From: Rhodocyclaceae bacterium | GTDB lineage: Bacteria > Pseudomonadota > Gammaproteobacteria > Burkholderiales > Rhodocyclaceae | Length of the DNA stretch: 64,000 bases | NCBI GenBank assembly: GCA_028869135.1 | Contig: JAGWTC010000003.1 | Coordinates: 1 to 64,000 of the forward strand | Reading direction: 5' to 3' | Program-made: the position numbers and the translations under genes | The notes under the pieces: model-generated | What the model saw: the letters and a program-made list of their open reading frames with translations, nothing else | What the model was told of the DNA's origin: nothing | Databases searched by the model: none | Shown here: positions 1-64,000 of the stretch, one piece after another | How the letters are laid out: each line of letters starts with the position of its first letter | Numbering within the stretch: position 1 is the first letter of the stretch

Positions 1-1
1 A

Positions 2-121
2 AAGCAACGAGATGACACCTTATGTTTACATACAGCCACTAACAAACCGCAAGACGAACTGCTGGACATACTTTCTGAGGTTCGCATAGATATTGATGCG
101 AAGCTTGCGCTCAGTCGGTAA
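2..121 (+). CDS. 3' end of an unrecognised coding region (partial)
   Basis: An open frame enters from the window edge and stops with TAA at 119-121. It encodes about 39 residues ending DIDAKLALSR. The segment is followed directly by a 42-bp sequence that is also found upstream of the gene at 32716, so this edge probably belongs to a related mobile element. The fragment is too short to assign to a family, and it could be a chance open frame. Confidence 0.35.
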   Translation, partial: KQRDDTLCLHTATNKPQDELLDILSEVRIDIDAKLALSR

Positions 122-123
122 TT

Positions 124-165
124 TAGGCGCGTTGACAGGAGCACCCTGTAGATAGGGGCGCAATT
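124..165 (+). repeat. 42-bp direct repeat, left copy (partner 32653-32694)
   Basis: This segment matches 32653-32694 at 37 of 42 positions, including the uninterrupted blocks TGACAGGAGCAC and AGGGGCGCAATT. The right copy lies just upstream of the gene at 32716 and may be part of its promoter. The left copy lies outside the left transposon end, which suggests a second, related element or a rearranged end at the window edge. Confidence 0.6.
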
Positions 166-171
166 ACCAGG

Positions 172-232
172 ATAGGGTTCCCGTACTTTTCGTGCTGAAT
201 TTGGCGGTTAGCTAAAACACCGCTCAACCATG
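172..232 (+). repeat. Left terminal inverted repeat of Tn3-family element
   Basis: Starting at ATAGGG, this sequence is nearly identical to the reverse complement of 33906 inward. The shared core is TTCCCGTACTTTTCGTG followed by CTGAATTTGGCGGTTAGCT, and weaker similarity continues to about 232. Two near-identical inverted sequences flanking a tnpA-tnpS-tnpT gene set are what is expected of Tn3-family ends. No matching 5-bp target duplication is visible outside the two ends. Confidence 0.75.
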
Positions 233-270
233 CGGGTTTCGCGGCGTCCTAGCGTCCAACTTTCCCTAAA

Positions 271-294
271 ACTGGCTCAGTTGAGCCAGTTTTT
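271..294 (-). terminator. Bidirectional intrinsic terminator after cusA
   Basis: A 9-bp perfect stem (ACTGGCTCA / TGAGCCAGT) with a 2-nt loop occupies 271-290. It has a T-run on each strand (TTTT at 291-294 on the plus strand, four bases TTTT after the stem on the minus strand). It ends the leftward cus transcript just past the cusA stop and insulates it from the transposon end. Confidence 0.75.
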
Positions 295-296
295 GC

Positions 297-3200
297 CTAT
301 TTCCCCCGCCTCATCAGCCGGTATGCCGCTGGCACCACGAACAATGACAGTAACGGCGCTGTAATCATGCCGCCCACCATGGGTGCCGCAATCCGGCTCA
401 TCACCTCGCTGCCGGTACCACTCCCCCATAAGATTGGCAACAGGCCGGCAATGATGACGGCTACGGTCATTGCCTTAGGCCGAACCCGCAGCACGGCCCC
501 TTCCCTGATCGCCTCAAGCAATCCCTCATCGTCTTCCCTGCCGGCATCAATACGTTCATGCCAAGCCTGTTTCAGGTAAACCAACATGATGACGCCGAAC
601 TCGGCCGAGACTCCGGCCAGCGCAATGAAGCCGATGCCGGTCGCAACGGACAAGTTGTAGCCCATGAGGTAGAGAAACCATATGCCACCGGTCAGCGCGA
701 ACGGCAACGTCGCCATGATCAGGAGCGCCTCGTCCATGCGTGCAAAGGTCAAATACAGCAGCACGAAGATGATGAGCAGCGTGGCCGGCACCACGAGCTT
801 GAGCCGAGCGTTTGCGCGTTCCAGGAACTCGAACTGTCCTGAATATGCAAGGCTCATCCCCGGCTCCAGCTTGACCTCCTTGGCGACGGCTGCACGCAGG
901 TCGTGGACGACGGACGCGAGATCGCGGCCACGAACATCGACATACACCCAGCCGGAAGGACGAGCGTTCTCGCTTTTCAGCATGGGCGGCCCATCCGATA
1001 CCTTGACCCTCGCCACCATGCCAAGCGTGATCTGGCTGCCCATGGCAGTGACGATGGGCAGTTGCGTCAGCCGATCCACGGTATCGCGCCATTCGCGCGG
1101 GTAACGCACATTGATCGGATAACGCGCCAGCCCCTCCACCGTCTCGCCGATGTTGTCGCCACCGATGAGGCTGGCAACCACCGACTGGACATCAGCAATA
1201 TTGAGACCGTAACGCGCGGCGGCAACACGATCGATGTCCACATCCACATAACGGCCGCCCGTCAGCCGTTCGGCGAGTGCCGAGGAAACGCCCGGTACCG
1301 TCTTCGCCACGTGTTCGACTGCCTGGGCTATCCGGTCGATGTCATCGAGATTCGTGCCGGCAATCTTTACGCCGATGGGACTCTTGATGCCGGTCGCCAG
1401 CATGTCGATCCGGTTGCGGATGGGTGGTATCCAGATATTGCTCAGACCCGGCACCTTGACCGTGCGGTCCAGCTCCTCGACCAGTTTTTCCGGGGTCATG
1501 CCGGGACGCCACTCGTCGCGCGGCTTGAACTGGATCGTCGTCTCGAACATCTCCAGCGGCGCCGGATCGGTAGCAGATTCTGCTCGTCCCGCCTTACCGA
1601 AGACATGGGCCACCTCCGGCACCGTCTTGATCATCCGATCCGTCAGTTGCAGTAGCTCAGAGGCCTTCTGCGCAGAAAGCCCAGGCAAGGCCGAAGGCAT
1701 GTAGAGCAGATCGCCTTCATCGAGCGGCGGCAGGAACTCACCACCGAGGCGGCTGACCGGCCATAGCGTCGTCAGGAAGACGATGCCAGCCACAACCAGC
1801 GTGAACTTGGGGCGTGCCAGTACCTTGTCCAGCAGCGGACGATAGGCGCGGATCAGTACGCGGTTGAGCGGATTACGTGACTCGTCCGGCAGCTTGCCGC
1901 GTATCCAATAGCCCATCAGGATAGGAATCAGCGTCACCGACAGACCGGCGGCTGCGGCCATTGCGTAGGTCTTGGTAAAGGCCAAGGGGCCGAATAAGCG
2001 GCCTTCCTGCGCTTCCAGGGTAAAGACCGGAATAAAGGACAAGGTGATGATAAGCAGCGAGAAGAACAGCGCCGGGCCAACCTCGATGGCCGCCTCCGTC
2101 ATGACGTGCCAGTGCGCTTCGCCTTTGAGTTCCTGGTCCGGGTGCGCGTGCTGCCATGCCTCGACCTTCTTGTGAGCGTTCTCGATCATGACCACTGCCG
2201 CATCCACCATGGCGCCGATGGCAATGGCGATTCCGCCCAGTGACATGATGTTGGCGTTGATGCCCTGATGCCGCATGATGATGAAGGCGGCAAGGATGCC
2301 CAGCGGTAGCGACACGATGGCGACCATGGCGGAACGCAGATGCCAGAGGAACACCGCACAGACCAGCGCCACGACGATGAATTCCTCGATCAGCTTGTGC
2401 GTGAGGTTTTCGACGGCGCGGTCGATCAGCTTGCTACGGTCGTAGGTCGTGACAATTTCGACGCCCTTGGGCAGGCTGGCTTTGAGTTCTTCCAGCTTGG
2501 CATGCACGGCCGCAATCGTCTCGCGGGCGTTCTTGCCCGAGCGCAGGATAACCACTCCGCCAACGCTCTCGCCTTCGCCGTCGAGGTCCGCGATCCCACG
2601 GCGCATCTCCGGCCCAAGCTGAATGGTCGCCACATCGCCCAGCGTAATGGGCACGCTGCCGGCAAGCTTGATGGGAATGGCGCGGAAATCGGCTACCGAC
2701 TTCAGATAACCGCTGGCGCGCACCATCATCTCGGCTTCGCCTTGCTCAAGCACCGCACCGCCAGTCTCCTGGTTGGCCATATTGATGGCCTCGATAACCT
2801 GCGCATGCGTAATGCCCCGACTGGCGAGCCGCACCGGATCGAGCACAACCTGGTACTGCTTGACCATGCCGCCGACCGTCGCCACCTCGGCGACATTGGG
2901 CAGCGTCTTGAGCTCGAATTTGAGGAACCAGTCCTGCAAGGATCGTAGCTGGGCCAGGTCATGCTGGCCCGTACGGTCAACGAGCGCGTACTGATAAATC
3001 CAGCCCACGCCGGTGGCGTCCGGCCCCAAGGAAGCTTTGGCCGAAGCCGGCAGACGGCCTTGGACCTGATTCAAATACTCCAGCACACGGGAGCGTGCCC
3101 AGTACAGATCGGTCCCATCCTCGAACAGCACATAGACAAAGCTGTCGCCGAAGAAGGAGAAGCCACGCACCGCCTTTGCACCGGGAACCGACAGCATGGT

Positions 3201-3413
3201 CGTTGCCAGCGGATAGGTGACCTGGTTCTCGACGATCTGCGGCGCCTGGCCGGGATAGCTGGTCCGGATGATGACCTGTACGTCCGACAGATCGGGCAAG
3301 GCATCGATCGGTGTCGTCTTGATCGACCAGATACCCCAGGCCGCAATGAAGACGGTCGCCAGCAGCACCAGGAACCGGTTCGCCACCGACCAGCGAATGA
3401 GCTTGGCGATCAT
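297..3413 (-). CDS. cusA: CusA/SilA-type Cu(I)/Ag(I) RND efflux pump
   Basis: Inner-membrane, proton-driven pump of a tripartite CusCBA complex, 1038 aa, the usual family length. The N-terminus ([17 protein letters not shown]) is the typical first membrane helix of heavy-metal RND proteins. The three methionines that relay Cu(I)/Ag(I) in E. coli CusA (M573, M623, M672) are present as M572 in [11 protein letters not shown]622 in LEMFET and M671 in NRIDMLATG. This supports monovalent copper/silver rather than zinc or cobalt. The start overlaps the cusB stop by 4 bp (ATGA), so the two are translationally coupled. It is the last gene of the leftward operon cusF-cusC-cusB-cusA and is followed by a terminator. 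Confidence 0.95.
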
Positions 3414-4885
3414 GGGGCATTTCCTTCCAGCTTCTGCAGACGCTCAACGACGAGGCCATCGTCAGTTTCACGCACGCCGACCCTAACGCGGTCGCCGGCC
3501 TTGAAGCCTTTGGCCAGTGCCGGATTCGCCAATGGGAACGGCATGGTCATGCCGGGCATGGACAGGGTTTTGAAAGGCCCGTGGGCCAGTGTGATCTCCT
3601 TGTCGCCGAGTTCGACGATGCGAGCATCGGCCTCATGCAGCGACATCGCCGCAGGCATGCTTGCCGCCGTCTTGGCGGTAATGCCCTTGAGGCTGGCTTC
3701 GGAATCGATGAGGAATTGGCCGCTGGCGACGACTTGCTGTCCTTCGGTCAAGCCACTCTTGATGATCGTCCGGTCGCCAACATCGCCACCCAGTAGAACC
3801 TCTACCGGCTCATATCGACCACCTTCGGTGGCAACCATCACCAGGGAGCGTTTGCCGGTACGAATCACTGCCTCGGTCGGCACGGATAGCGCGTTCTCCT
3901 TGGAAGCATTGCCGAGTGACACCTGGGCTGACTGTCCCGGATGCAACAGCCCCTTGGCGTTGGGCAGTTCGACCCGAACGCGCAGGCTACGGGAGGCATC
4001 GTTCAGGACAGGCACGATGGCCGCCACCTTGCCGGTGACCGGCGTATCGTTGCCCGCCACCGTAGCCGTCGCTTTTGCGCCTGGCTGAACTTGCGCAGCC
4101 AGTGCCTCGGGCACCGCCACCTCCAGCCAAACCGTGGACAGACCGTTGATTCGGACCAAGGGTTGCCCAGCCGTCAACGTCATGCCATTACGCACGTCAA
4201 GGCTCTGGATAACCCCGCTGATCGGCGCCGTGACGGTAAAGCGCGCCCGCGGCTGGCCTGCCGATTCGACTTCACGGATCATGCCGTCGCTCATCCCAAC
4301 CGACCGCAGGCGATCACGCGCGGCGGCCAGTAAGGCAGCATCGCCAGCCGATTTGAGCGCCAGGAATTCATGTTGAGCAGACAGCCAGTCCGGCACCTGG
4401 ACGTCGACGAGAGCCTGTCCTGCCTTGACCACATCCCCAGGCGCCAATGACGCCACGCGCTCGACGAAGCCCGAAGCACGGCTCTGCACAATCGCCACAT
4501 CGCGTTCATTGAAGCCGATCACGCCAGTCGCATCGACCTGGGATGCCAGCGAAATGCTCGTCACCGGCGCCAGGCGCATGCCAAGGCTTTGCGTGATGGA
4601 CGGATCTATCTTGACCCCGGCCGCCTCGCCGTCGCCATCCGCATACTTGGGCACCAGCGCCATGTCCATGAAGGGCGACTTCCCGGGCTTGTCGAATTGC
4701 TGCTGCGGATACATCGGGTCGTACCAATACAGCACCTTGCCTTGGCCACTGGCCTGCTCAGGCGTCCCCATCTCCATGGAGGCCATTGAGCGTTGCGACC
4801 ACCACCAACCGCCTGCCGCGCCGATCGCCAGGAGCGCGGCGCCGACGGCAGCCGAAATCAGCGTTTGCTTGTTCATTCGTTTCAT
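3410..4885 (-). CDS. cusB: CusB-type periplasmic adaptor with C-terminal CusF-like domain
   Basis: Membrane-fusion protein linking CusA to the outer-membrane channel, 491 aa. An N-terminal signal/anchor (residues 11-28) is followed by the heavy-metal-binding motif YWYDPMYP at 53-60 and a second Met-rich patch ([11 protein letters not shown]), then the barrel-sandwich and beta-barrel regions. Residues of about 415-485 form a CusF-like OB fold with HGPF and MPGMTM, so a chaperone domain is fused to the adaptor in addition to the free CusF encoded upstream. The fold's usual Trp metal cap is Met here. The start at 4885 overlaps the cusC stop by 4 bp. Confidence 0.93.
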
Positions 4886-6159
4886 TGTTGTTCTCCAGAA
4901 ACATCGCCATAGGCGTAGTGCAGTCGTACCGCCATTTGCTGGCGTTCGCCCTCGACGGCGATGGCTTTGAGTTCGGTATCGATACGTTCGCGACGGGCCG
5001 TGATGACGTCGGCCAGCATGCCCTTGCCACCGCGCCAGGCGGCGGTGGTGAGACGAACTTTTTCTTCGGCGAGCGGCAGCAGGATGTCGCGTTGGCGCTT
5101 TGAGGCATTGCTCAAGCGCTGGTAATCGGCCCAGTCCGCATCGAGCATGGCGATGTGCTCACGCAAGGTGGCTTCGCGTTCCGCATCCAGCGCCGTACGT
5201 TCAGCCTGACGCGCCGCGATCTGCGGGTCTTGGCGCGATCCCGAGAACACCGGAAGATCGAGGCGAAGCTGGACCGACACCATATCGCCGAATTCCGGGG
5301 CGCGCTTTTGGTAAGCGACATCGACACCCCAGTCAGGCCGCTTGCCGGCTTTGGCCTCGGCGAGTTCGGCATCCAGCACCTTGGTCCTGGGCTCGAACAA
5401 GGCGAGTTCAGGGTGCTGATGCAGGGTGTGCGCCAAACCATCGCGACTGAGATTCCAGTCCGGCGGATCGCCGGCCAATGGCAGCTCGCCATCCGAACCC
5501 AGCCAGCGCTTCAAGGCAGCCACGGCCTGTTGGCGCCTTGCCGCTAGTTCGTCCCGGCGTTCTTCGATCATGGCTGCCTCCTGGCGCGGCATGACGGCGT
5601 CCGCCGCCGAGCCCTTGCCACCAGCCAGCTGCGCGCGAACAGCGTTGGCCAGGAGCGAATTCTCGCCAACCAGCGCATCGATACGCGCGAGCTGCTGCTC
5701 GACGGTGTTGCGGGTGATCCATGCGGTTGCGGTTTCACGCAGGACGGTGAGTCGTGTCACGCGCGTCTGCGCCTCTGCAAGCTCCACCCGGCCGTTGGCG
5801 GCCGCGATACGTGCATCACGCTTTGCGCCATTGGGGATGTCCTGACTGATGCCGATGCGCTGCATCGTCATGGAGTCCTTGGTCAGGCTGTAACGATCCT
5901 GTCCTTGGATGGGCAAGTTATCGATGCCAAGCGCAAGCTTTGGGTCCGGCAGCTCGCCGGCCGGCGTTACGGAATAGCGTGCCGCATCGACTTGGGCCGC
6001 ATTGGCGCGCAAGGCCGGTGTGTCGCTGACCGCTGTCGCAAGGGCCTTCTGGAAGGTCAAGGATTGGGCAAAGGCACTCGATGCCAAGCCCAGCAATACC
6101 GCAAGCAACAGGCCATGACGACGCGACGGCCGTGCGGCCGTGTAAGCAGGTAAAAGCAT
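4882..6159 (-). CDS. cusC: CusC/TolC-family outer-membrane efflux channel
   Basis: Outer-membrane factor of the Cus complex, 425 aa, with long amphipathic helices rich in Ala, Arg, Glu and Gln typical of OEP domains. A hydrophobic leader (GLLLAVLLGLASSAFA) predicts a signal peptide cleaved before QSLTF. No lipobox Cys is present, unlike E. coli CusC. A good ribosome-binding site (GGAG, 7 nt before the ATG at 6159) fixes the start. It is separated from cusF by 86 bp containing a small hairpin, and overlaps cusB by 4 bp. Confidence 0.9.
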   Translation of the reverse strand: MLLPAYTAARPSRRHGLLLAVLLGLASSAFAQSLTFQKALATAVSDTPALRANAAQVDAARYSVTPAGELPDPKLALGIDNLPIQGQDRYSLTKDSMTMQRIGISQDIPNGAKRDARIAAANGRVELAEAQTRVTRLTVLRETATAWITRNTVEQQLARIDALVGENSLLANAVRAQLAGGKGSAADAVMPRQEAAMIEERRDELAARRQQAVAALKRWLGSDGELPLAGDPPDWNLSRDGLAHTLHQHPELALFEPRTKVLDAELAEAKAGKRPDWGVDVAYQKRAPEFGDMVSVQLRLDLPVFSGSRQDPQIAARQAERTALDAEREATLREHIAMLDADWADYQRLSNASKRQRDILLPLAEEKVRLTTAAWRGGKGMLADVITARRERIDTELKAIAVEGERQQMAVRLHYAYGDVSGEQQ

Positions 6160-6178
6160 TTCCAGCTCCTAAAGATCA

Positions 6179-6195
6179 ATGCACCTTGGGTGCAT
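6179..6195 (-). promoter_or_regulatory. Small hairpin between cusF and cusC
   Basis: ATGCACC and GGTGCAT form a 7-bp stem with a 3-nt loop, lying about 20 bp before the cusC start on the leftward transcript. No T-run follows. It may be an RNA processing or stability element that lets cusF be expressed more highly than cusCBA; this is inference from its position. Confidence 0.35.
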
Positions 6196-6245
6196 CGAAG
6201 AAGCCGCTCCCACTGTCTCAGCGGTGGAAGCGGAACCGGGGTGGA

Positions 6246-6581
6246 TTACTTCGCCTGCTCGAGCTTGGTGACGGTGGGCGCACCGTTCACCATGTCAGCG
6301 ACGAAGTTGACCTTGTCGCCGACCTTGACCTGTTTCAGCATGGCCGGGTCTTTGACGCCGAAAGCCATGGTCATGCCAGGCATGCCTAGGTTCTTCAGCG
6401 GGCCGTGCTTGATGGTCAGCATGCCGCTTGCCGGGTCGATTTTCTTGATCTCGCCGGTGGTCATTTCGGTGGATGCCGGCATGGCCTTCATGTCGCCAGC
6501 GGGCATCTTCATGGTTTCGGCCTGCGCGAACGCAGCCGGAAGGATTGCCAGAGCGGCAATCAGGGGGAGAACGGTTTTCAT
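6246..6581 (-). CDS. cusF: CusF-like periplasmic copper/silver chaperone
   Basis: 111-aa secreted protein. A signal peptide (MKTVLPLIAALAILPAAFAQA) precedes an OB-fold domain with HGPLKNLGMPGMTM, matching the His and Met ligands of CusF (His36, Met47, Met49 in E. coli). The position of the CusF tryptophan that caps Cu(I) is Met. An upstream in-frame ATG exists at 6638, but AAGGAA 8 nt before the ATG at 6581 and the clean signal peptide favour the shorter form. First of the cusFCBA genes, it would hand Cu(I)/Ag(I) to CusB. Confidence 0.88.
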   Translation of the reverse strand: MKTVLPLIAALAILPAAFAQAETMKMPAGDMKAMPASTEMTTGEIKKIDPASGMLTIKHGPLKNLGMPGMTMAFGVKDPAMLKQVKVGDKVNFVADMVNGAPTVTKLEQAK

Positions 6582-6703
6582 GTCATTTCCTTCGAATTCC
6601 AAATCGGCGGCAATGTCCTTGCGGCGCAATACCGACAAGGACTACACATCGCCAAAGCAAAGCGCGTAACCGTGCAGAAGCACGGTGTTATCTGCAGGAG
6701 GAA

Positions 6704-7075
6704 TTACGCGCGCGTTGGCGGTCGCCAAACGCTGGAGGCGTCGAAGGTGCGTACGGAGAGTACGAGGGAGGGATACTGCGTTGTCGGGGCTACCGACAGT
6801 AGAAGCGAGGAAACAACGCTGGCCGGATACAAGGCCGACACCGGGCAATCCTGGCCGGTCTTGCACATCTTGCCGGTCTTGGCAGCGGTATCTGCATCGT
6901 TGCAGCAATCATGGTCGGCCATTGCCTGCTGATCCATGTCTGTCATCTGCATCTGCACCATGCTGTCCGATTGTTCCATGGGGCATGGTGCCGAAAGCAT
7001 GTGTACGCCAGCGATTCCCTGGAGGGGGATCGCTACACACAACAGCATCAGCAGAAACAGGCGGAACTTACGCAT
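6704..7075 (-). CDS. Small secreted Cys/Met/His-rich protein
   Basis: 123 aa. A strong signal sequence (RLFLLMLLCVAIPLQGIAG) is followed by a Met- and Asp-rich stretch and six Cys, including DHDCCND, KMCKTG and QDCPVS. It resembles in layout the protein at 21058-21438 (same leader style, IPLQ/LPLQ motif, clustered Cys, a C-terminal tail without features). Each sits at the head of a copper-export gene set, so a periplasmic metal-binding or metal-sensing accessory role is likely, but no characterised family is recognised with confidence. Confidence 0.7.
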   Translation of the reverse strand: MRKFRLFLLMLLCVAIPLQGIAGVHMLSAPCPMEQSDSMVQMQMTDMDQQAMADHDCCNDADTAAKTGKMCKTGQDCPVSALYPASVVSSLLLSVAPTTQYPSLVLSVRTFDASSVWRPPTRA

Positions 7076-7124
7076 GCATGGATTCTAAAGGAAGTTCCCG
7101 GCTCGGGTAAAGCCGGAACTGACG

Positions 7125-7811
7125 TTAGATGCTTTTCGGAGGAACAGTTCCTCGACTGAGCTGAATTTTGACTGGCGTTACAGAGGGAGCCGGCGCCGCA
7201 GGCGCATCCAGCTCTTGGCGCGCTTGCTTGACTACCGAGATACCGCCTGACAGTGCAAGCGCTGCCATGATGGCGGCTACCGCCAAATCCGGCCAGCCAC
7301 TGCTCGTTCCGGCAACGCCGGCTGCAGCGAGCATCACCGCGACATTGCCGATGGCATCGTTGCGACTGCATATCCAGACCGAGCGCATATTGGCGTCTCC
7401 GTCGCGGTAGGCATAAAGCATTGCAGCCACACCGCCATTGACCAGCAGCGCGAGTACGGCGACCACGCCCATCGTGAAGGGTTCGGGGACAGTGCCGCTG
7501 ATCAAGCTAAAGAAGGTTTTGCCGATGACGAATATCCCGTAGCCGGCCATCGTGTATCCCTTCACCAAGGCCGCACGCGAACGCCATATCAGCCCCATCG
7601 ACAGGACAGCCAGCGAAATCCCATAGTTGGCCGCATCGCCCGCGAAGTCGATAGCGTCGGCCAGCAGCGATACCGAGCCGGAATGAATCCCCGCACCAAG
7701 CTCAACGATGAACATCGTGGCATTCAGCGCGAGCGCTACCCATAACGCCTTACGAAATCGAGGGCTGACAGCAGTCGTGCTGCATCCAGAGTCACATCCG
7801 CAAGCGGCCAT
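7125..7811 (-). CDS. Short CDF-family cation transporter
   Basis: 228-aa integral membrane protein of the cation diffusion facilitator type. The N-terminus is Cys-rich (CGCDSGC), followed by about six predicted helices. The metal-site pairs of TM2 (DAIDFAGDAANYG) and TM5 (SRNDAIGN) are visible. The cytoplasmic C-terminal domain of long CDFs is missing. It is transcribed divergently from the MerR-type regulator at 7890, with a MerR-type promoter between them, so it is probably induced by Cd, Pb or Zn and exports them from the cytoplasm. Confidence 0.85.
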   Translation of the reverse strand: MAACGCDSGCSTTAVSPRFRKALWVALALNATMFIVELGAGIHSGSVSLLADAIDFAGDAANYGISLAVLSMGLIWRSRAALVKGYTMAGYGIFVIGKTFFSLISGTVPEPFTMGVVAVLALLVNGGVAAMLYAYRDGDANMRSVWICSRNDAIGNVAVMLAAAGVAGTSSGWPDLAVAAIMAALALSGGISVVKQARQELDAPAAPAPSVTPVKIQLSRGTVPPKSI

Positions 7812-7840
7812 TTTCCTTCTCCTGAGTGGTCTACAATGCT

Positions 7841-7871
7841 ATTAGAAACCCTGTAGTTACTACAGAGTCAA
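7841..7871 (-). promoter_or_regulatory. MerR-type promoter with CadR/PbrR operator
   Basis: On the minus strand TTGACT (-35, 7866-7871) and TCTAAT (-10, 7841-7846) are separated by 19 bp, the over-long spacer typical of MerR-controlled promoters. The spacer holds the dyad CTGTAG-TAA-CTACAG. The regulator encoded just to the right presumably twists this DNA when metal-bound to switch on the CDF gene. Confidence 0.85.
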
Positions 7872-7889
7872 GGGCAACCGGAGGATCAC

Positions 7890-8339
7890 ATGCGCATCGG
7901 AGAATTGGGGCAAGCGGCGGGCGTCGACGTCGAGACCATTCGTTTCTATGAAAAGTCTGGCTTGCTGCCGGCACCGGCGCGCAGCGAGAACGGGTATCGG
8001 GCATATGGCTCAACTCATCTCGAGCGTTTGGCATTCATCCGCCATTGCCGGGCCTTGGACATTCCCCTGAGTGAAGTGCAAAGGCTGCTGGAATTCGTCG
8101 AGCACCCGAACGCTGATTGTGGCGATATCGATCAGCTCATCGATACTCAACTCGCCAAGGTACGCGCCCGTCTCAAAAGTCTGAAGGCGCTGGAGAAACA
8201 GCTATCTTCGCTGCGTGGGAGATGCGGAGCCAAGCACATTGCCGGCGAGTGCGGCATCCTGCATGAGCTCGTAGCCGCCGCGCACAAGGAAGCGTGCGTT
8301 TGTCACGGACATTTTGAGCCTAAAACTTTGGCCACTTAA
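7890..8339 (+). CDS. cadR: MerR-family Cd(II)/Pb(II)-responsive regulator
   Basis: 149 aa. An N-terminal winged helix (MRIGELGQAAGVDVETIRFYE) leads to a long dimerisation helix and a C-terminal Cys/His tail (CGILHELVAAAHKEACVCHGH). Cysteines C77, C112 and C121 are arranged as in CadR/PbrR, which bind Cd(II) or Pb(II) with three Cys. GGAGG precedes the ATG at a good distance. The gene is divergent from the CDF transporter and shares its operator region. Its 3' end overlaps the convergent gene ending at 8320 by 20 bp. Confidence 0.9.
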   Translation: MRIGELGQAAGVDVETIRFYEKSGLLPAPARSENGYRAYGSTHLERLAFIRHCRALDIPLSEVQRLLEFVEHPNADCGDIDQLIDTQLAKVRARLKSLKALEKQLSSLRGRCGAKHIAGECGILHELVAAAHKEACVCHGHFEPKTLAT

Positions 8340-8496
8340 CGACCTTCAGTCTTGCACCTTTGGGGAAGATGCTAGCTCGCTCCACGGTTTGCGCCGAGGA
8401 CAGTCCTTCAGTCTTGGCTTGCTGAAGAAACTCACGCTGCAGCTTCTTTTTCTGGGCCATGAGCTTACTGCCCTTGGTCTTTTTAGGTTGCGACAT
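8320..8496 (-). CDS. Small basic protein of unknown function
   Basis: 58 aa, Lys- and Gln-rich (MSQPKKTKGSKLMAQKKKLQREFLQQ), probably a short helix followed by a beta-like tail. The start at 8496 has GAGG 8 nt upstream; a longer frame from 8553 would overlap the previous gene. It is the third gene of a leftward trio with the genes at 8523 and 8733. The composition suggests nucleic-acid or protein binding. No family is recognised. Confidence 0.55.
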   Translation of the reverse strand: MSQPKKTKGSKLMAQKKKLQREFLQQAKTEGLSSAQTVERASIFPKGARLKVVKWPKF

Positions 8497-8522
8497 GTTC
8501 AAGCCCTCAGTGGCACGATAAT

Positions 8523-8717
8523 TCAGCGCGGCAAGCCCCAGTAGATGTTCCAAAGGATCTCTTCTACCTGTTGGGCCCCCGTCTCGGTAACCGCCACTTC
8601 GAACGGGGTCTTGCCGCCAAGCAGCGCGTGCGGCGCCGCCATGAAGGTATCCGCGTCCTCAGCGGAGTCCCAGACCTGTTGCGCTACAGCATAGACCTGT
8701 TCCTGATATTCGTTCAT
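8523..8717 (-). CDS. DUF2384 (MbcA/ParS-type) antitoxin-like protein
   Basis: 64 aa. The C-terminal half (LLGGKTPFEVAVTETGAQQVEEIL, split here as LLGGKTPFEVA and GAQQVEEILWNIYWG) matches the toxin-binding domain of Xre/MbcA/ParS antitoxins. The usual N-terminal helix-turn-helix is absent and no RES-domain toxin is adjacent. GGAG lies at a good distance from the ATG at 8717. It is sandwiched between the 141-aa protein (16 bp upstream) and the 58-aa protein. Function is inferred only from the domain. Confidence 0.7.
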   Translation of the reverse strand: MNEYQEQVYAVAQQVWDSAEDADTFMAAPHALLGGKTPFEVAVTETGAQQVEEILWNIYWGLPR

Positions 8718-8732
8718 CGCTGTACTCCTTAC

Positions 8733-9155
8733 TCAATAGAAGATGTGCGGCACGCCCAGGCTCTGCCCGACACCCCATTGATGCAAGGTCGCACAGATGT
8801 GCACTAAATCCACATCCAGCGTACTGACGCCGATGAGCTCGTAGATTGATCCACTCTTGGTGGCGACCATTCCGTGGCCAACGCCGGTGATGAAAGATGT
8901 CATCCATGTGCAATGCTTTGTTTGGTTGAAGCCAACCAAATAAACCAGACTGTCCTGTGATTCCGAAAAGTGCAGCGTAATAAACGCCCAGTCTGAAACC
9001 TGGGCCTTAATTTGCCCATCAAGCAATGGGCGCCGCAACGCATCGATCTCGTCGTCTGTCGAAAAGTAGAGTTGCACCTTGTCGCGATTGGCCCGGATGA
9101 CGTCATCCAGCGACTTAGGCAGTAACTGCGTCAGTTGTTCCTCCAGGGTGTCCAT
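8733..9155 (-). CDS. Hypothetical protein, first gene of DUF2384 trio
   Basis: About 140 aa from the Met at 9155 (a longer frame begins at 9185). The N-terminal third is helical and acidic (TLEEQLTQLLPKSLDDVI). The rest looks beta-rich with a WMTS ... TKSGSIYELIG pattern that I have seen in small uncharacterised bacterial proteins. No signal peptide or membrane segment. It leads the leftward trio and is divergent from tnpA across a palindrome at 9252. It is not a RES-fold toxin by eye, so the trio is not a standard toxin-antitoxin pair. Confidence 0.6.
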   Translation of the reverse strand: MDTLEEQLTQLLPKSLDDVIRANRDKVQLYFSTDDEIDALRRPLLDGQIKAQVSDWAFITLHFSESQDSLVYLVGFNQTKHCTWMTSFITGVGHGMVATKSGSIYELIGVSTLDVDLVHICATLHQWGVGQSLGVPHIFY

Positions 9156-9251
9156 GATGCCTCCTTCGTGATGTGGCAGTAGCAAGGCTATTCCCCCAAA
9201 AGCTCATGGCGTGAGCCGGCTGAATTCGCTCGTAGCAAAAGGTGAGAAAAA

Positions 9252-9269
9252 GTGAATTAATTAATTCAC
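9252..9269. promoter_or_regulatory. 18-bp perfect palindrome between tnpA and the DUF2384 trio
   Basis: GTGAATTAATTAATTCAC is perfectly self-complementary and lies in the 186-bp divergent intergenic region. It is placed to act as an operator for one or both directions. A weak leftward promoter (TTGAGG, 17-bp spacer) would have the palindrome as its spacer. The binding protein is unknown; the antitoxin-like protein or TnpT are candidates. Confidence 0.5.
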
Positions 9270-9341
9270 CTCAATAGCTTGCGTTGACGTCACGAGAATT
9301 CCGGCGCAGGATTTGCGGCACTTCTTCACAGAGGAGCTGCA

Positions 9342-12272
9342 ATGGCTGAGATCCATCGCTGGCAGTACCAGTACATCGGTACCAGCACCTTCCCCAAAGC
9401 CCTTTCCACGGTAGAGCTGCAAGCGTTCTTTACCTTTACCGAGGATCAAATTGCCGCCCTGAATAAGCGTTTCCGCGCCAACATGAAGATTGGCGCCGCC
9501 ATCCAGCTCGGCTTCCTCAAAATGTCCGGAAGCCTGCTGGAAAGCACCCAGATCATTCCGCCGCGCTTGCTTAGCCACGTCAGCAAGCAGTTGGGCCAGC
9601 CTGCACTGTCCATTGCAAGCCTGAGGGCGATCTACAAGCGTCCCAAGACCCGCTACGAGCATCAGTGGTGGGCGATGGAGGAGCTTGGCTTTGCCAAGGC
9701 AACGCCCAGGCAGTTGCAAGGTCTGTTGCCCTTTATGCGCCAGGAGGCACGCTATGCATCGAGCGTGGACATCCTTGTTGAGCGTGCCAAGCTATGGCTC
9801 TACCAGCACCAATACCTTTCGGTAGGCGATCGTACCCTCCGGGATCAGGCCCGAAAGGCCATGTCCGAAACGGAGGACGTGCTGATGAAGCTGATCCGGG
9901 ACCAGGCATCGAGCAATAAACTGTCGATGCTTGAAAGCGCCGTCCTGACAAACCACCCGGATACCGGTCGCAGCCGGCTTGAATGGTTGCAGCAGCCACC
10001 GCGCAAGAAGTCGATCAATGCCCTGCGCGAACGCATGGAGCGGGTGAATTTTCTGAAGAGTATCGGCGTAGACAGCCTCGACCTGGATAGCCTGCCGATC
10101 GAGAAGCTCCGCGCCTATGCAGGGCAGCTCTACAACATCCGTCCAGTCAAATACAAAGAGCTGAAGGACCCGACCCGGACCATTCGACTGGTCTGCTTCC
10201 TCAAGCTCGCGCTCATGCAGGCAACCGACTCAGCGATTCTGCTGGGCGGCCGCCAGATCACCAAAATCGTCCGTAACGCCTACGAGAAGGCGCGATTGCT
10301 CGAGGCTGAGACGATCGTGACGGCGGCCAAGGCACTGCAGGAAATTTTGTTGCAGTCCAAGAATCCGGACATGTCGGATCAGGAGTTCCGAACCTTTGTT
10401 CAGTCGTTTGATACGGGCGCCAAGATTCAGCAATTCCCGACCCGGGCGGCCGCAGCCCGCTGGATACTGTCCGAGCCCAACCCGCAGATTCGTTCTCTCC
10501 TGAGTGAGTTGCAGAAGCTCGATCTCCAGGCTGAACCCGAGGATCCAAGCACCGAACGTGTCGAATACCTGCGGGAGATGTATCAACATCGGAGCAATGA
10601 GCTGCCGGTCGCCCCAACCGTATCAATTCCATCGCCCTGGAAGGACATCATCGACGGCGAAGACAGAGTTCGGGCTTTGCGTGGTCTGGAGGCCGCCACG
10701 CTGATCGGGCTCAGGAAGTCGCTCCGCAGCGGCGCCGTGTACGTCGAGCACAGCGAGAAATTCCGCGGCCGCCACCGGCTCATGATCGACGAAAACCAAT
10801 GGGGCAAGGAGCGCAATAAGCGCTACAGCCAACTCGGTCTGCCCATACAGGCGGATGACCTGCTCAATACCTTGGTCACCGAGCTTGAGATCAAATTGCA
10901 GGAGGTCGACAAGAAGATTGCCGAAGGCGCCATCTATATCGACAACGGCATTATTCATATGCCGCGTGTCCAGGCGCTGGAAACCAAGATCGAGGTCAAT
11001 CAAAAGCGCAGCCAGCTTTTCGAGCGCATTGGCGTTATCCAACTGCCGGACCTGATCCTGGAAATGGACAGCCGCGTCGGCTTCAGCCGGATCCTGCTGG
11101 GGCGCACGGCCAAGTCGCCGACCGAGCTCCTGCAGGTCTATGCCGGCATGCTCTCGCACGGCAGTGCCATGGATGCCAGCGCGATCAGCCTGATGATTCC
11201 TCAACTCACGCCGAGCCAGGTGTTGTCGGGGATGCAGTATTTCGAGGACAGAGACTTGGTGCGTATCGCCAACGATACGGTGACCAGTCTGCAGCGCAAT
11301 TTGCCCATCGCTTCCTACTGGGGCGACGGCGCTTTGGCATCTTCCGACATGATGAGTCTCGATGTCTCGCGCAAGATCTGGCAGGCCCGGCTCGACCCCA
11401 AGCGGCGCACACCCTCGATCGGTACCTATACCCACGTCTCGGACTTCTGGAGCGTCATCTACGACCAGCCCATCATCCTGAATGAGCGCCAGGCCGGCGC
11501 CGCCATCGAGGGCGCCATTCGCCAGCGCGAGATCGAAATCGACCGGCTGGCGGTGGATACCCACGGCTACACCGAGTTTGCGATGGCCATGGCCAAGCTC
11601 CTGGGGTTTGCATTGTGTCCGCGACTGAAGCGCCTATCCGAACGAAAGCTCTACATCCCCAGCGGCTTCAAGAACATTCCGGACTCTCTCAGAGAAATTG
11701 CGACCGCAAGCATTTCGCTCAAACAAATCCGCAGCGAATGGGACAACCTGGTCCGCCTGGCCTCTTCCATTGAGACCGGCCATACCTCGGCGACGGTGGC
11801 CTTGGCTCGCTACGGCTCAGCCTCGTCCGACAGCCCGATCTACCGTGCCGGCGTGCACTTGGGTCGCTTGGTCCGCAGTCTGTACCTGTGCGACTACTTT
11901 GTGAGCGAGGATCTGCGTCGCGTGGTGAACCGCATTCTGGTTCATGGTGAGGCCGTGCATACCTTGCAGCGGGCGATTAATGCGGGCTCCTTCTCCAAAC
12001 CACGTGGGCAACGCGAAGAAGACCTCTACGCCGTTTCAGGTTCGCTGACCCTGATGACCAATCTCTGTTTGGCTTGGACCGCCATCAAGATGCAGGAAAC
12101 GATCTTCGGAGAAGATGGGATGGCCGACGCCGGCGAGGACATGAGCTGGCTGCAGCAAGTCAGCCCGGCGCATTACGCGAACATCAATTTCCGCGGGACG
12201 TTTACCTTCCCAATTTCCGACTATGCCCTGTGGCTGCTGTCGGACAGCGCACCTATCCAAAAAACGGGCTAA
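9342..12272 (+). CDS. tnpA: Tn3-family transposase TnpA
   Basis: 976 aa, the usual size for Tn3-family DDE transposases, which make cointegrates by replicative transposition. The N-terminal DUF4158-like region (HRWQYQYIGTSTFPKALS) is followed by a long helical middle and the Tn3 DDE domain in the last 400 residues (SYWGDGALASSDMMSLDVS, THVSDFWSVIYDQPI, RRVVNRILVHGEAVHTLQRAI, FSKPRGQREEDL). GAGGAG lies 6 nt before the ATG. The frame is intact, so the element may still be active. It should act on the ends at 172 and 33906. Confidence 0.96.
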   Translation: MAEIHRWQYQYIGTSTFPKALSTVELQAFFTFTEDQIAALNKRFRANMKIGAAIQLGFLKMSGSLLESTQIIPPRLLSHVSKQLGQPALSIASLRAIYKRPKTRYEHQWWAMEELGFAKATPRQLQGLLPFMRQEARYASSVDILVERAKLWLYQHQYLSVGDRTLRDQARKAMSETEDVLMKLIRDQASSNKLSMLESAVLTNHPDTGRSRLEWLQQPPRKKSINALRERMERVNFLKSIGVDSLDLDSLPIEKLRAYAGQLYNIRPVKYKELKDPTRTIRLVCFLKLALMQATDSAILLGGRQITKIVRNAYEKARLLEAETIVTAAKALQEILLQSKNPDMSDQEFRTFVQSFDTGAKIQQFPTRAAAARWILSEPNPQIRSLLSELQKLDLQAEPEDPSTERVEYLREMYQHRSNELPVAPTVSIPSPWKDIIDGEDRVRALRGLEAATLIGLRKSLRSGAVYVEHSEKFRGRHRLMIDENQWGKERNKRYSQLGLPIQADDLLNTLVTELEIKLQEVDKKIAEGAIYIDNGIIHMPRVQALETKIEVNQKRSQLFERIGVIQLPDLILEMDSRVGFSRILLGRTAKSPTELLQVYAGMLSHGSAMDASAISLMIPQLTPSQVLSGMQYFEDRDLVRIANDTVTSLQRNLPIASYWGDGALASSDMMSLDVSRKIWQARLDPKRRTPSIGTYTHVSDFWSVIYDQPIILNERQAGAAIEGAIRQREIEIDRLAVDTHGYTEFAMAMAKLLGFALCPRLKRLSERKLYIPSGFKNIPDSLREIATASISLKQIRSEWDNLVRLASSIETGHTSATVALARYGSASSDSPIYRAGVHLGRLVRSLYLCDYFVSEDLRRVVNRILVHGEAVHTLQRAINAGSFSKPRGQREEDLYAVSGSLTLMTNLCLAWTAIKMQETIFGEDGMADAGEDMSWLQQVSPAHYANINFRGTFTFPISDYALWLLSDSAPIQKTG

Positions 12273-12276
12273 TTGA

Positions 12277-12750
12277 ATGACAGTTAAAACCTCTGAGGAT
12301 CCCCGAGTGCAGATTGAGCCCTTGCAGCAAGACGCCGAAGCAAAGCTGGACGCTGTCCGATCTCTCCTCTCCGCGTGCGAATTGCCGACCGCCGACTTGG
12401 CATCGTTCTTTGGCACCCAGTTCCTTGCAGTGGAAGATGAAGACGACCTGATCGCCGTTGTCGGCTTGGAAGGCTATCAGGACGTGGCGCTACTGCGCTC
12501 TCTCGCAGTGACATCCGGCCACCGTGGTCATGGCATAGGCCGTGCCTTGGTCAAGAAGGCTGAGCAGCAGGCCATTGACGCCGGCGTTCGCGATCTCTAT
12601 CTGCTAACGATGACCGCGCAAGATTTCTTTGCCGAGCTCGGCTATACCGTTGCCGATCGCGCAAGTGCGCCCGCATCGATCAAAGGCACGACGCAGTTTA
12701 GCGGGCTATGTCCGGATGCCGCTGTGCTAATGCACAAGCGGCTGGCCTAG
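12277..12750 (+). CDS. arsN2: ArsN2-type GNAT N-acetyltransferase (arsenic resistance)
   Basis: 157 aa GNAT fold. Motif A (RSLAVTSGHRGHGIGRALV) binds acetyl-CoA, and LLTMTAQDFFAELGY plus the tail SGLCPDAAVLM are hallmarks of arsenic-associated ArsN2 proteins. Characterised ArsN acetyltransferases detoxify the organoarsenical arsinothricin. The ATG at 12277 follows the tnpA stop by 4 bp without a clear ribosome-binding site; a GTG at 12307 preceded by GAGG would give a form closer to family length. The stop overlaps the stop of the convergent aqpS within CTAG. Confidence 0.85.
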   Translation: MTVKTSEDPRVQIEPLQQDAEAKLDAVRSLLSACELPTADLASFFGTQFLAVEDEDDLIAVVGLEGYQDVALLRSLAVTSGHRGHGIGRALVKKAEQQAIDAGVRDLYLLTMTAQDFFAELGYTVADRASAPASIKGTTQFSGLCPDAAVLMHKRLA

Positions 12751-13406
12751 GACTTCTTCGAGTAGAGCCAGTTACCGATCAGCGTAGCCATGGTTGCACC
12801 GATCATCTGGGCAACAATAAAGCCCGGTGCATCAACGGGACGGATACCGGCAAAAGTGTCGCTCGCGGCGCGTGCCAATGTCACCGCCGGATTGGCAAAT
12901 GAGGTGGATGCCGTAAACCAATAGGCAGCGGTAATGTAGGCAGCAACCGCAAATGGTGTCACGGGCGGGCGGCTGCGAGTGCAACCGATGATGACGAAGA
13001 TCAGCCCGAAGGTGGCGACGAATTCGCTCCACCATTGCGCTACTCCAGCCCGAACATGCTGGGAAGCCGAGAAAAGCGGCTCACCAAACATCAGATGCGC
13101 TGCGGCCACACCGACAAATGCGCCGATAATTTGCACCAAGACATACGGCGGCACCTCATTCCACTTCATATGCCCCTGCCAGGCTTCCGAAAAAGTCACA
13201 GCAGGATTGAAGTGAGCGCCGGAAATCGGCCCGAACGCAAGGATCAGCGCGACAAGGCCAGCCCCAGTCGCCAATGCATTGGCAAGCAAAGCTAAGCCGA
13301 CGTTACCGCCGGCCAAGCGCTCGCCCATAATTCCCGAGCCAACGACGGTGGCCAGGAGAAATGCCGTACCTAAAGCCTCGGCCGCCAAGCGACGGCCGCG
13401 CGTCAT
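12747..13406 (-). CDS. aqpS: AqpS-type aquaglyceroporin, arsenite channel
   Basis: 219-aa MIP-family channel with two half-helix motifs, FNPAVT near residue 67 and ANPAVT near 172, and six predicted membrane helices. It is the last gene of arsR-arsI-arsC-aqpS and overlaps the arsC stop by 4 bp. In Sinorhizobium meliloti AqpS replaces ArsB/ACR3: arsenate is reduced inside by ArsC and the resulting As(III) leaves down its gradient. No arsB or acr3 is present in the window, consistent with this route. Confidence 0.92.
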   Translation of the reverse strand: MTRGRRLAAEALGTAFLLATVVGSGIMGERLAGGNVGLALLANALATGAGLVALILAFGPISGAHFNPAVTFSEAWQGHMKWNEVPPYVLVQIIGAFVGVAAAHLMFGEPLFSASQHVRAGVAQWWSEFVATFGLIFVIIGCTRSRPPVTPFAVAAYITAAYWFTASTSFANPAVTLARAASDTFAGIRPVDAPGFIVAQMIGATMATLIGNWLYSKKS

Positions 13407-13903
13407 ACCGGGGTCTCGCCGATGGCACGCATCTCGCGATGGATGGCCTGCTTGTCGAGGGTGGTCAGCGGCAGATTTGCAAACACTTGGGCGCGCGTCA
13501 TGATCTGGCGATATACCTCGTCAAATGCCTTGCGCTTCTCTTCGTCGCTACCTTCAACGGCAGCCGGATCACGGAAGCCCCAGTGGGCTGAGGTCGGCTG
13601 GCCTGGCCATATCGGGCAGACTTCACCAGCAGCGTTGTCACACACGGTGATGATGAAGTCCATCTGCGGCGCCCCTGGCTCGGCGTACTCATCCCAGCTC
13701 TTGGAACGCAACTTGTCCAGGGAATAGCCCAGGGCCTTGACCTTCTCGATAGCAAAAGGATTCACCTGGCCATTAGGTGTGCTGCCGGCACTGAATACAT
13801 TGAAGCGGCCTTTGCCCATGGTGCTCAGGATGGCTTCAGCCATGATGGAGCGTGCCGAGTTACCGGTGCAGAGGAAAAGGACGTTGTAGCTCTTGTCAGA
13901 CAT
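13403..13903 (-). CDS. arsC: Arsenate reductase ArsC, LMW-phosphatase type
   Basis: 166 aa. The P-loop CTGNSARS (C12-x5-R18) near the N-terminus and the redox pair C88 and C96 (VCDNAAGEVCPIWPG) match the thioredoxin-coupled arsenate reductases, which use three Cys to reduce As(V) to As(III). It is 18 bp after arsI and overlaps aqpS, so product formation and release are coupled. A C-terminal extension past the core fold is normal for proteobacterial members. Confidence 0.94.
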   Translation of the reverse strand: MSDKSYNVLFLCTGNSARSIMAEAILSTMGKGRFNVFSAGSTPNGQVNPFAIEKVKALGYSLDKLRSKSWDEYAEPGAPQMDFIITVCDNAAGEVCPIWPGQPTSAHWGFRDPAAVEGSDEEKRKAFDEVYRQIMTRAQVFANLPLTTLDKQAIHREMRAIGETPV

Positions 13904-13921
13904 TCAAAAACTCCCTGGGGA

Positions 13922-14428
13922 CTAACAACACTTCGATTCGCCAGTGCTCGGCGAGCCGCATGAGGCTGCGGCTTTAGGTTTGATGGAAATCGTGACCGGT
14001 ACTGCCTTTGGCGCACAGCAGGCCGATGCGTCTTGTTGTGGTGCTTCTTCCTTCTGATTGAAGGTCGGAATATCGTGCAGCGTGTGATAGCTCTCCCAAG
14101 CGATGCCTTGAGGATCAATGGTCCAGTGTTTGTTCGACTTGGCGTAGCAACAGGCTGCACCTTCTTCGGTTGCGATGGGTAGCTCGGCCCTGGCCAGGCG
14201 GCTCTCCATCTCGTGCAGCTCGTCTTCGGTATCCACCTGAAAGCCAAGATGATCGACGCCAACTTCATCAGTACGTGTCGAGATAGCGAAGTTGAGCCGA
14301 GGATCTTCAATCATCCACTTGGCGTAGTCGTCCTTGACGACGGTCGGTTCGGCATTGAAGAGGGCCGAGTAGAAACGGATGTTGTGTGCCAGATCGGCGA
14401 CACGGATATGTACGTGCATGCGCTTCAT
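13922..14428 (-). CDS. arsI: ArsI/CadI-family dioxygenase, C-As lyase
   Basis: 168 aa vicinal-oxygen-chelate fold protein that breaks the carbon-arsenic bond of trivalent organoarsenicals. Visible features are the metal-site residues H5/H7, H60 (GVDHLGF) and E112 (IAWE), and the vicinal pair C93-C94 (GAACCYAK) that binds MAs(III). The C-terminal tail adds Cys pairs at 137-138 and 167-168. The ATG at 14428 overlaps the arsR stop by 4 bp; a longer frame from 14491 lies within arsR and is not needed. Confidence 0.92.
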   Translation of the reverse strand: MKRMHVHIRVADLAHNIRFYSALFNAEPTVVKDDYAKWMIEDPRLNFAISTRTDEVGVDHLGFQVDTEDELHEMESRLARAELPIATEEGAACCYAKSNKHWTIDPQGIAWESYHTLHDIPTFNQKEEAPQQDASACCAPKAVPVTISIKPKAAASCGSPSTGESKCC

Positions 14429-14778
14429 GCTTTCACCTTTGCCTTCTTCTTTCCGGTTTCGGGAGGGCAGCAGGCCGTGACCGGCGTGCAAGGATTACCG
14501 CCACAGCAGTTCTCGGTCAGATAGGCCAGAACGGCGTTCATGGTTTCGTACTTGGCGGTGTAGATGACAAAACGGCCTTCCTGCTTGGAGTTCACCATGT
14601 CGGCGAAAACCAATTCCTTTAAGTGGAAGGACAGCGACGATGGCGCCAGGCCCGTCAATTCGGCGAGCTTCCCTGCAGGCAAGCCAGCAGGACCCGCTTG
14701 TACCAGCAGGCGGAAGACAGCAAGGCGCGCTTCGTGAGCAATGGCGCCAAGCGCTCGAGTGATTTCATGTGTATCCAT
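14425..14778 (-). CDS. arsR: ArsR-family arsenic-responsive repressor
   Basis: 117-aa winged-helix repressor of the SmtB/ArsR family. The recognition region is LAPSSLSFHLKELV at 44-58. As(III) ligands are probably in the C-terminal Cys cluster C91, C92, C97, C103, C104 (ENCCGGNPC, TACCPP) rather than in the alpha-3 helix of E. coli ArsR, as in other CC-tail ArsR proteins. It heads arsR-arsI-arsC-aqpS. Its start codon lies inside a perfect palindrome and right at the expected transcription start, so the message is probably leaderless. Confidence 0.93.
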   Translation of the reverse strand: MDTHEITRALGAIAHEARLAVFRLLVQAGPAGLPAGKLAELTGLAPSSLSFHLKELVFADMVNSKQEGRFVIYTAKYETMNAVLAYLTENCCGGNPCTPVTACCPPETGKKKAKVKA

Positions 14779-14813
14779 ATTTCAACATTAGTTGAAATAT
14801 GGAAATTCGTCAA
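14775..14813 (-). promoter_or_regulatory. ars promoter with overlapping ArsR operator
   Basis: On the minus strand TTGACG (14808-14813) and TAATGT (14785-14790) are 17 bp apart. A perfect inverted repeat with 12-bp arms (CCATATTTCAAC / GTTGAAATATGG) and a 4-bp centre spans 14775-14802, covering the -10, the start point and the arsR ATG. Bound ArsR would block polymerase directly. Confidence 0.85.
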
Positions 14814-14833
14814 CTCTTAAACCAGAACGCCAT

Positions 14834-15355
14834 CTAGTCTGGCGGGCCCTTGACGATGGGCACCGGGAACAGACGTCGCAAGACTGCTTCGCTGTACTGC
14901 AGTTCGATCCGAGGCAAAGTTAATCGCTCGGATTTCGTTTTGCGTGTGAACGCCTCCGGCGGATGCCCATGCTTGTCCGTGTAGATTTGCCGGGCCAGCT
15001 CGCGGCAAGCAGGGGTGAGCTGCTGTAGCCAATCGCAAAATGTTCTCCGCCCTTTGGCCATATTGCAGGCGGCACAGACATAGACCGCATTGCGAATGGA
15101 TTCCTCGCCGCCCAATGACAGGGCGTCCATGTGATCGAGGTGCGTGTCGCCAAAGGCCGCCTCGCTGCCACCAGGTGCCTCAAGCGGTGCGCCGCAGTAT
15201 GGACACTGCGAACGCTCGGCAAACAGCGTCCAACGGAACCCGTAGGGCACAGCGTAGTGCCGCCACCAAACGCCAAAGATGATTTCCAGTTTCCGGGCCT
15301 TGCTTCTTTCCACCTCGAGATAGGCTTCAAGTTCCACAGGGCCAACCGCAGTCAT
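14834..15355 (-). CDS. HNH-family endonuclease
   Basis: 173 aa with a complete HNH motif: first zinc pair CPYC near residue 51, catalytic HLDH near 72-75, N in EESIRNAV, and second zinc pair CAAC followed by NMAKGRR. The start overlaps the stop of the tyrosine recombinase gene by 4 bp, so the two are translated from one message. An HNH nuclease in a transposon resolution operon is unusual; it might nick DNA at the recombination site or act in defence. No homologue of known role is recognised. Confidence 0.85.
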   Translation of the reverse strand: MTAVGPVELEAYLEVERSKARKLEIIFGVWWRHYAVPYGFRWTLFAERSQCPYCGAPLEAPGGSEAAFGDTHLDHMDALSLGGEESIRNAVYVCAACNMAKGRRTFCDWLQQLTPACRELARQIYTDKHGHPPEAFTRKTKSERLTLPRIELQYSEAVLRRLFPVPIVKGPPD

Positions 15356-16365
15356 TTAATGACGCGCAATCCGGCTTTGCCTCGTGGAGAACGAGGTTGG
15401 CGAACTGATACCGGGGCCGCCTCTTGGGTGGCGCCCTTTGGCGCCGATGGCATGCCCTTTTCGAATCGTGCCTGCAGCGTGCCGATGGAGGTGTCCATGT
15501 AACGCATCGCCGAACCCACGTCTTTCCAGCCGACGTACTCCATCAACTCCTTGAGGTCCCAGCCGCTGGCATGGGCCCAACTGGCGAAGCCACGGCGCAG
15601 GGAATGGCTGCTGTACTGGTCTGCGCCAGCGACACCGGCTAGGCCGAACAAGCGGCGGAGCCAGGGAATGATGCTGCCGGCTTGTATCGCAGTAGCGCCG
15701 AGGTTGCCCCAGCGGTCGATTTTTCGGAACACGGGGCCTTGGGTGATTTGGGCGGCATTGAGCCACGCCTCATAGGCCGTGACCGGGCACAGCCGTGACA
15801 AGGCCGGGCAACGGTATTCCCGCCCAAGATTGTCGCGGTCGCCTTTACTCCAGGGCAGGAATATCTTGAGGCCGATGCCGGGCTCGACTTCGATGTGTTC
15901 AATGGTCAGCCGGGTCAGCTCATCAGCCCGGAAACCCCGCCAGAAGCCCATCAGCAGCATAGCCTTATCGCGTAAATTCGGGAGTCGCGCGGCTGGGTCT
16001 GCCAAGACGTCTTGATCCAACCAGTCGCAGACTTGCTGCAACTGATCAAGTTCTACGGGCTTGGCTTTTTTTTCAAGTGCCGTGTGGGCGACGCGAATCC
16101 CTTTGAGAACCTGGCTGACCAAGCGATCCTTGGTGGGGTCGGTAAAGCCATGCTCCTGGTGCCAATGCGATAGCGCGGCGAGCCGGAGCTTGAGTGTGTT
16201 CATGGCGAGCGCGCCGGCATACGCGACCAGATATTGGGCAACCGACTCAGCCGTGGCAGGCAGAAGTCCGCGCCACTCCTGTTCGAAATGCTTGATCGAG
16301 GCCGCGTAGCTTTTTTGCGTGTTGCGGCGTTCTGCGAGCCCTAAATAGGTGTCTAGTGAGTGCAT
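15352..16365 (-). CDS. tnpS: Tyrosine recombinase, TnpS-like cointegrate resolvase
   Basis: 337 aa tyrosine recombinase. The catalytic set is complete: R146 (FRADEL), K174, H254-x-x-R257 (HSLRR), W280 and nucleophile Y289 (MRYMD). The N-terminal SAM-like DNA-binding domain covers about 1-100. The tail after 305 is Pro/Arg-rich. In Tn4651-type Tn3 elements an integrase-like TnpS works with TnpT at a res site between them; a TnpT-like gene is present here but 15.2 kb away. The TnpS name rests on this pairing and could be replaced by a general integrase. Confidence 0.82.
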   Translation of the reverse strand: MHSLDTYLGLAERRNTQKSYAASIKHFEQEWRGLLPATAESVAQYLVAYAGALAMNTLKLRLAALSHWHQEHGFTDPTKDRLVSQVLKGIRVAHTALEKKAKPVELDQLQQVCDWLDQDVLADPAARLPNLRDKAMLLMGFWRGFRADELTRLTIEHIEVEPGIGLKIFLPWSKGDRDNLGREYRCPALSRLCPVTAYEAWLNAAQITQGPVFRKIDRWGNLGATAIQAGSIIPWLRRLFGLAGVAGADQYSSHSLRRGFASWAHASGWDLKELMEYVGWKDVGSAMRYMDTSIGTLQARFEKGMPSAPKGATQEAAPVSVRQPRSPRGKAGLRVIK

Positions 16366-16395
16366 TAGTGAGCCGCCCTGTGAGACGGCTCTAAT

Positions 16396-16420
16396 GATAG
16401 GGTAAATGTGAGGTAATGCG
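16396..16420 (+). repeat. Possible recombination half-site upstream of tnpS
   Basis: GATAGGGTAAAT followed five bases later by GTAAT matches 31496-31520 (GACAGGGTAAAT then GTAAT) at 17 of 25 positions, same strand and same internal spacing; similarity reaches back into GCTC.AAT on both. The copies lie just upstream of tnpS and of tnpT and flank a 15.1-kb block. They could be res-like crossover sites or shared operators. Confidence 0.4.
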
Positions 16421-16455
16421 GTTGTGGACTCTTACCTCAGGGTTCTCCCAGCGCC

Positions 16456-16785
16456 CTACGAACTCATGGAGCGACATTCCTCTGCACAGCGCCGACAGGC
16501 TTCGGCGCACGCCTGGCAATGCTCCATCGCGTGCTTGGCGCATTCCTCAGCGCAGCGTTCGCAAATGTCCGCACAGGTTTTACAGATGGTTGATGCGACT
16601 TCACTACCGCGGCCCATGGCCGAAGCAGCTAACCTACACACTGCGGCGCAGTCGATGTCCAAGGCGATGCAGCGGGCCATGGCTTTCACATCAGCTTCCC
16701 GGAGGCAAGCGGCAGCACAATGCTCACACGCAAGGGCGCAGTCATTGCAGGCATCGATACAGGTTTGATATTGGGTGTGTGACAT
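16456..16785 (-). CDS. csp: Cytosolic four-helix-bundle copper storage protein (Csp-like, DUF326)
   Basis: 109 aa with 19 Cys spaced as CxxxC and CxxC along predicted helices (CIDACNDCALACEHC and CKTCADICERCAEEC). This pattern lines the inside of Csp four-helix bundles, which store many Cu(I) ions. No Tat or Sec signal is present, so it is the cytosolic Csp3 type. GGAG lies 7 nt before the ATG. It is divergent from czcE across a region with a CopR-like box, suggesting copper induction together with the cop genes. Confidence 0.88.
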   Translation of the reverse strand: MSHTQYQTCIDACNDCALACEHCAAACLREADVKAMARCIALDIDCAAVCRLAASAMGRGSEVASTICKTCADICERCAEECAKHAMEHCQACAEACRRCAEECRSMSS

Positions 16786-16885
16786 GACGACTCTCCAGAG
16801 GGGTTAAGAAGAGATTTCTATGCAAGTCTTATTCCTCTCCTGAGGTTGAATACAGCGCTAGCCGCCTGCCGTGCCAGTGAAACGA

Positions 16886-16912
16886 ATTACATTTTCATGA
16901 CGAAAAGGTAAT
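16886..16912. promoter_or_regulatory. CopR-like box between csp and czcE
   Basis: An inverted repeat with 11-bp arms (ATTACATTTTC / GAAAAGGTAAT, one mismatch) surrounds ATGAC. A related sequence lies upstream of copR at 18858. The ATTAC...GTAAT layout resembles cop boxes bound by CopR/CusR/PcoR regulators. It is central to the divergent promoters and could serve both genes. Confidence 0.65.
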
Positions 16913-16945
16913 GGCCGGGTCATGCGTTCGTGGGGAGGCGCTTTC

Positions 16946-16991
16946 TAAGATGCCAACACGGTCGAGCAACAATCTCGACCGCAACATCTTA
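16946..16991 (+). promoter_or_regulatory. Two-tier hairpin in the czcE 5' leader
   Basis: An outer stem TAAGATG / CATCTTA and an inner stem GGTCGAG / CTCGACC with a 7-nt loop fold into one imperfect hairpin. Its last base is the first A of the AGGAG ribosome-binding site of czcE. It may protect the transcript's 5' end or tune translation. Pairing is direct from sequence; the function is inference. Confidence 0.6.
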
Positions 16992-17001
16992 GGAGACTCA
17001 A

Positions 17002-17376
17002 ATGCGTAAGCCCCTCATCCTCGCCCTTGTCGCCATGGCCGGTATCGCCGGTGCCGGTGTCACCACCGCCTATGCCTACGAAGACGTCGGCACCACCTTC
17101 GGTCAGCTGGCCTACGACAGCCAGCCCAGCGCGAACGAGCGCGCACCGCTGGGTTATGCCGCCAATGCGCATGCCTCGCGCGCGGTTAATCTCGACAAGG
17201 GTGCCAAGTATCTCAACGTAACCCGCATGGAAACGGTTCAGATCAATGTCGGCGGGAAGTCGGTTGCCTGGACCTTCGATACGCTGGGGACTCCGGTTTT
17301 CCCGCTCTCGAAGATCATCCCTGGCGCGGAAGGTATTACCGTTTATGTGTCGGAAGACCCCAGCCAGCTAGGCTAA
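17002..17376 (+). CDS. czcE: CzcE-family periplasmic metal-binding protein
   Basis: 124 aa. A signal peptide (MRKPLILALVAMAGIAGAGVTTAYA, cleaved near 25) precedes a beta-rich domain with RAVNLDKGAKYLNVTRMETVQINVGGKSVAWTF, here quoted in parts: AKYLNVTRMETV and VAWTFDTLG. This matches CzcE of Cupriavidus metallidurans, a dimeric Cu-binding periplasmic protein. AGGAG lies 6 nt before the ATG. The gene is monocistronic, with its own CopR-like box, leader hairpin and terminator. Confidence 0.82.
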   Translation: MRKPLILALVAMAGIAGAGVTTAYAYEDVGTTFGQLAYDSQPSANERAPLGYAANAHASRAVNLDKGAKYLNVTRMETVQINVGGKSVAWTFDTLGTPVFPLSKIIPGAEGITVYVSEDPSQLG

Positions 17377-17387
17377 GCAACTCAAAC

Positions 17388-17410
17388 AAGAGGCCGGACA
17401 GGCCTCTTTT
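17388..17410 (+). terminator. Intrinsic terminator after czcE
   Basis: AAGAGGCC and GGCCTCTT form an 8-bp stem with a 5-nt loop, followed by TTTT ending at 17410. It lies 12 bp after the czcE stop. Confidence 0.85.
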
Positions 17411-17441
17411 GCTTTGGCCGACTGGCAAGGCAACTGCCACG

Positions 17442-17479
17442 CGATAATTAAGTCTTAACTTCGATAATTAAGTCTTAAC
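17442..17479 (+). repeat. Tandem repeat upstream of fic (two 18-bp copies, period 20)
   Basis: CGATAATTAAGTCTTAAC occurs at 17442-17459 and again at 17462-17479. The inner 14 bp reappear inverted after the fic gene at 18787-18800, and the 9-bp core again at 18721-18729. They look like binding sites for one regulator or boundary repeats of the fic cassette. Confidence 0.7.
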
Positions 17480-17551
17480 GGCGACTCCGCATTTTGGGTC
17501 AGGGCGCGGTGAATAAACCCACTAATCTCCGCAATTCTTGCATCGAATAAC

Positions 17552-17603
17552 TTGCGCATGCGGTGAATGTCGCCCATAATCACCGCATGAATAGCGGTGA
17601 TTA
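17552..17603 (+). promoter_or_regulatory. fic promoter with overlapping inverted repeats
   Basis: TTGCGC (17552-17557) and CATAAT (17575-17580) are 17 bp apart, placing the start point at about 17587, the A of the likely ATG. CATGCGGTGA at 17558-17567 pairs with TCACCGCATG at 17580-17589. The overlapping TAATCACCGC at 17577-17586 pairs with GCGGTGATTA at 17594-17603. A repressor bound here would cover the spacer, -10 and start. Confidence 0.7.
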
Positions 17604-18720
17604 CAAATACATCTGGCAAGCGAACGACTGGCCACAGTGGCAATACGACATTGCGGCCCTGGCCGATCAGTTGGCCAAAGTCAGCACGGCCCATGGCTGG
17701 CTGCACGGCCGGCTTGCAGACGTTGGTATCAATCTCAGGGATCAGGCCAGTCTCGATGTGCTGACCCAGGATGTCCTGAAAAGCAGCGAGATCGAGGGCG
17801 AGCACCTTGATCCCGACGCTGTCCGTTCGTCCATCGCGCGCCGGCTGGGCGTCGACATTGGCGCGCTTGCGCCCGTCGACCGCAACGTTGAGGGCGTGGT
17901 GGACATGGTGCTGGACGCCACAGGCAATGCTGCGGCGCCGATGACGGCTGGGCGCTTGTTTGGCTGGCATGCCGCTTTGTTCCCAACCGGGTACTCAGGT
18001 CTTTCCAAAATACGTGTGGGCGCCTGGCGCGATGATGCTCACGGCCCCATGCAAGTCGTCTCGGGACCGATCGGTCGCCAGCGGGTGCATTTTGAAGCGC
18101 CGCCGGCTGGAAAGCTTGAGTATGAAACCGCACGTTTCCTCGCATGGCTGGAGGCCGATACTGGGGAACCGGCGCTGATCAAAGCGGGACTCGGGCACTT
18201 GTGGTTCGTCACGATCCACCCGTTCGACGACGGGAACGGTCGCATCGCGCGTGCGCTGGGCGATCTCCTGTTGGCGCGTGCGGATGGCCAGCAGCAACGC
18301 TTCTATAGTCTGTCCGCACAAATTCAACGTGAACGAGCGGCTTATTACGACATCCTCGAAAAAACTCAAAAGGGTTCAATGGATGTCACCGCCTGGCTCT
18401 CGTGGTTTATGGATGCGCTGTTGCATGCATTTGGGCATGCGCAGGAGACGCTGGATGCTGTGCTCGCAAAGGCTCGCTATTGGCAGGCCTGGGCCGGGAT
18501 TCCGATGAACGAGCGGCAGACCAAGGTCTTGAACCGGCTGCTCGACGGTTTCGAAGGCAAGCTCACTTCCAGTAAGTGGGCGAAGCTTGCAAAGTGCTCT
18601 CAAGACACGGCGCTCCGCGACATCAAGGAGCTGCTGGATAGCGGTGTTCTCGCCAAGTCGGACAGTGGTGGGCGTAGCAGCAGCTATGATCTTGCCCCGC
18701 TTGGCGCGCCTTCGGCATGA
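17587..18720 (+). CDS. Fic-family protein with DUF4172 and C-terminal HTH
   Basis: 377 aa from the ATG at 17587; a GTG at 17563 in frame would add 8 residues. The N-terminal DUF4172-like segment (YIWQANDWPQWQYD) starts right after this ATG. The Fic active-site motif HPFDDGNGRIAR begins at H211, with all catalytic residues, so AMP-transfer from ATP to a protein hydroxyl is expected. The last 70 residues form a helix-turn-helix (WAKLAKCSQDTALRDIKELL). Neither start has a ribosome-binding site, consistent with a leaderless message. The target is unknown. It sits alone between czcE and copRS. Confidence 0.87.
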   Translation: MNSGDYKYIWQANDWPQWQYDIAALADQLAKVSTAHGWLHGRLADVGINLRDQASLDVLTQDVLKSSEIEGEHLDPDAVRSSIARRLGVDIGALAPVDRNVEGVVDMVLDATGNAAAPMTAGRLFGWHAALFPTGYSGLSKIRVGAWRDDAHGPMQVVSGPIGRQRVHFEAPPAGKLEYETARFLAWLEADTGEPALIKAGLGHLWFVTIHPFDDGNGRIARALGDLLLARADGQQQRFYSLSAQIQRERAAYYDILEKTQKGSMDVTAWLSWFMDALLHAFGHAQETLDAVLAKARYWQAWAGIPMNERQTKVLNRLLDGFEGKLTSSKWAKLAKCSQDTALRDIKELLDSGVLAKSDSGGRSSSYDLAPLGAPSA

Positions 18721-18800
18721 GTTAAGACTTTAACCGACAGCGCCAGGTCTGGCCCGCCGCCAAGCCTTGGAAACAGCCCCCGTGCCGTTAAGACTTAATT
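18721..18800 (+). repeat. Inverted copies of the fic upstream repeat
   Basis: GTTAAGACTTTAAC (18721-18734) begins at the base after the fic stop, and GTTAAGACTTAATT (18787-18800) is the exact reverse complement of the 14-bp core found twice before the gene. The fic gene is thus bracketed by the same element in opposite orientation. Confidence 0.65.
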
Positions 18801-18857
18801 CACGCAAATAGCGGCGCCATCTCGCAATGGTGTCCCTTACCAAGCCCGGACAAGTTC

Positions 18858-18885
18858 ATTACACTTTTGTCATCTTTGCGGTAAT
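18858..18885 (+). promoter_or_regulatory. CopR-like box upstream of copR
   Basis: ATTACACTTTTGTCAT followed by GTAAT eight bases later closely resembles the reverse complement of the box at 16886 (ATTACCTTTTCGTCAT ... GTAAT). It is about 50 bp before the copR start and suggests autoregulation by CopR. Confidence 0.55.
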
Positions 18886-18936
18886 TCAGGCTTCTCCCTA
18901 CACAATGGAGGCCATTCAATTGACGGGACAGCATTC

Positions 18937-19620
18937 GTGAAGCTTCTGGTCGTCGAAGACGAACCCAAAACCGGTGATTACGTTCGGCAAGGCCTGATTG
19001 AGGCCGGGTTTATCGTCGATCTGGTTCGTGACGGTGCGGACGGTCTCCATTTGGCCTTGACCGAGGCCTACGATCTGCTAATCCTCGATGTCATGCTGCC
19101 GAAATTGAATGGTTGGCAGATCCTCGGCGGCATCCGCAAGGCGGGTAAAGACACGCCGGTGCTCTTCCTCACCGCCCGCGACGAGGTCGATGACCGGGTT
19201 CATGGCTTGGAGCTCGGCGCCGACGACTATCTGGTGAAGCCCTTTGTGTTTTCCGAATTGCTGGCGCGGGTACGCACGCTGCTACGCCGGGGAAGCAAGG
19301 TAAAGGAATCCGAAATGCTCAGGGCCGGTGATTTGGAGCTGGACCTCCTGCGCCGGCGCGTTACCCGGGCGGGGCGGCGGATTGAGCTGACGGTAAAAGA
19401 ATTTTCCTTGCTTGAACTACTCATGCGGCGCCAGGGTGAAGTCTTGCCGCGTTCTCTCATCGCCTCCCAAGTCTGGGACATGAATTTTGACAGCGACACC
19501 AACGTCATTGACGTCGCGGTGCGCCGCTTGCGGGCGAAAATTGACGATGACTTCGAACAGAAGCTGATTCATACCGCCCGAGGGATGGGCTACGTCCTTG
19601 AGGCGCCGACATGCAGCTAG
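18937..19620 (+). CDS. copR: Copper-responsive response regulator (OmpR family)
   Basis: 227 aa. The receiver domain has acidic pocket E7/D8, phosphoacceptor D51 (LLILDVMLP) and K102-type lysine in DDYLVKPF. The C-terminal winged helix ends with GMGYVLEAP, typical of CusR/CopR/PcoR. Acts in the cytoplasm to activate cop (and perhaps cus, csp, czcE) promoters. The start is GTG at 18937. It overlaps copS by 10 bp. Confidence 0.95.
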
Positions 19621-21002
19621 GCCGCCGTCACTCCATCACCTTTCGACTGACTGCATGGATCGCCAGTGCGACCACGGCCATCCTGCTGGGGCTGGGCATT
19701 CTGATCGGTCAAGCCATAGAGCAACACTTTCATCGGCAGGATATGGCGCTGCTGACCGGGAAACTGGCGTTGGTGGAACACTTGCTTGAAGAGTCCGAAC
19801 AGAAGCGTCCCATCCATAATCTACCCGCCCTCCTGGACGATGCCCTGATCGGCCACCACGGACTCGGGGTGCAGGTGGCAACGCCGAATAGCGTGCTTTA
19901 TCGTTCGAAAGACGGCGTTTTCCCGCAAGGGGCAGCTGATTTTGCAGCGCCAGACAAGCCTCGATCTTTTGTTTTCGAGGGGCCGGAACAGCGGATGTTC
20001 AAGGCAGAAGTTGCATTAGTCGAGCCTAGCGGCACGCCCGAGCGCTACAGCGTGACGATTACGACCGACGTTTCTGATCATGTGGCCTTTATGCGCTCGT
20101 TCAGCGTCACGCTGTGGACCGTTGTCGGATTGGCGGCCTTATTGGCCGGGTTCGTCGTTTGGTATGTCGCGCGCAGAGAATTGTCGCCATTGAAGACGAT
20201 CCGCGCTGAAGCCGAGCGCATCACCGCGCAGCGCCTGGATCGCCGAATCTCTACGGACTTAGTGCCTGTAGAGCTGGTCGGACTGGTCGGAACGCTGAAT
20301 GACATGCTGGCGCGCCTTGAGGAGGCATTCCAGCGTCTATCTGACTTCTCTTCGGACCTTGCGCATGAGCTTAGAACCCCGGTTACGAACTTGCTGACCG
20401 AGACCCAAGTCAGCCTGTCCAAGGTTCGCAGCGTCGAGCAGTATCAGGACATCTTGCTATCCAATGCTGAGGAGCTCGAACGGATGGCGCGCATGATCAG
20501 CGACATGCTGTTCCTGGCCAAGTCGGATAACACGCTCCTGGTACCCAATCGAGAGCCGTTGGATTTGGCGGTCGAGCTAGATAACTTGCTCGACTTCTAC
20601 GAAGCCCTGGCTACCGACAAGGGAATTCGTCTGGTTCGCCACGGAGAAGCCACGATTGAGGGAGACCGGCTCATGTTGAGGCGAGCATTGGTCAATCTCA
20701 TGTCCAATGCTGTCCGCTACACCCCGGCCGGTGAGGAAATCCAGGTAACCCTGACAGAAGCTCAGGAGACGGTAACGATCGCTGTTAGCAATCCTGGCCC
20801 AGAGATTCCTGCCGAACATTTACCGCGCTTGTTTGACCGTTTTTACCGAGTCGATGATGCCCGACAGCGGCTCGCCGAAGGAACCGGCCTTGGCCTTGCC
20901 ATTGCGTATTCCATCGTACGAGCGCACCATGGAAACATTGCGGTGCAGTCGAAGGATGGCATAACGCGCTTTGAGATCAGCCTCCCTAAGGTACCTACCT
21001 AA
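19611..21002 (+). CDS. copS: Heavy-metal sensor histidine kinase
   Basis: 463 aa inner-membrane kinase. Two membrane helices (about 13-33 and 163-186) enclose a periplasmic sensor domain. A HAMP domain (about 187-240), phosphoacceptor H252 ([10 protein letters not shown]), N box ([11 protein letters not shown]) and G boxes ([13 protein letters not shown]) complete it. The layout matches CusS/CopS of the TIGR01386 type, which sense periplasmic Cu(I)/Ag(I). It pairs with the overlapping copR. Confidence 0.94.
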
Positions 21003-21005
21003 GAA

Positions 21006-21034
21006 TTGACACCTTAATCACCCTTTTCTAGACT
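21006..21034 (+). promoter_or_regulatory. Promoter for the cop operon
   Basis: TTGACA (21006-21011), a 17-bp spacer and TAGACT (21029-21034) lie between copS and the small gene at 21058. This allows the structural genes to be transcribed separately from copRS. No full CopR-like box is visible here. Confidence 0.55.
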
Positions 21035-21057
21035 CACACGACTCAACCGACACCCTC

Positions 21058-21438
21058 ATGTTTAAGCGCCTCATTCTCTGGATCATGCTGATCGCGCTGC
21101 CGCTGCAAAGCTACGCAGCCGCAGCGATGATGCATTGCGCGCCGAGACATGAGGCGGCTGCGCAAGTGTCGGTGCATCACCATGACGATAACGACGGTAT
21201 GGCGATGCACAAGCATGCGGATGACGGCGCGTCGAAGGCCTCGGGCGCACATAGCGCCGCGAACAGTAAATGCAGTGCTTGCAGCACCTGCTGCCTGGTT
21301 GGCATGGCCGCTACGAACTCGATAGCGGTGGCACCGACCTTGGACGGTACGCCGGTACTCGTCCCCCATCCTGAGCTGGCCTTGCCCAGCGTCGTACTCG
21401 AGGGCCAGAAGCGTCCCCCCCGACCCTCGATCGCTTAG
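21058..21438 (+). CDS. Small secreted His/Cys-rich protein at the head of copA
   Basis: 126 aa. A signal sequence (MFKRLILWIMLIALPLQSYA) is followed by His-rich segments (VHHHDDNDGMAMHKHADDG) and a Cys cluster (KCSACSTCC). It is 78 bp before copA. The layout mirrors the protein at 6704-7075 before cusF: both have a leader with I/LPLQ, clustered Cys and a tail lacking motifs. Likely a periplasmic copper-binding accessory, but the role is inference. Confidence 0.72.
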   Translation: MFKRLILWIMLIALPLQSYAAAAMMHCAPRHEAAAQVSVHHHDDNDGMAMHKHADDGASKASGAHSAANSKCSACSTCCLVGMAATNSIAVAPTLDGTPVLVPHPELALPSVVLEGQKRPPRPSIA

Positions 21439-21516
21439 TAAATCCGCGTGGCGGAGGTTTCCCTCCGTCCGTTTTTACCCGACAGCATCTCGCTGTCATT
21501 GCGAATCGAGGAAAAC

Positions 21517-23268
21517 ATGTCTCAGTTCTTTTTGCCGCGCCGCCGCTTTGTGCAGGGTTTGGTCGCCGGCGGCGTTATGGTCGGCCTATCGGGCCTGAAT
21601 GGCCCAACGTGGGCTAAAGCAGACCCAAAAAATACCCAGACCGGCTCGGCAGCAGTCTTGAGCGGCACCGAATTTGACCTGGTGATCGACGAGTCGATGG
21701 TCAATTTCACCGGAACCCCGCGTCTGGCCACCACCATCAACGGCACACTGCCTGGCCCCACGCTGCGCTGGCGCGAAGGCGATACCGTGACGATCCGCGT
21801 CACCAATCGATTGAATGAGCCAAGCTCGATTCACTGGCACGGCATCATCCTGCCGTTCCAGATGGACGGCGTCCCAGGCATTAGCTTCGATGGCATTCCT
21901 CCTGGCGCAACCTTCACCTACCGCTTCAAGGTAAGCCAGAGCGGTAGCTATTGGTATCACTCGCATTCCGGCATGCAGGAGCTGACCGGGATGTACGGCG
22001 GCATCATCATTGATCCTGCCGACAGCGCTAAAGACATTCGCGCTGACCGTGACTACACAGTTCTGCTCTCGGACTGGAGCGACGAAGATCCGATGCGAAT
22101 CCTGTCCAAGCTCATGGTGCAAGGCGACTACTACAACTACAACAAGCCGACAGTTGTCGATTTCTTCCGGGACGTTGCGCAAAACGGCGTGAAGCGTGCA
22201 ATGGACAAGCGCAAGATGTGGAACGAGATGCGCATGAGCCCGACGGACCTGGCGGATGTCTCCGGGGCCACGCTGACTTACCTCGTCAATGGCGTAACGC
22301 CGGCAGGCAACTGGATGGGCCAATTCAAACCGGGCGAAAAGGTACGTCTGCGCTTCATCAACGGTGCAGCCCATACCTTCTTCGACGTACGTATCCCGGG
22401 CCTAAAGCTCAAGGTTGTCCAGGTGGATGGCCAGAATATTGAGCCTGTGAGCGTTGACGATTTCCGCTTCGGCCCGGGCGAAACCTACGATGTGCTCGTC
22501 GAACCCAAGGATGACGCATACACCCTGTTCGCGCAGAGCATGGACCGGAGTGGTTATGCCCGTGGCACCCTGGCCGTCAAAGAAGGCCTGACTGCCCCCG
22601 TACCAGCTCTCGACAAAGTGGAGTGGCTGTCCATGAGCGACATGATGGGCAGTATGGGGGGCATGGGCGGAATGGGTGATATGGGCGGTATGGATGGAAT
22701 GGAAGGCATGAGCGGCATGAATGATGATCCGCTCAAGACCCCAAGTGCCACCGTCCGCCATGCCCGTACCGAGTATGGCGCTACCACCGATATGCGCGTG
22801 GACATGCCGCGCAACAACCTCGATGATCCAGGTGTCGGGCTCCGTAACAACGGCCGCCGGGTTTTAACGTTGGCGGACCTGCACACCATTGGTGGCCCGA
22901 TGGACCAGCGCGGCCCCAGCCGAGAGGTCGAACTTCACTTGACCGGAAATATGGAACGGTATGCCTGGTCCATGGACGGGGTGTCGTTTTCCGACTCGAC
23001 GCCCGTGCATTTCCGCCGCGGCGAACGCGTCCGTGTCATTCTGCACAATGACACGATGATGACGCATCCCATGCACATGCATGGTCTATGGAGCGAACTG
23101 GAAACACCCGAAGGGGAATTCCTCGCACGCCGCCATACGATCCCGGTTCAACCGGCACAACGCGTTAGTTTCCTTGTTACCGCAGATGCGCTCGGTCGCT
23201 GGGCATGGCACTGCCATCTCATGTTCCATATGGAAATGGGCATGTTCCGTGAGGTCGTCGTCGCATGA
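21517..23268 (+). CDS. copA: CopA/PcoA-type multicopper oxidase
   Basis: 583 aa. A twin-arginine leader (RRRFVQGLVAGGVMVGL) means folded export to the periplasm. Copper-site motifs are HWHG near the N-terminus, WYHSHSG, and C-terminal HPMHMHG and HCHLMFHMEMG. A Met/Gly repeat (MGSMGGMGGMGDMGG and onward, encoded at 22646-22720) is the Met-rich copper-loading loop. It oxidises Cu(I) to the less toxic Cu(II). GAGGAAAAC precedes the ATG at 21517; a longer frame from 21448 lacks this and would bury the Tat signal. Confidence 0.95.
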   Translation: MSQFFLPRRRFVQGLVAGGVMVGLSGLNGPTWAKADPKNTQTGSAAVLSGTEFDLVIDESMVNFTGTPRLATTINGTLPGPTLRWREGDTVTIRVTNRLNEPSSIHWHGIILPFQMDGVPGISFDGIPPGATFTYRFKVSQSGSYWYHSHSGMQELTGMYGGIIIDPADSAKDIRADRDYTVLLSDWSDEDPMRILSKLMVQGDYYNYNKPTVVDFFRDVAQNGVKRAMDKRKMWNEMRMSPTDLADVSGATLTYLVNGVTPAGNWMGQFKPGEKVRLRFINGAAHTFFDVRIPGLKLKVVQVDGQNIEPVSVDDFRFGPGETYDVLVEPKDDAYTLFAQSMDRSGYARGTLAVKEGLTAPVPALDKVEWLSMSDMMGSMGGMGGMGDMGGMDGMEGMSGMNDDPLKTPSATVRHARTEYGATTDMRVDMPRNNLDDPGVGLRNNGRRVLTLADLHTIGGPMDQRGPSREVELHLTGNMERYAWSMDGVSFSDSTPVHFRRGERVRVILHNDTMMTHPMHMHGLWSELETPEGEFLARRHTIPVQPAQRVSFLVTADALGRWAWHCHLMFHMEMGMFREVVVA

Positions 23269-23279
23269 GGAATCCAAAA

Positions 23280-24230
23280 ATGAAAAATCACCTGATGACC
23301 ATCATCGTTGCAGCGTTCGCGACGACTGGCGCTTCACTCGCCATGGCCCAAGAGATGGATCACAGCAAGATGGACCATGGCGCTATGGATCACAGTGCTA
23401 TGAACCATGACTCGATGGATCACGGTTCCATGGACCACGGAGCTATGGATCACGGCTCCATGAATATGGACATGAACATGCAAGGCGGCGCCGCGCCGCC
23501 CGATGCACGGGATCCGAATACCTATTCGAATGGTTACACCCTTCATAGCGGCGCATATGCACTGCCCGGTGGCCACGAAGCCATGGAGATGGGCGATGCC
23601 AAGAACTTCGCCGCGTTGCTGGTTGATCGCCTCGAGCGCAGCCATTCCAGTCAAAGCAATGCCACCGCTTACGAGCTGCAAGCCTGGTACGGCTCTGCAT
23701 TTAACAAGCTGACGCTCAAGGCCGAAGGTGAAGTGGCGGATAGCCGTGTCGAGGAGGCTCGGACTGAGCTGCTCTGGAGCCGCGCCTTTGCAACCTTCTG
23801 GGATACGCAGGTCGGCGTTCGAAACGACACAGGACATGACACTGCATCACGCAACTGGCTTGCCTTCGGCGTGCAGGGCCTGGCGCCGTATTGGTTTGAG
23901 GTCGATGCCACGGCGTATGTAGGACAGCACGGCCGTACCGCATTGCGCTTGTCAGCGGAGTACGAGCTTTTGCTGACGCAACGCCTGATTTTGCAACCTC
24001 GCATTGAGGCAAACCTCTACGGCAAGGAAGACACCGAAGCGGAAGTTGGGCGCGGGCTCTCCAATGGCACTGCTGGCTTGCGTCTGCGCTACGAGTTCAG
24101 CCGCCAGTTTGCGCCCTATATCGGCGTCGAGCGTCAACAGTATTTCGGCGATAGCGCCGACTTTGTTCAGGCGGCAGGTGGTCGGCGTGGTGAAACCCGT
24201 GTCGTCGCCGGTGTCCGTCTGTGGTTCTAA
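23280..24230 (+). CDS. copB: CopB/PcoB outer-membrane copper protein
   Basis: 316 aa from the ATG at 23280, which has GAGGA about 10 nt upstream; an in-frame ATG at 23265 overlapping the copA stop is the alternative. A signal peptide (to MAMAQ) is followed by repeats of the form MDHSKMDHGAM that bind copper, then a CopB beta-barrel ending with Phe (GVRLWF), as outer-membrane proteins do. It probably sequesters or exports copper at the outer membrane together with CopA. Confidence 0.94.
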   Translation: MKNHLMTIIVAAFATTGASLAMAQEMDHSKMDHGAMDHSAMNHDSMDHGSMDHGAMDHGSMNMDMNMQGGAAPPDARDPNTYSNGYTLHSGAYALPGGHEAMEMGDAKNFAALLVDRLERSHSSQSNATAYELQAWYGSAFNKLTLKAEGEVADSRVEEARTELLWSRAFATFWDTQVGVRNDTGHDTASRNWLAFGVQGLAPYWFEVDATAYVGQHGRTALRLSAEYELLLTQRLILQPRIEANLYGKEDTEAEVGRGLSNGTAGLRLRYEFSRQFAPYIGVERQQYFGDSADFVQAAGGRRGETRVVAGVRLWF

Positions 24231-24260
24231 ATTTTTCCCCAACCTAACAGGAGTTTCATC

Positions 24261-24644
24261 ATGAAAACGATCAATAACGCTTACCTCCGTAACACCATCG
24301 CCGGCCTCTGCGCGATGGTGAGTGCGGCTGCCTTCGCCCACCCGAAGCTGGTGTCCTCGACCCCGGCAGACCAATCAACTGGCGCGGCGCCGGCCAAGAT
24401 TGAGCTGCATTTCAATGAGGATCTGGTGACCCAGTTCTCCGGCGCAAAACTCACCATGACCAGCATGCCGGGCATGGACATGCCGATGAAAATGCCCGTT
24501 AAGGTCTCGCCGGGTGACGATGCTAAGACCATGGTCCTGACGCCTACCAGCCCGCTGCCGGCCGGTGGCTATCGTGTGGATTGGCGTGCCGTGTCCTCTG
24601 ACACCCACCCGATTACCGGCAATTTCTCCTTCACCGTGAAATAA
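24261..24644 (+). CDS. copC: CopC-type periplasmic copper carrier
   Basis: 127 aa. The signal peptide ends at AAAFA, leaving the mature N-terminal His (HPKLVSSTP) that ligates Cu(II) in CopC. The MPGMDMPMKMP loop is the Met-rich Cu(I) site, and DTHPITG supplies further His. It is followed 8 bp later by copD, its usual inner-membrane partner for copper uptake. AGGAG precedes the ATG. Confidence 0.95.
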   Translation: MKTINNAYLRNTIAGLCAMVSAAAFAHPKLVSSTPADQSTGAAPAKIELHFNEDLVTQFSGAKLTMTSMPGMDMPMKMPVKVSPGDDAKTMVLTPTSPLPAGGYRVDWRAVSSDTHPITGNFSFTVK

Positions 24645-24652
24645 GGCCAGAC

Positions 24653-25543
24653 ATGGATTTCGCCAGCACGCTCATACGTCTGGGGTTGTATCTCGATCTG
24701 GGCATCCTGTTCGGCCTGGCGTTCTTTGCCATGTACGCATTAAGCCCAGATGAGATGGCAACACCGTTCGGCAGGCGCTTGCGCTCGTGTGTAACCACCT
24801 TTGCAACACTCGGCATTGCTTTGTCCCTGCTGAATGTTGTGGTGATGGCCAAAAACATGAGTGGTGCGGACAGCTATGCCGAGATAGAGATGCACATGCT
24901 CAGCATGATTGTCAGTGGTACGGACTTCGGGCTGGCTTGGATTTGGCGGATGACAGCTTTGCTGGCTTGCCTAGGCTTTGTTTGGACAACCAAGTCTGGC
25001 CGGAGCACTTTCCTGTGCATTGGCGCCGGCGTGGCTATGGCCACGCTGGCCTGGGCCGGACATGCGGTGATGGATACTGGCATGCTGCGCTATGAGCACT
25101 TGGGTGTCGATATCGCACATTTACTGGCCGCCGCGACTTGGGCTGGGGCGCTGACCGCCTTCTTGATGTTGTCCCGAAACGTTTCGTCGGCGGCTTTGTT
25201 CAGTCGTACTACCAATGGATTTGCCCAGATTGGGTCGATTCTTGTCGGAGTGTTGGTGGTCACAGGTGCAATCAACTATTGGTTGATCGTGGGGCCGAAG
25301 CTGGCTGACAGCCTCTATGGTCTACTACTGCTTGTAAAGCTCGCACTGTTTGGGCTCATGCTAGGCCTGGCTGCTATCAATCGCTTCCGCCTTGCACCTA
25401 AGCTTGAGGCCGCGGTATCCCGTGGGGATCGTGAAGAAGCCATGCTTGCGTTGCGTCGTAGCATTGTCATCGAAGCCAGTGCAGCGACGCTCATTTTCGC
25501 GTTCGTGGCCTATCTAGGCTTGCAATCACCGAGCTCCGTTTAA
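24653..25543 (+). CDS. copD: CopD-type copper transport membrane protein
   Basis: 296 aa with about eight hydrophobic helices. Conserved His-containing segments include HAVMDTGM and HLLAAATWAGAL. It belongs to the CopD/YebZ family, which works with CopC to bring copper into the cytoplasm, probably for supply or sensing. The start follows copC by 8 bp, so both are in one transcript. Confidence 0.92.
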   Translation: MDFASTLIRLGLYLDLGILFGLAFFAMYALSPDEMATPFGRRLRSCVTTFATLGIALSLLNVVVMAKNMSGADSYAEIEMHMLSMIVSGTDFGLAWIWRMTALLACLGFVWTTKSGRSTFLCIGAGVAMATLAWAGHAVMDTGMLRYEHLGVDIAHLLAAATWAGALTAFLMLSRNVSSAALFSRTTNGFAQIGSILVGVLVVTGAINYWLIVGPKLADSLYGLLLLVKLALFGLMLGLAAINRFRLAPKLEAAVSRGDREEAMLALRRSIVIEASAATLIFAFVAYLGLQSPSSV

Positions 25544-25597
25544 GCAAAGCCTTCTGGTAGTGCTTATTTATAACGTTTCACACATTTGGACCGTACG

Positions 25598-26032
25598 ATG
25601 AAAAGACTGCTTGCTCCTCTCTCCTTGGTGCTTTCTATCGCTACGCCTGCTTGGGCAGAGGGTGGTGGCATCGTGGAGGTCTATAAGACGCCGAACTGTG
25701 GATGCTGTGCGAAATGGGTCCAGCACTTGCAGAAGGCTGGCTTTACCGTAAACACACATGACGTCGGTAACGTTACGCCAACCCGAGAAAAGCTTGGCAT
25801 GCCCGAAAGCTACGCTTCTTGCCATACCGCCAAGGTAGGCGGTTACGTCGTTGAGGGACATGTTCCGGCCGAAGATATCAAGCGCTTGCTCAAAGAACGG
25901 CCCGTGGCTATCGGCTTAGCGGCGCCTGGGATGCCGCAGGGTTCTCCCGGTATGGAAACCGCAACGCCAGCACCGTACGACACCTTATTAATTAAGCGCA
26001 ACGGTAGCTCTTCTGTTTATGCTCGGCACTGA
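25598..26032 (+). CDS. DUF411 (CopG-like) periplasmic copper protein
   Basis: 144 aa from the ATG at 25598 (an in-frame TTG at 25586 is less likely). A signal peptide ends at PAWAEG. The CxCC motif in YKTPNCGCCAKW and a later Cys/His (SYASCHTAKVGGY) are the DUF411 signature. Family members called CopG sit in cop operons and bind several Cu(I) ions with redox activity. The C-terminal 30 residues are Met/Pro-rich. It is 54 bp after copD. Confidence 0.88.
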   Translation: MKRLLAPLSLVLSIATPAWAEGGGIVEVYKTPNCGCCAKWVQHLQKAGFTVNTHDVGNVTPTREKLGMPESYASCHTAKVGGYVVEGHVPAEDIKRLLKERPVAIGLAAPGMPQGSPGMETATPAPYDTLLIKRNGSSSVYARH

Positions 26033-26115
26033 AGGCGAGCATGGTCCATTCGGCAAAAATGATGTGACACTGACATTGCGTTACCTCCAGGAAACCTAGC
26101 GAATCAGGAGTCGAT

Positions 26116-28482
26116 ATGCCTCACGACAATCATGCCGCACATGGCCATGGTGCTCACCATCACGCAGCGCACGACCATGGCGTTTCACCCCCAGATGGAT
26201 TAAAGGATCCGGTTTGCGGCATGAGCGTCACTGAGAACTCGGCGTTCCAGACACGTCATGGCGGCAAAACCTATTATTTCTGCAGCGAGAAGTGCCAGCA
26301 CAAATTTTCCGCCAATCCCAACCAATATACGTCTCAGGCAAATCCCTCGGCAGAAGAGGCATTCAAGGCTGATGCCGCACCTGGAACCATCTATACCTGC
26401 CCGATGCATCCTGAGATTCGTCAGGATAAACCGGGCAACTGTCCAAAATGCGGGATGACACTGGAGCCGCTATTGCCAGAGCTTGAGGAAGAAGAAAATC
26501 CTGAGCTCAAGGACTTCCAGCGCCGTTTCAGGTGGACGCTGCCGCTAACCCTCATCGTTTTTGTGCTTGCCATGTTCGGCCACCGCCTGCAGTGGATGGA
26601 TATGACGGTTCAAAGCTGGGTCGAGCTGGTACTTGGCACGCCGGTCGTGCTGTGGGCGGGCTGGCCTTTTTTCTCGCGGGGCTGGCAGTCGGTCGTTCAT
26701 CGCAACCCCAATATGTGGACACTGATCGGCCTTGGTACAGGTGCCGCCTATGTGTACAGCGTCGTCGCCACGGTAGCACCAAACGTATTTCCCCAGTCGT
26801 TCGTCTCCATGGGGCGCGTTGCCGTCTACTTTGAGGCTGCCGTCGTCATCATCTCCCTCACCTTGCTTGGTCAGGTGCTGGAGCTAAAGGCACGTTCGCA
26901 AACTTCGGCGGCGATCCGCGCACTGCTCGGCTTGGCACCTAAGACCGCCCGCCGCATTCGTGAAGATGGAGCGGAAGAAGACGTACCGCTGGCACACATC
27001 CACGTCGGCGATCTGCTGCGCATCCGTCCAGGCGAAAAGGTACCCGTCGACGGTGCCGTCGTCGAGGGCAATAGCGCCGTCGATGAGTCCATGTTGACCG
27101 GGGAGCCAATCCCTGTCACCAAGCGAGTCGGCGACAAGGTTATCGGCGCTACGCTCAATACGAGCGGCGCCCTGGTGATGCAATCCGAGCGCGTCGGTGC
27201 TGCCACCATGCTAGCACAGATTGTGCAGATGGTGGCTCAGGCACAGCGTTCCAAGGCGCCCATGCAGCGTCTTGCCGATGTCGTCGCTGGCTATTTCGTC
27301 ATGGTCGTTGTCGCCATTGCTATGGTGACACTCTTGGTTTGGGGAATCTGGGGTCCGGAGCCAAGCTGGGTATATGGCCTGATCAACGCCGTTGCGGTGC
27401 TCATCATCGCTTGCCCCTGCGCGCTGGGTCTCGCCACGCCGATGTCCATCATGGTCGCGACTGGCAAAGGCGCGACGCACGGCGTGCTGTTCAGGGATGC
27501 AGCCGCCATCGAGAATTTACGCAAAGTCACGACCCTGATCGTGGACAAGACCGGAACGCTCACCGAAGGCCGTCCAGCCTTTGACCGTGTCGTTCCGGCT
27601 GCCGGCTACGCCGAACTGGACGTCTTGCGGTTTGCCGCTAGTCTTGATCAGGGCAGCGAGCACCCTTTGGCAGACGCCATCGTGCAGGCAGCTCGAGTCC
27701 GCAATTTGAATCTGGCCCAGGCCGAAGAGTTCGAGTCCTCGTCCGGTATAGGCGTACGTGGTCGAGTCGAAGGCAAACACCTAGCGCTGGGTAATACCGT
27801 CTTGATGGAGCAGCATGGCGTAGATGTCGCGCCCTTGGTACCGCAAGCCGAGCAATTGCGCGGCGAAGGCGCCAGCGTCATATATCTCGCCATTGATGGT
27901 GCTTTGGCCGGTCTTTTGGCCGTATCCGATCCGGTCAAAAAGAGCACTCCGGAGGCGCTGGAGACGCTGAGGCAATCTGGCTTACGCATTGTTATGGCGA
28001 CAGGCGACGGAGAAACGACCGCGAAAGCCGTCGGCGCCCGTCTAGGTATCCAGGAAGTCCATGGTGAGGTCAAGCCGGCGGACAAGCTGCAACTGGTGGA
28101 ACGCCTACAGAAGGAAGGACAGGTCGTCGCCATGGCTGGCGATGGCATCAACGATGCGCCGGCGCTGGCTAAGGCTGACGTCGGCGTCGCCATGGGTACG
28201 GGCACCGATGTCGCCATGAACAGTGCCCAGGTCACCCTCGTCAAGGGCGACCTGCGCGGTATCGCAACGGCTCGTCGTCTGTCAGAGGCCACGATCCGTA
28301 ACATGCGTCAAAACCTGATGTTCGCCTTCCTCTACAACGCACTTGGCATTCCGATCGCCGCCGGCATTCTCTATCCGGTGACAGGCTGGTTGCTATCGCC
28401 ATTGATTGCAGCCCTGGCGATGAGCCTCAGCTCAGCATCGGTGATAGCGAATGCATTGCGTTTGCGCAGTGGCGAAGCTTAG
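26116..28482 (+). CDS. copF: Copper-exporting P1B-type ATPase
   Basis: 788 aa. The His-rich N-terminus ([20 protein letters not shown]) precedes a YHS domain (DPVCGMSV ... YYFCSEKC) and a heavy-metal-binding segment (YTCPMHPEI ... CPKCGM). The core has CPC at C433-P434-C435, phosphorylation site D477 (DKTGT), HP motif (EHPLA) and hinge [10 protein letters not shown], with eight membrane helices. It pumps Cu(I) from cytoplasm to periplasm at the cost of ATP. No CxxC HMA domain is present; the YHS/HMBD pair replaces it. AGGAG precedes the ATG. Confidence 0.95.
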
Positions 28483-28581
28483 AACCGAGCCTACGCATTT
28501 ACGTAGACTCATCTCATCCACTGACGTCGGCAAGGTATGCAGTTTGCATCGTTTTGGGCTCCACTCAACCAGGAGAATCTC

Positions 28582-28959
28582 ATGAACGGAAACAATGTAC
28601 TTCGTAAGTCAGCGGCAGGCGTCGGTCTGATGGCGGCACTACTGTGTGCCAGTGTCGGCAACGTCGCGTTCGCCCAATCGTCGGCCGACCAGCATCATGC
28701 CAAGGACGACAGCGGCATGACGATAGACAGCGCCATGCAAGGAATGCGACAGCGCATGGACGGAATGAAGATGACCGGCGATACCGACAAGGATTTTGTG
28801 ACAATGATGCGGTCGCATCACCAAAGCGGCATCGACATGGCCAAGGCCGAACTGGCGAACGGCAAGGATGCAGAGGCTAAGAAAATGGCGCGCAAGATCA
28901 TCGATGCCCAAACGAAGGAAATCGCCGGGTTCGATAAATGGCTTAAGAATCATCCGTGA
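28582..28959 (+). CDS. DUF305 (CopM-like) secreted protein
   Basis: 125 aa from the ATG at 28582, which follows CCAGGAG; a frame from 28537 is less likely. A signal peptide (to AFAQS) precedes a DUF305 domain with the conserved MMRSHHQSGIDMAKAEL and MARKIIDAQTKEIAGF. The Met/His pattern (SAMQGMRQRMDGMKM) fits Cu(I)/Ag(I) binding as shown for CopM of cyanobacteria. It is 99 bp after the ATPase gene and probably ends the cop operon. Confidence 0.88.
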   Translation: MNGNNVLRKSAAGVGLMAALLCASVGNVAFAQSSADQHHAKDDSGMTIDSAMQGMRQRMDGMKMTGDTDKDFVTMMRSHHQSGIDMAKAELANGKDAEAKKMARKIIDAQTKEIAGFDKWLKNHP

Positions 28960-29097
28960 GCACGCCGTACGTGCCCTGAGGGTGGCCGATTCGGCTAAAG
29001 GTAGGTGTTTAATTGAGCCGGTCGGCCTGTTCTGAATAGTAGGGTTGCCTTTCGATAGCTTAGATCGACCGCGTCACCTCGAAATCCCATGACCAGA

Positions 29098-30375
29098 CTA
29101 AATCAGCCGGATGCGCTTGGAGTGTTCGACTACATCACTCAGGTTGTAATTCTTGGCAGGCCGACGCAGTCGACCATCGGCGTTGCAGACGATGATGTCC
29201 TGCGACTGGTGGAGCACCTTCAGTGCCTCAAGATAGTGTTGCGTGGAGCCAGGGGATCGGCTAGCCGACTGATAGACCAATTCCCTGACGGTAATCGGCT
29301 GTCCTAAACCCGTCACGACTTGGCCAAGGTGCTCATGAATCCCTTCGATACAGCGCTGCCGTGAATCGGGCCCGAAATCAAACGGAGATTGCTGCGTGTA
29401 ACAATCATCCTTGTTGGCGTCGTACCCCTGCATGAACACACCGGGCTCCAGTTCGTGCCCAAATTCGGTGGCATGGTCCCAGTGCAGGTCCTTCATGACC
29501 TCATGCGCTTTGTAGTGATTCGACAGATGGATCAACCAGTAGTCCCAGGTGTTGCTTCCCAGCGGCCGGACAAAGAAGAGTGTGGCGAACTGCGCACCGG
29601 TTTCGGTCTTGATGCCATGGGCAACATGCCGCTGCAGAATTTGTCGCCAGCGCTGTGAGTCGGTCGCCTTGAGCGTGGCAATCTGATCCCAGGGAATGTG
29701 TTTTTCCAGACCAATCCGGGCCATCGGCTTACGATTGGCCGCATGGTCGGAAATATAGGTCAGGAGCGAACCTACATTGAAGGTGAGGATGATTTCGCTA
29801 CCTTTTAGGTCTCTCATGAGACCGGCCATCTCGGCCATGGGCAGATCATTGTAGTTGTATTGGTCGAGAACAAAAATGGCCCGCTCGCCGAACTTTCGTT
29901 GCTTGATCTCGGCCCGGATGCGCGGCAATTCGCTGAGGAAGTCTGCGCAACGCACAGAAGTGCGCTGTTTATCCTCCAGGTCAATGGCGTTTTCATCGGC
30001 GCGGCCGTTGAGCCAGTAGTTCAGATAGTCGATTGTCTTCGACTCGATATCGATGAAATCGTAATTCACGCTTATCTCGCGCGGCTTGTTGCGCCCGAGA
30101 TTGAGAAGTGCGCGGGCTTCGCGGACTGCTCGCATCATCAACAGGGGTGAGCCATCCACCAAGGCCTTCGTGTCTTCCTCTTCATAACAGCCGCCCCCGC
30201 TGAAGCCGTCGACCAACGTTAGCTGCAATTTCGGGATGTGGGCCTGCGACATCAAGGTCTGGATGTAGTTGCGAACATAGTTCTCAATGATCCGGTGCTT
30301 GACCGCACTATGTTGCTCCAGTACGGGTGGAGGCGAACCTATCTCCCAGATGTACTTGTTTTCTTTTTTGGCCAT
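29098..30375 (-). CDS. tcmP: Three-Cys-motif partner protein TcmP
   Basis: 425 aa with a segment LTLVDGFSGGGCYEEE near residue 55, resembling the SAM-binding or nuclease-like start of TcmP proteins, and FVLDQYNYNDLP further on. The family is named for pairing with DUF5131/Gp37-Gp68 proteins, which carry a three-Cys motif; exactly such a gene is 6 bp upstream. The C-terminal 70 residues look like a winged helix (ITVRELVYQSASRSPGST). The biological role of the pair is not established, and defence or DNA/RNA modification has been suggested by context only. Confidence 0.82.
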   Translation of the reverse strand: MAKKENKYIWEIGSPPPVLEQHSAVKHRIIENYVRNYIQTLMSQAHIPKLQLTLVDGFSGGGCYEEEDTKALVDGSPLLMMRAVREARALLNLGRNKPREISVNYDFIDIESKTIDYLNYWLNGRADENAIDLEDKQRTSVRCADFLSELPRIRAEIKQRKFGERAIFVLDQYNYNDLPMAEMAGLMRDLKGSEIILTFNVGSLLTYISDHAANRKPMARIGLEKHIPWDQIATLKATDSQRWRQILQRHVAHGIKTETGAQFATLFFVRPLGSNTWDYWLIHLSNHYKAHEVMKDLHWDHATEFGHELEPGVFMQGYDANKDDCYTQQSPFDFGPDSRQRCIEGIHEHLGQVVTGLGQPITVRELVYQSASRSPGSTQHYLEALKVLHQSQDIIVCNADGRLRRPAKNYNLSDVVEHSKRIRLI

Positions 30376-30381
30376 CGCCGG

Positions 30382-31128
30382 TCAGGCTCCCAAGGCTTGC
30401 GCAGGCATTTCATCCCATGTGCGGCCGTGCAACTCGCGACCGTTGTGTTTCTTGGCGCGTTTTACGCCGTCTGCACCCCAGCCACCCCATTGCTTGAAGA
30501 AGAAGGCAACCCCGGCATCCTCGCACTGTGCCCGGATTGAGTCGACCCATTCGATCTTCATCGGTCGGGCCTTGGGCCCGGATTCGCCACCGACGATGAC
30601 CCAGTGGATATGGTCCAGATTGAGGAGGCCTACATCTTCCAGCAGCGGCTCGACGGACAGGAAACGGATAGCGGCATTCACCTTGCGCAGGTGATCAATA
30701 CGCGGCACGCCGTATTTTTTGTCTTCAACCGACACCCCAAGCCAGGCGTTTGCCGGTGCCTTTTTCGTGCGAAAAATCTCGGCCATGCGATCAGCCCGCT
30801 TGGTGAGAATCTGGAAGGTATGCCAATGCGCCTGCTCGATAATGTCGAAGACCTGTTTGATGTACTCAGTCGGTACATCCTCATGAAAGAGGTCGGACAT
30901 GGAGTTCACAAAGTAGGTGGTCGGCGTCTTGCGCAGCAACGGGTCCCGCAGACGTTGCGGCAAGAGCGTGAGCTCGAAGCCGTTCTCGTAGCCCGGCGTT
31001 CGCATTGCCTGCAGGCGACCAGCCATGCCCTCGGCATAGCAGTGCTTGCAGCCAGGTGAGATTTTGGTGCACCCGACAGTAGGGTTCCAGGTACGCTCGG
31101 TCCATTCAATCTTGCTAACGGTAGTCAT
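30382..31128 (-). CDS. DUF5131 (phage Gp37/Gp68 family) three-Cys-motif protein
   Basis: 248 aa. The N-terminus has the three-Cys motif C-x7-C-x2-C in VGCTKISPGCKHCYAE with SKIEWTERTWNPT before it, and VIVGGESGPKARPM later, all typical of PF07505. The fold is likely a TIM-barrel related to radical-SAM or photoproduct-lyase-like enzymes, with the Cys binding a metal cluster. It overlaps the RHH gene by 4 bp and is 6 bp before tcmP. The enzymatic reaction is unknown. Confidence 0.88.
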   Translation of the reverse strand: MTTVSKIEWTERTWNPTVGCTKISPGCKHCYAEGMAGRLQAMRTPGYENGFELTLLPQRLRDPLLRKTPTTYFVNSMSDLFHEDVPTEYIKQVFDIIEQAHWHTFQILTKRADRMAEIFRTKKAPANAWLGVSVEDKKYGVPRIDHLRKVNAAIRFLSVEPLLEDVGLLNLDHIHWVIVGGESGPKARPMKIEWVDSIRAQCEDAGVAFFFKQWGGWGADGVKRAKKHNGRELHGRTWDEMPAQALGA

Positions 31129-31349
31129 AGGTCGCCTTTCCCGTGAGTGTGCTGTTCATCCTGCAATTTGGCAATTGCCATTTCAATGACTGCCGATTGG
31201 CCCAATGACAGCTCTGCGCACAAAGTCTGCAATTGATCAGCCGCATGTGCGGATAACCAAGTTTGGAGACGGTGATCGCCAGCCTCGCGCCTTCGTGCGC
31301 GAAAGCCACGCTGGGCGCTGGAAATCTGCTCTTGGCGCTTTTGGGTCAT
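31125..31349 (-). CDS. Small ribbon-helix-helix-like regulator
   Basis: 74 aa. A basic N-terminus (QRGFRARRREAGDHR) is followed by RLQTWLSAHAADQLQTLC and LSLGQSAVIEMAIAKL, which fit the strand-helix-helix of RHH/Arc-type repressors. It overlaps the DUF5131 start by 4 bp. A perfect 17-bp palindrome lies over its own promoter, so autorepression of the three-gene cassette is likely. The ATG at 31349 is only 5 nt from the -10, so the message is probably leaderless. Confidence 0.7.
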   Translation of the reverse strand: MTQKRQEQISSAQRGFRARRREAGDHRLQTWLSAHAADQLQTLCAELSLGQSAVIEMAIAKLQDEQHTHGKGDL

Positions 31350-31354
31350 TGCAA

Positions 31355-31381
31355 AGTATATGTTTGATTACAGTGTAATCA
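31355..31381 (-). promoter_or_regulatory. Promoter and operator of the RHH-DUF5131-tcmP cassette
   Basis: On the minus strand TATACT (31355-31360) serves as -10. TGATTACA-C-TGTAATCA, a perfect 17-bp palindrome at 31365-31381, occupies the spacer and -35 region. The -35 itself is weak, leaving the promoter open to tight repression. Confidence 0.65.
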
Positions 31382-31493
31382 TAGCAAAGCCCGCGTGTTT
31401 TTGGAGCGGAGGCGGTTTTCCAACCTCAAATCGGCTTCACAGCGAATAATCAGACATTATCCATTCTTATATTTTGGCGTTTTAGCGCTCAAA

Positions 31494-31533
31494 TTGACAG
31501 GGTAAATAGTATGTAATATCGTAGTATGTAATA
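31494..31533 (+). promoter_or_regulatory. tnpT promoter with repeated operator
   Basis: TTGACA (31494-31499), 17 bp, then TATCGT (31517-31522). TAGTATGTAATA occurs at 31507-31518 and 31522-31533 (period 15), overlapping the -10. KfrA-type proteins repress their own promoters, so these repeats are candidate TnpT sites. The segment also contains the possible recombination half-site 31496-31520. Confidence 0.55.
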
Positions 31534-31558
31534 CAGTACGAAATAAACGGAGGCGACC

Positions 31559-32590
31559 ATGGCACGAGGCGGCATCTACAAATCCGAGGTAATCCGGGCG
31601 CGTACTACGTTACTTTCGCGCGGCATCTATCCATCCATTGATTCGGTTCGGCAAGAGCTGGGCAATACCGGCTCGAAGGCCACCATTCATCGCTTTCTGA
31701 AGGAAATCGAGGAAGAGGAAGGTGGCAAGACCGGAGGCAAAGTGGCCATCAGTGAAGCCCTCCAGGACCTCGTGGCACGGCTGGCCGAACGCCTCATTCA
31801 GGAAGGGGAAGGCCGGATCACTGAATTGGTCGCCAAACATGCGGAAGAGCTGGACAAGCTCCAGCAGGCATTGAGCGCGGCCCAAGCCCATAGCACCGCC
31901 GTGGAGAACGAGCTTTTGGAAGCGACGTCAGAGGTGGTGCAGGAGCAGAAAAATCATGAACGCACCGCGGAGCGGCTTCGCGTCGAAAGCCTGGCTTTAG
32001 CCAAGGTGAGGCAGCAGGTCACCGATCTGGAGGAGCGCTTGGCAGAGCAGGAAACGCATCGGCAATCCTTGGAGGAAAAACATGCGCATGCGCGTGAAGC
32101 GCTTGAGCACTTCCGGACCGCGGCCAAGGAACAGCGTGAACAAGATCTACGGCAGCACGAACAGCAGGTGCAGTATCTACAAGGGGAGATCAAGACACTC
32201 AAGGGCAGTTTGACCCAAGCGCAGTTGGCGGCGGCCGACAGCAACAAAGAAAACGCTCGACTGGTAGGGGAGCTTTCGCGGGCAGAGCGATCGCTGCATG
32301 ACGCGAAGGCCGAGCTGAGAGCACTACAAGGTGTGCAAACCGAGCTCGGATCCGCGCAGCATCAAGTAGAGCGCCTTGGACGGCAGGTTGTCGAGCTTGA
32401 GGCGCAGGTCGCCGAACAGAAAAGCCGCAATCAGACCCTGGAAAGCGCTCGCGCGAAGGATCAGACCCAGATTCAGGAATTGAGAATCGAGCTGGGCGCG
32501 GCCAGAGCGGCAGTTGAGGCCCAAACCCAACTCACGGACAAAATTCAATCGTGGTTAAAGCCGAACCCACCGGCGCCGGTGGCGGGTTGA
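31559..32590 (+). CDS. tnpT: TnpT/KfrA-like coiled-coil DNA-binding protein
   Basis: 343 aa. The N-terminal KfrA DNA-binding domain (ARGGIYKSEVIRARTTLLSRG, GNTGSKATIHRFLKEIE, given in parts) covers about 1-60. From about 70 to 325 it is one continuous coiled coil rich in Glu, Gln, Arg and Leu. TnpT of Tn4651 has this build and helps TnpS resolve cointegrates. GGAGG precedes the ATG. Its position near the right transposon end but 15.2 kb from tnpS is unlike Tn4651, where the two are neighbours. A plasmid-type KfrA is the alternative reading. Confidence 0.8.
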   Translation: MARGGIYKSEVIRARTTLLSRGIYPSIDSVRQELGNTGSKATIHRFLKEIEEEEGGKTGGKVAISEALQDLVARLAERLIQEGEGRITELVAKHAEELDKLQQALSAAQAHSTAVENELLEATSEVVQEQKNHERTAERLRVESLALAKVRQQVTDLEERLAEQETHRQSLEEKHAHAREALEHFRTAAKEQREQDLRQHEQQVQYLQGEIKTLKGSLTQAQLAAADSNKENARLVGELSRAERSLHDAKAELRALQGVQTELGSAQHQVERLGRQVVELEAQVAEQKSRNQTLESARAKDQTQIQELRIELGAARAAVEAQTQLTDKIQSWLKPNPPAPVAG

Positions 32591-32652
32591 TCCTTAAATT
32601 CTTGGGAAGTGGCATGTGATTCACATGCTTATCGCAAGATAGTCCACGGTCG

Positions 32653-32694
32653 TAGGCGCGCTGACAGGAGCACACTGTTGGGAGGGGCGCAATT
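32653..32694 (+). repeat. 42-bp direct repeat, right copy
   Basis: Matches 124-165 at 37 of 42 positions. It ends 21 bp before the GTG start at 32716 and so may be promoter or operator DNA of that gene. Confidence 0.6.
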
Positions 32695-32715
32695 TCGAGC
32701 TGAGGTACCGGCAAG

Positions 32716-33702
32716 GTGGACAAACCATTCATCCGAACTGCACAGGATTTACGAAAGTTACCGAACTACTTAGAGTCGGTTGATCCTCAAGCGCAGCCAT
32801 TATCCAAAATCCTAGTTGGTTATTTTCTTGAGACCGAACATTTGTGCGGCCTCAAAAGCTGTCACCAGCCGCATAAGGAAGGGTTTCTGGTCGAGCTTGA
32901 AAATGGCAAGCTAACCAACGTCGGCTGGAAATGTGGCGAACGATTCGGGGATAGGTTTGCGCTGGAGCGAACCAAGTACGCTGAGCGTGAGTTGCGACCC
33001 AAAGCCATTCGCACAATTCAGGATGCGATGGCCAAAATTCGAGCGATGAAGGAAGAGCTTGCGACGCTTGCATCTGATGCCGATCGTCTCAGCCAGTGCA
33101 AGCAGGGAATGCGCAATCAGTTGCCCAAACTCTATAAAGAGTTAGACCGCCGCGCCCATAGCGGGAATGCCCAAGTTGTCGAGCAAGTTGAGCGTACGAA
33201 ACAAGAGATCGACAACCTTTACGAAATGAACCCTGGAGCCGGCCGCGAACGCTTCCGTTACCGTGAGGAGGCTCGCGGCATATTGCCTGGCCTACATGTC
33301 ATTTCGGACAATATCCGTGAAAACGTGATCGTCCAGTTGACTGGCAAGGCCGAGACGTTGCTGACCGCTGACATCGGGCCGCTCTCTACCGATAAGTTAT
33401 TGGACTGGGAGCGGTGGGCGCTTCGGTTCGATAGCATGGTAGAGCGTGCTCATGCCACGGTGAAGGGTGGCACTCAGCTATTTTCACCGGAGAGTTTCCG
33501 GCTGATGTCGTATCTCACAACCGTCCATACGGAGCGGAGCGCGTTATCGAAACTGACCTCTGAAGCGTTGCTGAAGGATGTGGCGGCTCCTAAGGATGCC
33601 GGCAAACCGACGGCCGAACCACTCAAGCTGTCCAAGAAGCAACAGGACATTCAGAAGAGGCTAGAGGCGACCCTTAGAAATGCAAAGCGCCTTGGTTATT
33701 AG
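32716..33702 (+). CDS. Unrecognised protein with putative zinc-binding Cys/His segment
   Basis: 328 aa from a GTG start; GAGG lies 11 nt upstream. Residues of about 40-80 contain Cys and His spaced as in a zinc ribbon (EHLCGLKSCHQPH ... GWKCGERFG). A helical, charged middle (LRPKAIRTIQDAMAKI, EQVERTKQEIDNLY) and Lys-rich C-terminus (SKKQQDIQKRLEATLRNAKRLGY in part: KKQQDIQKRLEATL) follow. No membrane segment or signal. It sits between tnpT and the right transposon end. The Cys segment and charge suggest nucleic-acid binding; no family is recognised. Confidence 0.7.
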   Translation: MDKPFIRTAQDLRKLPNYLESVDPQAQPLSKILVGYFLETEHLCGLKSCHQPHKEGFLVELENGKLTNVGWKCGERFGDRFALERTKYAERELRPKAIRTIQDAMAKIRAMKEELATLASDADRLSQCKQGMRNQLPKLYKELDRRAHSGNAQVVEQVERTKQEIDNLYEMNPGAGRERFRYREEARGILPGLHVISDNIRENVIVQLTGKAETLLTADIGPLSTDKLLDWERWALRFDSMVERAHATVKGGTQLFSPESFRLMSYLTTVHTERSALSKLTSEALLKDVAAPKDAGKPTAEPLKLSKKQQDIQKRLEATLRNAKRLGY

Positions 33703-33747
33703 CGTTTCCTGGCTGGATATCGGGTCAGGATGGCTAGTTTGTCGGCC

Positions 33748-33820
33748 GCAAAGGCGCGTGGTTAAGCGGAATTTAAGCTAACCGCCAAAATCTGCACGAA
33801 AAGTACGGCAACCCTAGGAT
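33748..33820 (-). repeat. Inner right terminal-repeat copy (diverged)
   Basis: A 73-bp sequence whose reverse complement begins GGGTTGCCGTACTTTTCGTG and continues GGCGGTTAGCTTAAA. It is repeated 89 bp further right at 33837-33906. It differs from the left end at more positions than the outer copy does, so it may belong to a different, related element or be a leftover of an earlier end. Confidence 0.7.
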
Positions 33821-33836
33821 GGCACGGTTGGTGACT

Positions 33837-33906
33837 GCAAAGGCACGTGGTTAAGCGGAATTTCAGCTAACCGCCAAATTCAGCACGAAAAGTACGGGAA
33901 TCCTAT
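33837..33906 (-). repeat. Outer right terminal inverted repeat
   Basis: Its reverse complement starts ATAGGATTCCCGTACTTTTC and matches the left end at 172 with about two mismatches over the first 43 bp. With the left end it bounds a 33.7-kb segment. Immediately outside, base composition drops to very AT-rich (33907-33960) before the chromosomal stress cluster. The gap 33703-34057 contains only these repeats, the AT-rich stretch and the sigma-54 promoter of the next gene. Confidence 0.75.
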
Positions 33907-33988
33907 TTCTTGTTTATGCTTTTATTTTACATAATATACATTATACGTACTTAAACATTTACTAAACATTCCTCCAGCGCGGCTTCCC

Positions 33989-34004
33989 GGGACCGGGGAT
34001 TGCA
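33989..34004 (+). promoter_or_regulatory. Sigma-54 promoter of the outer-membrane barrel gene
   Basis: GGGACCGGGGATTGCA has the -24 GG and -12 GC ten bases apart and a full TTGCA. Against TGGCACG-N4-TTGCA it mismatches at positions 1, 4 and 5. It lies 54 bp before the start at 34058. Confidence 0.65.
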
Positions 34005-34057
34005 TTGGCGGCCCTGTCTGTGTCTGTCATAGACGATCCGACCACAAAGGAGAAGGC

Positions 34058-34648
34058 ATGAACCATCGACATCTCATCAAATATCTCAGCCTGACTGCCA
34101 TGCTGGCCCCGCTGGCTGGCTTTGCGCAGACCGCGCCAAACAATCAGGCACAAGGCAAATCGTGGTTGCCATATACCTACAATGGGTACTGGGGCGTCAA
34201 TCTCGGGGCGCCGGATTATGAGAAGCACTGCGCCGCCGGCTTTGGCTGCAACGATCCGGATGTCGGTGGAAAAATCTATATCGGTGGTCAGTTCAATCAA
34301 TGGCTAGGTGCGGAAATCGGCTATATCAATGTCGGCAAGTTTGATCGCAACGGTGGCGATACCACCGCTCAGGGCGTCAATATCAGCCTCGTCGGCACCG
34401 TTCCCGTCAATAATGTCTTCAGCGTCTTTGGCAAGGTCGGCACTACCTATGGCTGGACCAAGACCGAAGGCGCGATTGCGCCTACCGGAAAGAAGGATGA
34501 TTTCGGGCTCAGCTACGGCGCCGGCTTGGGTTTCAATCTGTCCCCGCAGACGCAACTGCTGGTCGAGTGGGACCGCCACAACTTCAAGTTCGTGGACGAC
34601 AGGGCCGATGTAGATATGTACTCCGTCGGTTTGAAGGTCCGCTTCTAG
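34058..34648 (+). CDS. Outer-membrane beta-barrel protein
   Basis: 196 aa. A signal peptide (MNHRHLIKYLSLTAMLAPLAGFAQ) is followed by alternating strands (YWGVNLGAPDY, KIYIGGQFNQWLGAEIGYINVG, quoted in part) and a C-terminal Phe (YSVGLKVRF), typical of eight-stranded OmpA-like/OmpX barrels. Two Cys (KHCAAGFGCND) may form a loop disulphide. GGAG precedes the ATG. Likely an envelope-stress surface protein of the sigma-54 cluster. The stop overlaps that of the convergent gene within CTAG. Confidence 0.8.
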   Translation: MNHRHLIKYLSLTAMLAPLAGFAQTAPNNQAQGKSWLPYTYNGYWGVNLGAPDYEKHCAAGFGCNDPDVGGKIYIGGQFNQWLGAEIGYINVGKFDRNGGDTTAQGVNISLVGTVPVNNVFSVFGKVGTTYGWTKTEGAIAPTGKKDDFGLSYGAGLGFNLSPQTQLLVEWDRHNFKFVDDRADVDMYSVGLKVRF

Positions 34649-35046
34649 CGGTTGTAATCCTCCGGCGGCTTCAGCATCTGCTCGGCGCGGCTGGCAGTCG
34701 ATTTGCGATCGATCCCGGCCGCCGGCACCTCGCCGCCCGGAGAGTCCTCGGGGCCGGGGCCGGGTGCGGGAACGTCGGATGGAATGCCGCGCCGCTCGCT
34801 GTCCCGCAGGCCGCGCGTGATATCGCTGGCGGCCTGTTCGATGACCTGCCTGGGCAATGGGCCGCTCGATACATCAACGTCCCGGCCGGGCTTGGGAGCT
34901 TCATCATGTTCATGCGGCAGACGCAAATCGCCTTCATTTGACGGGCGCGCCGGATCAAGGTCTTCAGGCGTTGCGCCCTGCCTGTCCAGAGCCCGGCTCT
35001 TTTGCCGGTCCGCAGAGGGGCTTCCGGTAGCGGCTTCTTTTCTCAC
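34645..35046 (-). CDS. Hypothetical hydrophilic, Pro/Asp-rich protein
   Basis: 133 aa from a GTG at 35046 with GAGGGG 7 nt upstream, ten bp after the preceding membrane protein's stop; a longer frame to 35136 runs into that gene and is rejected. The composition is disordered-like (DRQKSRALDRQGATPEDLDP, PAPGPGPEDSPGG). The middle has a short helix (LPRQVIEQAASDITRGL). Third gene of a leftward operon with the genes at 35838 and 35057. No family is recognised. Confidence 0.6.
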   Translation of the reverse strand: MRKEAATGSPSADRQKSRALDRQGATPEDLDPARPSNEGDLRLPHEHDEAPKPGRDVDVSSGPLPRQVIEQAASDITRGLRDSERRGIPSDVPAPGPGPEDSPGGEVPAAGIDRKSTASRAEQMLKPPEDYNR

Positions 35047-35056
35047 TGCGCGCCCC

Positions 35057-35791
35057 TCAGGCAATATGGGTGACCCGGCGATGCAACACACGCCGCGATC
35101 CATGGATGCCCACCGCGCCACCCGCCAAGGCCGCAACGAGGGACAGAGCGATGCTGAGCGTCAACCAGATACTGACCATGGTGGCGGTGTGCAGGGTTTC
35201 CTGCGCCGCCGCCCGACCGCGCTCATCAGCTTCATTGCCCCGCCCGCTCAACGCCAGTCCCTGATCAATCAGTTGCTGCGCCTGCTCGTTGGAGAGCCCA
35301 AGGCTGCGCTGCAGCGCATCAACGGCTTCCTGTCGATTGCCGCGATCAAGATTGCCGATGACCTGGGCGCTATCCTGAACGGTGCGCCCCTGCAGCGAAG
35401 GGAAGATGGCCTCGAAAGTGGCGCCGGTAACCGAGCTGGCCAGAAATACCCCCAATAGCAAGGTCATTCCCCAGGCTGCGGCGCCATGCAGGATGCCGTC
35501 GAAGCCGCGTCGCAGGCCACTGCCCCGTGCCGCGATGTAGCCGCCGATGAAGGCTGAAATGATCATGGTCAGACTGTTCCACAATGAAGCGACGACGGGA
35601 AAGCTCTGCCCCGTGCCTGTCTCGCCGAAATCGAAGAAGCTCAAGCCTGCGGCAGTGCCCAGCAACATCAACAGCATATTGCTCGCAATGCCGACGGCAA
35701 GCCCCGCGAAAATGGCGCTCCACCGCACATTGAGGAAAGCTGAGCGCGGCAGCATGGCCGCGGCGTTGGTCTCCGTGATTTCAAGTTGCAT
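35057..35791 (-). CDS. Inner-membrane protein of a stress operon
   Basis: 244 aa. About four hydrophobic segments: 24-50 (WSAIFAGLAVGIASNMLLML), 68-92, 100-128 and 205-232. A soluble region between the last two contains LGLSNEQAQQLIDQGLAL. The VRWSAIFAGLAVG start resembles small membrane proteins common in Proteobacteria next to stress genes (annotated as PhnA-like or general membrane proteins). No catalytic motif is seen. It follows the lipoprotein gene by 46 bp. Confidence 0.72.
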   Translation of the reverse strand: MQLEITETNAAAMLPRSAFLNVRWSAIFAGLAVGIASNMLLMLLGTAAGLSFFDFGETGTGQSFPVVASLWNSLTMIISAFIGGYIAARGSGLRRGFDGILHGAAAWGMTLLLGVFLASSVTGATFEAIFPSLQGRTVQDSAQVIGNLDRGNRQEAVDALQRSLGLSNEQAQQLIDQGLALSGRGNEADERGRAAAQETLHTATMVSIWLTLSIALSLVAALAGGAVGIHGSRRVLHRRVTHIA

Positions 35792-35837
35792 GGCGAACTC
35801 CTTTCAATGCTCCCGGTCAGCTCTGGTGAACTGTCGA

Positions 35838-36080
35838 TCACCCCGCTCCACCCTGCCGTTCCGGCGGTGTACTGGGCGGCGGCATGCCGCTGGGTGACGG
35901 GCTGGGCGTATCCGTGCCGCTGGGACCCGGCGGATTGCTGGGCATGGACGGTGGCGCGCTGGGCGGCGTCGGCGACGACTGGACGGATGGCTCTACTTGC
36001 GGCGTGCTCGGCGGCTTGTTGCACGCGGCGAGCACCAGTGCAATGCTGAAACCTGTGAGCAACTGAGTGCAGTGTTTCAT
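35838..36080 (-). CDS. Small Pro/Ser-rich lipoprotein
   Basis: 80 aa. The leader MKHCTQLLTGFSIALVLAAC ends in a lipobox (LAAC), after which the protein is almost only Pro, Ser, Gly and Thr (PPSAPPSMPSNPPGPSG), a flexible linker-like tail. AAGGAG lies 7 nt before the ATG at 36080; the long upstream extension of the frame is not coding. First gene of the leftward operon served by the sigma-54 element at 36160. Confidence 0.7.
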   Translation of the reverse strand: MKHCTQLLTGFSIALVLAACNKPPSTPQVEPSVQSSPTPPSAPPSMPSNPPGPSGTDTPSPSPSGMPPPSTPPERQGGAG

Positions 36081-36159
36081 CGTTAGCTCCTTCTTCGTAA
36101 GTGGCAATCCGGAATACGTTGCGACAAGGAAGCAACGTTTGAGCCTCGTGCTGTCCGCA

Positions 36160-36175
36160 TGCATTAGCCGTGCCT
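36160..36175 (-). promoter_or_regulatory. Sigma-54 promoter of the lipoprotein-membrane protein operon
   Basis: On the minus strand AGGCACGGCTAATGCA: GGCACG, four bases, then ATGCA. Only positions 1 and 12 differ from consensus. It is 80 bp before the ATG at 36080. The intergenic region 36081-36416 contains this element, the divergent one at 36360, and no other feature I can support. Confidence 0.75.
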
Positions 36176-36359
36176 GACTCGCCCCGCCTTTCAAACCGGC
36201 TGGCAGCGGCGAAAACCGGCCCTGCCCAAGGCGATATCGGCCGGGTTTTCTGGCAGTTCTTACGCCCTTCTTGTAACTCTTGCCCAACTCGCCGGGGGAA
36301 ATGCACCGCCCCTCCTCGCTCCCGGCCCCGGATAAGGGGGCTTGGCGTTTTCGCCTCGC

Positions 36360-36375
36360 TGGCATAAGCCTTGCG
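36360..36375 (+). promoter_or_regulatory. Sigma-54 promoter of the rpoN paralogue
   Basis: TGGCATAAGCCTTGCG has TGGCA and TTGC with GG and GC ten bases apart, lying 42 bp before the rpoN ATG. It implies that this sigma factor is made under sigma-54 control, a positive loop. Confidence 0.72.
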
Positions 36376-36416
36376 ACGGGGCTGTGCATTCGACAGAACA
36401 GGCAAAAGGAGCAGGC

Positions 36417-37817
36417 ATGGACATCGGCATGGATTTGCAACAGCGGCAGCAACTGACCATGACACCGCAGTTACAGCAAGCGCTACGCCTGTTGCAGTTA
36501 TCTACGATGGAGTTCAATCAGGAAATGGAGGCGGCCCTGGCAGACAACCCATTCCTTGAGGCGACCGAGCCGCCCGCTGCGCCTGCCACACACGATGCTT
36601 TCGTTTCGGGCGGCAGCGAAATCACGACCGCCGCGCCGGAAAGCGCGCCGGAGGAGCCACCGCTGGATACCGTCGACTGGGGGCGGCCTGCGGCCGATGC
36701 CGACGCCGCCCAGGACTGGACCGACTGGTCGGAATCTCCCGTTTCTCTGCATGAAGCGCTACGCAATCAGTTGCTCGTTTGGCCCCTGGACGAACGGCAG
36801 CGTTTGCTGACGCATCTGCTGATCGACGAACTCAGCGATGCGGGCTATCTGGAGGCCTCCTTGTCCGAACTCCTGGCGCTCCTGCCTCAAGGGAGCGAGG
36901 TTACGCTGGGTGAGCTGGAAAATGCGCTCGCCATCGTTCAGCAACTCGAACCCACCGGCATCGGCGCACGCACGCTTCAGGAGTGCCTTCTATTGCAGCT
37001 TGCCGAGTTTCCCTCCGCTACACCCGGCCTTGCAGTGGCAAAGCGCCTGCTGGAACATCACTGCGACCTGCTGGCACGCCGCCAGTTTCCGCAACTCGCG
37101 CACCTGCTTCAATGCGATGAAAGCGAACTTCATATCGCCCGGACGCTGATCAGGACACTGGATCCGCGCCCCGGTCGGCGTTATGCGCCGGACGATGCAC
37201 GCTATATCGTCCCCGATGTCATCGTCGCCCAATCCGGCAAGCGCTGGCTGGCCAGAATGAACCCGGCCGTGCAGCCGGCCATGCGGCTCAACCGCAGCTA
37301 TGCCGAACTGGCAGGCCGGCACACTGCCCCTGCCTGCACGCACATGTTGCGCGAAGCGAGATGGCTGCTGCGCAGCATCGAACAACGGCGCGACACCATA
37401 CAGCGTGTGGCCAATGCCATCGTCCAGCGGCAAAGGGTGTTTTTCAGCCACGGCGACGCGGCCATGCGCCCGATGTCGCTGAAGGACATCGCCGGCGAGG
37501 TGGATTTGCACGAGTCCACCGTGTGCCGGGTGACCAATGGCAAGTACATGGCGACACCGCGCGGCCTGTTCGAGTTCAAGTATTTCTTTTCGCGCCAGCT
37601 TCCCGCGCGCGGCGGAAGCTGCTCCGCGCTGGCGGTTCGTGCGCTGATTCGCGAGCTGATCGCCGCCGAAAATTCCGAACAGCCGCTGTCCGATGTGCAA
37701 TTGGCGCATCTGCTGAACGAACAGGGCTTCGGTCTGGTGCGGCGCACAGTGACGAAATACCGGACCCAGATGCGCGTCCCCAGCGTCGAGCTGAGACGTG
37801 CGGCCCGGCATCGCTAG
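36417..37817 (+). CDS. rpoN: RNA polymerase sigma-54 factor (RpoN paralogue)
   Basis: 466 aa. Region I is present (LQQRQQLTMTPQLQQALRLL, LSTMEFNQEM), needed for activator response. An acidic linker, the core-binding domain, the HTH and the RpoN box near the end (RRTVTKYRTQMRVPS) complete it. The box normally reads ARRTVAKYRE, so this copy is slightly diverged. AAGGAG precedes the ATG at 36417; the longer frame from 36342 would include its own promoter. There are no usual rpoN neighbours (lptB, hpf, ptsN), so it is probably a second copy dedicated to the local cluster. Confidence 0.92.
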   Translation: MDIGMDLQQRQQLTMTPQLQQALRLLQLSTMEFNQEMEAALADNPFLEATEPPAAPATHDAFVSGGSEITTAAPESAPEEPPLDTVDWGRPAADADAAQDWTDWSESPVSLHEALRNQLLVWPLDERQRLLTHLLIDELSDAGYLEASLSELLALLPQGSEVTLGELENALAIVQQLEPTGIGARTLQECLLLQLAEFPSATPGLAVAKRLLEHHCDLLARRQFPQLAHLLQCDESELHIARTLIRTLDPRPGRRYAPDDARYIVPDVIVAQSGKRWLARMNPAVQPAMRLNRSYAELAGRHTAPACTHMLREARWLLRSIEQRRDTIQRVANAIVQRQRVFFSHGDAAMRPMSLKDIAGEVDLHESTVCRVTNGKYMATPRGLFEFKYFFSRQLPARGGSCSALAVRALIRELIAAENSEQPLSDVQLAHLLNEQGFGLVRRTVTKYRTQMRVPSVELRRAARHR

Positions 37818-37818
37818 G

Positions 37819-38199
37819 CTAGTGCTGATGTTTGGCGATGGCCTTCGCCAGCGCAGCCTTGTTCATCGTCGAGCGCCCCCGGATGCCGAGCGCTGCGGCA
37901 CGTCCGTAGAGCGCCGCACGCGACTGCCCCACCCCATCCACGCCGCCATAGGTCGCACCTTTGCCGCTGCGCTTTGCCGCGCTGCTTTTCTGCTGTGAGC
38001 GCGGATCGGACGGCCCCGGGCGACGCTTCGCCAACCAACGGTCGCCGACCTTTTCGAAACTGTGCTTGAGCGCCGCCATCGCGGTTCGCGCTGCGCGTTC
38101 GCCGGGACCGTATTCCTTCTCTGCATGCTGCAGCACAGTCGCGTAGAGATGCTGGGCCCGCACGGATGAGCGTTTCAGGGTACTGGGCATTCGGGGCAT
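37819..38199 (-). CDS. chaB: ChaB-family protein with C-terminal Rho-N-like motif
   Basis: 126 aa. Residues of about 5-60 carry the ChaB signature (LYATVLQHAEKEYGPGERA, AMAALKHSFEKVGDRW). The C-terminus (LYGRAAALGIRGRSTMNKAALAKAIAKH, quoted in parts as LYGRAAALGIRGRS and KAALAKAIA) is a small SAP/Rho-N-type nucleic-acid-binding motif. ChaB proteins are found with cation transport and stress genes. It is convergent with rpoN (1-bp gap) and has a sigma-54-like promoter 43 bp upstream. Confidence 0.85.
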   Translation of the reverse strand: MPRMPSTLKRSSVRAQHLYATVLQHAEKEYGPGERAARTAMAALKHSFEKVGDRWLAKRRPGPSDPRSQQKSSAAKRSGKGATYGGVDGVGQSRAALYGRAAALGIRGRSTMNKAALAKAIAKHQH

Positions 38200-38241
38200 G
38201 AGGTTTCTCCTGGTGCGTCTCCTTTGGGCACGCCATGCGGT

Positions 38242-38257
38242 GGCAAGCCGCGTTCCC
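38242..38257 (-). promoter_or_regulatory. Sigma-54 promoter of chaB
   Basis: On the minus strand GGGAACGCGGCTTGCC: GG and GC ten bases apart, with ACG and TTGC matching; mismatches at positions 1, 4 and 16. It is divergent from the element at 38266. Confidence 0.65.
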
Positions 38258-38265
38258 CACGGATC

Positions 38266-38281
38266 GGGAACAGGCGTTGCT
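38266..38281 (+). promoter_or_regulatory. Sigma-54 promoter of the CBS-domain gene
   Basis: GGGAACAGGCGTTGCT has GG and GC ten bases apart and TTGCT in full, with mismatches at 1, 4 and 7. It lies 36 bp before the start at 38317. Confidence 0.62.
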
Positions 38282-38316
38282 GCGCGTTAACGCATCACCA
38301 TGCAAAGGAGATGAAA

Positions 38317-38730
38317 ATGCTGATCAGCGACGTAATGACGCGCAAGGTCCGTATTGCCAGCCCGGACCAGAGCTTGCAGCAGGCGGCGGAAATCATGGCG
38401 GCGGAAAATATAGGCTGTCTGCCAGTCGGGGAAAACGACCGACTGGTCGGCATGATCACCGACCGCGATATCGCCGTGCGCGCCGTGGCCCAAGCCAAGG
38501 CGCCCGACACTACCAAGGTGCGCGAAGCCATGAGCGCCGACGTCAAGTATTGCTATGACGATGACAGCGTCTCCAGCATTGCCGGCAATATGGGCGATAT
38601 CCAGTTGCACCGCTTGCCCGTCGTCAACCATGACAAGCGCCTGGTCGGCATCGTCGCCGTCGCCGACCTCGCCAACTACGACGGGCCGGACTCAGCTGCG
38701 CGCGCCATTTGCGGCATATCCGGCGATTGA
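38317..38730 (+). CDS. CBS-domain pair protein
   Basis: 137 aa consisting of two CBS motifs (ISDVMTRKVRIASPDQSLQ and VREAMSADVKYCYDDDSV). Such Bateman modules bind adenine nucleotides and sense energy or stress. LVGMITDRDIAVRAVA is the typical CBS core. GGAG lies 6 nt before the ATG at 38317; the in-frame ATG at 38311 abuts GGAG and cannot use it. A stand-alone regulator or sensor in the sigma-54 stress cluster. Confidence 0.88.
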   Translation: MLISDVMTRKVRIASPDQSLQQAAEIMAAENIGCLPVGENDRLVGMITDRDIAVRAVAQAKAPDTTKVREAMSADVKYCYDDDSVSSIAGNMGDIQLHRLPVVNHDKRLVGIVAVADLANYDGPDSAARAICGISGD

Positions 38731-38777
38731 CCGTTGCACTGGTGGCCCCGGCGTTCGGGGCCACCTCGGCACATCGG

Positions 38778-39173
38778 CTACGAAGCGGGTCTGGATTTCG
38801 CCGGCTTGCCGTCCGGGCTGCCCTGTATCGTCAGGTTGTTGCGGACGCCGCGCACATCGGGGACGCCCTTGGCGAGGGTAACAGCCTGATCGCGCTCGGC
38901 TTCGCTGGCCACGTTGCCGGAAAGCTCGACGACGCCCTTGACCGTATCCACCTTGATGCGCGTGGCGCTGACGGTCGAATCCTTGGCGAAGCGGGACTTG
39001 ACCCGGGCGGTGATGGTCGCATCATCGACATACTGACCGACCGAGCCGGATTTTTCCTTGTCGTGGGCGACGCCCTCCTTGTCGTAATCGGCGGCGTGGG
39101 CGACCGCGCCGGAGCCAAGCAGTACAGCCGAGCCAAGCGCCAGGGCCAGCGACTTCATCTTGATCTGATTCAT
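38778..39173 (-). CDS. Periplasmic BON-domain protein
   Basis: 131 aa. A signal peptide (SLALALGSAVLLGSGAVAHA) is followed by one BON domain (VDDATITARVKSRFAKDS, KGVVELSGNVASEAERDQA, VRGVRNNL). It is OsmY-like but with one domain rather than two. BON proteins bind membranes and help against osmotic or envelope stress. A near-perfect sigma-54 promoter lies 62 bp upstream. Confidence 0.88.
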   Translation of the reverse strand: MNQIKMKSLALALGSAVLLGSGAVAHAADYDKEGVAHDKEKSGSVGQYVDDATITARVKSRFAKDSTVSATRIKVDTVKGVVELSGNVASEAERDQAVTLAKGVPDVRGVRNNLTIQGSPDGKPAKSRPAS

Positions 39174-39234
39174 CGGTGCGTCCTTTCATCGGTTGAGGAA
39201 CGAGCAGCAGGCGTCGCCTGCTTCCCTCGGTAGA

Positions 39235-39250
39235 CGCAAGTCACATGCCA
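39235..39250 (-). promoter_or_regulatory. Sigma-54 promoter of the BON-domain gene
   Basis: On the minus strand TGGCATGTGACTTGCG: TGGCA, G at position 7 and TTGC in place, mismatching consensus only at positions 6 and 16. This is the best sigma-54 element in the window. Confidence 0.78.
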
Positions 39251-39379
39251 AAGCCCGACATGGCAATAAATGCGCCGCACCGTGCTGTCGTCGAGCCCGG
39301 CCCAACCCTTGCTGCAGAAGCCTTTACGCCGATCAACACGGCCACCCTAGGATATTTCCTACCCGCAAATAGGACGGCA

Positions 39380-39395
39380 TGGCGTTGTCTATGCC
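39380..39395 (+). promoter_or_regulatory. Weak sigma-54-like element before the activator gene
   Basis: TGGCGTTGTCTATGCC keeps TGGC, the 10-bp spacing and TGC, but not ACG or the first T of TTGC. It lies 92 bp before the start at 39487. Confidence 0.4.
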
Positions 39396-39486
39396 CGGGC
39401 CGGCCGCCAATATTCGCTTCATGGTTGGAAGATTTGCAAGCCCTTGCAAGTGCTCCAGCACCGACAGCGAAGAAAAGGGGATGATC

Positions 39487-40536
39487 ATGTTTGAATCACG
39501 CAAACTGGAAATGCACAGCCCCGAAAGCCCGCATGTACCGATCCTGCATACCGTTTCCGGCAGCAACGCCACCGACGCGTTCGGCCGCCTGTACGGAACA
39601 TCCCCCGTCATGTGTGCCGTCTATGAGCAGATCGCCCGCGTGGCCCCCAGCGACGCATCGGTCCTGATCGTCGGCGAGAACGGATGCGGCAAGGAGCTCG
39701 TGGCCCTGACGATCCATGAGATGAGCGCCTACGCCGACCAGCCTTTCCTCGCGGTAAATTGCGGCGCCCTGCCCCCCTCGCTGGTCGAGGCGGAACTGTT
39801 CGGATATGAAAAAGGCGCCTTCACCGGCGCGCATCGGTCGCACGCAGGCTACTTCGAGCGCGCCCACGGCGGCACCCTGTTTCTGGACGAAGTCGGCGAG
39901 ATGACGCCCGAAATGCAGGTACGGCTGTTGCGAGTCCTGGAAACCCACCGCATCCAGCGTATCGGCAGCGATCAGGAAACAGAATGCGAGGTCAGAATCA
40001 TCGCAGCGACCAACCGCGATCCTTTGCAGGCCATACAGGCCATGCAACTGCGCGAGGATCTGTATTACCGGCTGGCGGAGTTTCCCCTTCTGATTCCGCC
40101 CCTGCGCGACCGCGGGGACGATGTGCTGCTGCTGGCCCGGCATTTTCTGCGACAGGCCAATATGCGTAACGGCAGCAACAAGCGCTTCGCTTCAACGGTG
40201 GAGGAAAAACTGCTGGCGCACGATTGGCCCGGCAACGTCCGCGAGCTCAAGAACTGCATACAGCGGGCCCATGTGATGTCGGAAAGCGAAGTCGATATCG
40301 ATACCGCCGGGCCCTTCCGGGCGGCTGAAACCAGCACCAGCGGATGGCTGGAGTTCATGCCCGGCGGCATCACGCTGGCGGAGGCGGAACGCCAGTTGAT
40401 CTTCGCGACGCTGGAGCATTTCCGCGGCGACAAGCGTCGCGCTGCCGACGCCCTGGGCATCAGCCTCAAGACCATCTACAACCGGCTCAACCACTATCTG
40501 GCAACGGGCCAGTCGCCCAGGGACGGCGCACCGTGA
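39487..40536 (+). CDS. Sigma-54 enhancer-binding activator (PspF-like, no receiver domain)
   Basis: 349 aa. The AAA+ domain (about 40-270) has Walker A GENGCGKE, the sigma-54 contact loop EKGAFTGA, Walker B GTLFLDEVG and sensor II RLAEFPLLIPPLRDR. A Fis-type HTH ends it (KRRAADALGISLKTIYNRL). Only about 35 residues precede the AAA+ domain, so there is no phosphorylation receiver or GAF domain, as in PspF; a partner protein would then control it. AAGGGG lies 6 nt before the ATG at 39487. The likely activator of the sigma-54 promoters at 33989-39395. Confidence 0.92.
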   Translation: MFESRKLEMHSPESPHVPILHTVSGSNATDAFGRLYGTSPVMCAVYEQIARVAPSDASVLIVGENGCGKELVALTIHEMSAYADQPFLAVNCGALPPSLVEAELFGYEKGAFTGAHRSHAGYFERAHGGTLFLDEVGEMTPEMQVRLLRVLETHRIQRIGSDQETECEVRIIAATNRDPLQAIQAMQLREDLYYRLAEFPLLIPPLRDRGDDVLLLARHFLRQANMRNGSNKRFASTVEEKLLAHDWPGNVRELKNCIQRAHVMSESEVDIDTAGPFRAAETSTSGWLEFMPGGITLAEAERQLIFATLEHFRGDKRRAADALGISLKTIYNRLNHYLATGQSPRDGAP

Positions 40537-40543
40537 TCTGCGG

Positions 40544-41710
40544 CTAACGTACCGAACGATAAGCGGTGGTGCGCTCCCGCTTGCTCAGTACCAGTTGCCA
40601 CAACTGCCCCTGACGGGAGCGGAAGAAGCCGGCGCAACACATCAGGTAATACTTCCACATGCGGTAGAAACGCATGTCGTACCTGCCCTCCAGCTCCGGC
40701 CAGGCGCGATTGAAGTTCTCCCACCAGGCCATCAGCGTGCGGTCATAATCGGGCCCGAAGTTATGCCAGTCCTCGATCAGGAACAGCCGATCCACGGCGT
40801 TCGAGATTTCCTGCGCCGAGGGCAGATGTCCGTTGGGGAAAATGTACTTGTCGAGCCAGGCATCGCATGAAGACGCCCGCGTGTAGTTACCGATGCTGTG
40901 CAGCAGGAACAGACCGTTGTCCGCAAGCAGTCGATGGGCCGTGGAAAAGTAGGTCGGATAATTCTTCGGACCGACATGCTCGAACATGCCGACGGAAACG
41001 ATCTTGTCGAACTGTCCCTGCAGGCTGCGATAGTCGATCAGTTCGATATCGACATCGAGGCCGGCGCAGCGCTCGCGGGCCAGCGCCTGCTGCTCCTTCG
41101 ATACCGTGATACCCAGCACCCGCACGCCGTAGTGTTCCGCTGCATAGCGCGCCAGACCGCCCCAGCCACAGCCGATGTCGAGCAGGCGTTCGCCGGCATG
41201 CAGCTCCAGCTTCCGGCAAATCAGCTCGTATTTGGCGAGCTGCGCCTCCTCCAGATTCGCTGCCCGATGCCAGTAGCCGCATGAGTACGCCATGCTGGGG
41301 TCGAGCATGGCCTTGAACACATCGTTGCCCAGATCGTAGTGCTGTTCGCCGACATGGAAGGCGCGCTTGATCGACTGGGCGTTGAACAGCCGCTGGCGCA
41401 GCAGCTCGCCGGCCAGACGCAAACGGCTCCAGCCCTTGATCAGCTCGTCGGCATCGATGCGCAGCAGCCGATGAAAGAGCTCGTCCAACCGCGGGCTGTC
41501 CCACAGGCCTTCCATATAGGTTTCGCCGAAACCCAGCGAGCCGCGGGTCAATATCTGCTTGTAAACGCTGTCGTCGTGGACCGTGAAGTCCCAGGGAGAG
41601 CTGCCGTTGATGCAAATGCCGGCAGCCGAGACCAGTTCCTGCAACACGCGCGGCGGCTCGTTCCGGTCCGGTGAAACGAGTGTCTGCGCAGATTCGAACG
41701 CTTTTCCCAT
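40544..41710 (-). CDS. cfa: Cyclopropane-fatty-acyl-phospholipid synthase
   Basis: 388 aa from the ATG at 41710 (GAGGG 8 nt upstream; the frame extends to 41815 without support). Adds a methylene group from SAM across double bonds of membrane phospholipid acyl chains. Visible are the SAM-binding LLDIGCGWGGLARYAAE, GITVSKEQ and the active-site segment YIFPNGHLPS. Family length. It ends 7 bp from the activator gene and fits a membrane-stress cluster, though no clear sigma-54 promoter is visible in the 246-bp upstream gap. Confidence 0.93.
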   Translation of the reverse strand: MGKAFESAQTLVSPDRNEPPRVLQELVSAAGICINGSSPWDFTVHDDSVYKQILTRGSLGFGETYMEGLWDSPRLDELFHRLLRIDADELIKGWSRLRLAGELLRQRLFNAQSIKRAFHVGEQHYDLGNDVFKAMLDPSMAYSCGYWHRAANLEEAQLAKYELICRKLELHAGERLLDIGCGWGGLARYAAEHYGVRVLGITVSKEQQALARERCAGLDVDIELIDYRSLQGQFDKIVSVGMFEHVGPKNYPTYFSTAHRLLADNGLFLLHSIGNYTRASSCDAWLDKYIFPNGHLPSAQEISNAVDRLFLIEDWHNFGPDYDRTLMAWWENFNRAWPELEGRYDMRFYRMWKYYLMCCAGFFRSRQGQLWQLVLSKRERTTAYRSVR

Positions 41711-41956
41711 ATGACATCCCTCATGCAAATACTGCAATAGGCAGGTGATACTCGATAGGCGCTGCGCGTCGCCCTCTGCAAGAGGAGACGACGTTTTACT
41801 TCCGATGCTGCACATTCTAGCGCCAAGTTCGGCGCGCTCGCGTCAGACTGCTCCGACAGCGAGTTTCCGCCCCGGTGCGGTAAGCAACGGTAAAAACGGT
41901 ACCAAACCCTTGCGAGCTGTGCCAGACTGAATGATCAACCGCCATTCGTCGTCACC

Positions 41957-42484
41957 ATGAGCCGCAACCGTTTTCATCTGCTTCCGATCGCCGCAATGCT
42001 TGTCTTGGCAGGCTGCGCGACCGCGCCGCAACCCCTTCCCTTCGATCTGGTCGGCAAGGGCAATACCGTGCATCGAGGGTTGTTCAAGCCGGCGGACGGG
42101 AGCATTGACGTCCGCATCAACAACAAGGTCTATACGGGCTTCTATGTCACATCGGTCAGCACGGCCCGCTCCACCACCATGGGCTGGGGCGTTGGCTACG
42201 GCGGCTACGGACGCTATGGCTACGGCGGCGCTTACGGGGCCTATCCGTCGGAAACCTGGACCACGGTCAGCAACAACAGCGGCAAGGCTTTTCTGCAGAG
42301 CGGCGACGGCGACAAGCTGAACTGCGACTTCATGTATGAAGGCCGGCGCCTCTTGGGCGAATGTCGCTCGCTGGACGGCAGCGTGGTGTATCAGATGGTC
42401 GCCAACGAAGCCGTGACCAATCCGCCACCGGCCGGCAATACCGCGCCGGCACCGAGCGTGCCGCCGGCGCCGACGCAGAGATAG
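41957..42484 (+). CDS. Hypothetical lipoprotein with Gly/Tyr-rich loop
   Basis: 175 aa. Lipobox LVLAGC at residues 16-21 marks an outer-membrane-anchored lipoprotein. The mature part has KVYTGFYVTSVS, a Gly/Tyr run (GYGGYGRYGYGGAYG) and a Pro/Ala-rich tail (PPPAGNTAPAPSVPP). LNCDFMYEGRRLLGECRS suggests a disulphide. No characterised family is recognised. It is convergent with the ankyrin gene. Confidence 0.72.
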   Translation: MSRNRFHLLPIAAMLVLAGCATAPQPLPFDLVGKGNTVHRGLFKPADGSIDVRINNKVYTGFYVTSVSTARSTTMGWGVGYGGYGRYGYGGAYGAYPSETWTTVSNNSGKAFLQSGDGDKLNCDFMYEGRRLLGECRSLDGSVVYQMVANEAVTNPPPAGNTAPAPSVPPAPTQR

Positions 42485-42487
42485 ACC

Positions 42488-43240
42488 TTACTTTTCGGCC
42501 GCAGGCTGAGGCGGAACCGACTCGCTGCGCTGATTTTCCTGCGGCTGCGCCGGAGCGGCAGCCGTTTCAAGTGGTGCCGGCTGGCTTTCCGACTGAGGCT
42601 TAGCGACCGGCGGCGCCTGTTCGAGCAGACGCGCGACCTCGGTATTGCCGCTGTTGCGCGCCAAAACCAGGGCCGTGTCTCCGTTTTGATCCTTGAGTTC
42701 CGGGTCGGCGTTCGCCTTCAGCAGCAACTGGGCGATGGCGGCATTGCCGTTCTTTGCAGCCAGCATCAGGGCCGTCTGCTGATTCGGGGCGCGCGCGTCC
42801 ACCTTGGCGCCCTTGCCGAGCAGATACTTGACCATCTCGGCCTGTTCGGCAAACACCGCATATTGCAATGCGCTCCAGCCGTCGGTGTTGAGCTGCGCGC
42901 CGCCGGCCAGCAAGGCTTCGGCAGCGGCCATTTTGCCGCTGTAGGCGGCCAGCACGAGCGGTGTTTCGCCGAGCCGGTTGCGCGCATTGGGATTGCCCTT
43001 CTGCTTGAGCAAGGCGGCGATCAGGGCGTCGTTGCCGTTGCGCGAGGCCACATGCAAGAGGGTATTCCCGGCCGGATCGACGCTGTTCACGTCCATGCCG
43101 CGATTGACGAGATCCAGTACCGCCGCCGTATCGTCGCGGTACACCGCAGCGATCAGGTCATCGTACACACCGGCCAGCACCGAAGCGCTGGTGGCGGCGA
43201 GAGAGAGAGCGAGAATCAGGGGACGCAGAGTCGTTTTCAT
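42488..43240 (-). CDS. Periplasmic ankyrin-repeat protein
   Basis: 250 aa from the ATG at 43240. A signal peptide (LILALSLAATSASVLAG) precedes about five ankyrin repeats (for example GNTLLHVASRNGNDALIAAL and NQQTALMLAAKNGNAAIAQL). A Pro/Gln/Ser-rich tail follows. The start overlaps the tatD stop by 4 bp, so they are co-translated. Ankyrin domains bind proteins; the partner is unknown. The frame upstream of 43240 is inside tatD. Confidence 0.85.
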   Translation of the reverse strand: MKTTLRPLILALSLAATSASVLAGVYDDLIAAVYRDDTAAVLDLVNRGMDVNSVDPAGNTLLHVASRNGNDALIAALLKQKGNPNARNRLGETPLVLAAYSGKMAAAEALLAGGAQLNTDGWSALQYAVFAEQAEMVKYLLGKGAKVDARAPNQQTALMLAAKNGNAAIAQLLLKANADPELKDQNGDTALVLARNSGNTEVARLLEQAPPVAKPQSESQPAPLETAAAPAQPQENQRSESVPPQPAAEK

Positions 43241-44052
43241 GGCTGGGCACTCGGAAAAAGACGGAAGAAATTGGCCGTGGTCGCATCGGCAACTGCGTCG
43301 GGGCTGAGGCCGCGCAGTTCGGCGATTTCGGCCGCCACATATTTGACGAAGGCCGGCTCGTTGGTTTTGCCACGATACGGCACCGGCGCCAGATAAGGTG
43401 CATCGGTTTCGACCAGAATCCGGTCGAGCGGCGCTTTGGCGGCCACCTCTTTCAGGACAACCGCGCTCTTGAAAGTCACGATCCCGGAGAAAGACAGGTG
43501 GAAGCCCATATCCAGCCCCTGTCGCGCCACATCCCAGGACTCGGTGAAGCAATGGAAGATGCCACCAACCTCCTCGGCGCCCTCCTCCCTGAGAAGGCGC
43601 AGCGTGTCATCGGCCGCCGCGCGGGTGTGGATGACGAGCGGCTTCTTGAGCTGCTTTGCCGCACGGATATGGGTGCGGAAACGGTCGCGCTGCCATTCCA
43701 GATCGCCGCTCAGGCGATAGTAGTCGAGCCCGGTCTCGCCCACGGCCAGCACCTTGGCGTGCCGCCCCAGTCGCACCAGCGTTTCAACGTCCGGTTCAGC
43801 AGTCGGAACCTCGTCGGCAGGATTGTCCGGATCAGGCGCGCCGGCCTCGTAGTCGGGATGCACGCCGACGGTGGCATAGAGATTGGCGTGTTGCTCCGCA
43901 AGCGCCAGCACTTCGGGGAATTTCTCCAGCGTCACGCTGATACACATGGCGTGGCCAACACCGGCATCCGCCATATTGGCAAGGATTTCCGGCATGCGTA
44001 CCGCGAGATCGGGAAAGTTCAGATGGCAGTGGGAATCTACAAGCAGCGTCAT
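43237..44052 (-). CDS. tatD: TatD-family metal-dependent deoxyribonuclease
   Basis: 271 aa TIM-barrel hydrolase with the metal ligands HCHLN near the N-terminus, GETGLDY, IHTRAA, FHCF and ETDAPYL. TatD proteins have 3'-5' exonuclease activity linked to DNA repair and clean-up. It lies 13 bp after holB, an order seen in many proteobacteria (tmk-holB-tatD). Confidence 0.94.
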   Translation of the reverse strand: MTLLVDSHCHLNFPDLAVRMPEILANMADAGVGHAMCISVTLEKFPEVLALAEQHANLYATVGVHPDYEAGAPDPDNPADEVPTAEPDVETLVRLGRHAKVLAVGETGLDYYRLSGDLEWQRDRFRTHIRAAKQLKKPLVIHTRAAADDTLRLLREEGAEEVGGIFHCFTESWDVARQGLDMGFHLSFSGIVTFKSAVVLKEVAAKAPLDRILVETDAPYLAPVPYRGKTNEPAFVKYVAAEIAELRGLSPDAVADATTANFFRLFPSAQP

Positions 44053-44065
44053 GTTTCTTTATGGG

Positions 44066-45121
44066 TCATTTCTGGGCCGGCGCAAGCGCGCTCAGGTAGC
44101 GGCCGGCCATGTCTTCCAGCATCAGTTGGGCATTGAGCGGGTGATTGACGGTTGCGCGGATCTTGCCGATGTCGGCATAAGCACGCGCCAGACGCGTCGG
44201 ACTGGCAGCTCGGGCCAGCGTCTGCAGGGTGCTCAGGGCACTCGCATAGTAGCGCGGAGATTCGCCGAGCTGCACGCGCTGCAGGTCGTAGAGCCATTTC
44301 TGCAAGGCGTCGACGAGATGCTCGGTGCGCCAGGCACCACTCTTGCCTGACAAGCCTTGCAGCCATTTCGCTGCCAGCGTCACGACATCGGTCCTTGCAT
44401 CGGCGAAGGATTCGGCGGCCTGCGCATACTGGGCATCCAGCCCTTCCTCCGCCCACTCGGCGGCCGCCAGCGGTGCGCCGCCGACCAGCGGCAGGAGCTT
44501 CTCGGGATTCTTGACACCCTCGGCCTTGAGCCAGCTCACTGCCACCTCGGGTTCAGGCAGACCGAACAAGACTTTGCGACAACGGCTCAGCAGAGTCGGC
44601 AAGAGCCTTCTCAAATTCGAAGAAACCAATATAAAATAAACATTTGGCGGCGGTTCTTCAAGCATTTTGAGAAGCGAGTTCGCAGCCGCCAGATTCATGG
44701 CTTCGGCCGGATGAATCAGCGCAATGCGGGCGCCGCTGCGATGGCTGCCGACATTGACGAAGTCCTCGAGCGCGCGCACCTGATCGATCTTGATCTGGGT
44801 CGAGGGCTTTTTGGTCTTGCTGGATTTGCTCTCGCCCTCTTCGTCTTCCTCTTCTTCGTCGAGGGTCAGAACGCGAATATCCGGATGGTTGCCGCTGGCG
44901 AGCAATTGGCAGGATGGACAAACGCCGCAAGCCTGGGTGGCCGATCCCTTGCCGCTGCTTTCACACAAGAGCCAGGCCGCAAACTGCTCGGCAAAATGCA
45001 CCTTGCCGACGCCGGCGGGACCGGTGAACAGCAAGCCGTGGGAGAGCGAGTCAATCCGTTCCAGCAAGCCTTGCCAGACCGGAATGTTCCAATCATGTAT
45101 TTTATTAACAGATACTTGCAA
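44066..45121 (-). CDS. holB: DNA polymerase III delta-prime subunit
   Basis: 351 aa. AAA+ clamp-loader subunit with P-loop-like GPAGVGK, zinc-binding Cys ([10 protein letters not shown]) and [19 protein letters not shown] Lys/Glu-rich insertion ([18 protein letters not shown]) sits between the zinc module and the arginine segment. The start is set at a TTG with GAGG 6 nt upstream, 17 nt inside tmk; an ATG at 45169 in the same frame lacks a ribosome-binding site and would overlap tmk more. Family N-termini begin close to the IHDWNIPVW segment. Confidence 0.88.
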
Positions 45122-45746
45122 TTTCTTCCTCAAGTAGTTTGTTAATTTCAACCATGCCTTGGCGGGCATCAATCACGCGAATTCGCTCAGGGAATTGACG
45201 CGCCCTTTCCAGGTAGGCCGCGCGCACACGTTCGTGGAAATCCAGCTTTTCCTGTTCGAAACGATCCGGCGTCGAACCAGCGCCGCTGTTTTGGCGGTGC
45301 GACTGACGCTGCTGCGCTTCAGCGATGGACAAATCGAAAATAAAAGTGCGGTCGGGCTGCAGTGCAGCGGCGCCCTCGCCCTGCACCCAGTGTTCGAGCT
45401 GCAGAAGCTTATTGACATCCAGGCCGCGGCCGCCGCCCTGGTAGGCGAAGCTCGCGTCGGTAAAACGGTCGGACAGCACCCAAGCGCCGCGCGCCAGGGC
45501 CGGCCGAATCACCTGCTCTATGTGTTCGCGGCGCGCGGCGAACATCAGCAGCGCCTCGGTTTCCAGATGCATGGGGTCGGACAGCAGGAGGCCGCGCAGC
45601 TTTTCTCCCAGCGGCGTACCGCCGGGTTCGCGCGTCGATACGACCTCGACTCCTTTACCGCGCAAATGCTCGACTGCCCAGGCGTGTTGGGAGCTTTTAC
45701 CTGCGCCATCCACGCCCTCGAAGGTGATGAACTTGCCCTTTGGCAT
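45105..45746 (-). CDS. tmk: Thymidylate kinase
   Basis: 213 aa. Phosphorylates dTMP to dTDP. P-loop [14 protein letters not shown](F/Y) motif SDRFTDAS and lid region near RQFPERIRV are visible. ATG at 45746 gives the usual [11 protein letters not shown] start; a GTG at 45758 directly against the mltG stop is the alternative. Operon mltG-tmk-holB-tatD. Confidence 0.94.
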
Positions 45747-45758
45747 TGCTATGGCCAC

Positions 45759-46757
45759 TCAATTGCCCCGCTTGAAGATGTATTTCTGGACCGCCCGATT
45801 GTGTTCGTCGAGGGTACGCGAAAACTCGCTCGTTCCGTCGCCGCGGGCGACGAAATAGTACTTGTCGCTCTTGGGCGGATTCAGCGCCGCATGGATCGAC
45901 GCCAGCCCGGGCATGGCGATCGGCGTCGGCGGCAGTCCGGTGCGTGTGTAGGTGTTGTAAGCCGTATCCGTGGTCAGATGGTGCTTGCGGATATTGCCGT
46001 CGTAAGTCTCGCCGATGCCGTAGATCACGCTGGGATCGGTCTGCAGCAGCATGCCGGCGCGCAGGCGATTGACGAAGACCGAGGCGACCATGGGGCGATC
46101 CGCCGGATTGCCGGTTTCCTTCTCGACGATGGAGGCCATGATCAGCGCTTCGTAAGGCGTCTTGTACGGCAGATCCGCTGCGCGACGGTCCCATTCAAGC
46201 GCGAAGCGGCCCTGCATGGCCTTGTAGGCGCGGCGCAGCACATCCACGTCGCTGCTGTGCTTGCTGAACAGATAGGTGTCCGGCATGAACATGCCTTCGG
46301 GATGCGCCTCCGTCGCGCCGATGCGCTGCAGGACCTCGGCATCACTAAGCCCCGTCGTGTCGTGCTTCAAGTCGGAATTGGCGTCGAGCAAGGCGCGGAA
46401 CTGGCGGAAGGTCTTGCCTTCGACCAGGGTGATGTCGGCCTGGCTGACATCGCCGCGGGTGAGCTTCTGCAGCAGCAACCAGGGCGTCACGCCCTGCTCC
46501 ACCTCATAGCTGCCGGCCTTGATCGCCGCCGCTTGACGCAGGGCGCGGGCGAACAGGTGGAACTGCCAGTCCTGGAAACCGAGGCCGGCATTCTGCATCG
46601 ACGTCGATGCGGTCTTGAGGCTCATGCCGGGCTCGATAGTGAAGTCGAGCGGACTGGAACGCAATGCCAAGGGCGTGGTCGCAAACCAGTAGAACGCGCC
46701 GCCTGCGGCAAGCACGAGCAGCAGGCACAGCAGGAACAGGCGTTTGAGAAAGCGCAT
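45759..46757 (-). CDS. mltG: Endolytic murein transglycosylase MltG
   Basis: 332 aa. One N-terminal membrane helix (LFLLCLLLVLAAGGAFYWF) and a periplasmic YceG domain with catalytic Glu in MASIVEKETG and the motif GLPPTPIAMPGLAS. Cuts nascent glycan strands and so sets their length. First gene of the leftward operon; it is divergent from ygfZ across 115 bp. Confidence 0.94.
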   Translation of the reverse strand: MRFLKRLFLLCLLLVLAAGGAFYWFATTPLALRSSPLDFTIEPGMSLKTASTSMQNAGLGFQDWQFHLFARALRQAAAIKAGSYEVEQGVTPWLLLQKLTRGDVSQADITLVEGKTFRQFRALLDANSDLKHDTTGLSDAEVLQRIGATEAHPEGMFMPDTYLFSKHSSDVDVLRRAYKAMQGRFALEWDRRAADLPYKTPYEALIMASIVEKETGNPADRPMVASVFVNRLRAGMLLQTDPSVIYGIGETYDGNIRKHHLTTDTAYNTYTRTGLPPTPIAMPGLASIHAALNPPKSDKYYFVARGDGTSEFSRTLDEHNRAVQKYIFKRGN

Positions 46758-46837
46758 CGGGGAATCGGTCGGGAAGGCCTGCGGTGTTTGCGGTTTTTCG
46801 GCGGGCAGGCTTGAAAAGCCCGCTTGCGGCAGCCAGC

Positions 46838-46843
46838 TATAAT
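46838..46843 (+). promoter_or_regulatory. Consensus -10 element before ygfZ
   Basis: TATAAT lies 30 bp before the ygfZ ATG. The nearest -35-like sequence, TTGAAA at 46811, is 21 bp away, too far for a standard promoter, so the -35 is uncertain. Confidence 0.5.
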
Positions 46844-46872
46844 AGCCGAACCCTCTATCGAGTCAGACAACA

Positions 46873-47901
46873 ATGAATCAGGAATGGAATGACTTCCTGC
46901 TGCAACAAGGCTTTGCGGCAGACTTTGAACACCGGGGCCACCTCCTCGACGAAACCCGGGCTGCAACCATCGCGGTGCCGCTCGTCGACAGCGCGCTGAT
47001 CCGCGCCAGCGGCGAGGACAACGCGGCCTTCCTGCACAACCTCCTGACCAACGACGTCACCGGCATCCCCGCCGACGGCGTTCGCTATGCCGGCTTCTGC
47101 ACACCCAAAGGCCGCCTCCTCGCAACTTTCCTGATCTGGCATGACGGCGCCGATCTCTGGTTGCAAACCGCGGCCGATATTCAGCCGACCATGCAGAAGA
47201 AGCTGTCGATGTACATCCTGCGCAGCAAGGCCAAGCTGCATGACGGCGCCGAGGGTGAAAATGCGCGCGTGCTGATCGGCCTGGCCGGGCCGCAGGCGGC
47301 CGGCGCACTCGCCGCACTCAAGCTCGGCACCCCGCCGGGCGTGAATCAGGTGGCTGCCATCGCCGGCGGTCAGGTGCTCGGCGTGGCCCACGACCGCTAC
47401 GTTCTGGCGCTGGACGTGCCCGCCGCCAAGACCGCCTGGCCGACGCTCAAGGAATACGCCATCCCCGCCGGCCTCAATGCCTGGCGTCTGCGCGACATTG
47501 CCGACGGCCTGCCGCGCGTCGTCGCCGCGACGCAGGAGCAGTTCATTCCGCAGATGGTCAATTTCGAGGCTGTCGGCGGCGTGAGCTTCAAGAAAGGCTG
47601 CTATCCCGGGCAGGAGATAGTCGCGCGGACTCAGTACCTGGGCAAGATCAAGCGCCGCATGTATCGCGCCACGGTTGCCGCCCCGGCGGTGGCCGGCCAG
47701 GATCTGTACGCGCCCGAAACCGGCGAACAGAGCTGCGGCAATGTCGTAATCGCCGCACAGACGGCCGATAACGCCTGGGAATGCCTGGTCGTGCTGCAAT
47801 CGAGCGCCTACGATGCGGTCAACCTCGGCTCCGGCGCGGTGCATCTCGGCGCCACCGACGGCCCCATTCTCAGCTTCCTGAATCTGCCCTACGAGAACTA
47901 G
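46873..47901 (+). CDS. ygfZ: YgfZ/GcvT-like folate-binding protein
   Basis: 342 aa. The signature KGCYPGQEIVART (K-G-C-Y-x-G-Q-E) near residue 240 identifies YgfZ, a tetrahydrofolate-dependent protein that helps maintain iron-sulphur enzymes such as MiaB. The GcvT-like fold fills the whole length. Followed 18 bp later by the NRDE gene. Confidence 0.94.
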   Translation: MNQEWNDFLLQQGFAADFEHRGHLLDETRAATIAVPLVDSALIRASGEDNAAFLHNLLTNDVTGIPADGVRYAGFCTPKGRLLATFLIWHDGADLWLQTAADIQPTMQKKLSMYILRSKAKLHDGAEGENARVLIGLAGPQAAGALAALKLGTPPGVNQVAAIAGGQVLGVAHDRYVLALDVPAAKTAWPTLKEYAIPAGLNAWRLRDIADGLPRVVAATQEQFIPQMVNFEAVGGVSFKKGCYPGQEIVARTQYLGKIKRRMYRATVAAPAVAGQDLYAPETGEQSCGNVVIAAQTADNAWECLVVLQSSAYDAVNLGSGAVHLGATDGPILSFLNLPYEN

Positions 47902-47919
47902 CGGTTACGCCAGGACACA

Positions 47920-48672
47920 ATGTGTCTCATCATCGTCGCCTGGAAGATCGACAAGCGCTATCCGCTGCTTGTGGCCGCCAATCGCGACGAGATCTTCGCC
48001 CGACCAACCGCGCCGCTTGCCTGGTGGGACGATCATCCCGCCATCCTCGCGGGTCGCGACCTGCAGGACGGCGGTACCTGGCTAGGCGTTACGCGTAACG
48101 GCCGCTTCGCCGCCATCACCAATTACCGCGATCCGGCGCGCATGAAAGCTGGTGCTCCGTCGCGCGGACACCTGGTCTCCGATTTCCTGGCCGGTGACGA
48201 GGCGCCGGAGGCCTACCTGCGTCGCATCGCGCCTGTAAGCGAGGCCTGCAATGGCTTCAATCTCCTCGTCGCCGACACCAGCGCGCTGTGGTGGCACAGC
48301 AATGTCACTCAAGATATCCGCAAACTCGAAGCGGGCATCCACGGCGTCTCCAACCACCTGCTCGATACGCCCTGGCCCAAGCTGACCGGGGCCAAGCGGG
48401 TTTTCGCCGAAGCCTTGCCCGAGCTGCCGGCCACCGAAAAATTGTTCGCCCTGCTGCGCGACGACACCCAGCATCCGGACGAAGTGCTGCCCAGTACCGG
48501 GGTCGGCCTCGAGCTCGAGCGCAAGCTCTCGGCCATCTTCGTCAAGACCGAAGGCTTCAATACCCGCAGCTCGGCCGTGCTTAGCCGCGACGATGCTGGC
48601 AAGATATGCTTCGATGAGCAAACCTGGCTGGAGGATGGCAGTCCCGGCCACCGGGTTAGGATCAACACCTAG
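47920..48672 (+). CDS. NRDE (TANGO2-like) family protein
   Basis: 250 aa. The N-terminal nucleophile-like Cys2 (MCLIIVAW) and the family motif AANRDEIFARPTAPLAWW are present, with GGTWLGVTRNGRFAAITNYR after. The fold resembles Ntn hydrolases; human TANGO2 has a role in metabolism or haem handling, but the bacterial function is unsettled. In a run with ygfZ and the GFA gene (9 bp downstream). Confidence 0.9.
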   Translation: MCLIIVAWKIDKRYPLLVAANRDEIFARPTAPLAWWDDHPAILAGRDLQDGGTWLGVTRNGRFAAITNYRDPARMKAGAPSRGHLVSDFLAGDEAPEAYLRRIAPVSEACNGFNLLVADTSALWWHSNVTQDIRKLEAGIHGVSNHLLDTPWPKLTGAKRVFAEALPELPATEKLFALLRDDTQHPDEVLPSTGVGLELERKLSAIFVKTEGFNTRSSAVLSRDDAGKICFDEQTWLEDGSPGHRVRINT

Positions 48673-48681
48673 GAGAACGCC

Positions 48682-49029
48682 ATGAAATACCAAGGCAGCT
48701 GTCACTGCGGCAAGACTGCTTTCGAAGTCGAAGGCCAGCTTGAGTCGGTCATGGAATGCAATTGCTCGATCTGCCGGCGCAAGGGCACGCAGCTATGGTT
48801 CGTGCCGCGCACCGCGCTGACGCTGAAGACACCGGAAGATGCACTGACCAGCTACACCTTCAACAAGCACGCCATCCACCACAAGTTCTGCCCGGTCTGC
48901 GGCGTCACCACCTTCGCCTACGGCACCATGCCCGACGGCACGCCGATGGCCGCCATCAATGCGCGCTGCCTCGACGATGTGGATCTCAGTCAGCTCAAGC
49001 ACAACTTCTACAACGGCAAGGACGCGTGA
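48682..49029 (+). CDS. GFA-family (Mss4-fold) zinc protein
   Basis: 115 aa. Two zinc-site Cys groups, SCHCGK and ECNCSIC, then FCPVCGV, match the GFA/CENP-V family, whose best-known member adds glutathione to formaldehyde. Most stand-alone members are uncharacterised. GGAG precedes the ATG. Its stop overlaps the next start by 1 bp (TGATG). Confidence 0.9.
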   Translation: MKYQGSCHCGKTAFEVEGQLESVMECNCSICRRKGTQLWFVPRTALTLKTPEDALTSYTFNKHAIHHKFCPVCGVTTFAYGTMPDGTPMAAINARCLDDVDLSQLKHNFYNGKDA

Positions 49030-49289
49030 TGGACCTCGGCGGCCTTTTGGCTCGGGGCTTTCTGCTCAAGGATCAACTCCATGACAAGCCCTGCGAGCGT
49101 TGCGGCCTGCTCTACGACGCGCGCGAATCGGCTTGCCCGCACTGCGGCGGCCTTGATGCCGCGGGCCTGCACATGCTGCTGGCGGAAAAGGATCGCGAAC
49201 AGGAAGGCAATGCCTCGATGGGAAGGATATTCCTGCTCATCGGCGCAGTCCTGGCCGCCTTTGTCCTGGTCGGCTTCTTGAGTCTGTGA
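49029..49289 (+). CDS. Small zinc-ribbon membrane protein
   Basis: 86 aa. A zinc ribbon (CERCGLLYDARESACPHC, i.e. CxxC-x12-CxxC) is followed by a C-terminal membrane helix (IFLLIGAVLAAFVLVGFL). This build suits a membrane-anchored metal or protein-binding adaptor. The start is taken at the ATG sharing a base with the GFA stop; a GTG one codon before is possible. Likely co-transcribed with the GFA gene. Confidence 0.72.
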   Translation: MDLGGLLARGFLLKDQLHDKPCERCGLLYDARESACPHCGGLDAAGLHMLLAEKDREQEGNASMGRIFLLIGAVLAAFVLVGFLSL

Positions 49290-49341
49290 GCGCAGCAAGA
49301 ATCCGGAAGCGCGCCTCGATCTGCTGCAGCACAATCACCGC

Positions 49342-50820
49342 ATGAAGACATCCGACCGCGCCACCGAATTGATCGCTTCCGCCTGCCGTCGCATCGAGGC
49401 GGCGGACGGCCCGCTTTCGCTCGCAGAGCTGGCCGGAGCGGCCGGGCTCAGCCAATACCATTTCCACCGCCTGTTCAAGGCCGCCACCGGGGTCACGCCC
49501 AAGGCCTATGCGCAGGCGCATCGCACCGGCCAGTTGCAGAAGACACTGGCGAACGGCGCATCGGTGACCGAGGCGATCTATGCCAGCGGCTTCGATTCCA
49601 ATACCGCCTTCTACGACAAGAGCGCGGCAATGCTGGGCATGAAACCGAGCCGCTTCCGCCGGGGCGGCGTGTCGGAAACCCTGCGCTTCGCCCTCGGCCA
49701 GTGCAGTCTGGGCGCGATCATCGTCGCCGCCACCGACAAAGGCATCTGCCATATCGCCATCAATGACGATCCGGAAGCGCTGCTGCGCGAACTGCAGGAC
49801 CGTTTCCCCAAGGCCGAGCTGATCGGTGACGATCCGGAATTCGATGCATGGATTGCCCAGGTCATCGGTTTTGTCGAGGCGCCGGCCATCGGTCTCGACC
49901 TGCCGCTGGATATCCGCGGCACGGCCTTCCAGCAGCGCGTGTGGCAGGCCTTGCGCTCGATTCCGGCCGGCAGCATAGTGAGCTACACCGACGTCGCCGC
50001 GCATCTCGGCTTGCCCCGAGCCGTACGCGCCGTCGCCGGCGCTTGCGCCGCCAATACATTGGCCGTGGCGATTCCCTGCCACCGCGTGCTGCGCAGCGAC
50101 GGCGCCTTGTCCGGTTATCGCTGGGGCTTGGAGCGCAAGCAGGCCTTGCTGCAACGCGAACACCGTCCGCAACTGCCGGAGGCCTTGCGCACGCCGGCCA
50201 ATGAGCATCTGGTCGCCAGCGACCCGGTCTGGTTCGGGCTGATCTGCAAGGTCGGCGCCTGCGAACTCCGCCCGGAAAGCCACAGTGACAGAACCAAGCG
50301 CTCGCCCTACGAAGCGCTAATGCGTTCCATCGCCTACCAGCAAATCCACGGCCGCGCCGCCGATGCCATCCTCGGGCGTTTCCTCGCCCTCTTCCCGGGC
50401 CAGGCTTTTCCGGAACCGGCGGCCGTGCTGGCGCTCGACGAAGCCGCGATGCGCGCCTGCGGTTTCTCGGCGGCCAAGACTTCCACCATGCGCGGCATCG
50501 CGGAAGCGGCGCTGGAGGGCATCGTGCCGAGCCGCGCCGCAGCCGACCAACTCGGTGACGAAGAACTGATCGAGCGCCTGACCGGCCTGCGCGGCGTCGG
50601 GCGCTGGACGGTGGAAATGCTGTTGATGTTCACGCTGCTGCGCCCCGACGTGCTGCCTATCGACGACTTTGGCGTGCGCGAGGGCTGGAAGGTGCTGAAA
50701 GGGCTGGAACGCCAACCCAAGCCCAGGGAGCTGGCCGAAATCGGACGCCCCTGGGCCCCGTATCGTTCGACGGCAGCGTGGTATCTGTGGCGCGCGCTCG
50801 AACTGTCGCGCAAGAAATGA
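49342..50820 (+). CDS. Ada-AlkA fusion: AraC-HTH, O6-alkylguanine methyltransferase, 3-methyladenine glycosylase
   Basis: 492 aa with three parts. Residues 1-110 are an AraC-type HTH (LAELAGAAGLSQYHFHRLFK). About 115-275 form an Ada-type methyltransferase with acceptor Cys in IPCHRVLRSDG. About 290-492 are a HhH-GPD glycosylase (LRGVGRWTVEMLLMF, then Asp in LPIDDFGV). The N-terminal Ada zinc domain with its Cys38 methyl sensor is missing, so the phosphotriester-triggered switch cannot work as in E. coli. One protein thus covers direct reversal and base excision of alkyl damage. Confidence 0.9.
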   Translation: MKTSDRATELIASACRRIEAADGPLSLAELAGAAGLSQYHFHRLFKAATGVTPKAYAQAHRTGQLQKTLANGASVTEAIYASGFDSNTAFYDKSAAMLGMKPSRFRRGGVSETLRFALGQCSLGAIIVAATDKGICHIAINDDPEALLRELQDRFPKAELIGDDPEFDAWIAQVIGFVEAPAIGLDLPLDIRGTAFQQRVWQALRSIPAGSIVSYTDVAAHLGLPRAVRAVAGACAANTLAVAIPCHRVLRSDGALSGYRWGLERKQALLQREHRPQLPEALRTPANEHLVASDPVWFGLICKVGACELRPESHSDRTKRSPYEALMRSIAYQQIHGRAADAILGRFLALFPGQAFPEPAAVLALDEAAMRACGFSAAKTSTMRGIAEAALEGIVPSRAAADQLGDEELIERLTGLRGVGRWTVEMLLMFTLLRPDVLPIDDFGVREGWKVLKGLERQPKPRELAEIGRPWAPYRSTAAWYLWRALELSRKK

Positions 50821-50821
50821 G

Positions 50822-51547
50822 CTAGGCCTCGGGCTGCGCGTTCAGACGTGCCAGTTCCTCCGCTTCGAGAAAGATCCAATCGCCTTCGGCCAGTCCCAGC
50901 GACTCCAGCGTCAGACCGCCGATGGCGACGCGGCGCAAGGCGGTGCAATGATTGCCGGCGGCCGCCAGCATGCGCTTGACCTGATGGTACTTGCCCTGCT
51001 CCAGCGCAATTTCCAATTCATGTGCGCCCAGTTGCCGGCAATGCGTGGCGGCCAGCAGCGCAGGTTCGTCATGCAGTTGCACGCCACTGCGCAGCGCCTG
51101 CAGCAGCGCCTCGTCGATCGGCGCATGGGTCGTCGCGACGTAGAGCTTGGGCACATGCCGCTTGGGCGAGCTTTGCGCATGGATGAAGGCGCCGTCGTCG
51201 GACAGCAACAGGAGGCCTGTGGTGTCGTGATCGAGCCGCCCGACTGGCTGCACCTCGCGCCAGCGCATCTGTTCCGGCAGCAGATCGATGACCGGCGGAT
51301 GATGGCTGGGCTTGAGCGAGCACTCATGGCCCGCCGGCTTGTTCATGGCGATGTAGACGTGCTCGCGATAGCGCCAGACCTCGTCGAACAGCGAAAACTC
51401 CAGGTCCTTCGTTTCGAAGGTCTGGCGGTAGTTATCGATGACCGCGCCATTGATGCTGACTGCGCCGTCCTCAATCAACTGGCGGCAGTATTTGCGGGTG
51501 CCGAAGCCCTGCGACTGGAGGATGCGGTCTAGCGGTAGAGAAGACAT
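50822..51547 (-). CDS. rsuA: 16S rRNA pseudouridine(516) synthase RsuA
   Basis: 241 aa. An N-terminal S4 domain (DRILQSQGFGTRKYCRQLIE) and the catalytic RsuA/RluE motif with Asp in GRLDHDTTGLLLLSDDG. Isomerises U516 of 16S rRNA. Convergent with the Ada-AlkA gene, one base apart. Confidence 0.93.
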   Translation of the reverse strand: MSSLPLDRILQSQGFGTRKYCRQLIEDGAVSINGAVIDNYRQTFETKDLEFSLFDEVWRYREHVYIAMNKPAGHECSLKPSHHPPVIDLLPEQMRWREVQPVGRLDHDTTGLLLLSDDGAFIHAQSSPKRHVPKLYVATTHAPIDEALLQALRSGVQLHDEPALLAATHCRQLGAHELEIALEQGKYHQVKRMLAAAGNHCTALRRVAIGGLTLESLGLAEGDWIFLEAEELARLNAQPEA

Positions 51548-51574
51548 TCGGATTCCGGATGAAAAGGAACGAGT

Positions 51575-52171
51575 TCAGTTTGATTGCCAGAGGATGAGGC
51601 GATTGTTGGCAGGCATTTCATGATCGTCCAGCAGCTTAAGGCCGGCTTCCTCGGCCAGCGCATTGACGGCCTCGAAATCGCGGATGCCGCGCTTCGGATT
51701 ATCAGCCTTGAGCGCGGCATCGAAAGCCGCGTTGCTGTCGCTCGTAAAGCGCCCCGCGTAGTTGAACGGCCCGTAGACGGCCAGCATGGCGCCGTCGAGC
51801 AGCACCAGCGGCAATTGCGCAAACAGGCGCTCGACCTCTGGCCAGCCCATGATGTGCAAGGTGTTGGCGGTGAATACGGCGTCGAAGCGGCGTCCCAGCG
51901 GAGCCCAATCGTCATTGACATCGAGCGCCAGCGGCGCCGGCGTATTGGACAAACCCGCCTCGTCCAGCCATTGCTGTATGCCGCGCAGAGAGGACTGGCG
52001 TTCCGACGTCTGCCAGCGCAGTTGCGGCATCGCGGCCGCAAAGTGAACCGCATGCTGGCCGGTGCCGCTGCCGACTTCGAGAACGCGAGACCGCCCGCTG
52101 AAGTGCTGCTTCAGGACATTGAGGATGGGATCGCGATTGCGCTCGCAGGCGGGCGCGAAAGGTTTGCTCAT
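51575..52171 (-). CDS. DUF938 SAM-dependent methyltransferase
   Basis: 198 aa. RVLEVGSGTGQHAVHFA is the SAM-binding glycine loop. FAPACERNRDPILNVL and NTLHIMGWPEVERLF are typical of the DUF938 family. The substrate is not known. It lies 8 bp after the transpeptidase-acetyltransferase gene and may be co-transcribed with it. Confidence 0.88.
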   Translation of the reverse strand: MSKPFAPACERNRDPILNVLKQHFSGRSRVLEVGSGTGQHAVHFAAAMPQLRWQTSERQSSLRGIQQWLDEAGLSNTPAPLALDVNDDWAPLGRRFDAVFTANTLHIMGWPEVERLFAQLPLVLLDGAMLAVYGPFNYAGRFTSDSNAAFDAALKADNPKRGIRDFEAVNALAEEAGLKLLDDHEMPANNRLILWQSN

Positions 52172-52179
52172 CGCACTCT

Positions 52180-53067
52180 TTAAAGCATGCGCGTCATGCT
52201 GATATGCGGAATGCCGGCTTCCATGTACTCGCGGCCTTGGGCAATGCAGCCATAGTGCGCATAGAAGCCGGCGGCATGCGTCTGCGCATGCAACTCAATC
52301 TTCGGCATGCCGGAGAATTTGGCCGCTTGCAGCAAACGTTCGAACAATGCGCTGCCAACCTCCTTGCCGCGCCAGCCGGGCAAGACTGCCATGCGCCCGA
52401 TACGGCCGTCGGGTAGCAGGCGCCCCGTACCAATCGCCTGGCCTTCGGCATTGCGCGCGATGGCATGGCGACAGACGACATCGAATTCATCCCACTCCAG
52501 ATCGGCCGGCACTTGCTGTTCTTGCACGAACACCGTTTCGCGAACGGCGCGCGCGGCTGACTGCAGATCGCTCCAGCTACCGTCTTCGACCGCAAACTCG
52601 ACAATGCTGACCGGCGTATAGACGGGTACCCGGTCAAACAATTCGATCACGTCGGCGTTGCGCATGCGGATGCAGCCATGCGATTCGGGCACGCCCATTG
52701 GCGCGCTTTCGGCGCAGCCGTGGATATAAATGTAGCGGCGCATGGTATCAACATCGCCGAGACGGTTGACCCCCGGTTCGGTGCCCGAAAGCCAGAGGAT
52801 GCGGCTGAGTATCCAGTCCTTGCCCGGCTCATCCTGCTCCGGCGCCCATATCTCGCCGGTCGGGCGGCGGCCCTTGAACACGGTGAAGGGCGGCATGCCC
52901 TCGCCTATCCGGGCGCGAACGATGTGGCGGCCGGTCGGCGTGCAGTAGCTGCCGCTCAGCTGCCCGGCCCCGTTCTTCGCCGTCGATACCGGATAGCGAC
53001 GCAGCAGCATGCCGTCGCCATCGATCAACTCCAGTGTCTGGGCGGGAAGGCTGATACGAATATGCAT
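52180..53067 (-). CDS. L,D-transpeptidase (YkuD) fused to GNAT acetyltransferase
   Basis: 295 aa from the ATG at 53067. Residues 1-145 are a YkuD domain with the catalytic HGC...SHGCIRM set (IHGCAESAPMG, PESHGCIRM). Residues of about 150-295 are a GNAT domain with acetyl-CoA loop VLPGWRGKEVGSALF. No signal peptide or lipobox is present, so the protein seems cytoplasmic, which is odd for a peptidoglycan cross-linker. The reading frame is continuous across the junction. An upstream extension to 53133 overlaps tadA and is rejected. Confidence 0.87.
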   Translation of the reverse strand: MHIRISLPAQTLELIDGDGMLLRRYPVSTAKNGAGQLSGSYCTPTGRHIVRARIGEGMPPFTVFKGRRPTGEIWAPEQDEPGKDWILSRILWLSGTEPGVNRLGDVDTMRRYIYIHGCAESAPMGVPESHGCIRMRNADVIELFDRVPVYTPVSIVEFAVEDGSWSDLQSAARAVRETVFVQEQQVPADLEWDEFDVVCRHAIARNAEGQAIGTGRLLPDGRIGRMAVLPGWRGKEVGSALFERLLQAAKFSGMPKIELHAQTHAAGFYAHYGCIAQGREYMEAGIPHISMTRML

Positions 53068-53072
53068 GAAAA

Positions 53073-53591
<519 letters not shown>

Positions 53592-53629
53592 CTACCGACA
53601 GGCCAATGCCCGGGCGCTATTCTGGACGC

Positions 53630-55642
53630 ATGGAAAAGACGGCGAAACCAAGTACCCGCGAAGGGGTAATGTTTGGCTTGGCGCTGCTCGCACTGGCCGC
53701 AGTGGCCTTCGTTTACGCCTTCCAGTGGAAGTTGCTGCGCGAGCCGATCAATCACTACGTCAGTGAAAAGACCGGGCGCTATTTCGCCATCAACGGCGAC
53801 CTGCAGGTGAAGCCCGGACGGGTCACCGACATCGTCCTGCGCCAGGTCCGCTTCGACAACCCCGACTGGGCCAGCGGCGACACCATGGCGACGGCCGATC
53901 TGATCGTCCTTTCGGTGGACATCCTGCCCTTGCTGAGCGGGCGCGTCGTGCTCGACAATCTCACTATGCAAGGCGCCAACGTCAGCCTGGAACGCAGCAT
54001 CGACGGCAAACGCAACTGGACGCTGGCCAGGAGCGAGGACGCCAGCGCTTCGACGCCGGAAATACGCAAGCTGACGATACGCAACAGCCTGATCCGCTAC
54101 AAGGATCCGATCTACCAGGCCGAGCTGCAGGCACAGGTCAATACCGACGACACAGATCCGGTGATGCCGATGCGCATCAACCTCTCCGGTAGCTACAGGA
54201 ACACTCCGATTTCAGCCACCGCCGCGACGGGCAGCGTACTCAGCCTGAGGAATTCGTCGACGCTGTTCCCTGCCCGCGCGGAAGGCAAGGTCGGCAAGAC
54301 CTCGATCAAGATCGACGGCACCCTGGCCGACCTGATCGAAGGCGGGATCATCGATGCCAGGCTCGCCGTCGCCGGCCCCGATCTCGGCCTGCTCTACCCC
54401 ATCATTCCGCTGGCGCTGCCGACCACACCACCTTACCGGGTCAGCGGCCAGCTCAAGCGCAACGGCAATGTGTACCGCTTCGAGGATTTCGACGGTACCG
54501 TCGGCAAAAGCGATATCCACGGTACGGCAAGCTATGCGGCCGGAAGTCCGCCCATGCTCAAGGCAGTTTTGAACAGCAAACAGCTCGATCTGGCCGATCT
54601 GGGGCCGCTGATCGGCGCCAGGCCGCCAGCCGCGGAGCGCGAGAAAAGCGAGGCCGCAAACGGCAGCGCCGGCGACAAGGCCCCGCACAAGATGCTGCCC
54701 GATCGGCCTTTCCGGCTCGAACGGCTGAATGCCATGAATGCCGACGTCACGCTGGCCGCGGGCCGAATATTGCGCCCCAGCGAAGTTCCGCTGGAGGACA
54801 TGCGCGTTCATCTGCTGCTGGACAACGGCATGCTCACGCTGGCGCCGCTGGAGTTCGGATTTTCCGGCGGCAAGATTGCCGCCAAGCTCAAGCTCGATGG
54901 CCGCCAGAGTCCGATTGCGGCACAAGCCGAGATCGATCTGCGCAACGTCAAGCTGCGCCAGTTGCTGCCCGAAAACCGGACCATGCGCGCCAGTATCGGT
55001 ACTGTGGGCGCGCACATCAGGCTGAACGGCACGGGCGACAGCGTGGCCGGCATGCTCGCCAGCGCCAACGGCGACGCCAGCCTTGCAATGGCCGGCGGCG
55101 AGCTGTCCGGCCTGCTGCTGGAGGCCATCAATCTCAACGGCACCGGCATCCTGAAGTACCTGGCTTTCGGCGACAAGTCGCTGCCGAACCGTTGCTCGGC
55201 CGCCAGCTTCGATGTGAAGAACGGCGTCGCCACCAGCCGCGCCATGGTTTTCGACACCGCTCTCAGCAATATCAGGGGCGAAGGGCGGATCGATTTCAAG
55301 CACGAGCACCTCGACATTCGCCTGAACTCCAGGCCCAAGCACAAATCCATCCTTGTCGCCCGTACGCCGATCCATATCGAAGGCCCGTTTTCCAATCCGG
55401 GCTATGCGCTCGAAGCCGGTCCGCTGCTGGCGCGCGGCGGCGCCGCGGCGGCGCTGGCCGTGCTCAATCCACTTGCCGCCGTGCTCGCACTGGTCGAAAC
55501 CGGGCCCGGCAAGGACGCCAATTGCGCTCAGCTCATGGCTCAGGTTGCGGATGCCCAGCGCGAAGCGAAACGCTCGGGCAAACCCAGCGAACTGCCGACA
55601 CCGGAACTGCAACCGCTGGACAAGAAGGATCCGCGGGAATAG
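53630..55642 (+). CDS. AsmA-family membrane-anchored protein
   Basis: 670 aa from the ATG at 53630 (the frame runs back to 53606). One N-terminal membrane helix (MFGLALLALAAVAFVYAF) is followed by a long beta-rich periplasmic part with the AsmA motifs FDNPDWASGDTMATADLIV (quoted within limits) and a C-terminal AsmA_2 domain (NGTGILKYLAFG). AsmA-like proteins are thought to carry phospholipid between membranes. Single gene, convergent with the lipoprotein gene at 55744. Confidence 0.9.
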   Translation: MEKTAKPSTREGVMFGLALLALAAVAFVYAFQWKLLREPINHYVSEKTGRYFAINGDLQVKPGRVTDIVLRQVRFDNPDWASGDTMATADLIVLSVDILPLLSGRVVLDNLTMQGANVSLERSIDGKRNWTLARSEDASASTPEIRKLTIRNSLIRYKDPIYQAELQAQVNTDDTDPVMPMRINLSGSYRNTPISATAATGSVLSLRNSSTLFPARAEGKVGKTSIKIDGTLADLIEGGIIDARLAVAGPDLGLLYPIIPLALPTTPPYRVSGQLKRNGNVYRFEDFDGTVGKSDIHGTASYAAGSPPMLKAVLNSKQLDLADLGPLIGARPPAAEREKSEAANGSAGDKAPHKMLPDRPFRLERLNAMNADVTLAAGRILRPSEVPLEDMRVHLLLDNGMLTLAPLEFGFSGGKIAAKLKLDGRQSPIAAQAEIDLRNVKLRQLLPENRTMRASIGTVGAHIRLNGTGDSVAGMLASANGDASLAMAGGELSGLLLEAINLNGTGILKYLAFGDKSLPNRCSAASFDVKNGVATSRAMVFDTALSNIRGEGRIDFKHEHLDIRLNSRPKHKSILVARTPIHIEGPFSNPGYALEAGPLLARGGAAAALAVLNPLAAVLALVETGPGKDANCAQLMAQVADAQREAKRSGKPSELPTPELQPLDKKDPRE

Positions 55643-55697
55643 CCGGCGGCCATGCTGCGACAGACTGTGTATGACTGGGTTTGCCAGCAGCGCCCAT

Positions 55698-55722
55698 AAA
55701 AAAGCCCCGCACATTGCGGGGC
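55698..55722 (-). terminator. Intrinsic terminator of the 55744 lipoprotein gene
   Basis: GCCCCGC / GCGGGGC, 7-bp stem with a 5-nt loop, with a T-run on the minus strand (plus-strand A6 at 55698-55703). Confidence 0.85.
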
Positions 55723-55743
55723 CTGGCTGCCAATAAGTCAGCC

Positions 55744-56277
55744 TCAGAAAGCCTGCAATTGTTGAAGGAGGGACTTTAGGTTTTCCAATATTGAGCGCTC
55801 GTTGGCGATGCGTAGACGTTCGATGGCGACAAAGGCATCAGACACAGTCGCGGTCCCGGTGGCGTTTACGGGGATGGTCCGCTTGTCCGAACTGCCGTCG
55901 GCTGCCTCAAGCGTATATACGATGGACGACTTGACATCGAGAGTCAGCCCGAACACCGGCTGATCCAACTCCTTCAGTTCCGCAGACAAGCGATATTTGC
56001 CTTTCTGATCGGTAGCCGGTTGATAACCGGCAATAGCCAAGGTGTCGACCAGCGCTTTCTTGAAGTTTTCGTTATCGACTTGGGACGTCCACAATGGGTT
56101 GGTTTCTTTTCCGCCCGTGATCGCCGCAACTTCCACTTGTCCCTTGAGTTTCGGGTTAGGCGCTGCGGTCTGTGGCCCGGGTTGTACTGTCATCGCCTGG
56201 TAAGTAGCCGGAGTAGCGCAACCGACCAGCACTGATGTCAGTGCAGACAGAAATATCAATGTCTTGAAACCTTTCAC
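55744..56277 (-). CDS. Hypothetical lipoprotein
   Basis: 177 aa. Lipobox VLVGC at residues 16-20 after a hydrophobic leader. The mature domain (VEVAAITGGKETNPLWTSQV, FKKALVDTLAIAGY, KYRLSAELKELDQPVFGLT) has the look of YajG-like or TRAP-type periplasmic domains. It carries no catalytic motif. It is followed by a terminator. Function unknown. Confidence 0.75.
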   Translation of the reverse strand: MKGFKTLIFLSALTSVLVGCATPATYQAMTVQPGPQTAAPNPKLKGQVEVAAITGGKETNPLWTSQVDNENFKKALVDTLAIAGYQPATDQKGKYRLSAELKELDQPVFGLTLDVKSSIVYTLEAADGSSDKRTIPVNATGTATVSDAFVAIERLRIANERSILENLKSLLQQLQAF

Positions 56278-56308
56278 TCGACTCTCCCTTTATGAAATGA
56301 AATCGTAC

Positions 56309-56698
56309 TTACTCACATGGCGGTTGCAGTACTACAGTCAGGCTGTCCGGATAATCAAAACCGTTGCCGCTTTGGGTATCGATCAAATAACCGACCCCGC
56401 CGCCGATCAAAATGTTTCCCCAGGTTCCGCCATTGTTTTTCGATACATAGACATTCTCACCTTTGGACGAACCCTTCTGGCAGCGTACAAGAAGCCCTTC
56501 GTAAGACTTGCTGATGGAGACGGAGCCCGGACTGCCGACCGACCACTCGCCTTTATCATTTTTGAGCAGACAACTCGCGTTGGAAACCAGTCGTCCTTCA
56601 CAAACGGTTCGGACACTAATCGTTTGAATGCCCGGCTGAGTGACGGAAGCACAAGCGGACAGACCCCAAACGAGGAACAATGGCAACCAGAATCGCAT
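56309..56698 (-). CDS. Small hypothetical lipoprotein
   Basis: 129 aa. Leader MRFWLPLFLVWGLSAC with lipobox LSAC. Three further Cys pairs are possible (VRTVCEG, NASCLLKND, VRCQKGS, QPPCE). NILIGGGVGYLIDTQSGNGFDYP is a Gly-rich segment seen in small phage- or curli-associated lipoproteins. It is 31 bp before the gene at 55744 and probably co-transcribed with it. Confidence 0.72.
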   Translation of the reverse strand: MRFWLPLFLVWGLSACASVTQPGIQTISVRTVCEGRLVSNASCLLKNDKGEWSVGSPGSVSISKSYEGLLVRCQKGSSKGENVYVSKNNGGTWGNILIGGGVGYLIDTQSGNGFDYPDSLTVVLQPPCE

Positions 56699-56746
56699 AT
56701 TCCACCTGCAGTTGAAGGTGGCGAGATTCTATATGAAACGGAAATA

Positions 56747-56778
56747 AAAAAAGCCCCGCGGAAGCGGGGCTTTTTTTA
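56747..56778. terminator. Bidirectional intrinsic terminator after ahpF
   Basis: GCCCCGC-GGAA-GCGGGGC with A7 before and T7 after forms a strong terminator in both directions. It ends the leftward ahpF transcript. Confidence 0.92.
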
Positions 56779-56793
56779 GCGATAACTCGACCC

Positions 56794-58389
56794 TCAGGCG
56801 GCCTTGGCCTCTTCGTCCTCTTCCACGGAACTGCGGATCAGGTAATCGAAGGCAGCCAGCGCGGCCTTGGAGCCCTCACCCATCGAGATGATGATCTGCT
56901 TGTACGGCACCGTCGTCACGTCGCCGGCCGCAAACACGCCGATGGCGGAGGTCTGGCCCTTGGCATCGACTTCGATCTCGCCGAACTTCGACAGATTGAT
57001 GGCGCCCTTGACGAAGTCCGAGTTCGGCAGCAGTCCGATCTGAACAAAGACGCCGTCGAGCGCCAGCGTGTGCTCGGCGCCGGTGGCGCGGTCCTTGTAG
57101 ACCAGGCCGTTCACCTTGCCGTCGGCGCCCGTCACTTCGGTGCTCTGCGCGTTCTTGATGACCTTGACGTTGGGCAGGCTGTAGAGCTTCTTTTGCAGCA
57201 CCGCGTCGGCCTTGAGGTCGGGCGCGAACTCGAGCAGGGTCACCGAGCCGACGATGCCGGCCAGATCGATCGCCGCTTCGACGCCGGAGTTGCCGCCGCC
57301 GACCACCGCCACCGGCTTGCCCTTGAACAGGGGGCCGTCGCAGTGCGGGCAGTAAGCCACGCCGTGACCGCGATACTCGCGCTCGCCCGGTACGCCGAGT
57401 TCGCGCCAGCGTGCGCCGGTGGCCAGGATCACGCTCTTGGATTTGAGCGAACCGCCATTCTCGAGCTTGACCTCGACCAGGCCGCCCGGCTTCGTGGCCG
57501 GCACGATGCCGGCGGCGCGCTGCAGGTTCATGATGTCCACGTCGTACATCTTGACGTGGTTTTCCATGGCGGCGACGAGCTTGGGCCCTTCGGTGTAGTC
57601 GACCGAGATGAAGTTCTCGATGCCCAGCGTATCCATGACCTGGCCGCCGAAACGTTCGGCCACGATGCCGGTACGGATGCCCTTGCGCGCCGAGTAGATG
57701 GCCGCAGCCGCGCCGGCCGGGCCGCCGCCGACGATGAGCACGTCGAAGGCGTCCTTGGCGGACAGCTTGGCCGCATCGCGTTCGGCCGACTTGGTGTCGA
57801 GCTTGGCGACGATCTCGGCGAGGCTCATGCGGCCTTGCGAGAAATGCTCGCCATTCAGGTAGATCGTGGGCACGGCCATGATCTTCTTTTCCTCGACCTC
57901 GTCTTGGAACATGCCGCCGTCGACCATGGTCGCGCTGACCTTGGGATTGAGCACGGCCATCAGGTTCAGGGCCTGCACGATGTCCGGACAGTTGTGGCAG
58001 GACAGCGAAATATAGGTAACGAAGTTGAATTCACCTTCCAAGCTCGAGATCTGCTCCAGCAGATCGGCCTCTTCCTTGGCGGGATGGCCGCCGGCCTGCA
58101 GTAGGGCCAGGATCAGCGAGGTGAATTCATGTCCCATCGGCAGGCCCGCAAAGCGGATCTTCATGTCGCTGCCGATGCGATTGATGGCGAAAGACGGCGT
58201 GCGCAGCGCGCTGTCGCTGGTCTCGCGCCAGGTAACCTTGTCGGAGAGGCCGGCGATATCCTGGACCAGTGCCAGCACTTCCCTGGACTGCTCGCTGCTG
58301 TCCACGTTGGCAATAATTTCGATGGGGTAAACCACCTTTTCCAGATAGGCCTTCAATTGGGCCTTGATTGCATCGTCCAGCATGTGCAT
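56794..58389 (-). CDS. ahpF: Alkyl hydroperoxide reductase subunit F
   Basis: 531 aa flavoprotein that passes electrons from NADH to AhpC. The N-terminal double-thioredoxin fold has CHNC near residue 128. The FAD-binding [10 protein letters not shown] and the redox pair CPHCDG near 345 follow, then [11 protein letters not shown]. Ends with an acidic tail. It lies 79 bp after ahpC on the same strand. Confidence 0.95.
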
Positions 58390-58468
58390 CTCCCTTCAGT
58401 TTGATGCCGCCCGGTGCTTGTGGCCCCGGGCGGTATTGCTTCAGCTTAGCTTGTAGCTACGGTGTTAC

Positions 58469-59047
58469 TTAGATCTTGCCAACCAGGTCCAGCGACGGAG
58501 CCAGGGTCTTGTTGCCTTCCTTCCACTTGGCCGGGCAGACTTCACCCGGGTGGGCAGCGGTGTATTGGGCGGCCTTCAGCTTGCGCAGGGTTTCCGACAC
58601 ATCGCGGGCGATTTCGTTGGAATGCACTTCCATGGTCTTGATCACGCCGTCCGGATTGATCACGAAGGTGCCGCGCAGGGCCAGACCTTCTTCAGGGATG
58701 TGCACGCCGAAAGCGTTGGTCAGGGCGTGGGTGGCGTCGCCGATCAGCGGGAACTTGGCCTTGCCGACGGCGGCGGAGGTTTCGTGCCAGACCTTGTGCG
58801 AGAAGTGAGTGTCGGTGGTGACGATGTAGACTTCAGCGCCGGCCTTCTGGAACTCGGCGTAGTTGTCGGCCGCATCTTCGATTTCGGTCGGGCAGTTGAA
58901 GGTGAAGGCGGCGGGCATGAAAATCAGGACCGACCACTTGCCCTTCAGGTCCTTCTCGGTCACTTCGATGAACTCGCCCTTGCCGTTGCGGTTCACGAAA
59001 GCCTGGGCCTTGAAGGGTTGAACTTGGGTATTAATCAGGGACGACAT
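58469..59047 (-). CDS. ahpC: Alkyl hydroperoxide reductase subunit C (peroxiredoxin)
   Basis: 192 aa 2-Cys peroxiredoxin. Peroxidatic Cys in FTFNCPTE near residue 51 and resolving Cys in GEVCPAKW near 171. Reduces H2O2 and organic peroxides. It precedes ahpF, its reductase. An OxyR-like site and promoter lie about 100 bp upstream. Confidence 0.96.
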   Translation of the reverse strand: MSSLINTQVQPFKAQAFVNRNGKGEFIEVTEKDLKGKWSVLIFMPAAFTFNCPTEIEDAADNYAEFQKAGAEVYIVTTDTHFSHKVWHETSAAVGKAKFPLIGDATHALTNAFGVHIPEEGLALRGTFVINPDGVIKTMEVHSNEIARDVSETLRKLKAAQYTAAHPGEVCPAKWKEGNKTLAPSLDLVGKI

Positions 59048-59135
59048 GGGGTTCTCCTTGGGTTGATAAAAACGGTTTAATACCGGGTGTGATGCGATTG
59101 TGCAGCCACGGCCTCAGTAGCGCAAATTGATTGTC

Positions 59136-59166
59136 ACTATATTCACAATAGTGGTTAGCTATTCAA
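59136..59166 (-). promoter_or_regulatory. ahpC promoter with OxyR-like site
   Basis: On the minus strand TTGAAT (59161-59166) and TATAGT (59136-59141) are 19 bp apart. ATAG-N7-CTAT at 59148-59162 fits the OxyR half-site pattern (ATAGnTnnnAnCTAT) with one mismatch on each strand. The element overlaps the last codon of the ydcF-like gene. Confidence 0.6.
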
Positions 59167-59917
59167 AAAGTTTTCGCTGCAGCAAACCGGCCCACTCGTG
59201 CGCCGCGTACCAGCCAGCAAATGCGCTACCTGCCGAGGGCGGATAAAAGAGCGACTCTTCATCATGTGCGGGCGTCAGCAGAAAGCTGGTCGGCGCAGGC
59301 ACGACCTGCAAGCCTTGGGCGCGAAAATAGTCCAATGCCCGCCGCATGTGGGCGGCATGGGTGACCAGGACGATGCGCGTAATGCCCGCCTGTCTGAGCA
59401 TCTCGGCGCCGTAGCGGGCGTTTTCCGCCGTCGTGGCGGAGCGGGTTTCCTGCCACATCGGCTTGACGCCGAAATCGACGCTCAAAGCTTCCGCCATCAG
59501 GGTGGCCTCGGCCGGATTCCGGTCACTGGCATTGCCGCCGCACACCATGATCGGCAGCCCCGTTTCGCGGGCCAGCCGCGCGCCGTAGCGCAAGCGCTCC
59601 AGCGTCACGGCGTTGACGGTGGGCACGCCGTATTCTGGCGCAAAGCCGCGCTGTCCGCCGCCCAGGATGACAATCGCCTGGGCATCCGCTGCGCTCGCTG
59701 CGGCCATGGGCGGCGCCGCGCTCTCCAGTGGGTTCAAGGCAAGACCGACCGCTGCCGGCAGGATAGCCAACACCGCATACAGAACGCCGCACCAGCACAC
59801 GATGGTGCCGGCCTTGCGGCGGCGCCGTTGCAGCAGCAGTCCGGCGATCACCAGCAACAGGGGCGCCGTCGGCGGCAACAGCAGCGTCTCCAGCACGCGG
59901 TGCCAGACGGGCGGCAT
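59159..59917 (-). CDS. YdcF/ElyC-type (DUF218) membrane protein
   Basis: 252 aa. Two N-terminal membrane helices (TAPLLLVIAGLLLQRR, VLYAVLAILPAAVGLAL) and a DUF218 domain with AIVILGGGQRG, VCGGNASDRNPAEATLMAE and LVTHAAHMRRALDYF. ElyC, a relative, affects envelope and lipid-carrier metabolism. Located 9 bp after galE on the same strand. Confidence 0.88.
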   Translation of the reverse strand: MPPVWHRVLETLLLPPTAPLLLVIAGLLLQRRRRKAGTIVCWCGVLYAVLAILPAAVGLALNPLESAAPPMAAASAADAQAIVILGGGQRGFAPEYGVPTVNAVTLERLRYGARLARETGLPIMVCGGNASDRNPAEATLMAEALSVDFGVKPMWQETRSATTAENARYGAEMLRQAGITRIVLVTHAAHMRRALDYFRAQGLQVVPAPTSFLLTPAHDEESLFYPPSAGSAFAGWYAAHEWAGLLQRKLFE

Positions 59918-59926
59918 GGCTGGCGC

Positions 59927-60940
59927 TTACAGCTTGGCCTGATTGGCGGCGCACCACTGCTGCCAGCGCCAGGCATCGCGACACATTGCATCGACTCCGA
60001 ACTCGGCCTGCCAACCCAAGGTCTGCAGAGCATGGGCCGGATCAGCGTAGCAGGTGGCGATATCGCCGGGGCGACGGTCCACTTGCCTGTAGGCAACCTT
60101 GCGGCCGCTGGCCTCTTCGAAGGCGCGGATCATTTCCAGCACGCTATAGCCGCGGCCGGTGCCGAGGTTGGTGGTAAACAGGCCGGGCGTCGCGGCAATG
60201 GCATTCAGCGCCGCCAGATGTCCGCGCGCCAGATCGACGACGTGGATATAGTCGCGGACGCCGGTGCCGTCGGGCGTCGGGTAGTCGCTGCCGAAGACCG
60301 AGAGCTCCTTGAGTTTGCCCACTGCAACCTGCGCCACGAAGGGCAGCAGATTGCTGGGAATGCCGTTGGGGTCTTCGCCGATAATGCCGCTGGCATGCGC
60401 GCCGACCGGGTTGAAGTAGCGCAGCAAGGCGATGCGCCATTCCGGATCGGCGCGATAGACGTCGCGTAGAACGTCCTCGATCATCAACTTGGAACGGCCA
60501 TAAGGATTGGTGGCCGACAGCGGCGCATCTTCGCGAATCGGCACGCTGGCCGGGTCGCCGTACACGGTGGCCGACGACGAGAATACGAGCTGCTTGACGC
60601 CGGCCTCAGCCATGGTTTCGAACAGCGCAACGCTGCCCGAGAAATTATTGTCGTAATAGCGCAGCGGCTGCGCCACTGATTCGCCGACCGCCTTGAGGCC
60701 CGCGAAATGGACAACGGCCGAAATCCGACTCTGTGCGAAAACCTGACGCAAGGCCGCGCGATCGCGAATATCGCCTTCGATGAAGGCCGGCCGTTTGCCC
60801 GCAATCTGTTCAATGCGAGCCAGTACCGACCGCTTGCTGTTGCAGAGATTGTCGAAGATCACAACCTCCTGACCGGCTTGCAGCAGTTCGACGACGGTGT
60901 GCGAACCGATATAGCCGGCACCGCCGGTGACCAGGATCAT
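59927..60940 (-). CDS. galE: UDP-glucose 4-epimerase
   Basis: 337 aa short-chain dehydrogenase fold. NAD loop GGAGYIGSHT, catalytic SSSATVYG and YxxxK (YGRSK). Interconverts UDP-glucose and UDP-galactose for exopolysaccharide or LPS. The start overlaps the manC stop by 4 bp. Confidence 0.95.
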   Translation of the reverse strand: MILVTGGAGYIGSHTVVELLQAGQEVVIFDNLCNSKRSVLARIEQIAGKRPAFIEGDIRDRAALRQVFAQSRISAVVHFAGLKAVGESVAQPLRYYDNNFSGSVALFETMAEAGVKQLVFSSSATVYGDPASVPIREDAPLSATNPYGRSKLMIEDVLRDVYRADPEWRIALLRYFNPVGAHASGIIGEDPNGIPSNLLPFVAQVAVGKLKELSVFGSDYPTPDGTGVRDYIHVVDLARGHLAALNAIAATPGLFTTNLGTGRGYSVLEMIRAFEEASGRKVAYRQVDRRPGDIATCYADPAHALQTLGWQAEFGVDAMCRDAWRWQQWCAANQAKL

Positions 60941-62415
60941 TTCTTCTGTACCTCCGGCGTGCGGCCGTAGATGTCGGCGTAGCGCACGATATCGTCCTCG
61001 CCGAGATAGCTGCCCGACTGGACCTCGATCATTTCGAGCGGCACCTTGCCGGGGTTTTCCAGACGGTGCTTGGTGCCGAGCGGGATATAGGTCGATTCAT
61101 TTTCGGAGACCATGAAGGTTTCCTCGCCGCGCGTGACCATCGCCGTGCCCGAAACCACGATCCAGTGCTCGGCGCGGTGGTGATGCATCTGCAGCGACAG
61201 GCTGGCGCCGGGATTAACGACGATGCGCTTGACCTGGAAGCGGGCGCCGGCGTCGATGCTGTCGTACCAGCCCCAGGGGCGATAGACCTTGCGATGGCTG
61301 GTCTGCTCGCAACGGTTGCCGTCCTTCAGCTTCTGCACCACGTCCTTGACCTGCTGAATCTTGCTCTTGTCGGCGACCAGGATGGCATCAGGCGTTTCAA
61401 CAACGACGGCGTTGTCGATGCCGACGCAGGCAATCAGGCGCTTGTCGCCGACCACCAGGGTATTGGCGCTGTCGACGGCGAGCACGTCGCCGATCAGGAC
61501 ATTGTTGTTCTCGTCCTTGGCGCTGATTTCCCACAGCGCATTCCAGGCGCCCAGATCCGACCACTGCGCGTCGAGCGGAACGACGGCGACCTCGCCACTG
61601 TTGGCTTCGGCGCCGGCCAGACGCTCCATCACGGCATAGTCGATCGAGTCGGCCGGGCAAGCCCTGAACGCGGCCTTGTCCGGCCGCAGGAAATCCTGAT
61701 CCTTGGTGGACTGTGCATGCGCCGCTTCGCAAGAGGTCGCGATATCCGGGCGGAATTCAGCGATCTTGGCCAGCCATACGGAAGCGCGCACGACAAAGAT
61801 GCCTCCGTTCCAATAGTAGTCCCCGCTGGCGAGATACTCCCGGGCGACATCCAGCGCCGGTTTTTCGACGAAACGATCGACGGCATAAGCCCTAAGCCCG
61901 GCACCCTCGCCCAGCACTGCGCCACGCTTGATATAACCATAGCCCGTTTCGGGCGCGGTCGGCACGATGCCGAAGGTCACCAGCTTGCCCTGATCGGCCA
62001 GTTGCACCGCCGTATCAACGGCGGCATGGAAGGCCGCGACGTTCTGGATGACCTGATCCGCCGGCATCACGACAAGGATGGGATCGCCGCCGATCTCGGC
62101 GGCGGCATGCGCAGCCACGGTCAGGGCCGGTGCGGTATTGCGGCCGGCCGGTTCAAGCAGCAGGCCGTTGTTGTCGAGTTTGAGCTCGCGCAACTGCTCG
62201 GCCAGCAGAAAACGGTATTCCTCGTTGCCGACCAGCAGCGGTGCCTGCACCACGCCGCCGCAGGCAAGCTTGACGCCTTTCAGGCGCAGCGCCGTCGCCT
62301 GCAGCATGGTGTGATTGCCCGACAGCTTCAGCAACTGCTTCGGATACTGTTCGCGGGACAGAGGCCACAAGCGGGTGCCGGAGCCGCCACAGAGAATCAC
62401 GGGTTGTATTTTCAT
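60937..62415 (-). CDS. manC: Mannose-1-phosphate guanylyltransferase / mannose-6-phosphate isomerase
   Basis: 492 aa bifunctional type II enzyme. N-terminal nucleotidyltransferase with GGSGTRLWPLSRE, and FVEKPA; C-terminal cupin isomerase with LSLQMHHHRAEHWIVVSG. Makes GDP-mannose for surface polysaccharide. Heads a leftward run manC-galE-ydcF and lies 64 bp after the exosortase-system hydrolase. Confidence 0.95.
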   Translation of the reverse strand: MKIQPVILCGGSGTRLWPLSREQYPKQLLKLSGNHTMLQATALRLKGVKLACGGVVQAPLLVGNEEYRFLLAEQLRELKLDNNGLLLEPAGRNTAPALTVAAHAAAEIGGDPILVVMPADQVIQNVAAFHAAVDTAVQLADQGKLVTFGIVPTAPETGYGYIKRGAVLGEGAGLRAYAVDRFVEKPALDVAREYLASGDYYWNGGIFVVRASVWLAKIAEFRPDIATSCEAAHAQSTKDQDFLRPDKAAFRACPADSIDYAVMERLAGAEANSGEVAVVPLDAQWSDLGAWNALWEISAKDENNNVLIGDVLAVDSANTLVVGDKRLIACVGIDNAVVVETPDAILVADKSKIQQVKDVVQKLKDGNRCEQTSHRKVYRPWGWYDSIDAGARFQVKRIVVNPGASLSLQMHHHRAEHWIVVSGTAMVTRGEETFMVSENESTYIPLGTKHRLENPGKVPLEMIEVQSGSYLGEDDIVRYADIYGRTPEVQKK

Positions 62416-62479
62416 GTTCTAACCATTGGTGTTTTACGCGTCTGCGTCTGCTGTGGGGTATCAAGACTGGCCCATTAGG

Positions 62480-63322
62480 CTACGGGCGGCCAAGCGCTCC
62501 ATTCAGCCACGCGATTGTTGCATTCTCTGCATCTTTGCGCCATTCGGCGCGAGAAAAAGTATGGTCGGCCTCGGCAAAGTCGGCGCGGCTCACATGGGCG
62601 CCCGACAGCACCGTCGACTTCGCCAGATCGAGCTGGGCCAGAAACTCCCGGGCGGTGGGATCGCGCCTGCAGAGCAGGAACAGCATGGGCAAATCGAGTT
62701 CGGACAAGGCTCCCAGCATGATGGTCGTCGCCCCCCCGGTAGCAGGCGAAAGCCTGGCCTGCCGGCGGTGTCCGGCCAGTTCGCGCATGCTGCGCCAGGG
62801 GTTGATGCCGCCGCGCAAAAGTTTGCGCCAGAATGCCATTTCGAAGAAGCGTTGCCGATAGTACATATGGACCGTGGCATGCGCCCTGGCCTGATCGCTG
62901 TGCAGCCAGGGGTTGGCCAGCGCCACGCCCGCTATGCGCCTGTCGCCGCTGCGATGGGCGTAGAGCAGCGCTGCGCTGGCGCCGTCGCACAAGCCCCACA
63001 GCGCGACCCGGCGCACGCCAGGATGCGCGGCCTGCAGCAGATCGATCGCCGCCGCGATATCCGCGTCGACGGCGTCGAAAGCCACGCTCGGGCCGGTGCT
63101 GTCGCCCATGCCGCGATAATCGAAGCGCAGGGCGGGATGGCCGGCGGCAGCCAGCGCACGCGCCAGCAAGGCAAACTGGCGATGACTGCCGATACGGTAC
63201 TGAGGCCCGCCGACGACAATCACCACGCCGGTTTCGCGGCCCGTTCCGGACGGATGGCTGACAATGCCAACCAGCGACTCCGAGCCGCACCGGAACAGAT
63301 GCGCCGTTTCGGTCACGCTCAC
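62480..63322 (-). CDS. Exosortase-A-system-associated hydrolase 1
   Basis: 280 aa alpha/beta hydrolase. GVVIVVGGPQYRIGSHRQF, FDYRGMGDSTGP and the nucleophile elbow-like WGLCDGASAALLY are hallmarks of TIGR03100. Such proteins accompany EpsH/exosortase A and polysaccharide loci. GTG at 63322 overlaps the stop of hydrolase 2 (GTGA); the frame further upstream lies inside that gene. Confidence 0.86.
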   Translation of the reverse strand: MSVTETAHLFRCGSESLVGIVSHPSGTGRETGVVIVVGGPQYRIGSHRQFALLARALAAAGHPALRFDYRGMGDSTGPSVAFDAVDADIAAAIDLLQAAHPGVRRVALWGLCDGASAALLYAHRSGDRRIAGVALANPWLHSDQARAHATVHMYYRQRFFEMAFWRKLLRGGINPWRSMRELAGHRRQARLSPATGGATTIMLGALSELDLPMLFLLCRRDPTAREFLAQLDLAKSTVLSGAHVSRADFAEADHTFSRAEWRKDAENATIAWLNGALGRP

Positions 63323-64000
63323 GGCAGCAGGCTTTCCATGACGCCGAGACTGCGGGCCATCAGATCGGGGCATGACTGCACACCCGGCGTCAGCCAGCAT
63401 TGCGCGTCGTCGCTGACGCTGCTGCCGGCTTGGCGGCCTTCGACAAAGCGCCGCAGGCCGGGCGACAGCTCGCCGCCGCCGGGCAGGATTTCGACACAGT
63501 GCATCCGCTGCCGCAGTCCGGGCGGTTTCAGCGTGCTCGCGGCGAGACCCGCAGCCAATCCGGGAGCCACGGTATAACCGGCGACTTCGACGGGGGCGCC
63601 TGCCGCCAACTGTGCCAGCAATGCCTCGGTACCGCCCCGGGTCCGGCCGTCGAGCAGCTCGGCGGCCAGGTGCAGACGCAGAAATTGCTGCAAGTGTTGC
63701 TTGCCCGAAAGCACGGGCTGCCACAGCAACAGACCGACATCGGCCGCCGCTTCGCCGGCCAGTTCGCTGGCCAGCAAGGCGCCGCTGCGCAAACCCCACA
63801 AACATAGAGGCACGTCAAAGCAATCGCGTAGCGACTGCATGGCAGCCCGGCCGTCGCGGCGCCATTGCGCCCAGTCGGCATCGGCAAAATCGCCGGCGCT
63901 GTCGCCGCACCCGAAAAAATCGATCTGCAACACCGCATAGCCGCGGGCGGCAAACGCTCGCGCCTGCTCGGCGACGACATGGCGCGAGCGGTTCAGTTCT
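63319..64000 (-). CDS. Exosortase-A-system-associated hydrolase 2 (5' part outside window)
   Basis: 227 codons are visible; the start lies beyond 64000. NRSRHVVAEQARAFAARGY (after LLPPFAEEMNR-type region outside) and LQIDFFGCGDSAGDF match TIGR03101. LWGLRSGALLASEL is the elbow segment. It overlaps hydrolase 1 by 4 bp. The exosortase/EPS operon probably continues past the window edge. Confidence 0.85.
   Translation of the reverse strand, partial: ELNRSRHVVAEQARAFAARGYAVLQIDFFGCGDSAGDFADADWAQWRRDGRAAMQSLRDCFDVPLCLWGLRSGALLASELAGEAAADVGLLLWQPVLSGKQHLQQFLRLHLAAELLDGRTRGGTEALLAQLAAGAPVEVAGYTVAPGLAAGLAASTLKPPGLRQRMHCVEILPGGGELSPGLRRFVEGRQAGSSVSDDAQCWLTPGVQSCPDLMARSLGVMESLLP

Follow-up and report, generated by a model that had tools for sequence, protein, structure and literature searches.

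Spore photoproduct lyase (SPL; SplB, PF20903) is a radical-SAM enzyme whose CX3CX2C motif is followed directly by a tyrosine, Tyr99 in B. subtilis, which a passage of PMC3742179 places in the radical relay. Elsewhere, passages of PMC3765255 describe SOS-linked operons in which an SplB-like, radical-SAM photolyase-like gene stands with ImuB-C. Tn3 elements of the Tn4651 type in Pseudomonas (the pCAR1 and pF046 loci) carry TnpS-like and TnpT-like genes together with a DUF5131-TcmP gene pair. RlmJ, the 23S rRNA A2030 N6-methyltransferase, combines a glycine-rich motif I with the DPPY motif IV of N6-methyltransferases. A description of the function of the DUF5131-TcmP pair was not found among the open-access PMC papers listed, of which PMC12429752 mentions TcmP. 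DUF5131 relatives are common on plasmids and phages. Here we analyze such a pair in a 64,000-nucleotide stretch of a Rhodocyclaceae genome (the window), where both genes lie on the minus strand behind a third, small gene:

29098-30375, minus strand: TcmP (three-Cys-motif partner protein), 425 aa, with a predicted RlmJ-like methyltransferase fold
29173-29427, minus strand: C-terminal winged helix of TcmP, residues 317-401 (PF22560 GMT-wHTH, 36.9 bits, cut-off 27)
30382-31128, minus strand: DUF5131 protein (phage Gp37/Gp68 family), 248 aa, with a predicted SPL-like radical-SAM fold
31036-31071, minus strand: CX6CX2C-Y motif of DUF5131 (C20, C27, C30, Y31), presumed [4Fe-4S] site
31125-31349, minus strand: small RHH-like regulator ORF, 74 aa
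31365-31381, no strand assigned: 17-bp palindrome TGATTACAGTGTAATCA, presumed operator, confined to sites ahead of small-RHH cassettes (8 distinct loci)

The tight packing described in the sequence-only reading is exact, with a 4-bp overlap between the RHH-like and DUF5131 genes (31125-31128) and a 6-bp gap between DUF5131 and TcmP (30376-30381). Its gene names are likewise correct for the two larger genes, which match PF07505 (364 bits, cut-off 28.9) and TIGR04474 (211 bits, cut-off 53), so that the pairing it called recognised is borne out by two adjacent genes that both exceed curated cut-offs. The small ORF reaches the cut-off of no family, its RHH label having been given by eye; by tblastn, 6 of 80 related loci contain a relative of it, and small upstream genes that cluster more loosely are likewise present in 6 loci. 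No second TcmP was matched by tblastn within the window using TcmP clusters c3-c5.

The AF2 model of DUF5131 (pLDDT 92.9, pTM 0.90) has a predicted fold that is near known radical-SAM enzymes, with SPL as the nearest solved structure. SPL structures occupy ranks 1-6 both in Foldseek (E 1.2e-4 to 2.1e-3, the next match at 1.3e-2) and in VIA (Z 13.8-14.1; at Z 14.1, rmsd 2.9 over 196 aligned residues), compared with Z 11.4 for viperin and 10.9 for RlmN, and the first 35 VIA matches are radical-SAM enzymes throughout (Z 8.6-14.1). In an alignment of 51 sequences (the window plus 27 of 80 loci from genomes and 23 of 51 from viruses; L164, which has a stop codon, and L156, L160 and L161 were left out), C20, C27, C30 and Y31 are invariant in all 51. 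The resulting CX6CX2C motif, presumably a [4Fe-4S] site, departs in spacing from the classical CX3CX2C of SPL but shares with it the tyrosine after the third cysteine. By pattern, this position is Tyr in 8 of 10 SPL sequences (two lack the pattern), Ser in 6 of 12 RlmN sequences (six lack it) and Asp in 7 of 11 LipA sequences (four lack it). The H-donor cysteine of SPL (Cys141 in B. subtilis) has no clear counterpart in DUF5131, which lacks a fourth invariant cysteine; the only other common one, at position 202, occurs in 45 of 51 sequences. At the sequence level, neither hhalign nor hmmsearch detected similarity of DUF5131 to SPL, RlmN or LipA, but this comparison is uninformative because the RlmN-LipA control failed likewise. 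A Pfam scan of DUF5131 returned PF07505 and GP88 alone, with no match to the SPL family PF20903, which also had no match in a search of the cassette's own genome.

Structure prediction of TcmP, proposed in the sequence-only reading, yielded an AF2 model (pLDDT 84.6) with an RlmJ-like methyltransferase fold and a winged helix, whose best PDB match is RlmJ (6qe5; Z 17.6, rmsd 3.0, 217 aligned); by sequence, no solved structure was detectable for either the DUF5131 or the TcmP family. Across 52 sequences, drawn from the window and from 51 of the 68 loci where TcmP is full-length, D56, F58, G60, G62, D171, Q172 and Y175 are invariant. TcmP shares the glycine-rich motif I with RlmJ, but its motif IV is DQY, mostly followed by GY, rather than DPPY, and methyl transfer by TcmP is therefore uncertain. 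Unlike RlmJ, TcmP also carries the C-terminal winged helix, which is presumed to contact DNA.

The association of the two genes, which sets DUF5131 apart from SPL in having a methyltransferase-like partner, extends beyond the window. In 78 of 80 close loci no more than 300 nt separate DUF5131 from a TcmP-family ORF, and 17 of 20 class-wide loci have such an ORF in the vicinity, three of them by weak matches; the class-wide set represents 20 of the 27 other DUF5131-positive genomes, weak or fragmentary matches having been left out, and DUF5131 itself is matched in 28 of 274 genomes of the class, its own genome counted. Relatives occur in 404 of 72,556 records for plasmids and in 161 of 50,697 for phages, and the two genes run towards each other, rather than forming an operon, in many phages and actinobacterial plasmids. 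TcmP is more variable than DUF5131 (mean identity 0.43 versus 0.74), yet because the identities of the two proteins correlate (Mantel r 0.635, p 0.001, 68 loci), frequent partner swapping inside the main TcmP clade is not supported. Outside it, four relatives that lack TcmP have a DNA cytosine-C5 methyltransferase near DUF5131: B. plantarii (L248) and N. farcinica plasmids, with 4-bp overlaps, a Vogesella plasmid and the viral contig L163. Two examples (H134, H148) were selected because 2 of 40 match-table rows already named the gene, and one of two selected without such a hint (H138, H142) has it. When 24 loci were scanned, some 20 of which had no TcmP match, the C5-methyltransferase was found only in L248 and, by motif, in L163; other methyltransferase-like motifs were present in L147, L150, L154 and L200 and none in the rest.

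Many close relatives replace the small RHH-like gene with regulators of another kind. In 38 of 80 close loci the pair has an S24 autopeptidase repressor, LexA- or UmuD-like, as its direct neighbour in the same orientation, and such a gene lies within 2.6 kb in 44 of 80 (including L007, a weak match at 34 bits), compared with none in 20 control regions taken from other genomes of the class, two of these regions being shorter than 3.3 kb. Nineteen of these S24 genes form one closely related group, and only 1 of the 20 class-wide DUF5131 neighbourhoods has one. The AG, Ser and Lys residues of autocleavage are invariant in the aligned S24 proteins (19 of 19 and 26 of 26). One N-terminally extended S24 protein that was tested exceeds the NCBIfam UmuD cut-off (129.5 against 110), and three LexA-like ones match TIGR00498 over nearly their full length, below its cut-off. 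In 3 of 80 loci (L025, L061 and L074) umuC, encoding IMS and DUF4113 domains, stands beside the cassette and the S24 gene. The window has no S24 match, its own regulator included. An exact LexA box (CTGTN8ACAG) is present neither in the window nor in any of 81 upstream regions (-300 to +30; 0.21 expected by chance), and one-mismatch boxes in these 81 regions are no commoner than chance predicts (7 loci, against 7.7 sites expected).

The perfect 17-bp palindrome that the sequence-only reading placed over the promoter is present at 31365-31381 as TGATTACA-G-TGTAATCA, two perfect 8-bp arms flanking a single base. The start codon of the RHH gene follows 15 bases downstream of it, and the palindrome bears out a regulated promoter. 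Among 242 mostly DUF5131-bearing and partly overlapping sequences (2,551,532 bases, 2.55 Mb), TGATTACANTGTAATCA occurs at nine places, one of them a duplicate (L001 is the window), and every occurrence immediately precedes a small-RHH cassette. Because it is confined to these promoters, the palindrome is probably the operator, and palindromes differ with regulator type among related cassettes. A promoter scan found no minus-strand sigma-70-type site at the palindrome; the region as a whole yielded one site, against 1.7 expected.

We tentatively favor, over DNA modification or phage defence, a reading of the cassette as a DNA-directed radical-SAM/methyltransferase pair that probably serves damage repair. 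The cassette would then be a mobile, repressor-controlled pair of SAM-using enzymes acting on DNA, in which DUF5131, an SPL-shaped [4Fe-4S] enzyme, would generate a 5'-deoxyadenosyl radical and abstract hydrogen from a pyrimidine base. TcmP would bind DNA and present or methylate the target base, thereby guiding DUF5131 within a putative complex, and the small RHH-like protein would bind the 17-bp palindrome to keep the operon repressed. Direct repair of damaged bases, induced by DNA damage, would be the likeliest task of such a pair, because in many close relatives the pair is under LexA- or UmuD-type repressors that retain their autocleavage residues. These damage-type switches suggest a role in DNA handling rather than an established anti-phage weapon. 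The likeness to the SOS-linked SplB-like operons is in the tie of a radical-SAM photolyase-like gene to SOS components, with DUF5131 here accompanied by TcmP and S24 repressors or umuDC in place of ImuB-C. Counting against repair are the concentration of the S24 link in mostly close relatives, the S24-free regulator of the window itself, the lack of a clear counterpart to the H-donor cysteine, the absence of classical LexA boxes, the DQY motif IV of TcmP, defence genes nearby and the convergent pairs. More speculatively, DUF5131 may be a widespread SPL-like family that, with TcmP or a C5-methyltransferase as its DNA-methyltransferase-like partner, forms a two-enzyme radical route on DNA pyrimidines under exchangeable repressors (RHH, UmuD-type or LexA-like), for damage repair or hypermodification on mobile elements. 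The SPL-like fold, the LexA/UmuD-type switches and the DNA methyltransferase partner of some relatives give what was an anonymous "defence candidate" a concrete and testable reading, that of a two-protein machine for radical-SAM chemistry on DNA.

The same chemistry might instead hypermodify DNA, with TcmP or a C5-methyltransferase marking a base that the SPL-like enzyme elaborates, so as to shield phage, plasmid or transposon DNA from restriction or to mark self. The usual methyltransferase-like partner, the spread on plasmids and phages and the position of the B. plantarii pair among conjugative-transfer genes all agree with this reading, which we nonetheless consider rather doubtful: no constant restriction endonuclease partner was seen, LexA/UmuD-type control is unexpected for constitutive self-marking, motif IV of TcmP is non-canonical, the C5-methyltransferase is limited to two of the 24 loci scanned, and one Streptomyces plasmid with a DUF5131 relative has neither partner annotated.

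That the cassette is an anti-phage system, possibly damage-induced or abortive, appears unlikely. PADLOC matches both components of two of its paired models, DUF5131 to PDC-M41B (E 5.9e-113) and PDC-M30B (8.4e-113) and TcmP to PDC-M30A (5.4e-21) and PDC-M41A (4.1e-6), while the small RHH gene matches no PADLOC model; these models are listed candidates without a mechanism and, according to a passage of PMC10855318, without experimental validation. The same source reports, for 100 P. aeruginosa strains, PDC-M30 in 32, of which 68.8% were phage resistant, and in S. meliloti the TcmP protein SMa2243 is listed together with Hna (SMa2245) in a passage of PMC12445080. The defence-island analysis proposed earlier did find some restriction and defence genes nearby, but the enrichment is modest and the comparison coarse. 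In a scan at E up to 1e-15, 140 of 220 neighbour proteins gave, among the best 25 of 101 families, mad2 (3), type I methyltransferase (2), AriA (2) and one each of GajA, DarG, a type IIG enzyme, a CBASS phospholipase effector and a DinG-like protein, whereas 140 of 222 control proteins gave, among the best 25 of 65 families, type I specificity (2), mad2 (2), Cmr6 (1) and PDC-M37B (1). McrC or DUF262 plus an EcoRI-type methyltransferase adjoins the pair in 2 of 5 plasmid records and in 0 of 3 of another plasmid set. However, neighbours of the pair also include housekeeping and Mu-like phage genes, many phages themselves carry a DUF5131 gene, and the three cassette proteins gave no match to a nuclease, NTPase or toxin domain.

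RNA modification, in which an RlmJ-like TcmP and an RlmN-like DUF5131 would act on rRNA or tRNA, is highly improbable, for although RlmJ is the best fold match of TcmP and RlmN is among those of DUF5131, SPL clearly outscores RlmN, the scattered spread across the class is unlike that of a housekeeping function and one alternative partner is a DNA methyltransferase. The addiction module also entertained from sequence alone gains no support, no toxin or antitoxin family being matched in the three genes at E up to 1, which leaves a toxin-antitoxin reading of the cassette without domain support. Given the SPL-like fold, the LexA/UmuD-type repressors, umuC and the C5-methyltransferase partners, the "modification system" half of the original label is nearer than "defence or addiction", defence drawing independent but weak support from PADLOC and some neighbourhoods.

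The pair resides in a mobile setting, marked in the window by three further genes:

9342-12272, plus strand: Tn3-family transposase TnpA (PF01526, 308 bits)
15352-16365, minus strand: TnpS-like tyrosine recombinase (PF00589; 52.5% identical to pCAR1 TnpS over 299 aa)
31559-32590, plus strand: KfrA/TnpT-like divergent gene (PF11740 KfrA_N, 83 bits; 38% to pCAR1 TnpT over 247 aa)

A location on a transposon, as first read, is plausible from these genes, but no convincing terminal inverted repeats around the cassette were seen among the 25 longest of 37 pairs between 5000 and 40000. Whereas in the Tn4651-type elements DUF5131 comes straight after the TnpS-like gene, the window has that gene about 13 kb off, with the RHH gene in its place. 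All three Tn4651-type genes, tnpA, tnpS and tnpT, are present in the window, the TnpT-like one at only 38%.

The cassette in the window belongs to the known, uncharacterised DUF5131-TcmP pair (TcmP, three-Cys-motif partner protein); what is new is its version with an RHH-like regulator and a putative operator, together with the exchange of SOS-type switches among relatives. The sequence-only reading had described three tightly packed genes, with a 4-bp overlap between the RHH-like ORF and DUF5131 and a 6-bp gap between DUF5131 and TcmP, and the coordinates agree with it exactly:

31365-31381, 17-bp palindrome, 15 bases before the start codon of the RHH-like ORF
31125-31349, minus strand, small ORF of 74 aa, RHH-like by eye
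30382-31128, minus strand, DUF5131 (PF07505, 364 bits)
29098-30375, minus strand, TcmP (TIGR04474, 211 bits; C-terminal winged helix PF22560)

Family-profile searches with the 74-aa ORF returned no family over cut-off. The palindrome upstream of it looks like an operator. Across 242 sequences (2.55 Mb searched), TGATTACANTGTAATCA is confined to the region upstream of small-RHH cassettes, namely in the window and its copy L001, L002, L004, L014, L024, L039, L041 and L066 (L-numbers denote fetched loci with DUF5131 relatives). Over 81 loci, several palindromes upstream of the cassette sort by regulator type. TGATTT(C/T)GTNAC(A/G)AAATCA occurs 13 times in the 242 sequences, always directly before UmuD-type S24 genes (13 of 19; S24, autopeptidase domain of LexA/UmuD-type repressors), and TGTACG(A/T)2CGTACA six times, always before LexA-type S24 genes (6 of 23), the remaining LexA-type genes having other palindromes or none. 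Because these putative operators are conserved over different genera, autoregulation is their natural reading. The classical LexA box was found in 0 of 81 upstream regions.

Of 80 close genome loci, 38 have an S24 gene as the immediate upstream neighbour of DUF5131, in the same orientation, and 44 have one within 2.6 kb (the L007 match being weak). The link has limits: besides the absence of classical LexA boxes, only 1/20 class-wide neighbourhoods has an S24 gene (control regions 0/20), and the window itself gave no S24 match. The S24 proteins were aligned as two sets, in both of which AG, Ser and Lys are invariant. In the set of 19, the N-terminal segment is conserved (GEPTKT.RVP) and by eye resembles an RHH, followed by a UmuD-like S24 domain (one member tested, over the UmuD cut-off). 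Most of the other 26 have a LexA-like N-terminus; three of these were tested, and they match lexA along almost the whole length but score under its cut-off. In L025, L061 and L074, umuC adjoins the cassette and its S24 gene.

The predicted DUF5131 model is confident (pLDDT 92.9, pTM 0.90), and its closest solved structures are all spore photoproduct lyase (SPL; Foldseek ranks 1-6); by VIA, SPL scored Z 13.8-14.1, viperin 11.4, RlmN 10.9 and lipoyl synthase 10.4. Residues C20, C27, C30 and Y31 are invariant in 51/51 aligned sequences, as are D79, T109-K110-R111, S158, E160, P161, E182 and R188. In B. subtilis SPL, the cluster ligands are C91/C95/C98, Y99 takes part in the radical relay and the hydrogen very probably comes from C141, as described in PMC3742179. 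SPL and DUF5131 share the tyrosine that follows the third cysteine; DUF5131 has no clear counterpart of C141. A DNA substrate is the common denominator of fold, regulators and alternative partners, and damage-induced repair is our tentative first choice for the function of the pair.

Hypermodification is a less probable function. In Burkholderia plantarii and Nocardia farcinica plasmids without TcmP, chosen since the match table already named a C5-methyltransferase (2/40 rows), a DNA cytosine-C5 methyltransferase gene overlaps DUF5131 by 4 bp; such genes lie near DUF5131 on both sides in a Vogesella plasmid and downstream of it in viral contig L163, both also without TcmP. All four C5-methyltransferase proteins tested exceed the PF00145 cut-off. 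Among 24 loci scanned (about 20 without a TcmP match), a C5-methyltransferase occurs in L248 and L163 only, and L147, L150, L154 and L200 carry other methyltransferase-like motifs, the rest having none. The link to this alternative partner is thus suggestive but does not hold generally. A Streptomyces plasmid DUF5131 locus has neither partner annotated, and RusA and SSB genes are present.

The sequence-only reading had named a candidate defence or modification system; PADLOC assigns the pair to its candidate models PDC-M30/PDC-M41. Near DUF5131, the matches listed (25 of 101 families) include AriA, GajA, DarG, CBASS phospholipase, type I and IIG enzymes and mad2 (3); control regions of the same genomes gave type I specificity (2), mad2 (2), Cmr6 and PDC-M37B among the matches listed (25 of 65 families), a somewhat less varied set at small counts. 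By Pfam, the same neighbours also include housekeeping and Mu-like phage genes. Clusters with a type ISP restriction enzyme (L025, L059, L074) and an MmeI-like enzyme (L034, L035, L038, L071; one member tested of each) occur in three and four close loci, respectively, and McrC and DUF262/EcoRI-type methyltransferase genes adjoin the pair in 2/5 plasmid records. In PMC12445080, the S. meliloti TcmP gene SMa2243 is listed together with the Hna defence gene SMa2245. Some of the islands are thus defence-like, with modest enrichment over controls, and the pair itself stays a candidate system; anti-phage defence is rather unlikely as its function.

The TcmP model (pLDDT 84.6) has RlmJ as its best structural match (Z 17.6), with motif I kept and motif IV aligned as DQY, then mostly GY; a PDB sequence search gave no significant match for either family. 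RNA modification is improbable.

Of 274 genomes sampled from the class, 28 have DUF5131, counting the window's own genome and a few with fragments only. Relatives occur in 404/72,556 plasmid records and in 161/50,697 phage records, three of the latter named for the green alga Tetraselmis. A TcmP-family ORF lies <=300 nt from DUF5131 in 78/80 close loci, and 55 (58 if split genes are counted) have two different TcmP clusters; representatives of neighbour clusters c3, c4 and c5, one each, score 98.7, 184.5 and 143.2 bits, all over the TcmP cut-off of 53. TcmP-family genes occur in 17/20 class-wide neighbourhoods (three weak, 41-45 bits) and 29/51 viral loci, some cut by contig ends. An Xre-like motif stands directly upstream of DUF5131 in 17/51 viral loci (by pattern; contigs L123-L148), many with a convergent TcmP-family gene near the contig end. 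S. meliloti 2011 pSymA (L247:5815-9049) carries DUF5131 and two TcmP-family genes. In Methyloversatilis universalis EHg5 (L002:8741-10184; DUF5131 97%), a 1.2-kb insertion with a 386-aa ORF interrupts tcmP, by its sequence a natural knock-out with DUF5131 intact.

In the window, three genes flank the cassette and copper genes:

9342-12272, Tn3 transposase
15352-16365, TnpS-like recombinase
31559-32590, KfrA/TnpT-like gene

Pseudomonas plasmids pCAR1 and pF046 have the order TnpT-like, TnpS-like, DUF5131, TcmP. Tn3-family elements with TnpS and TnpT are described in PMC7157771 as having the two genes divergent, with the resolution site in between. No convincing terminal repeats of the Tn3 element were among the 25 longest of 37 pairs listed. 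G+C climbs from 0.52 to 0.64 at about 33000-35500, likely the right edge of the island. A 328-aa protein with no Pfam family over cut-off (32716-33702) lies downstream of the KfrA/TnpT-like gene. The copper-resistance block adjoining the cassette (18937-28959) comprises CusRS-like, multicopper oxidase, CopB, CopD, P-type ATPase and CopM-like genes (CopM-like below cut-off), and a Fic/DOC protein (PF02661 and DUF4172; 17563-18720) lies between it and the TnpS-like gene.
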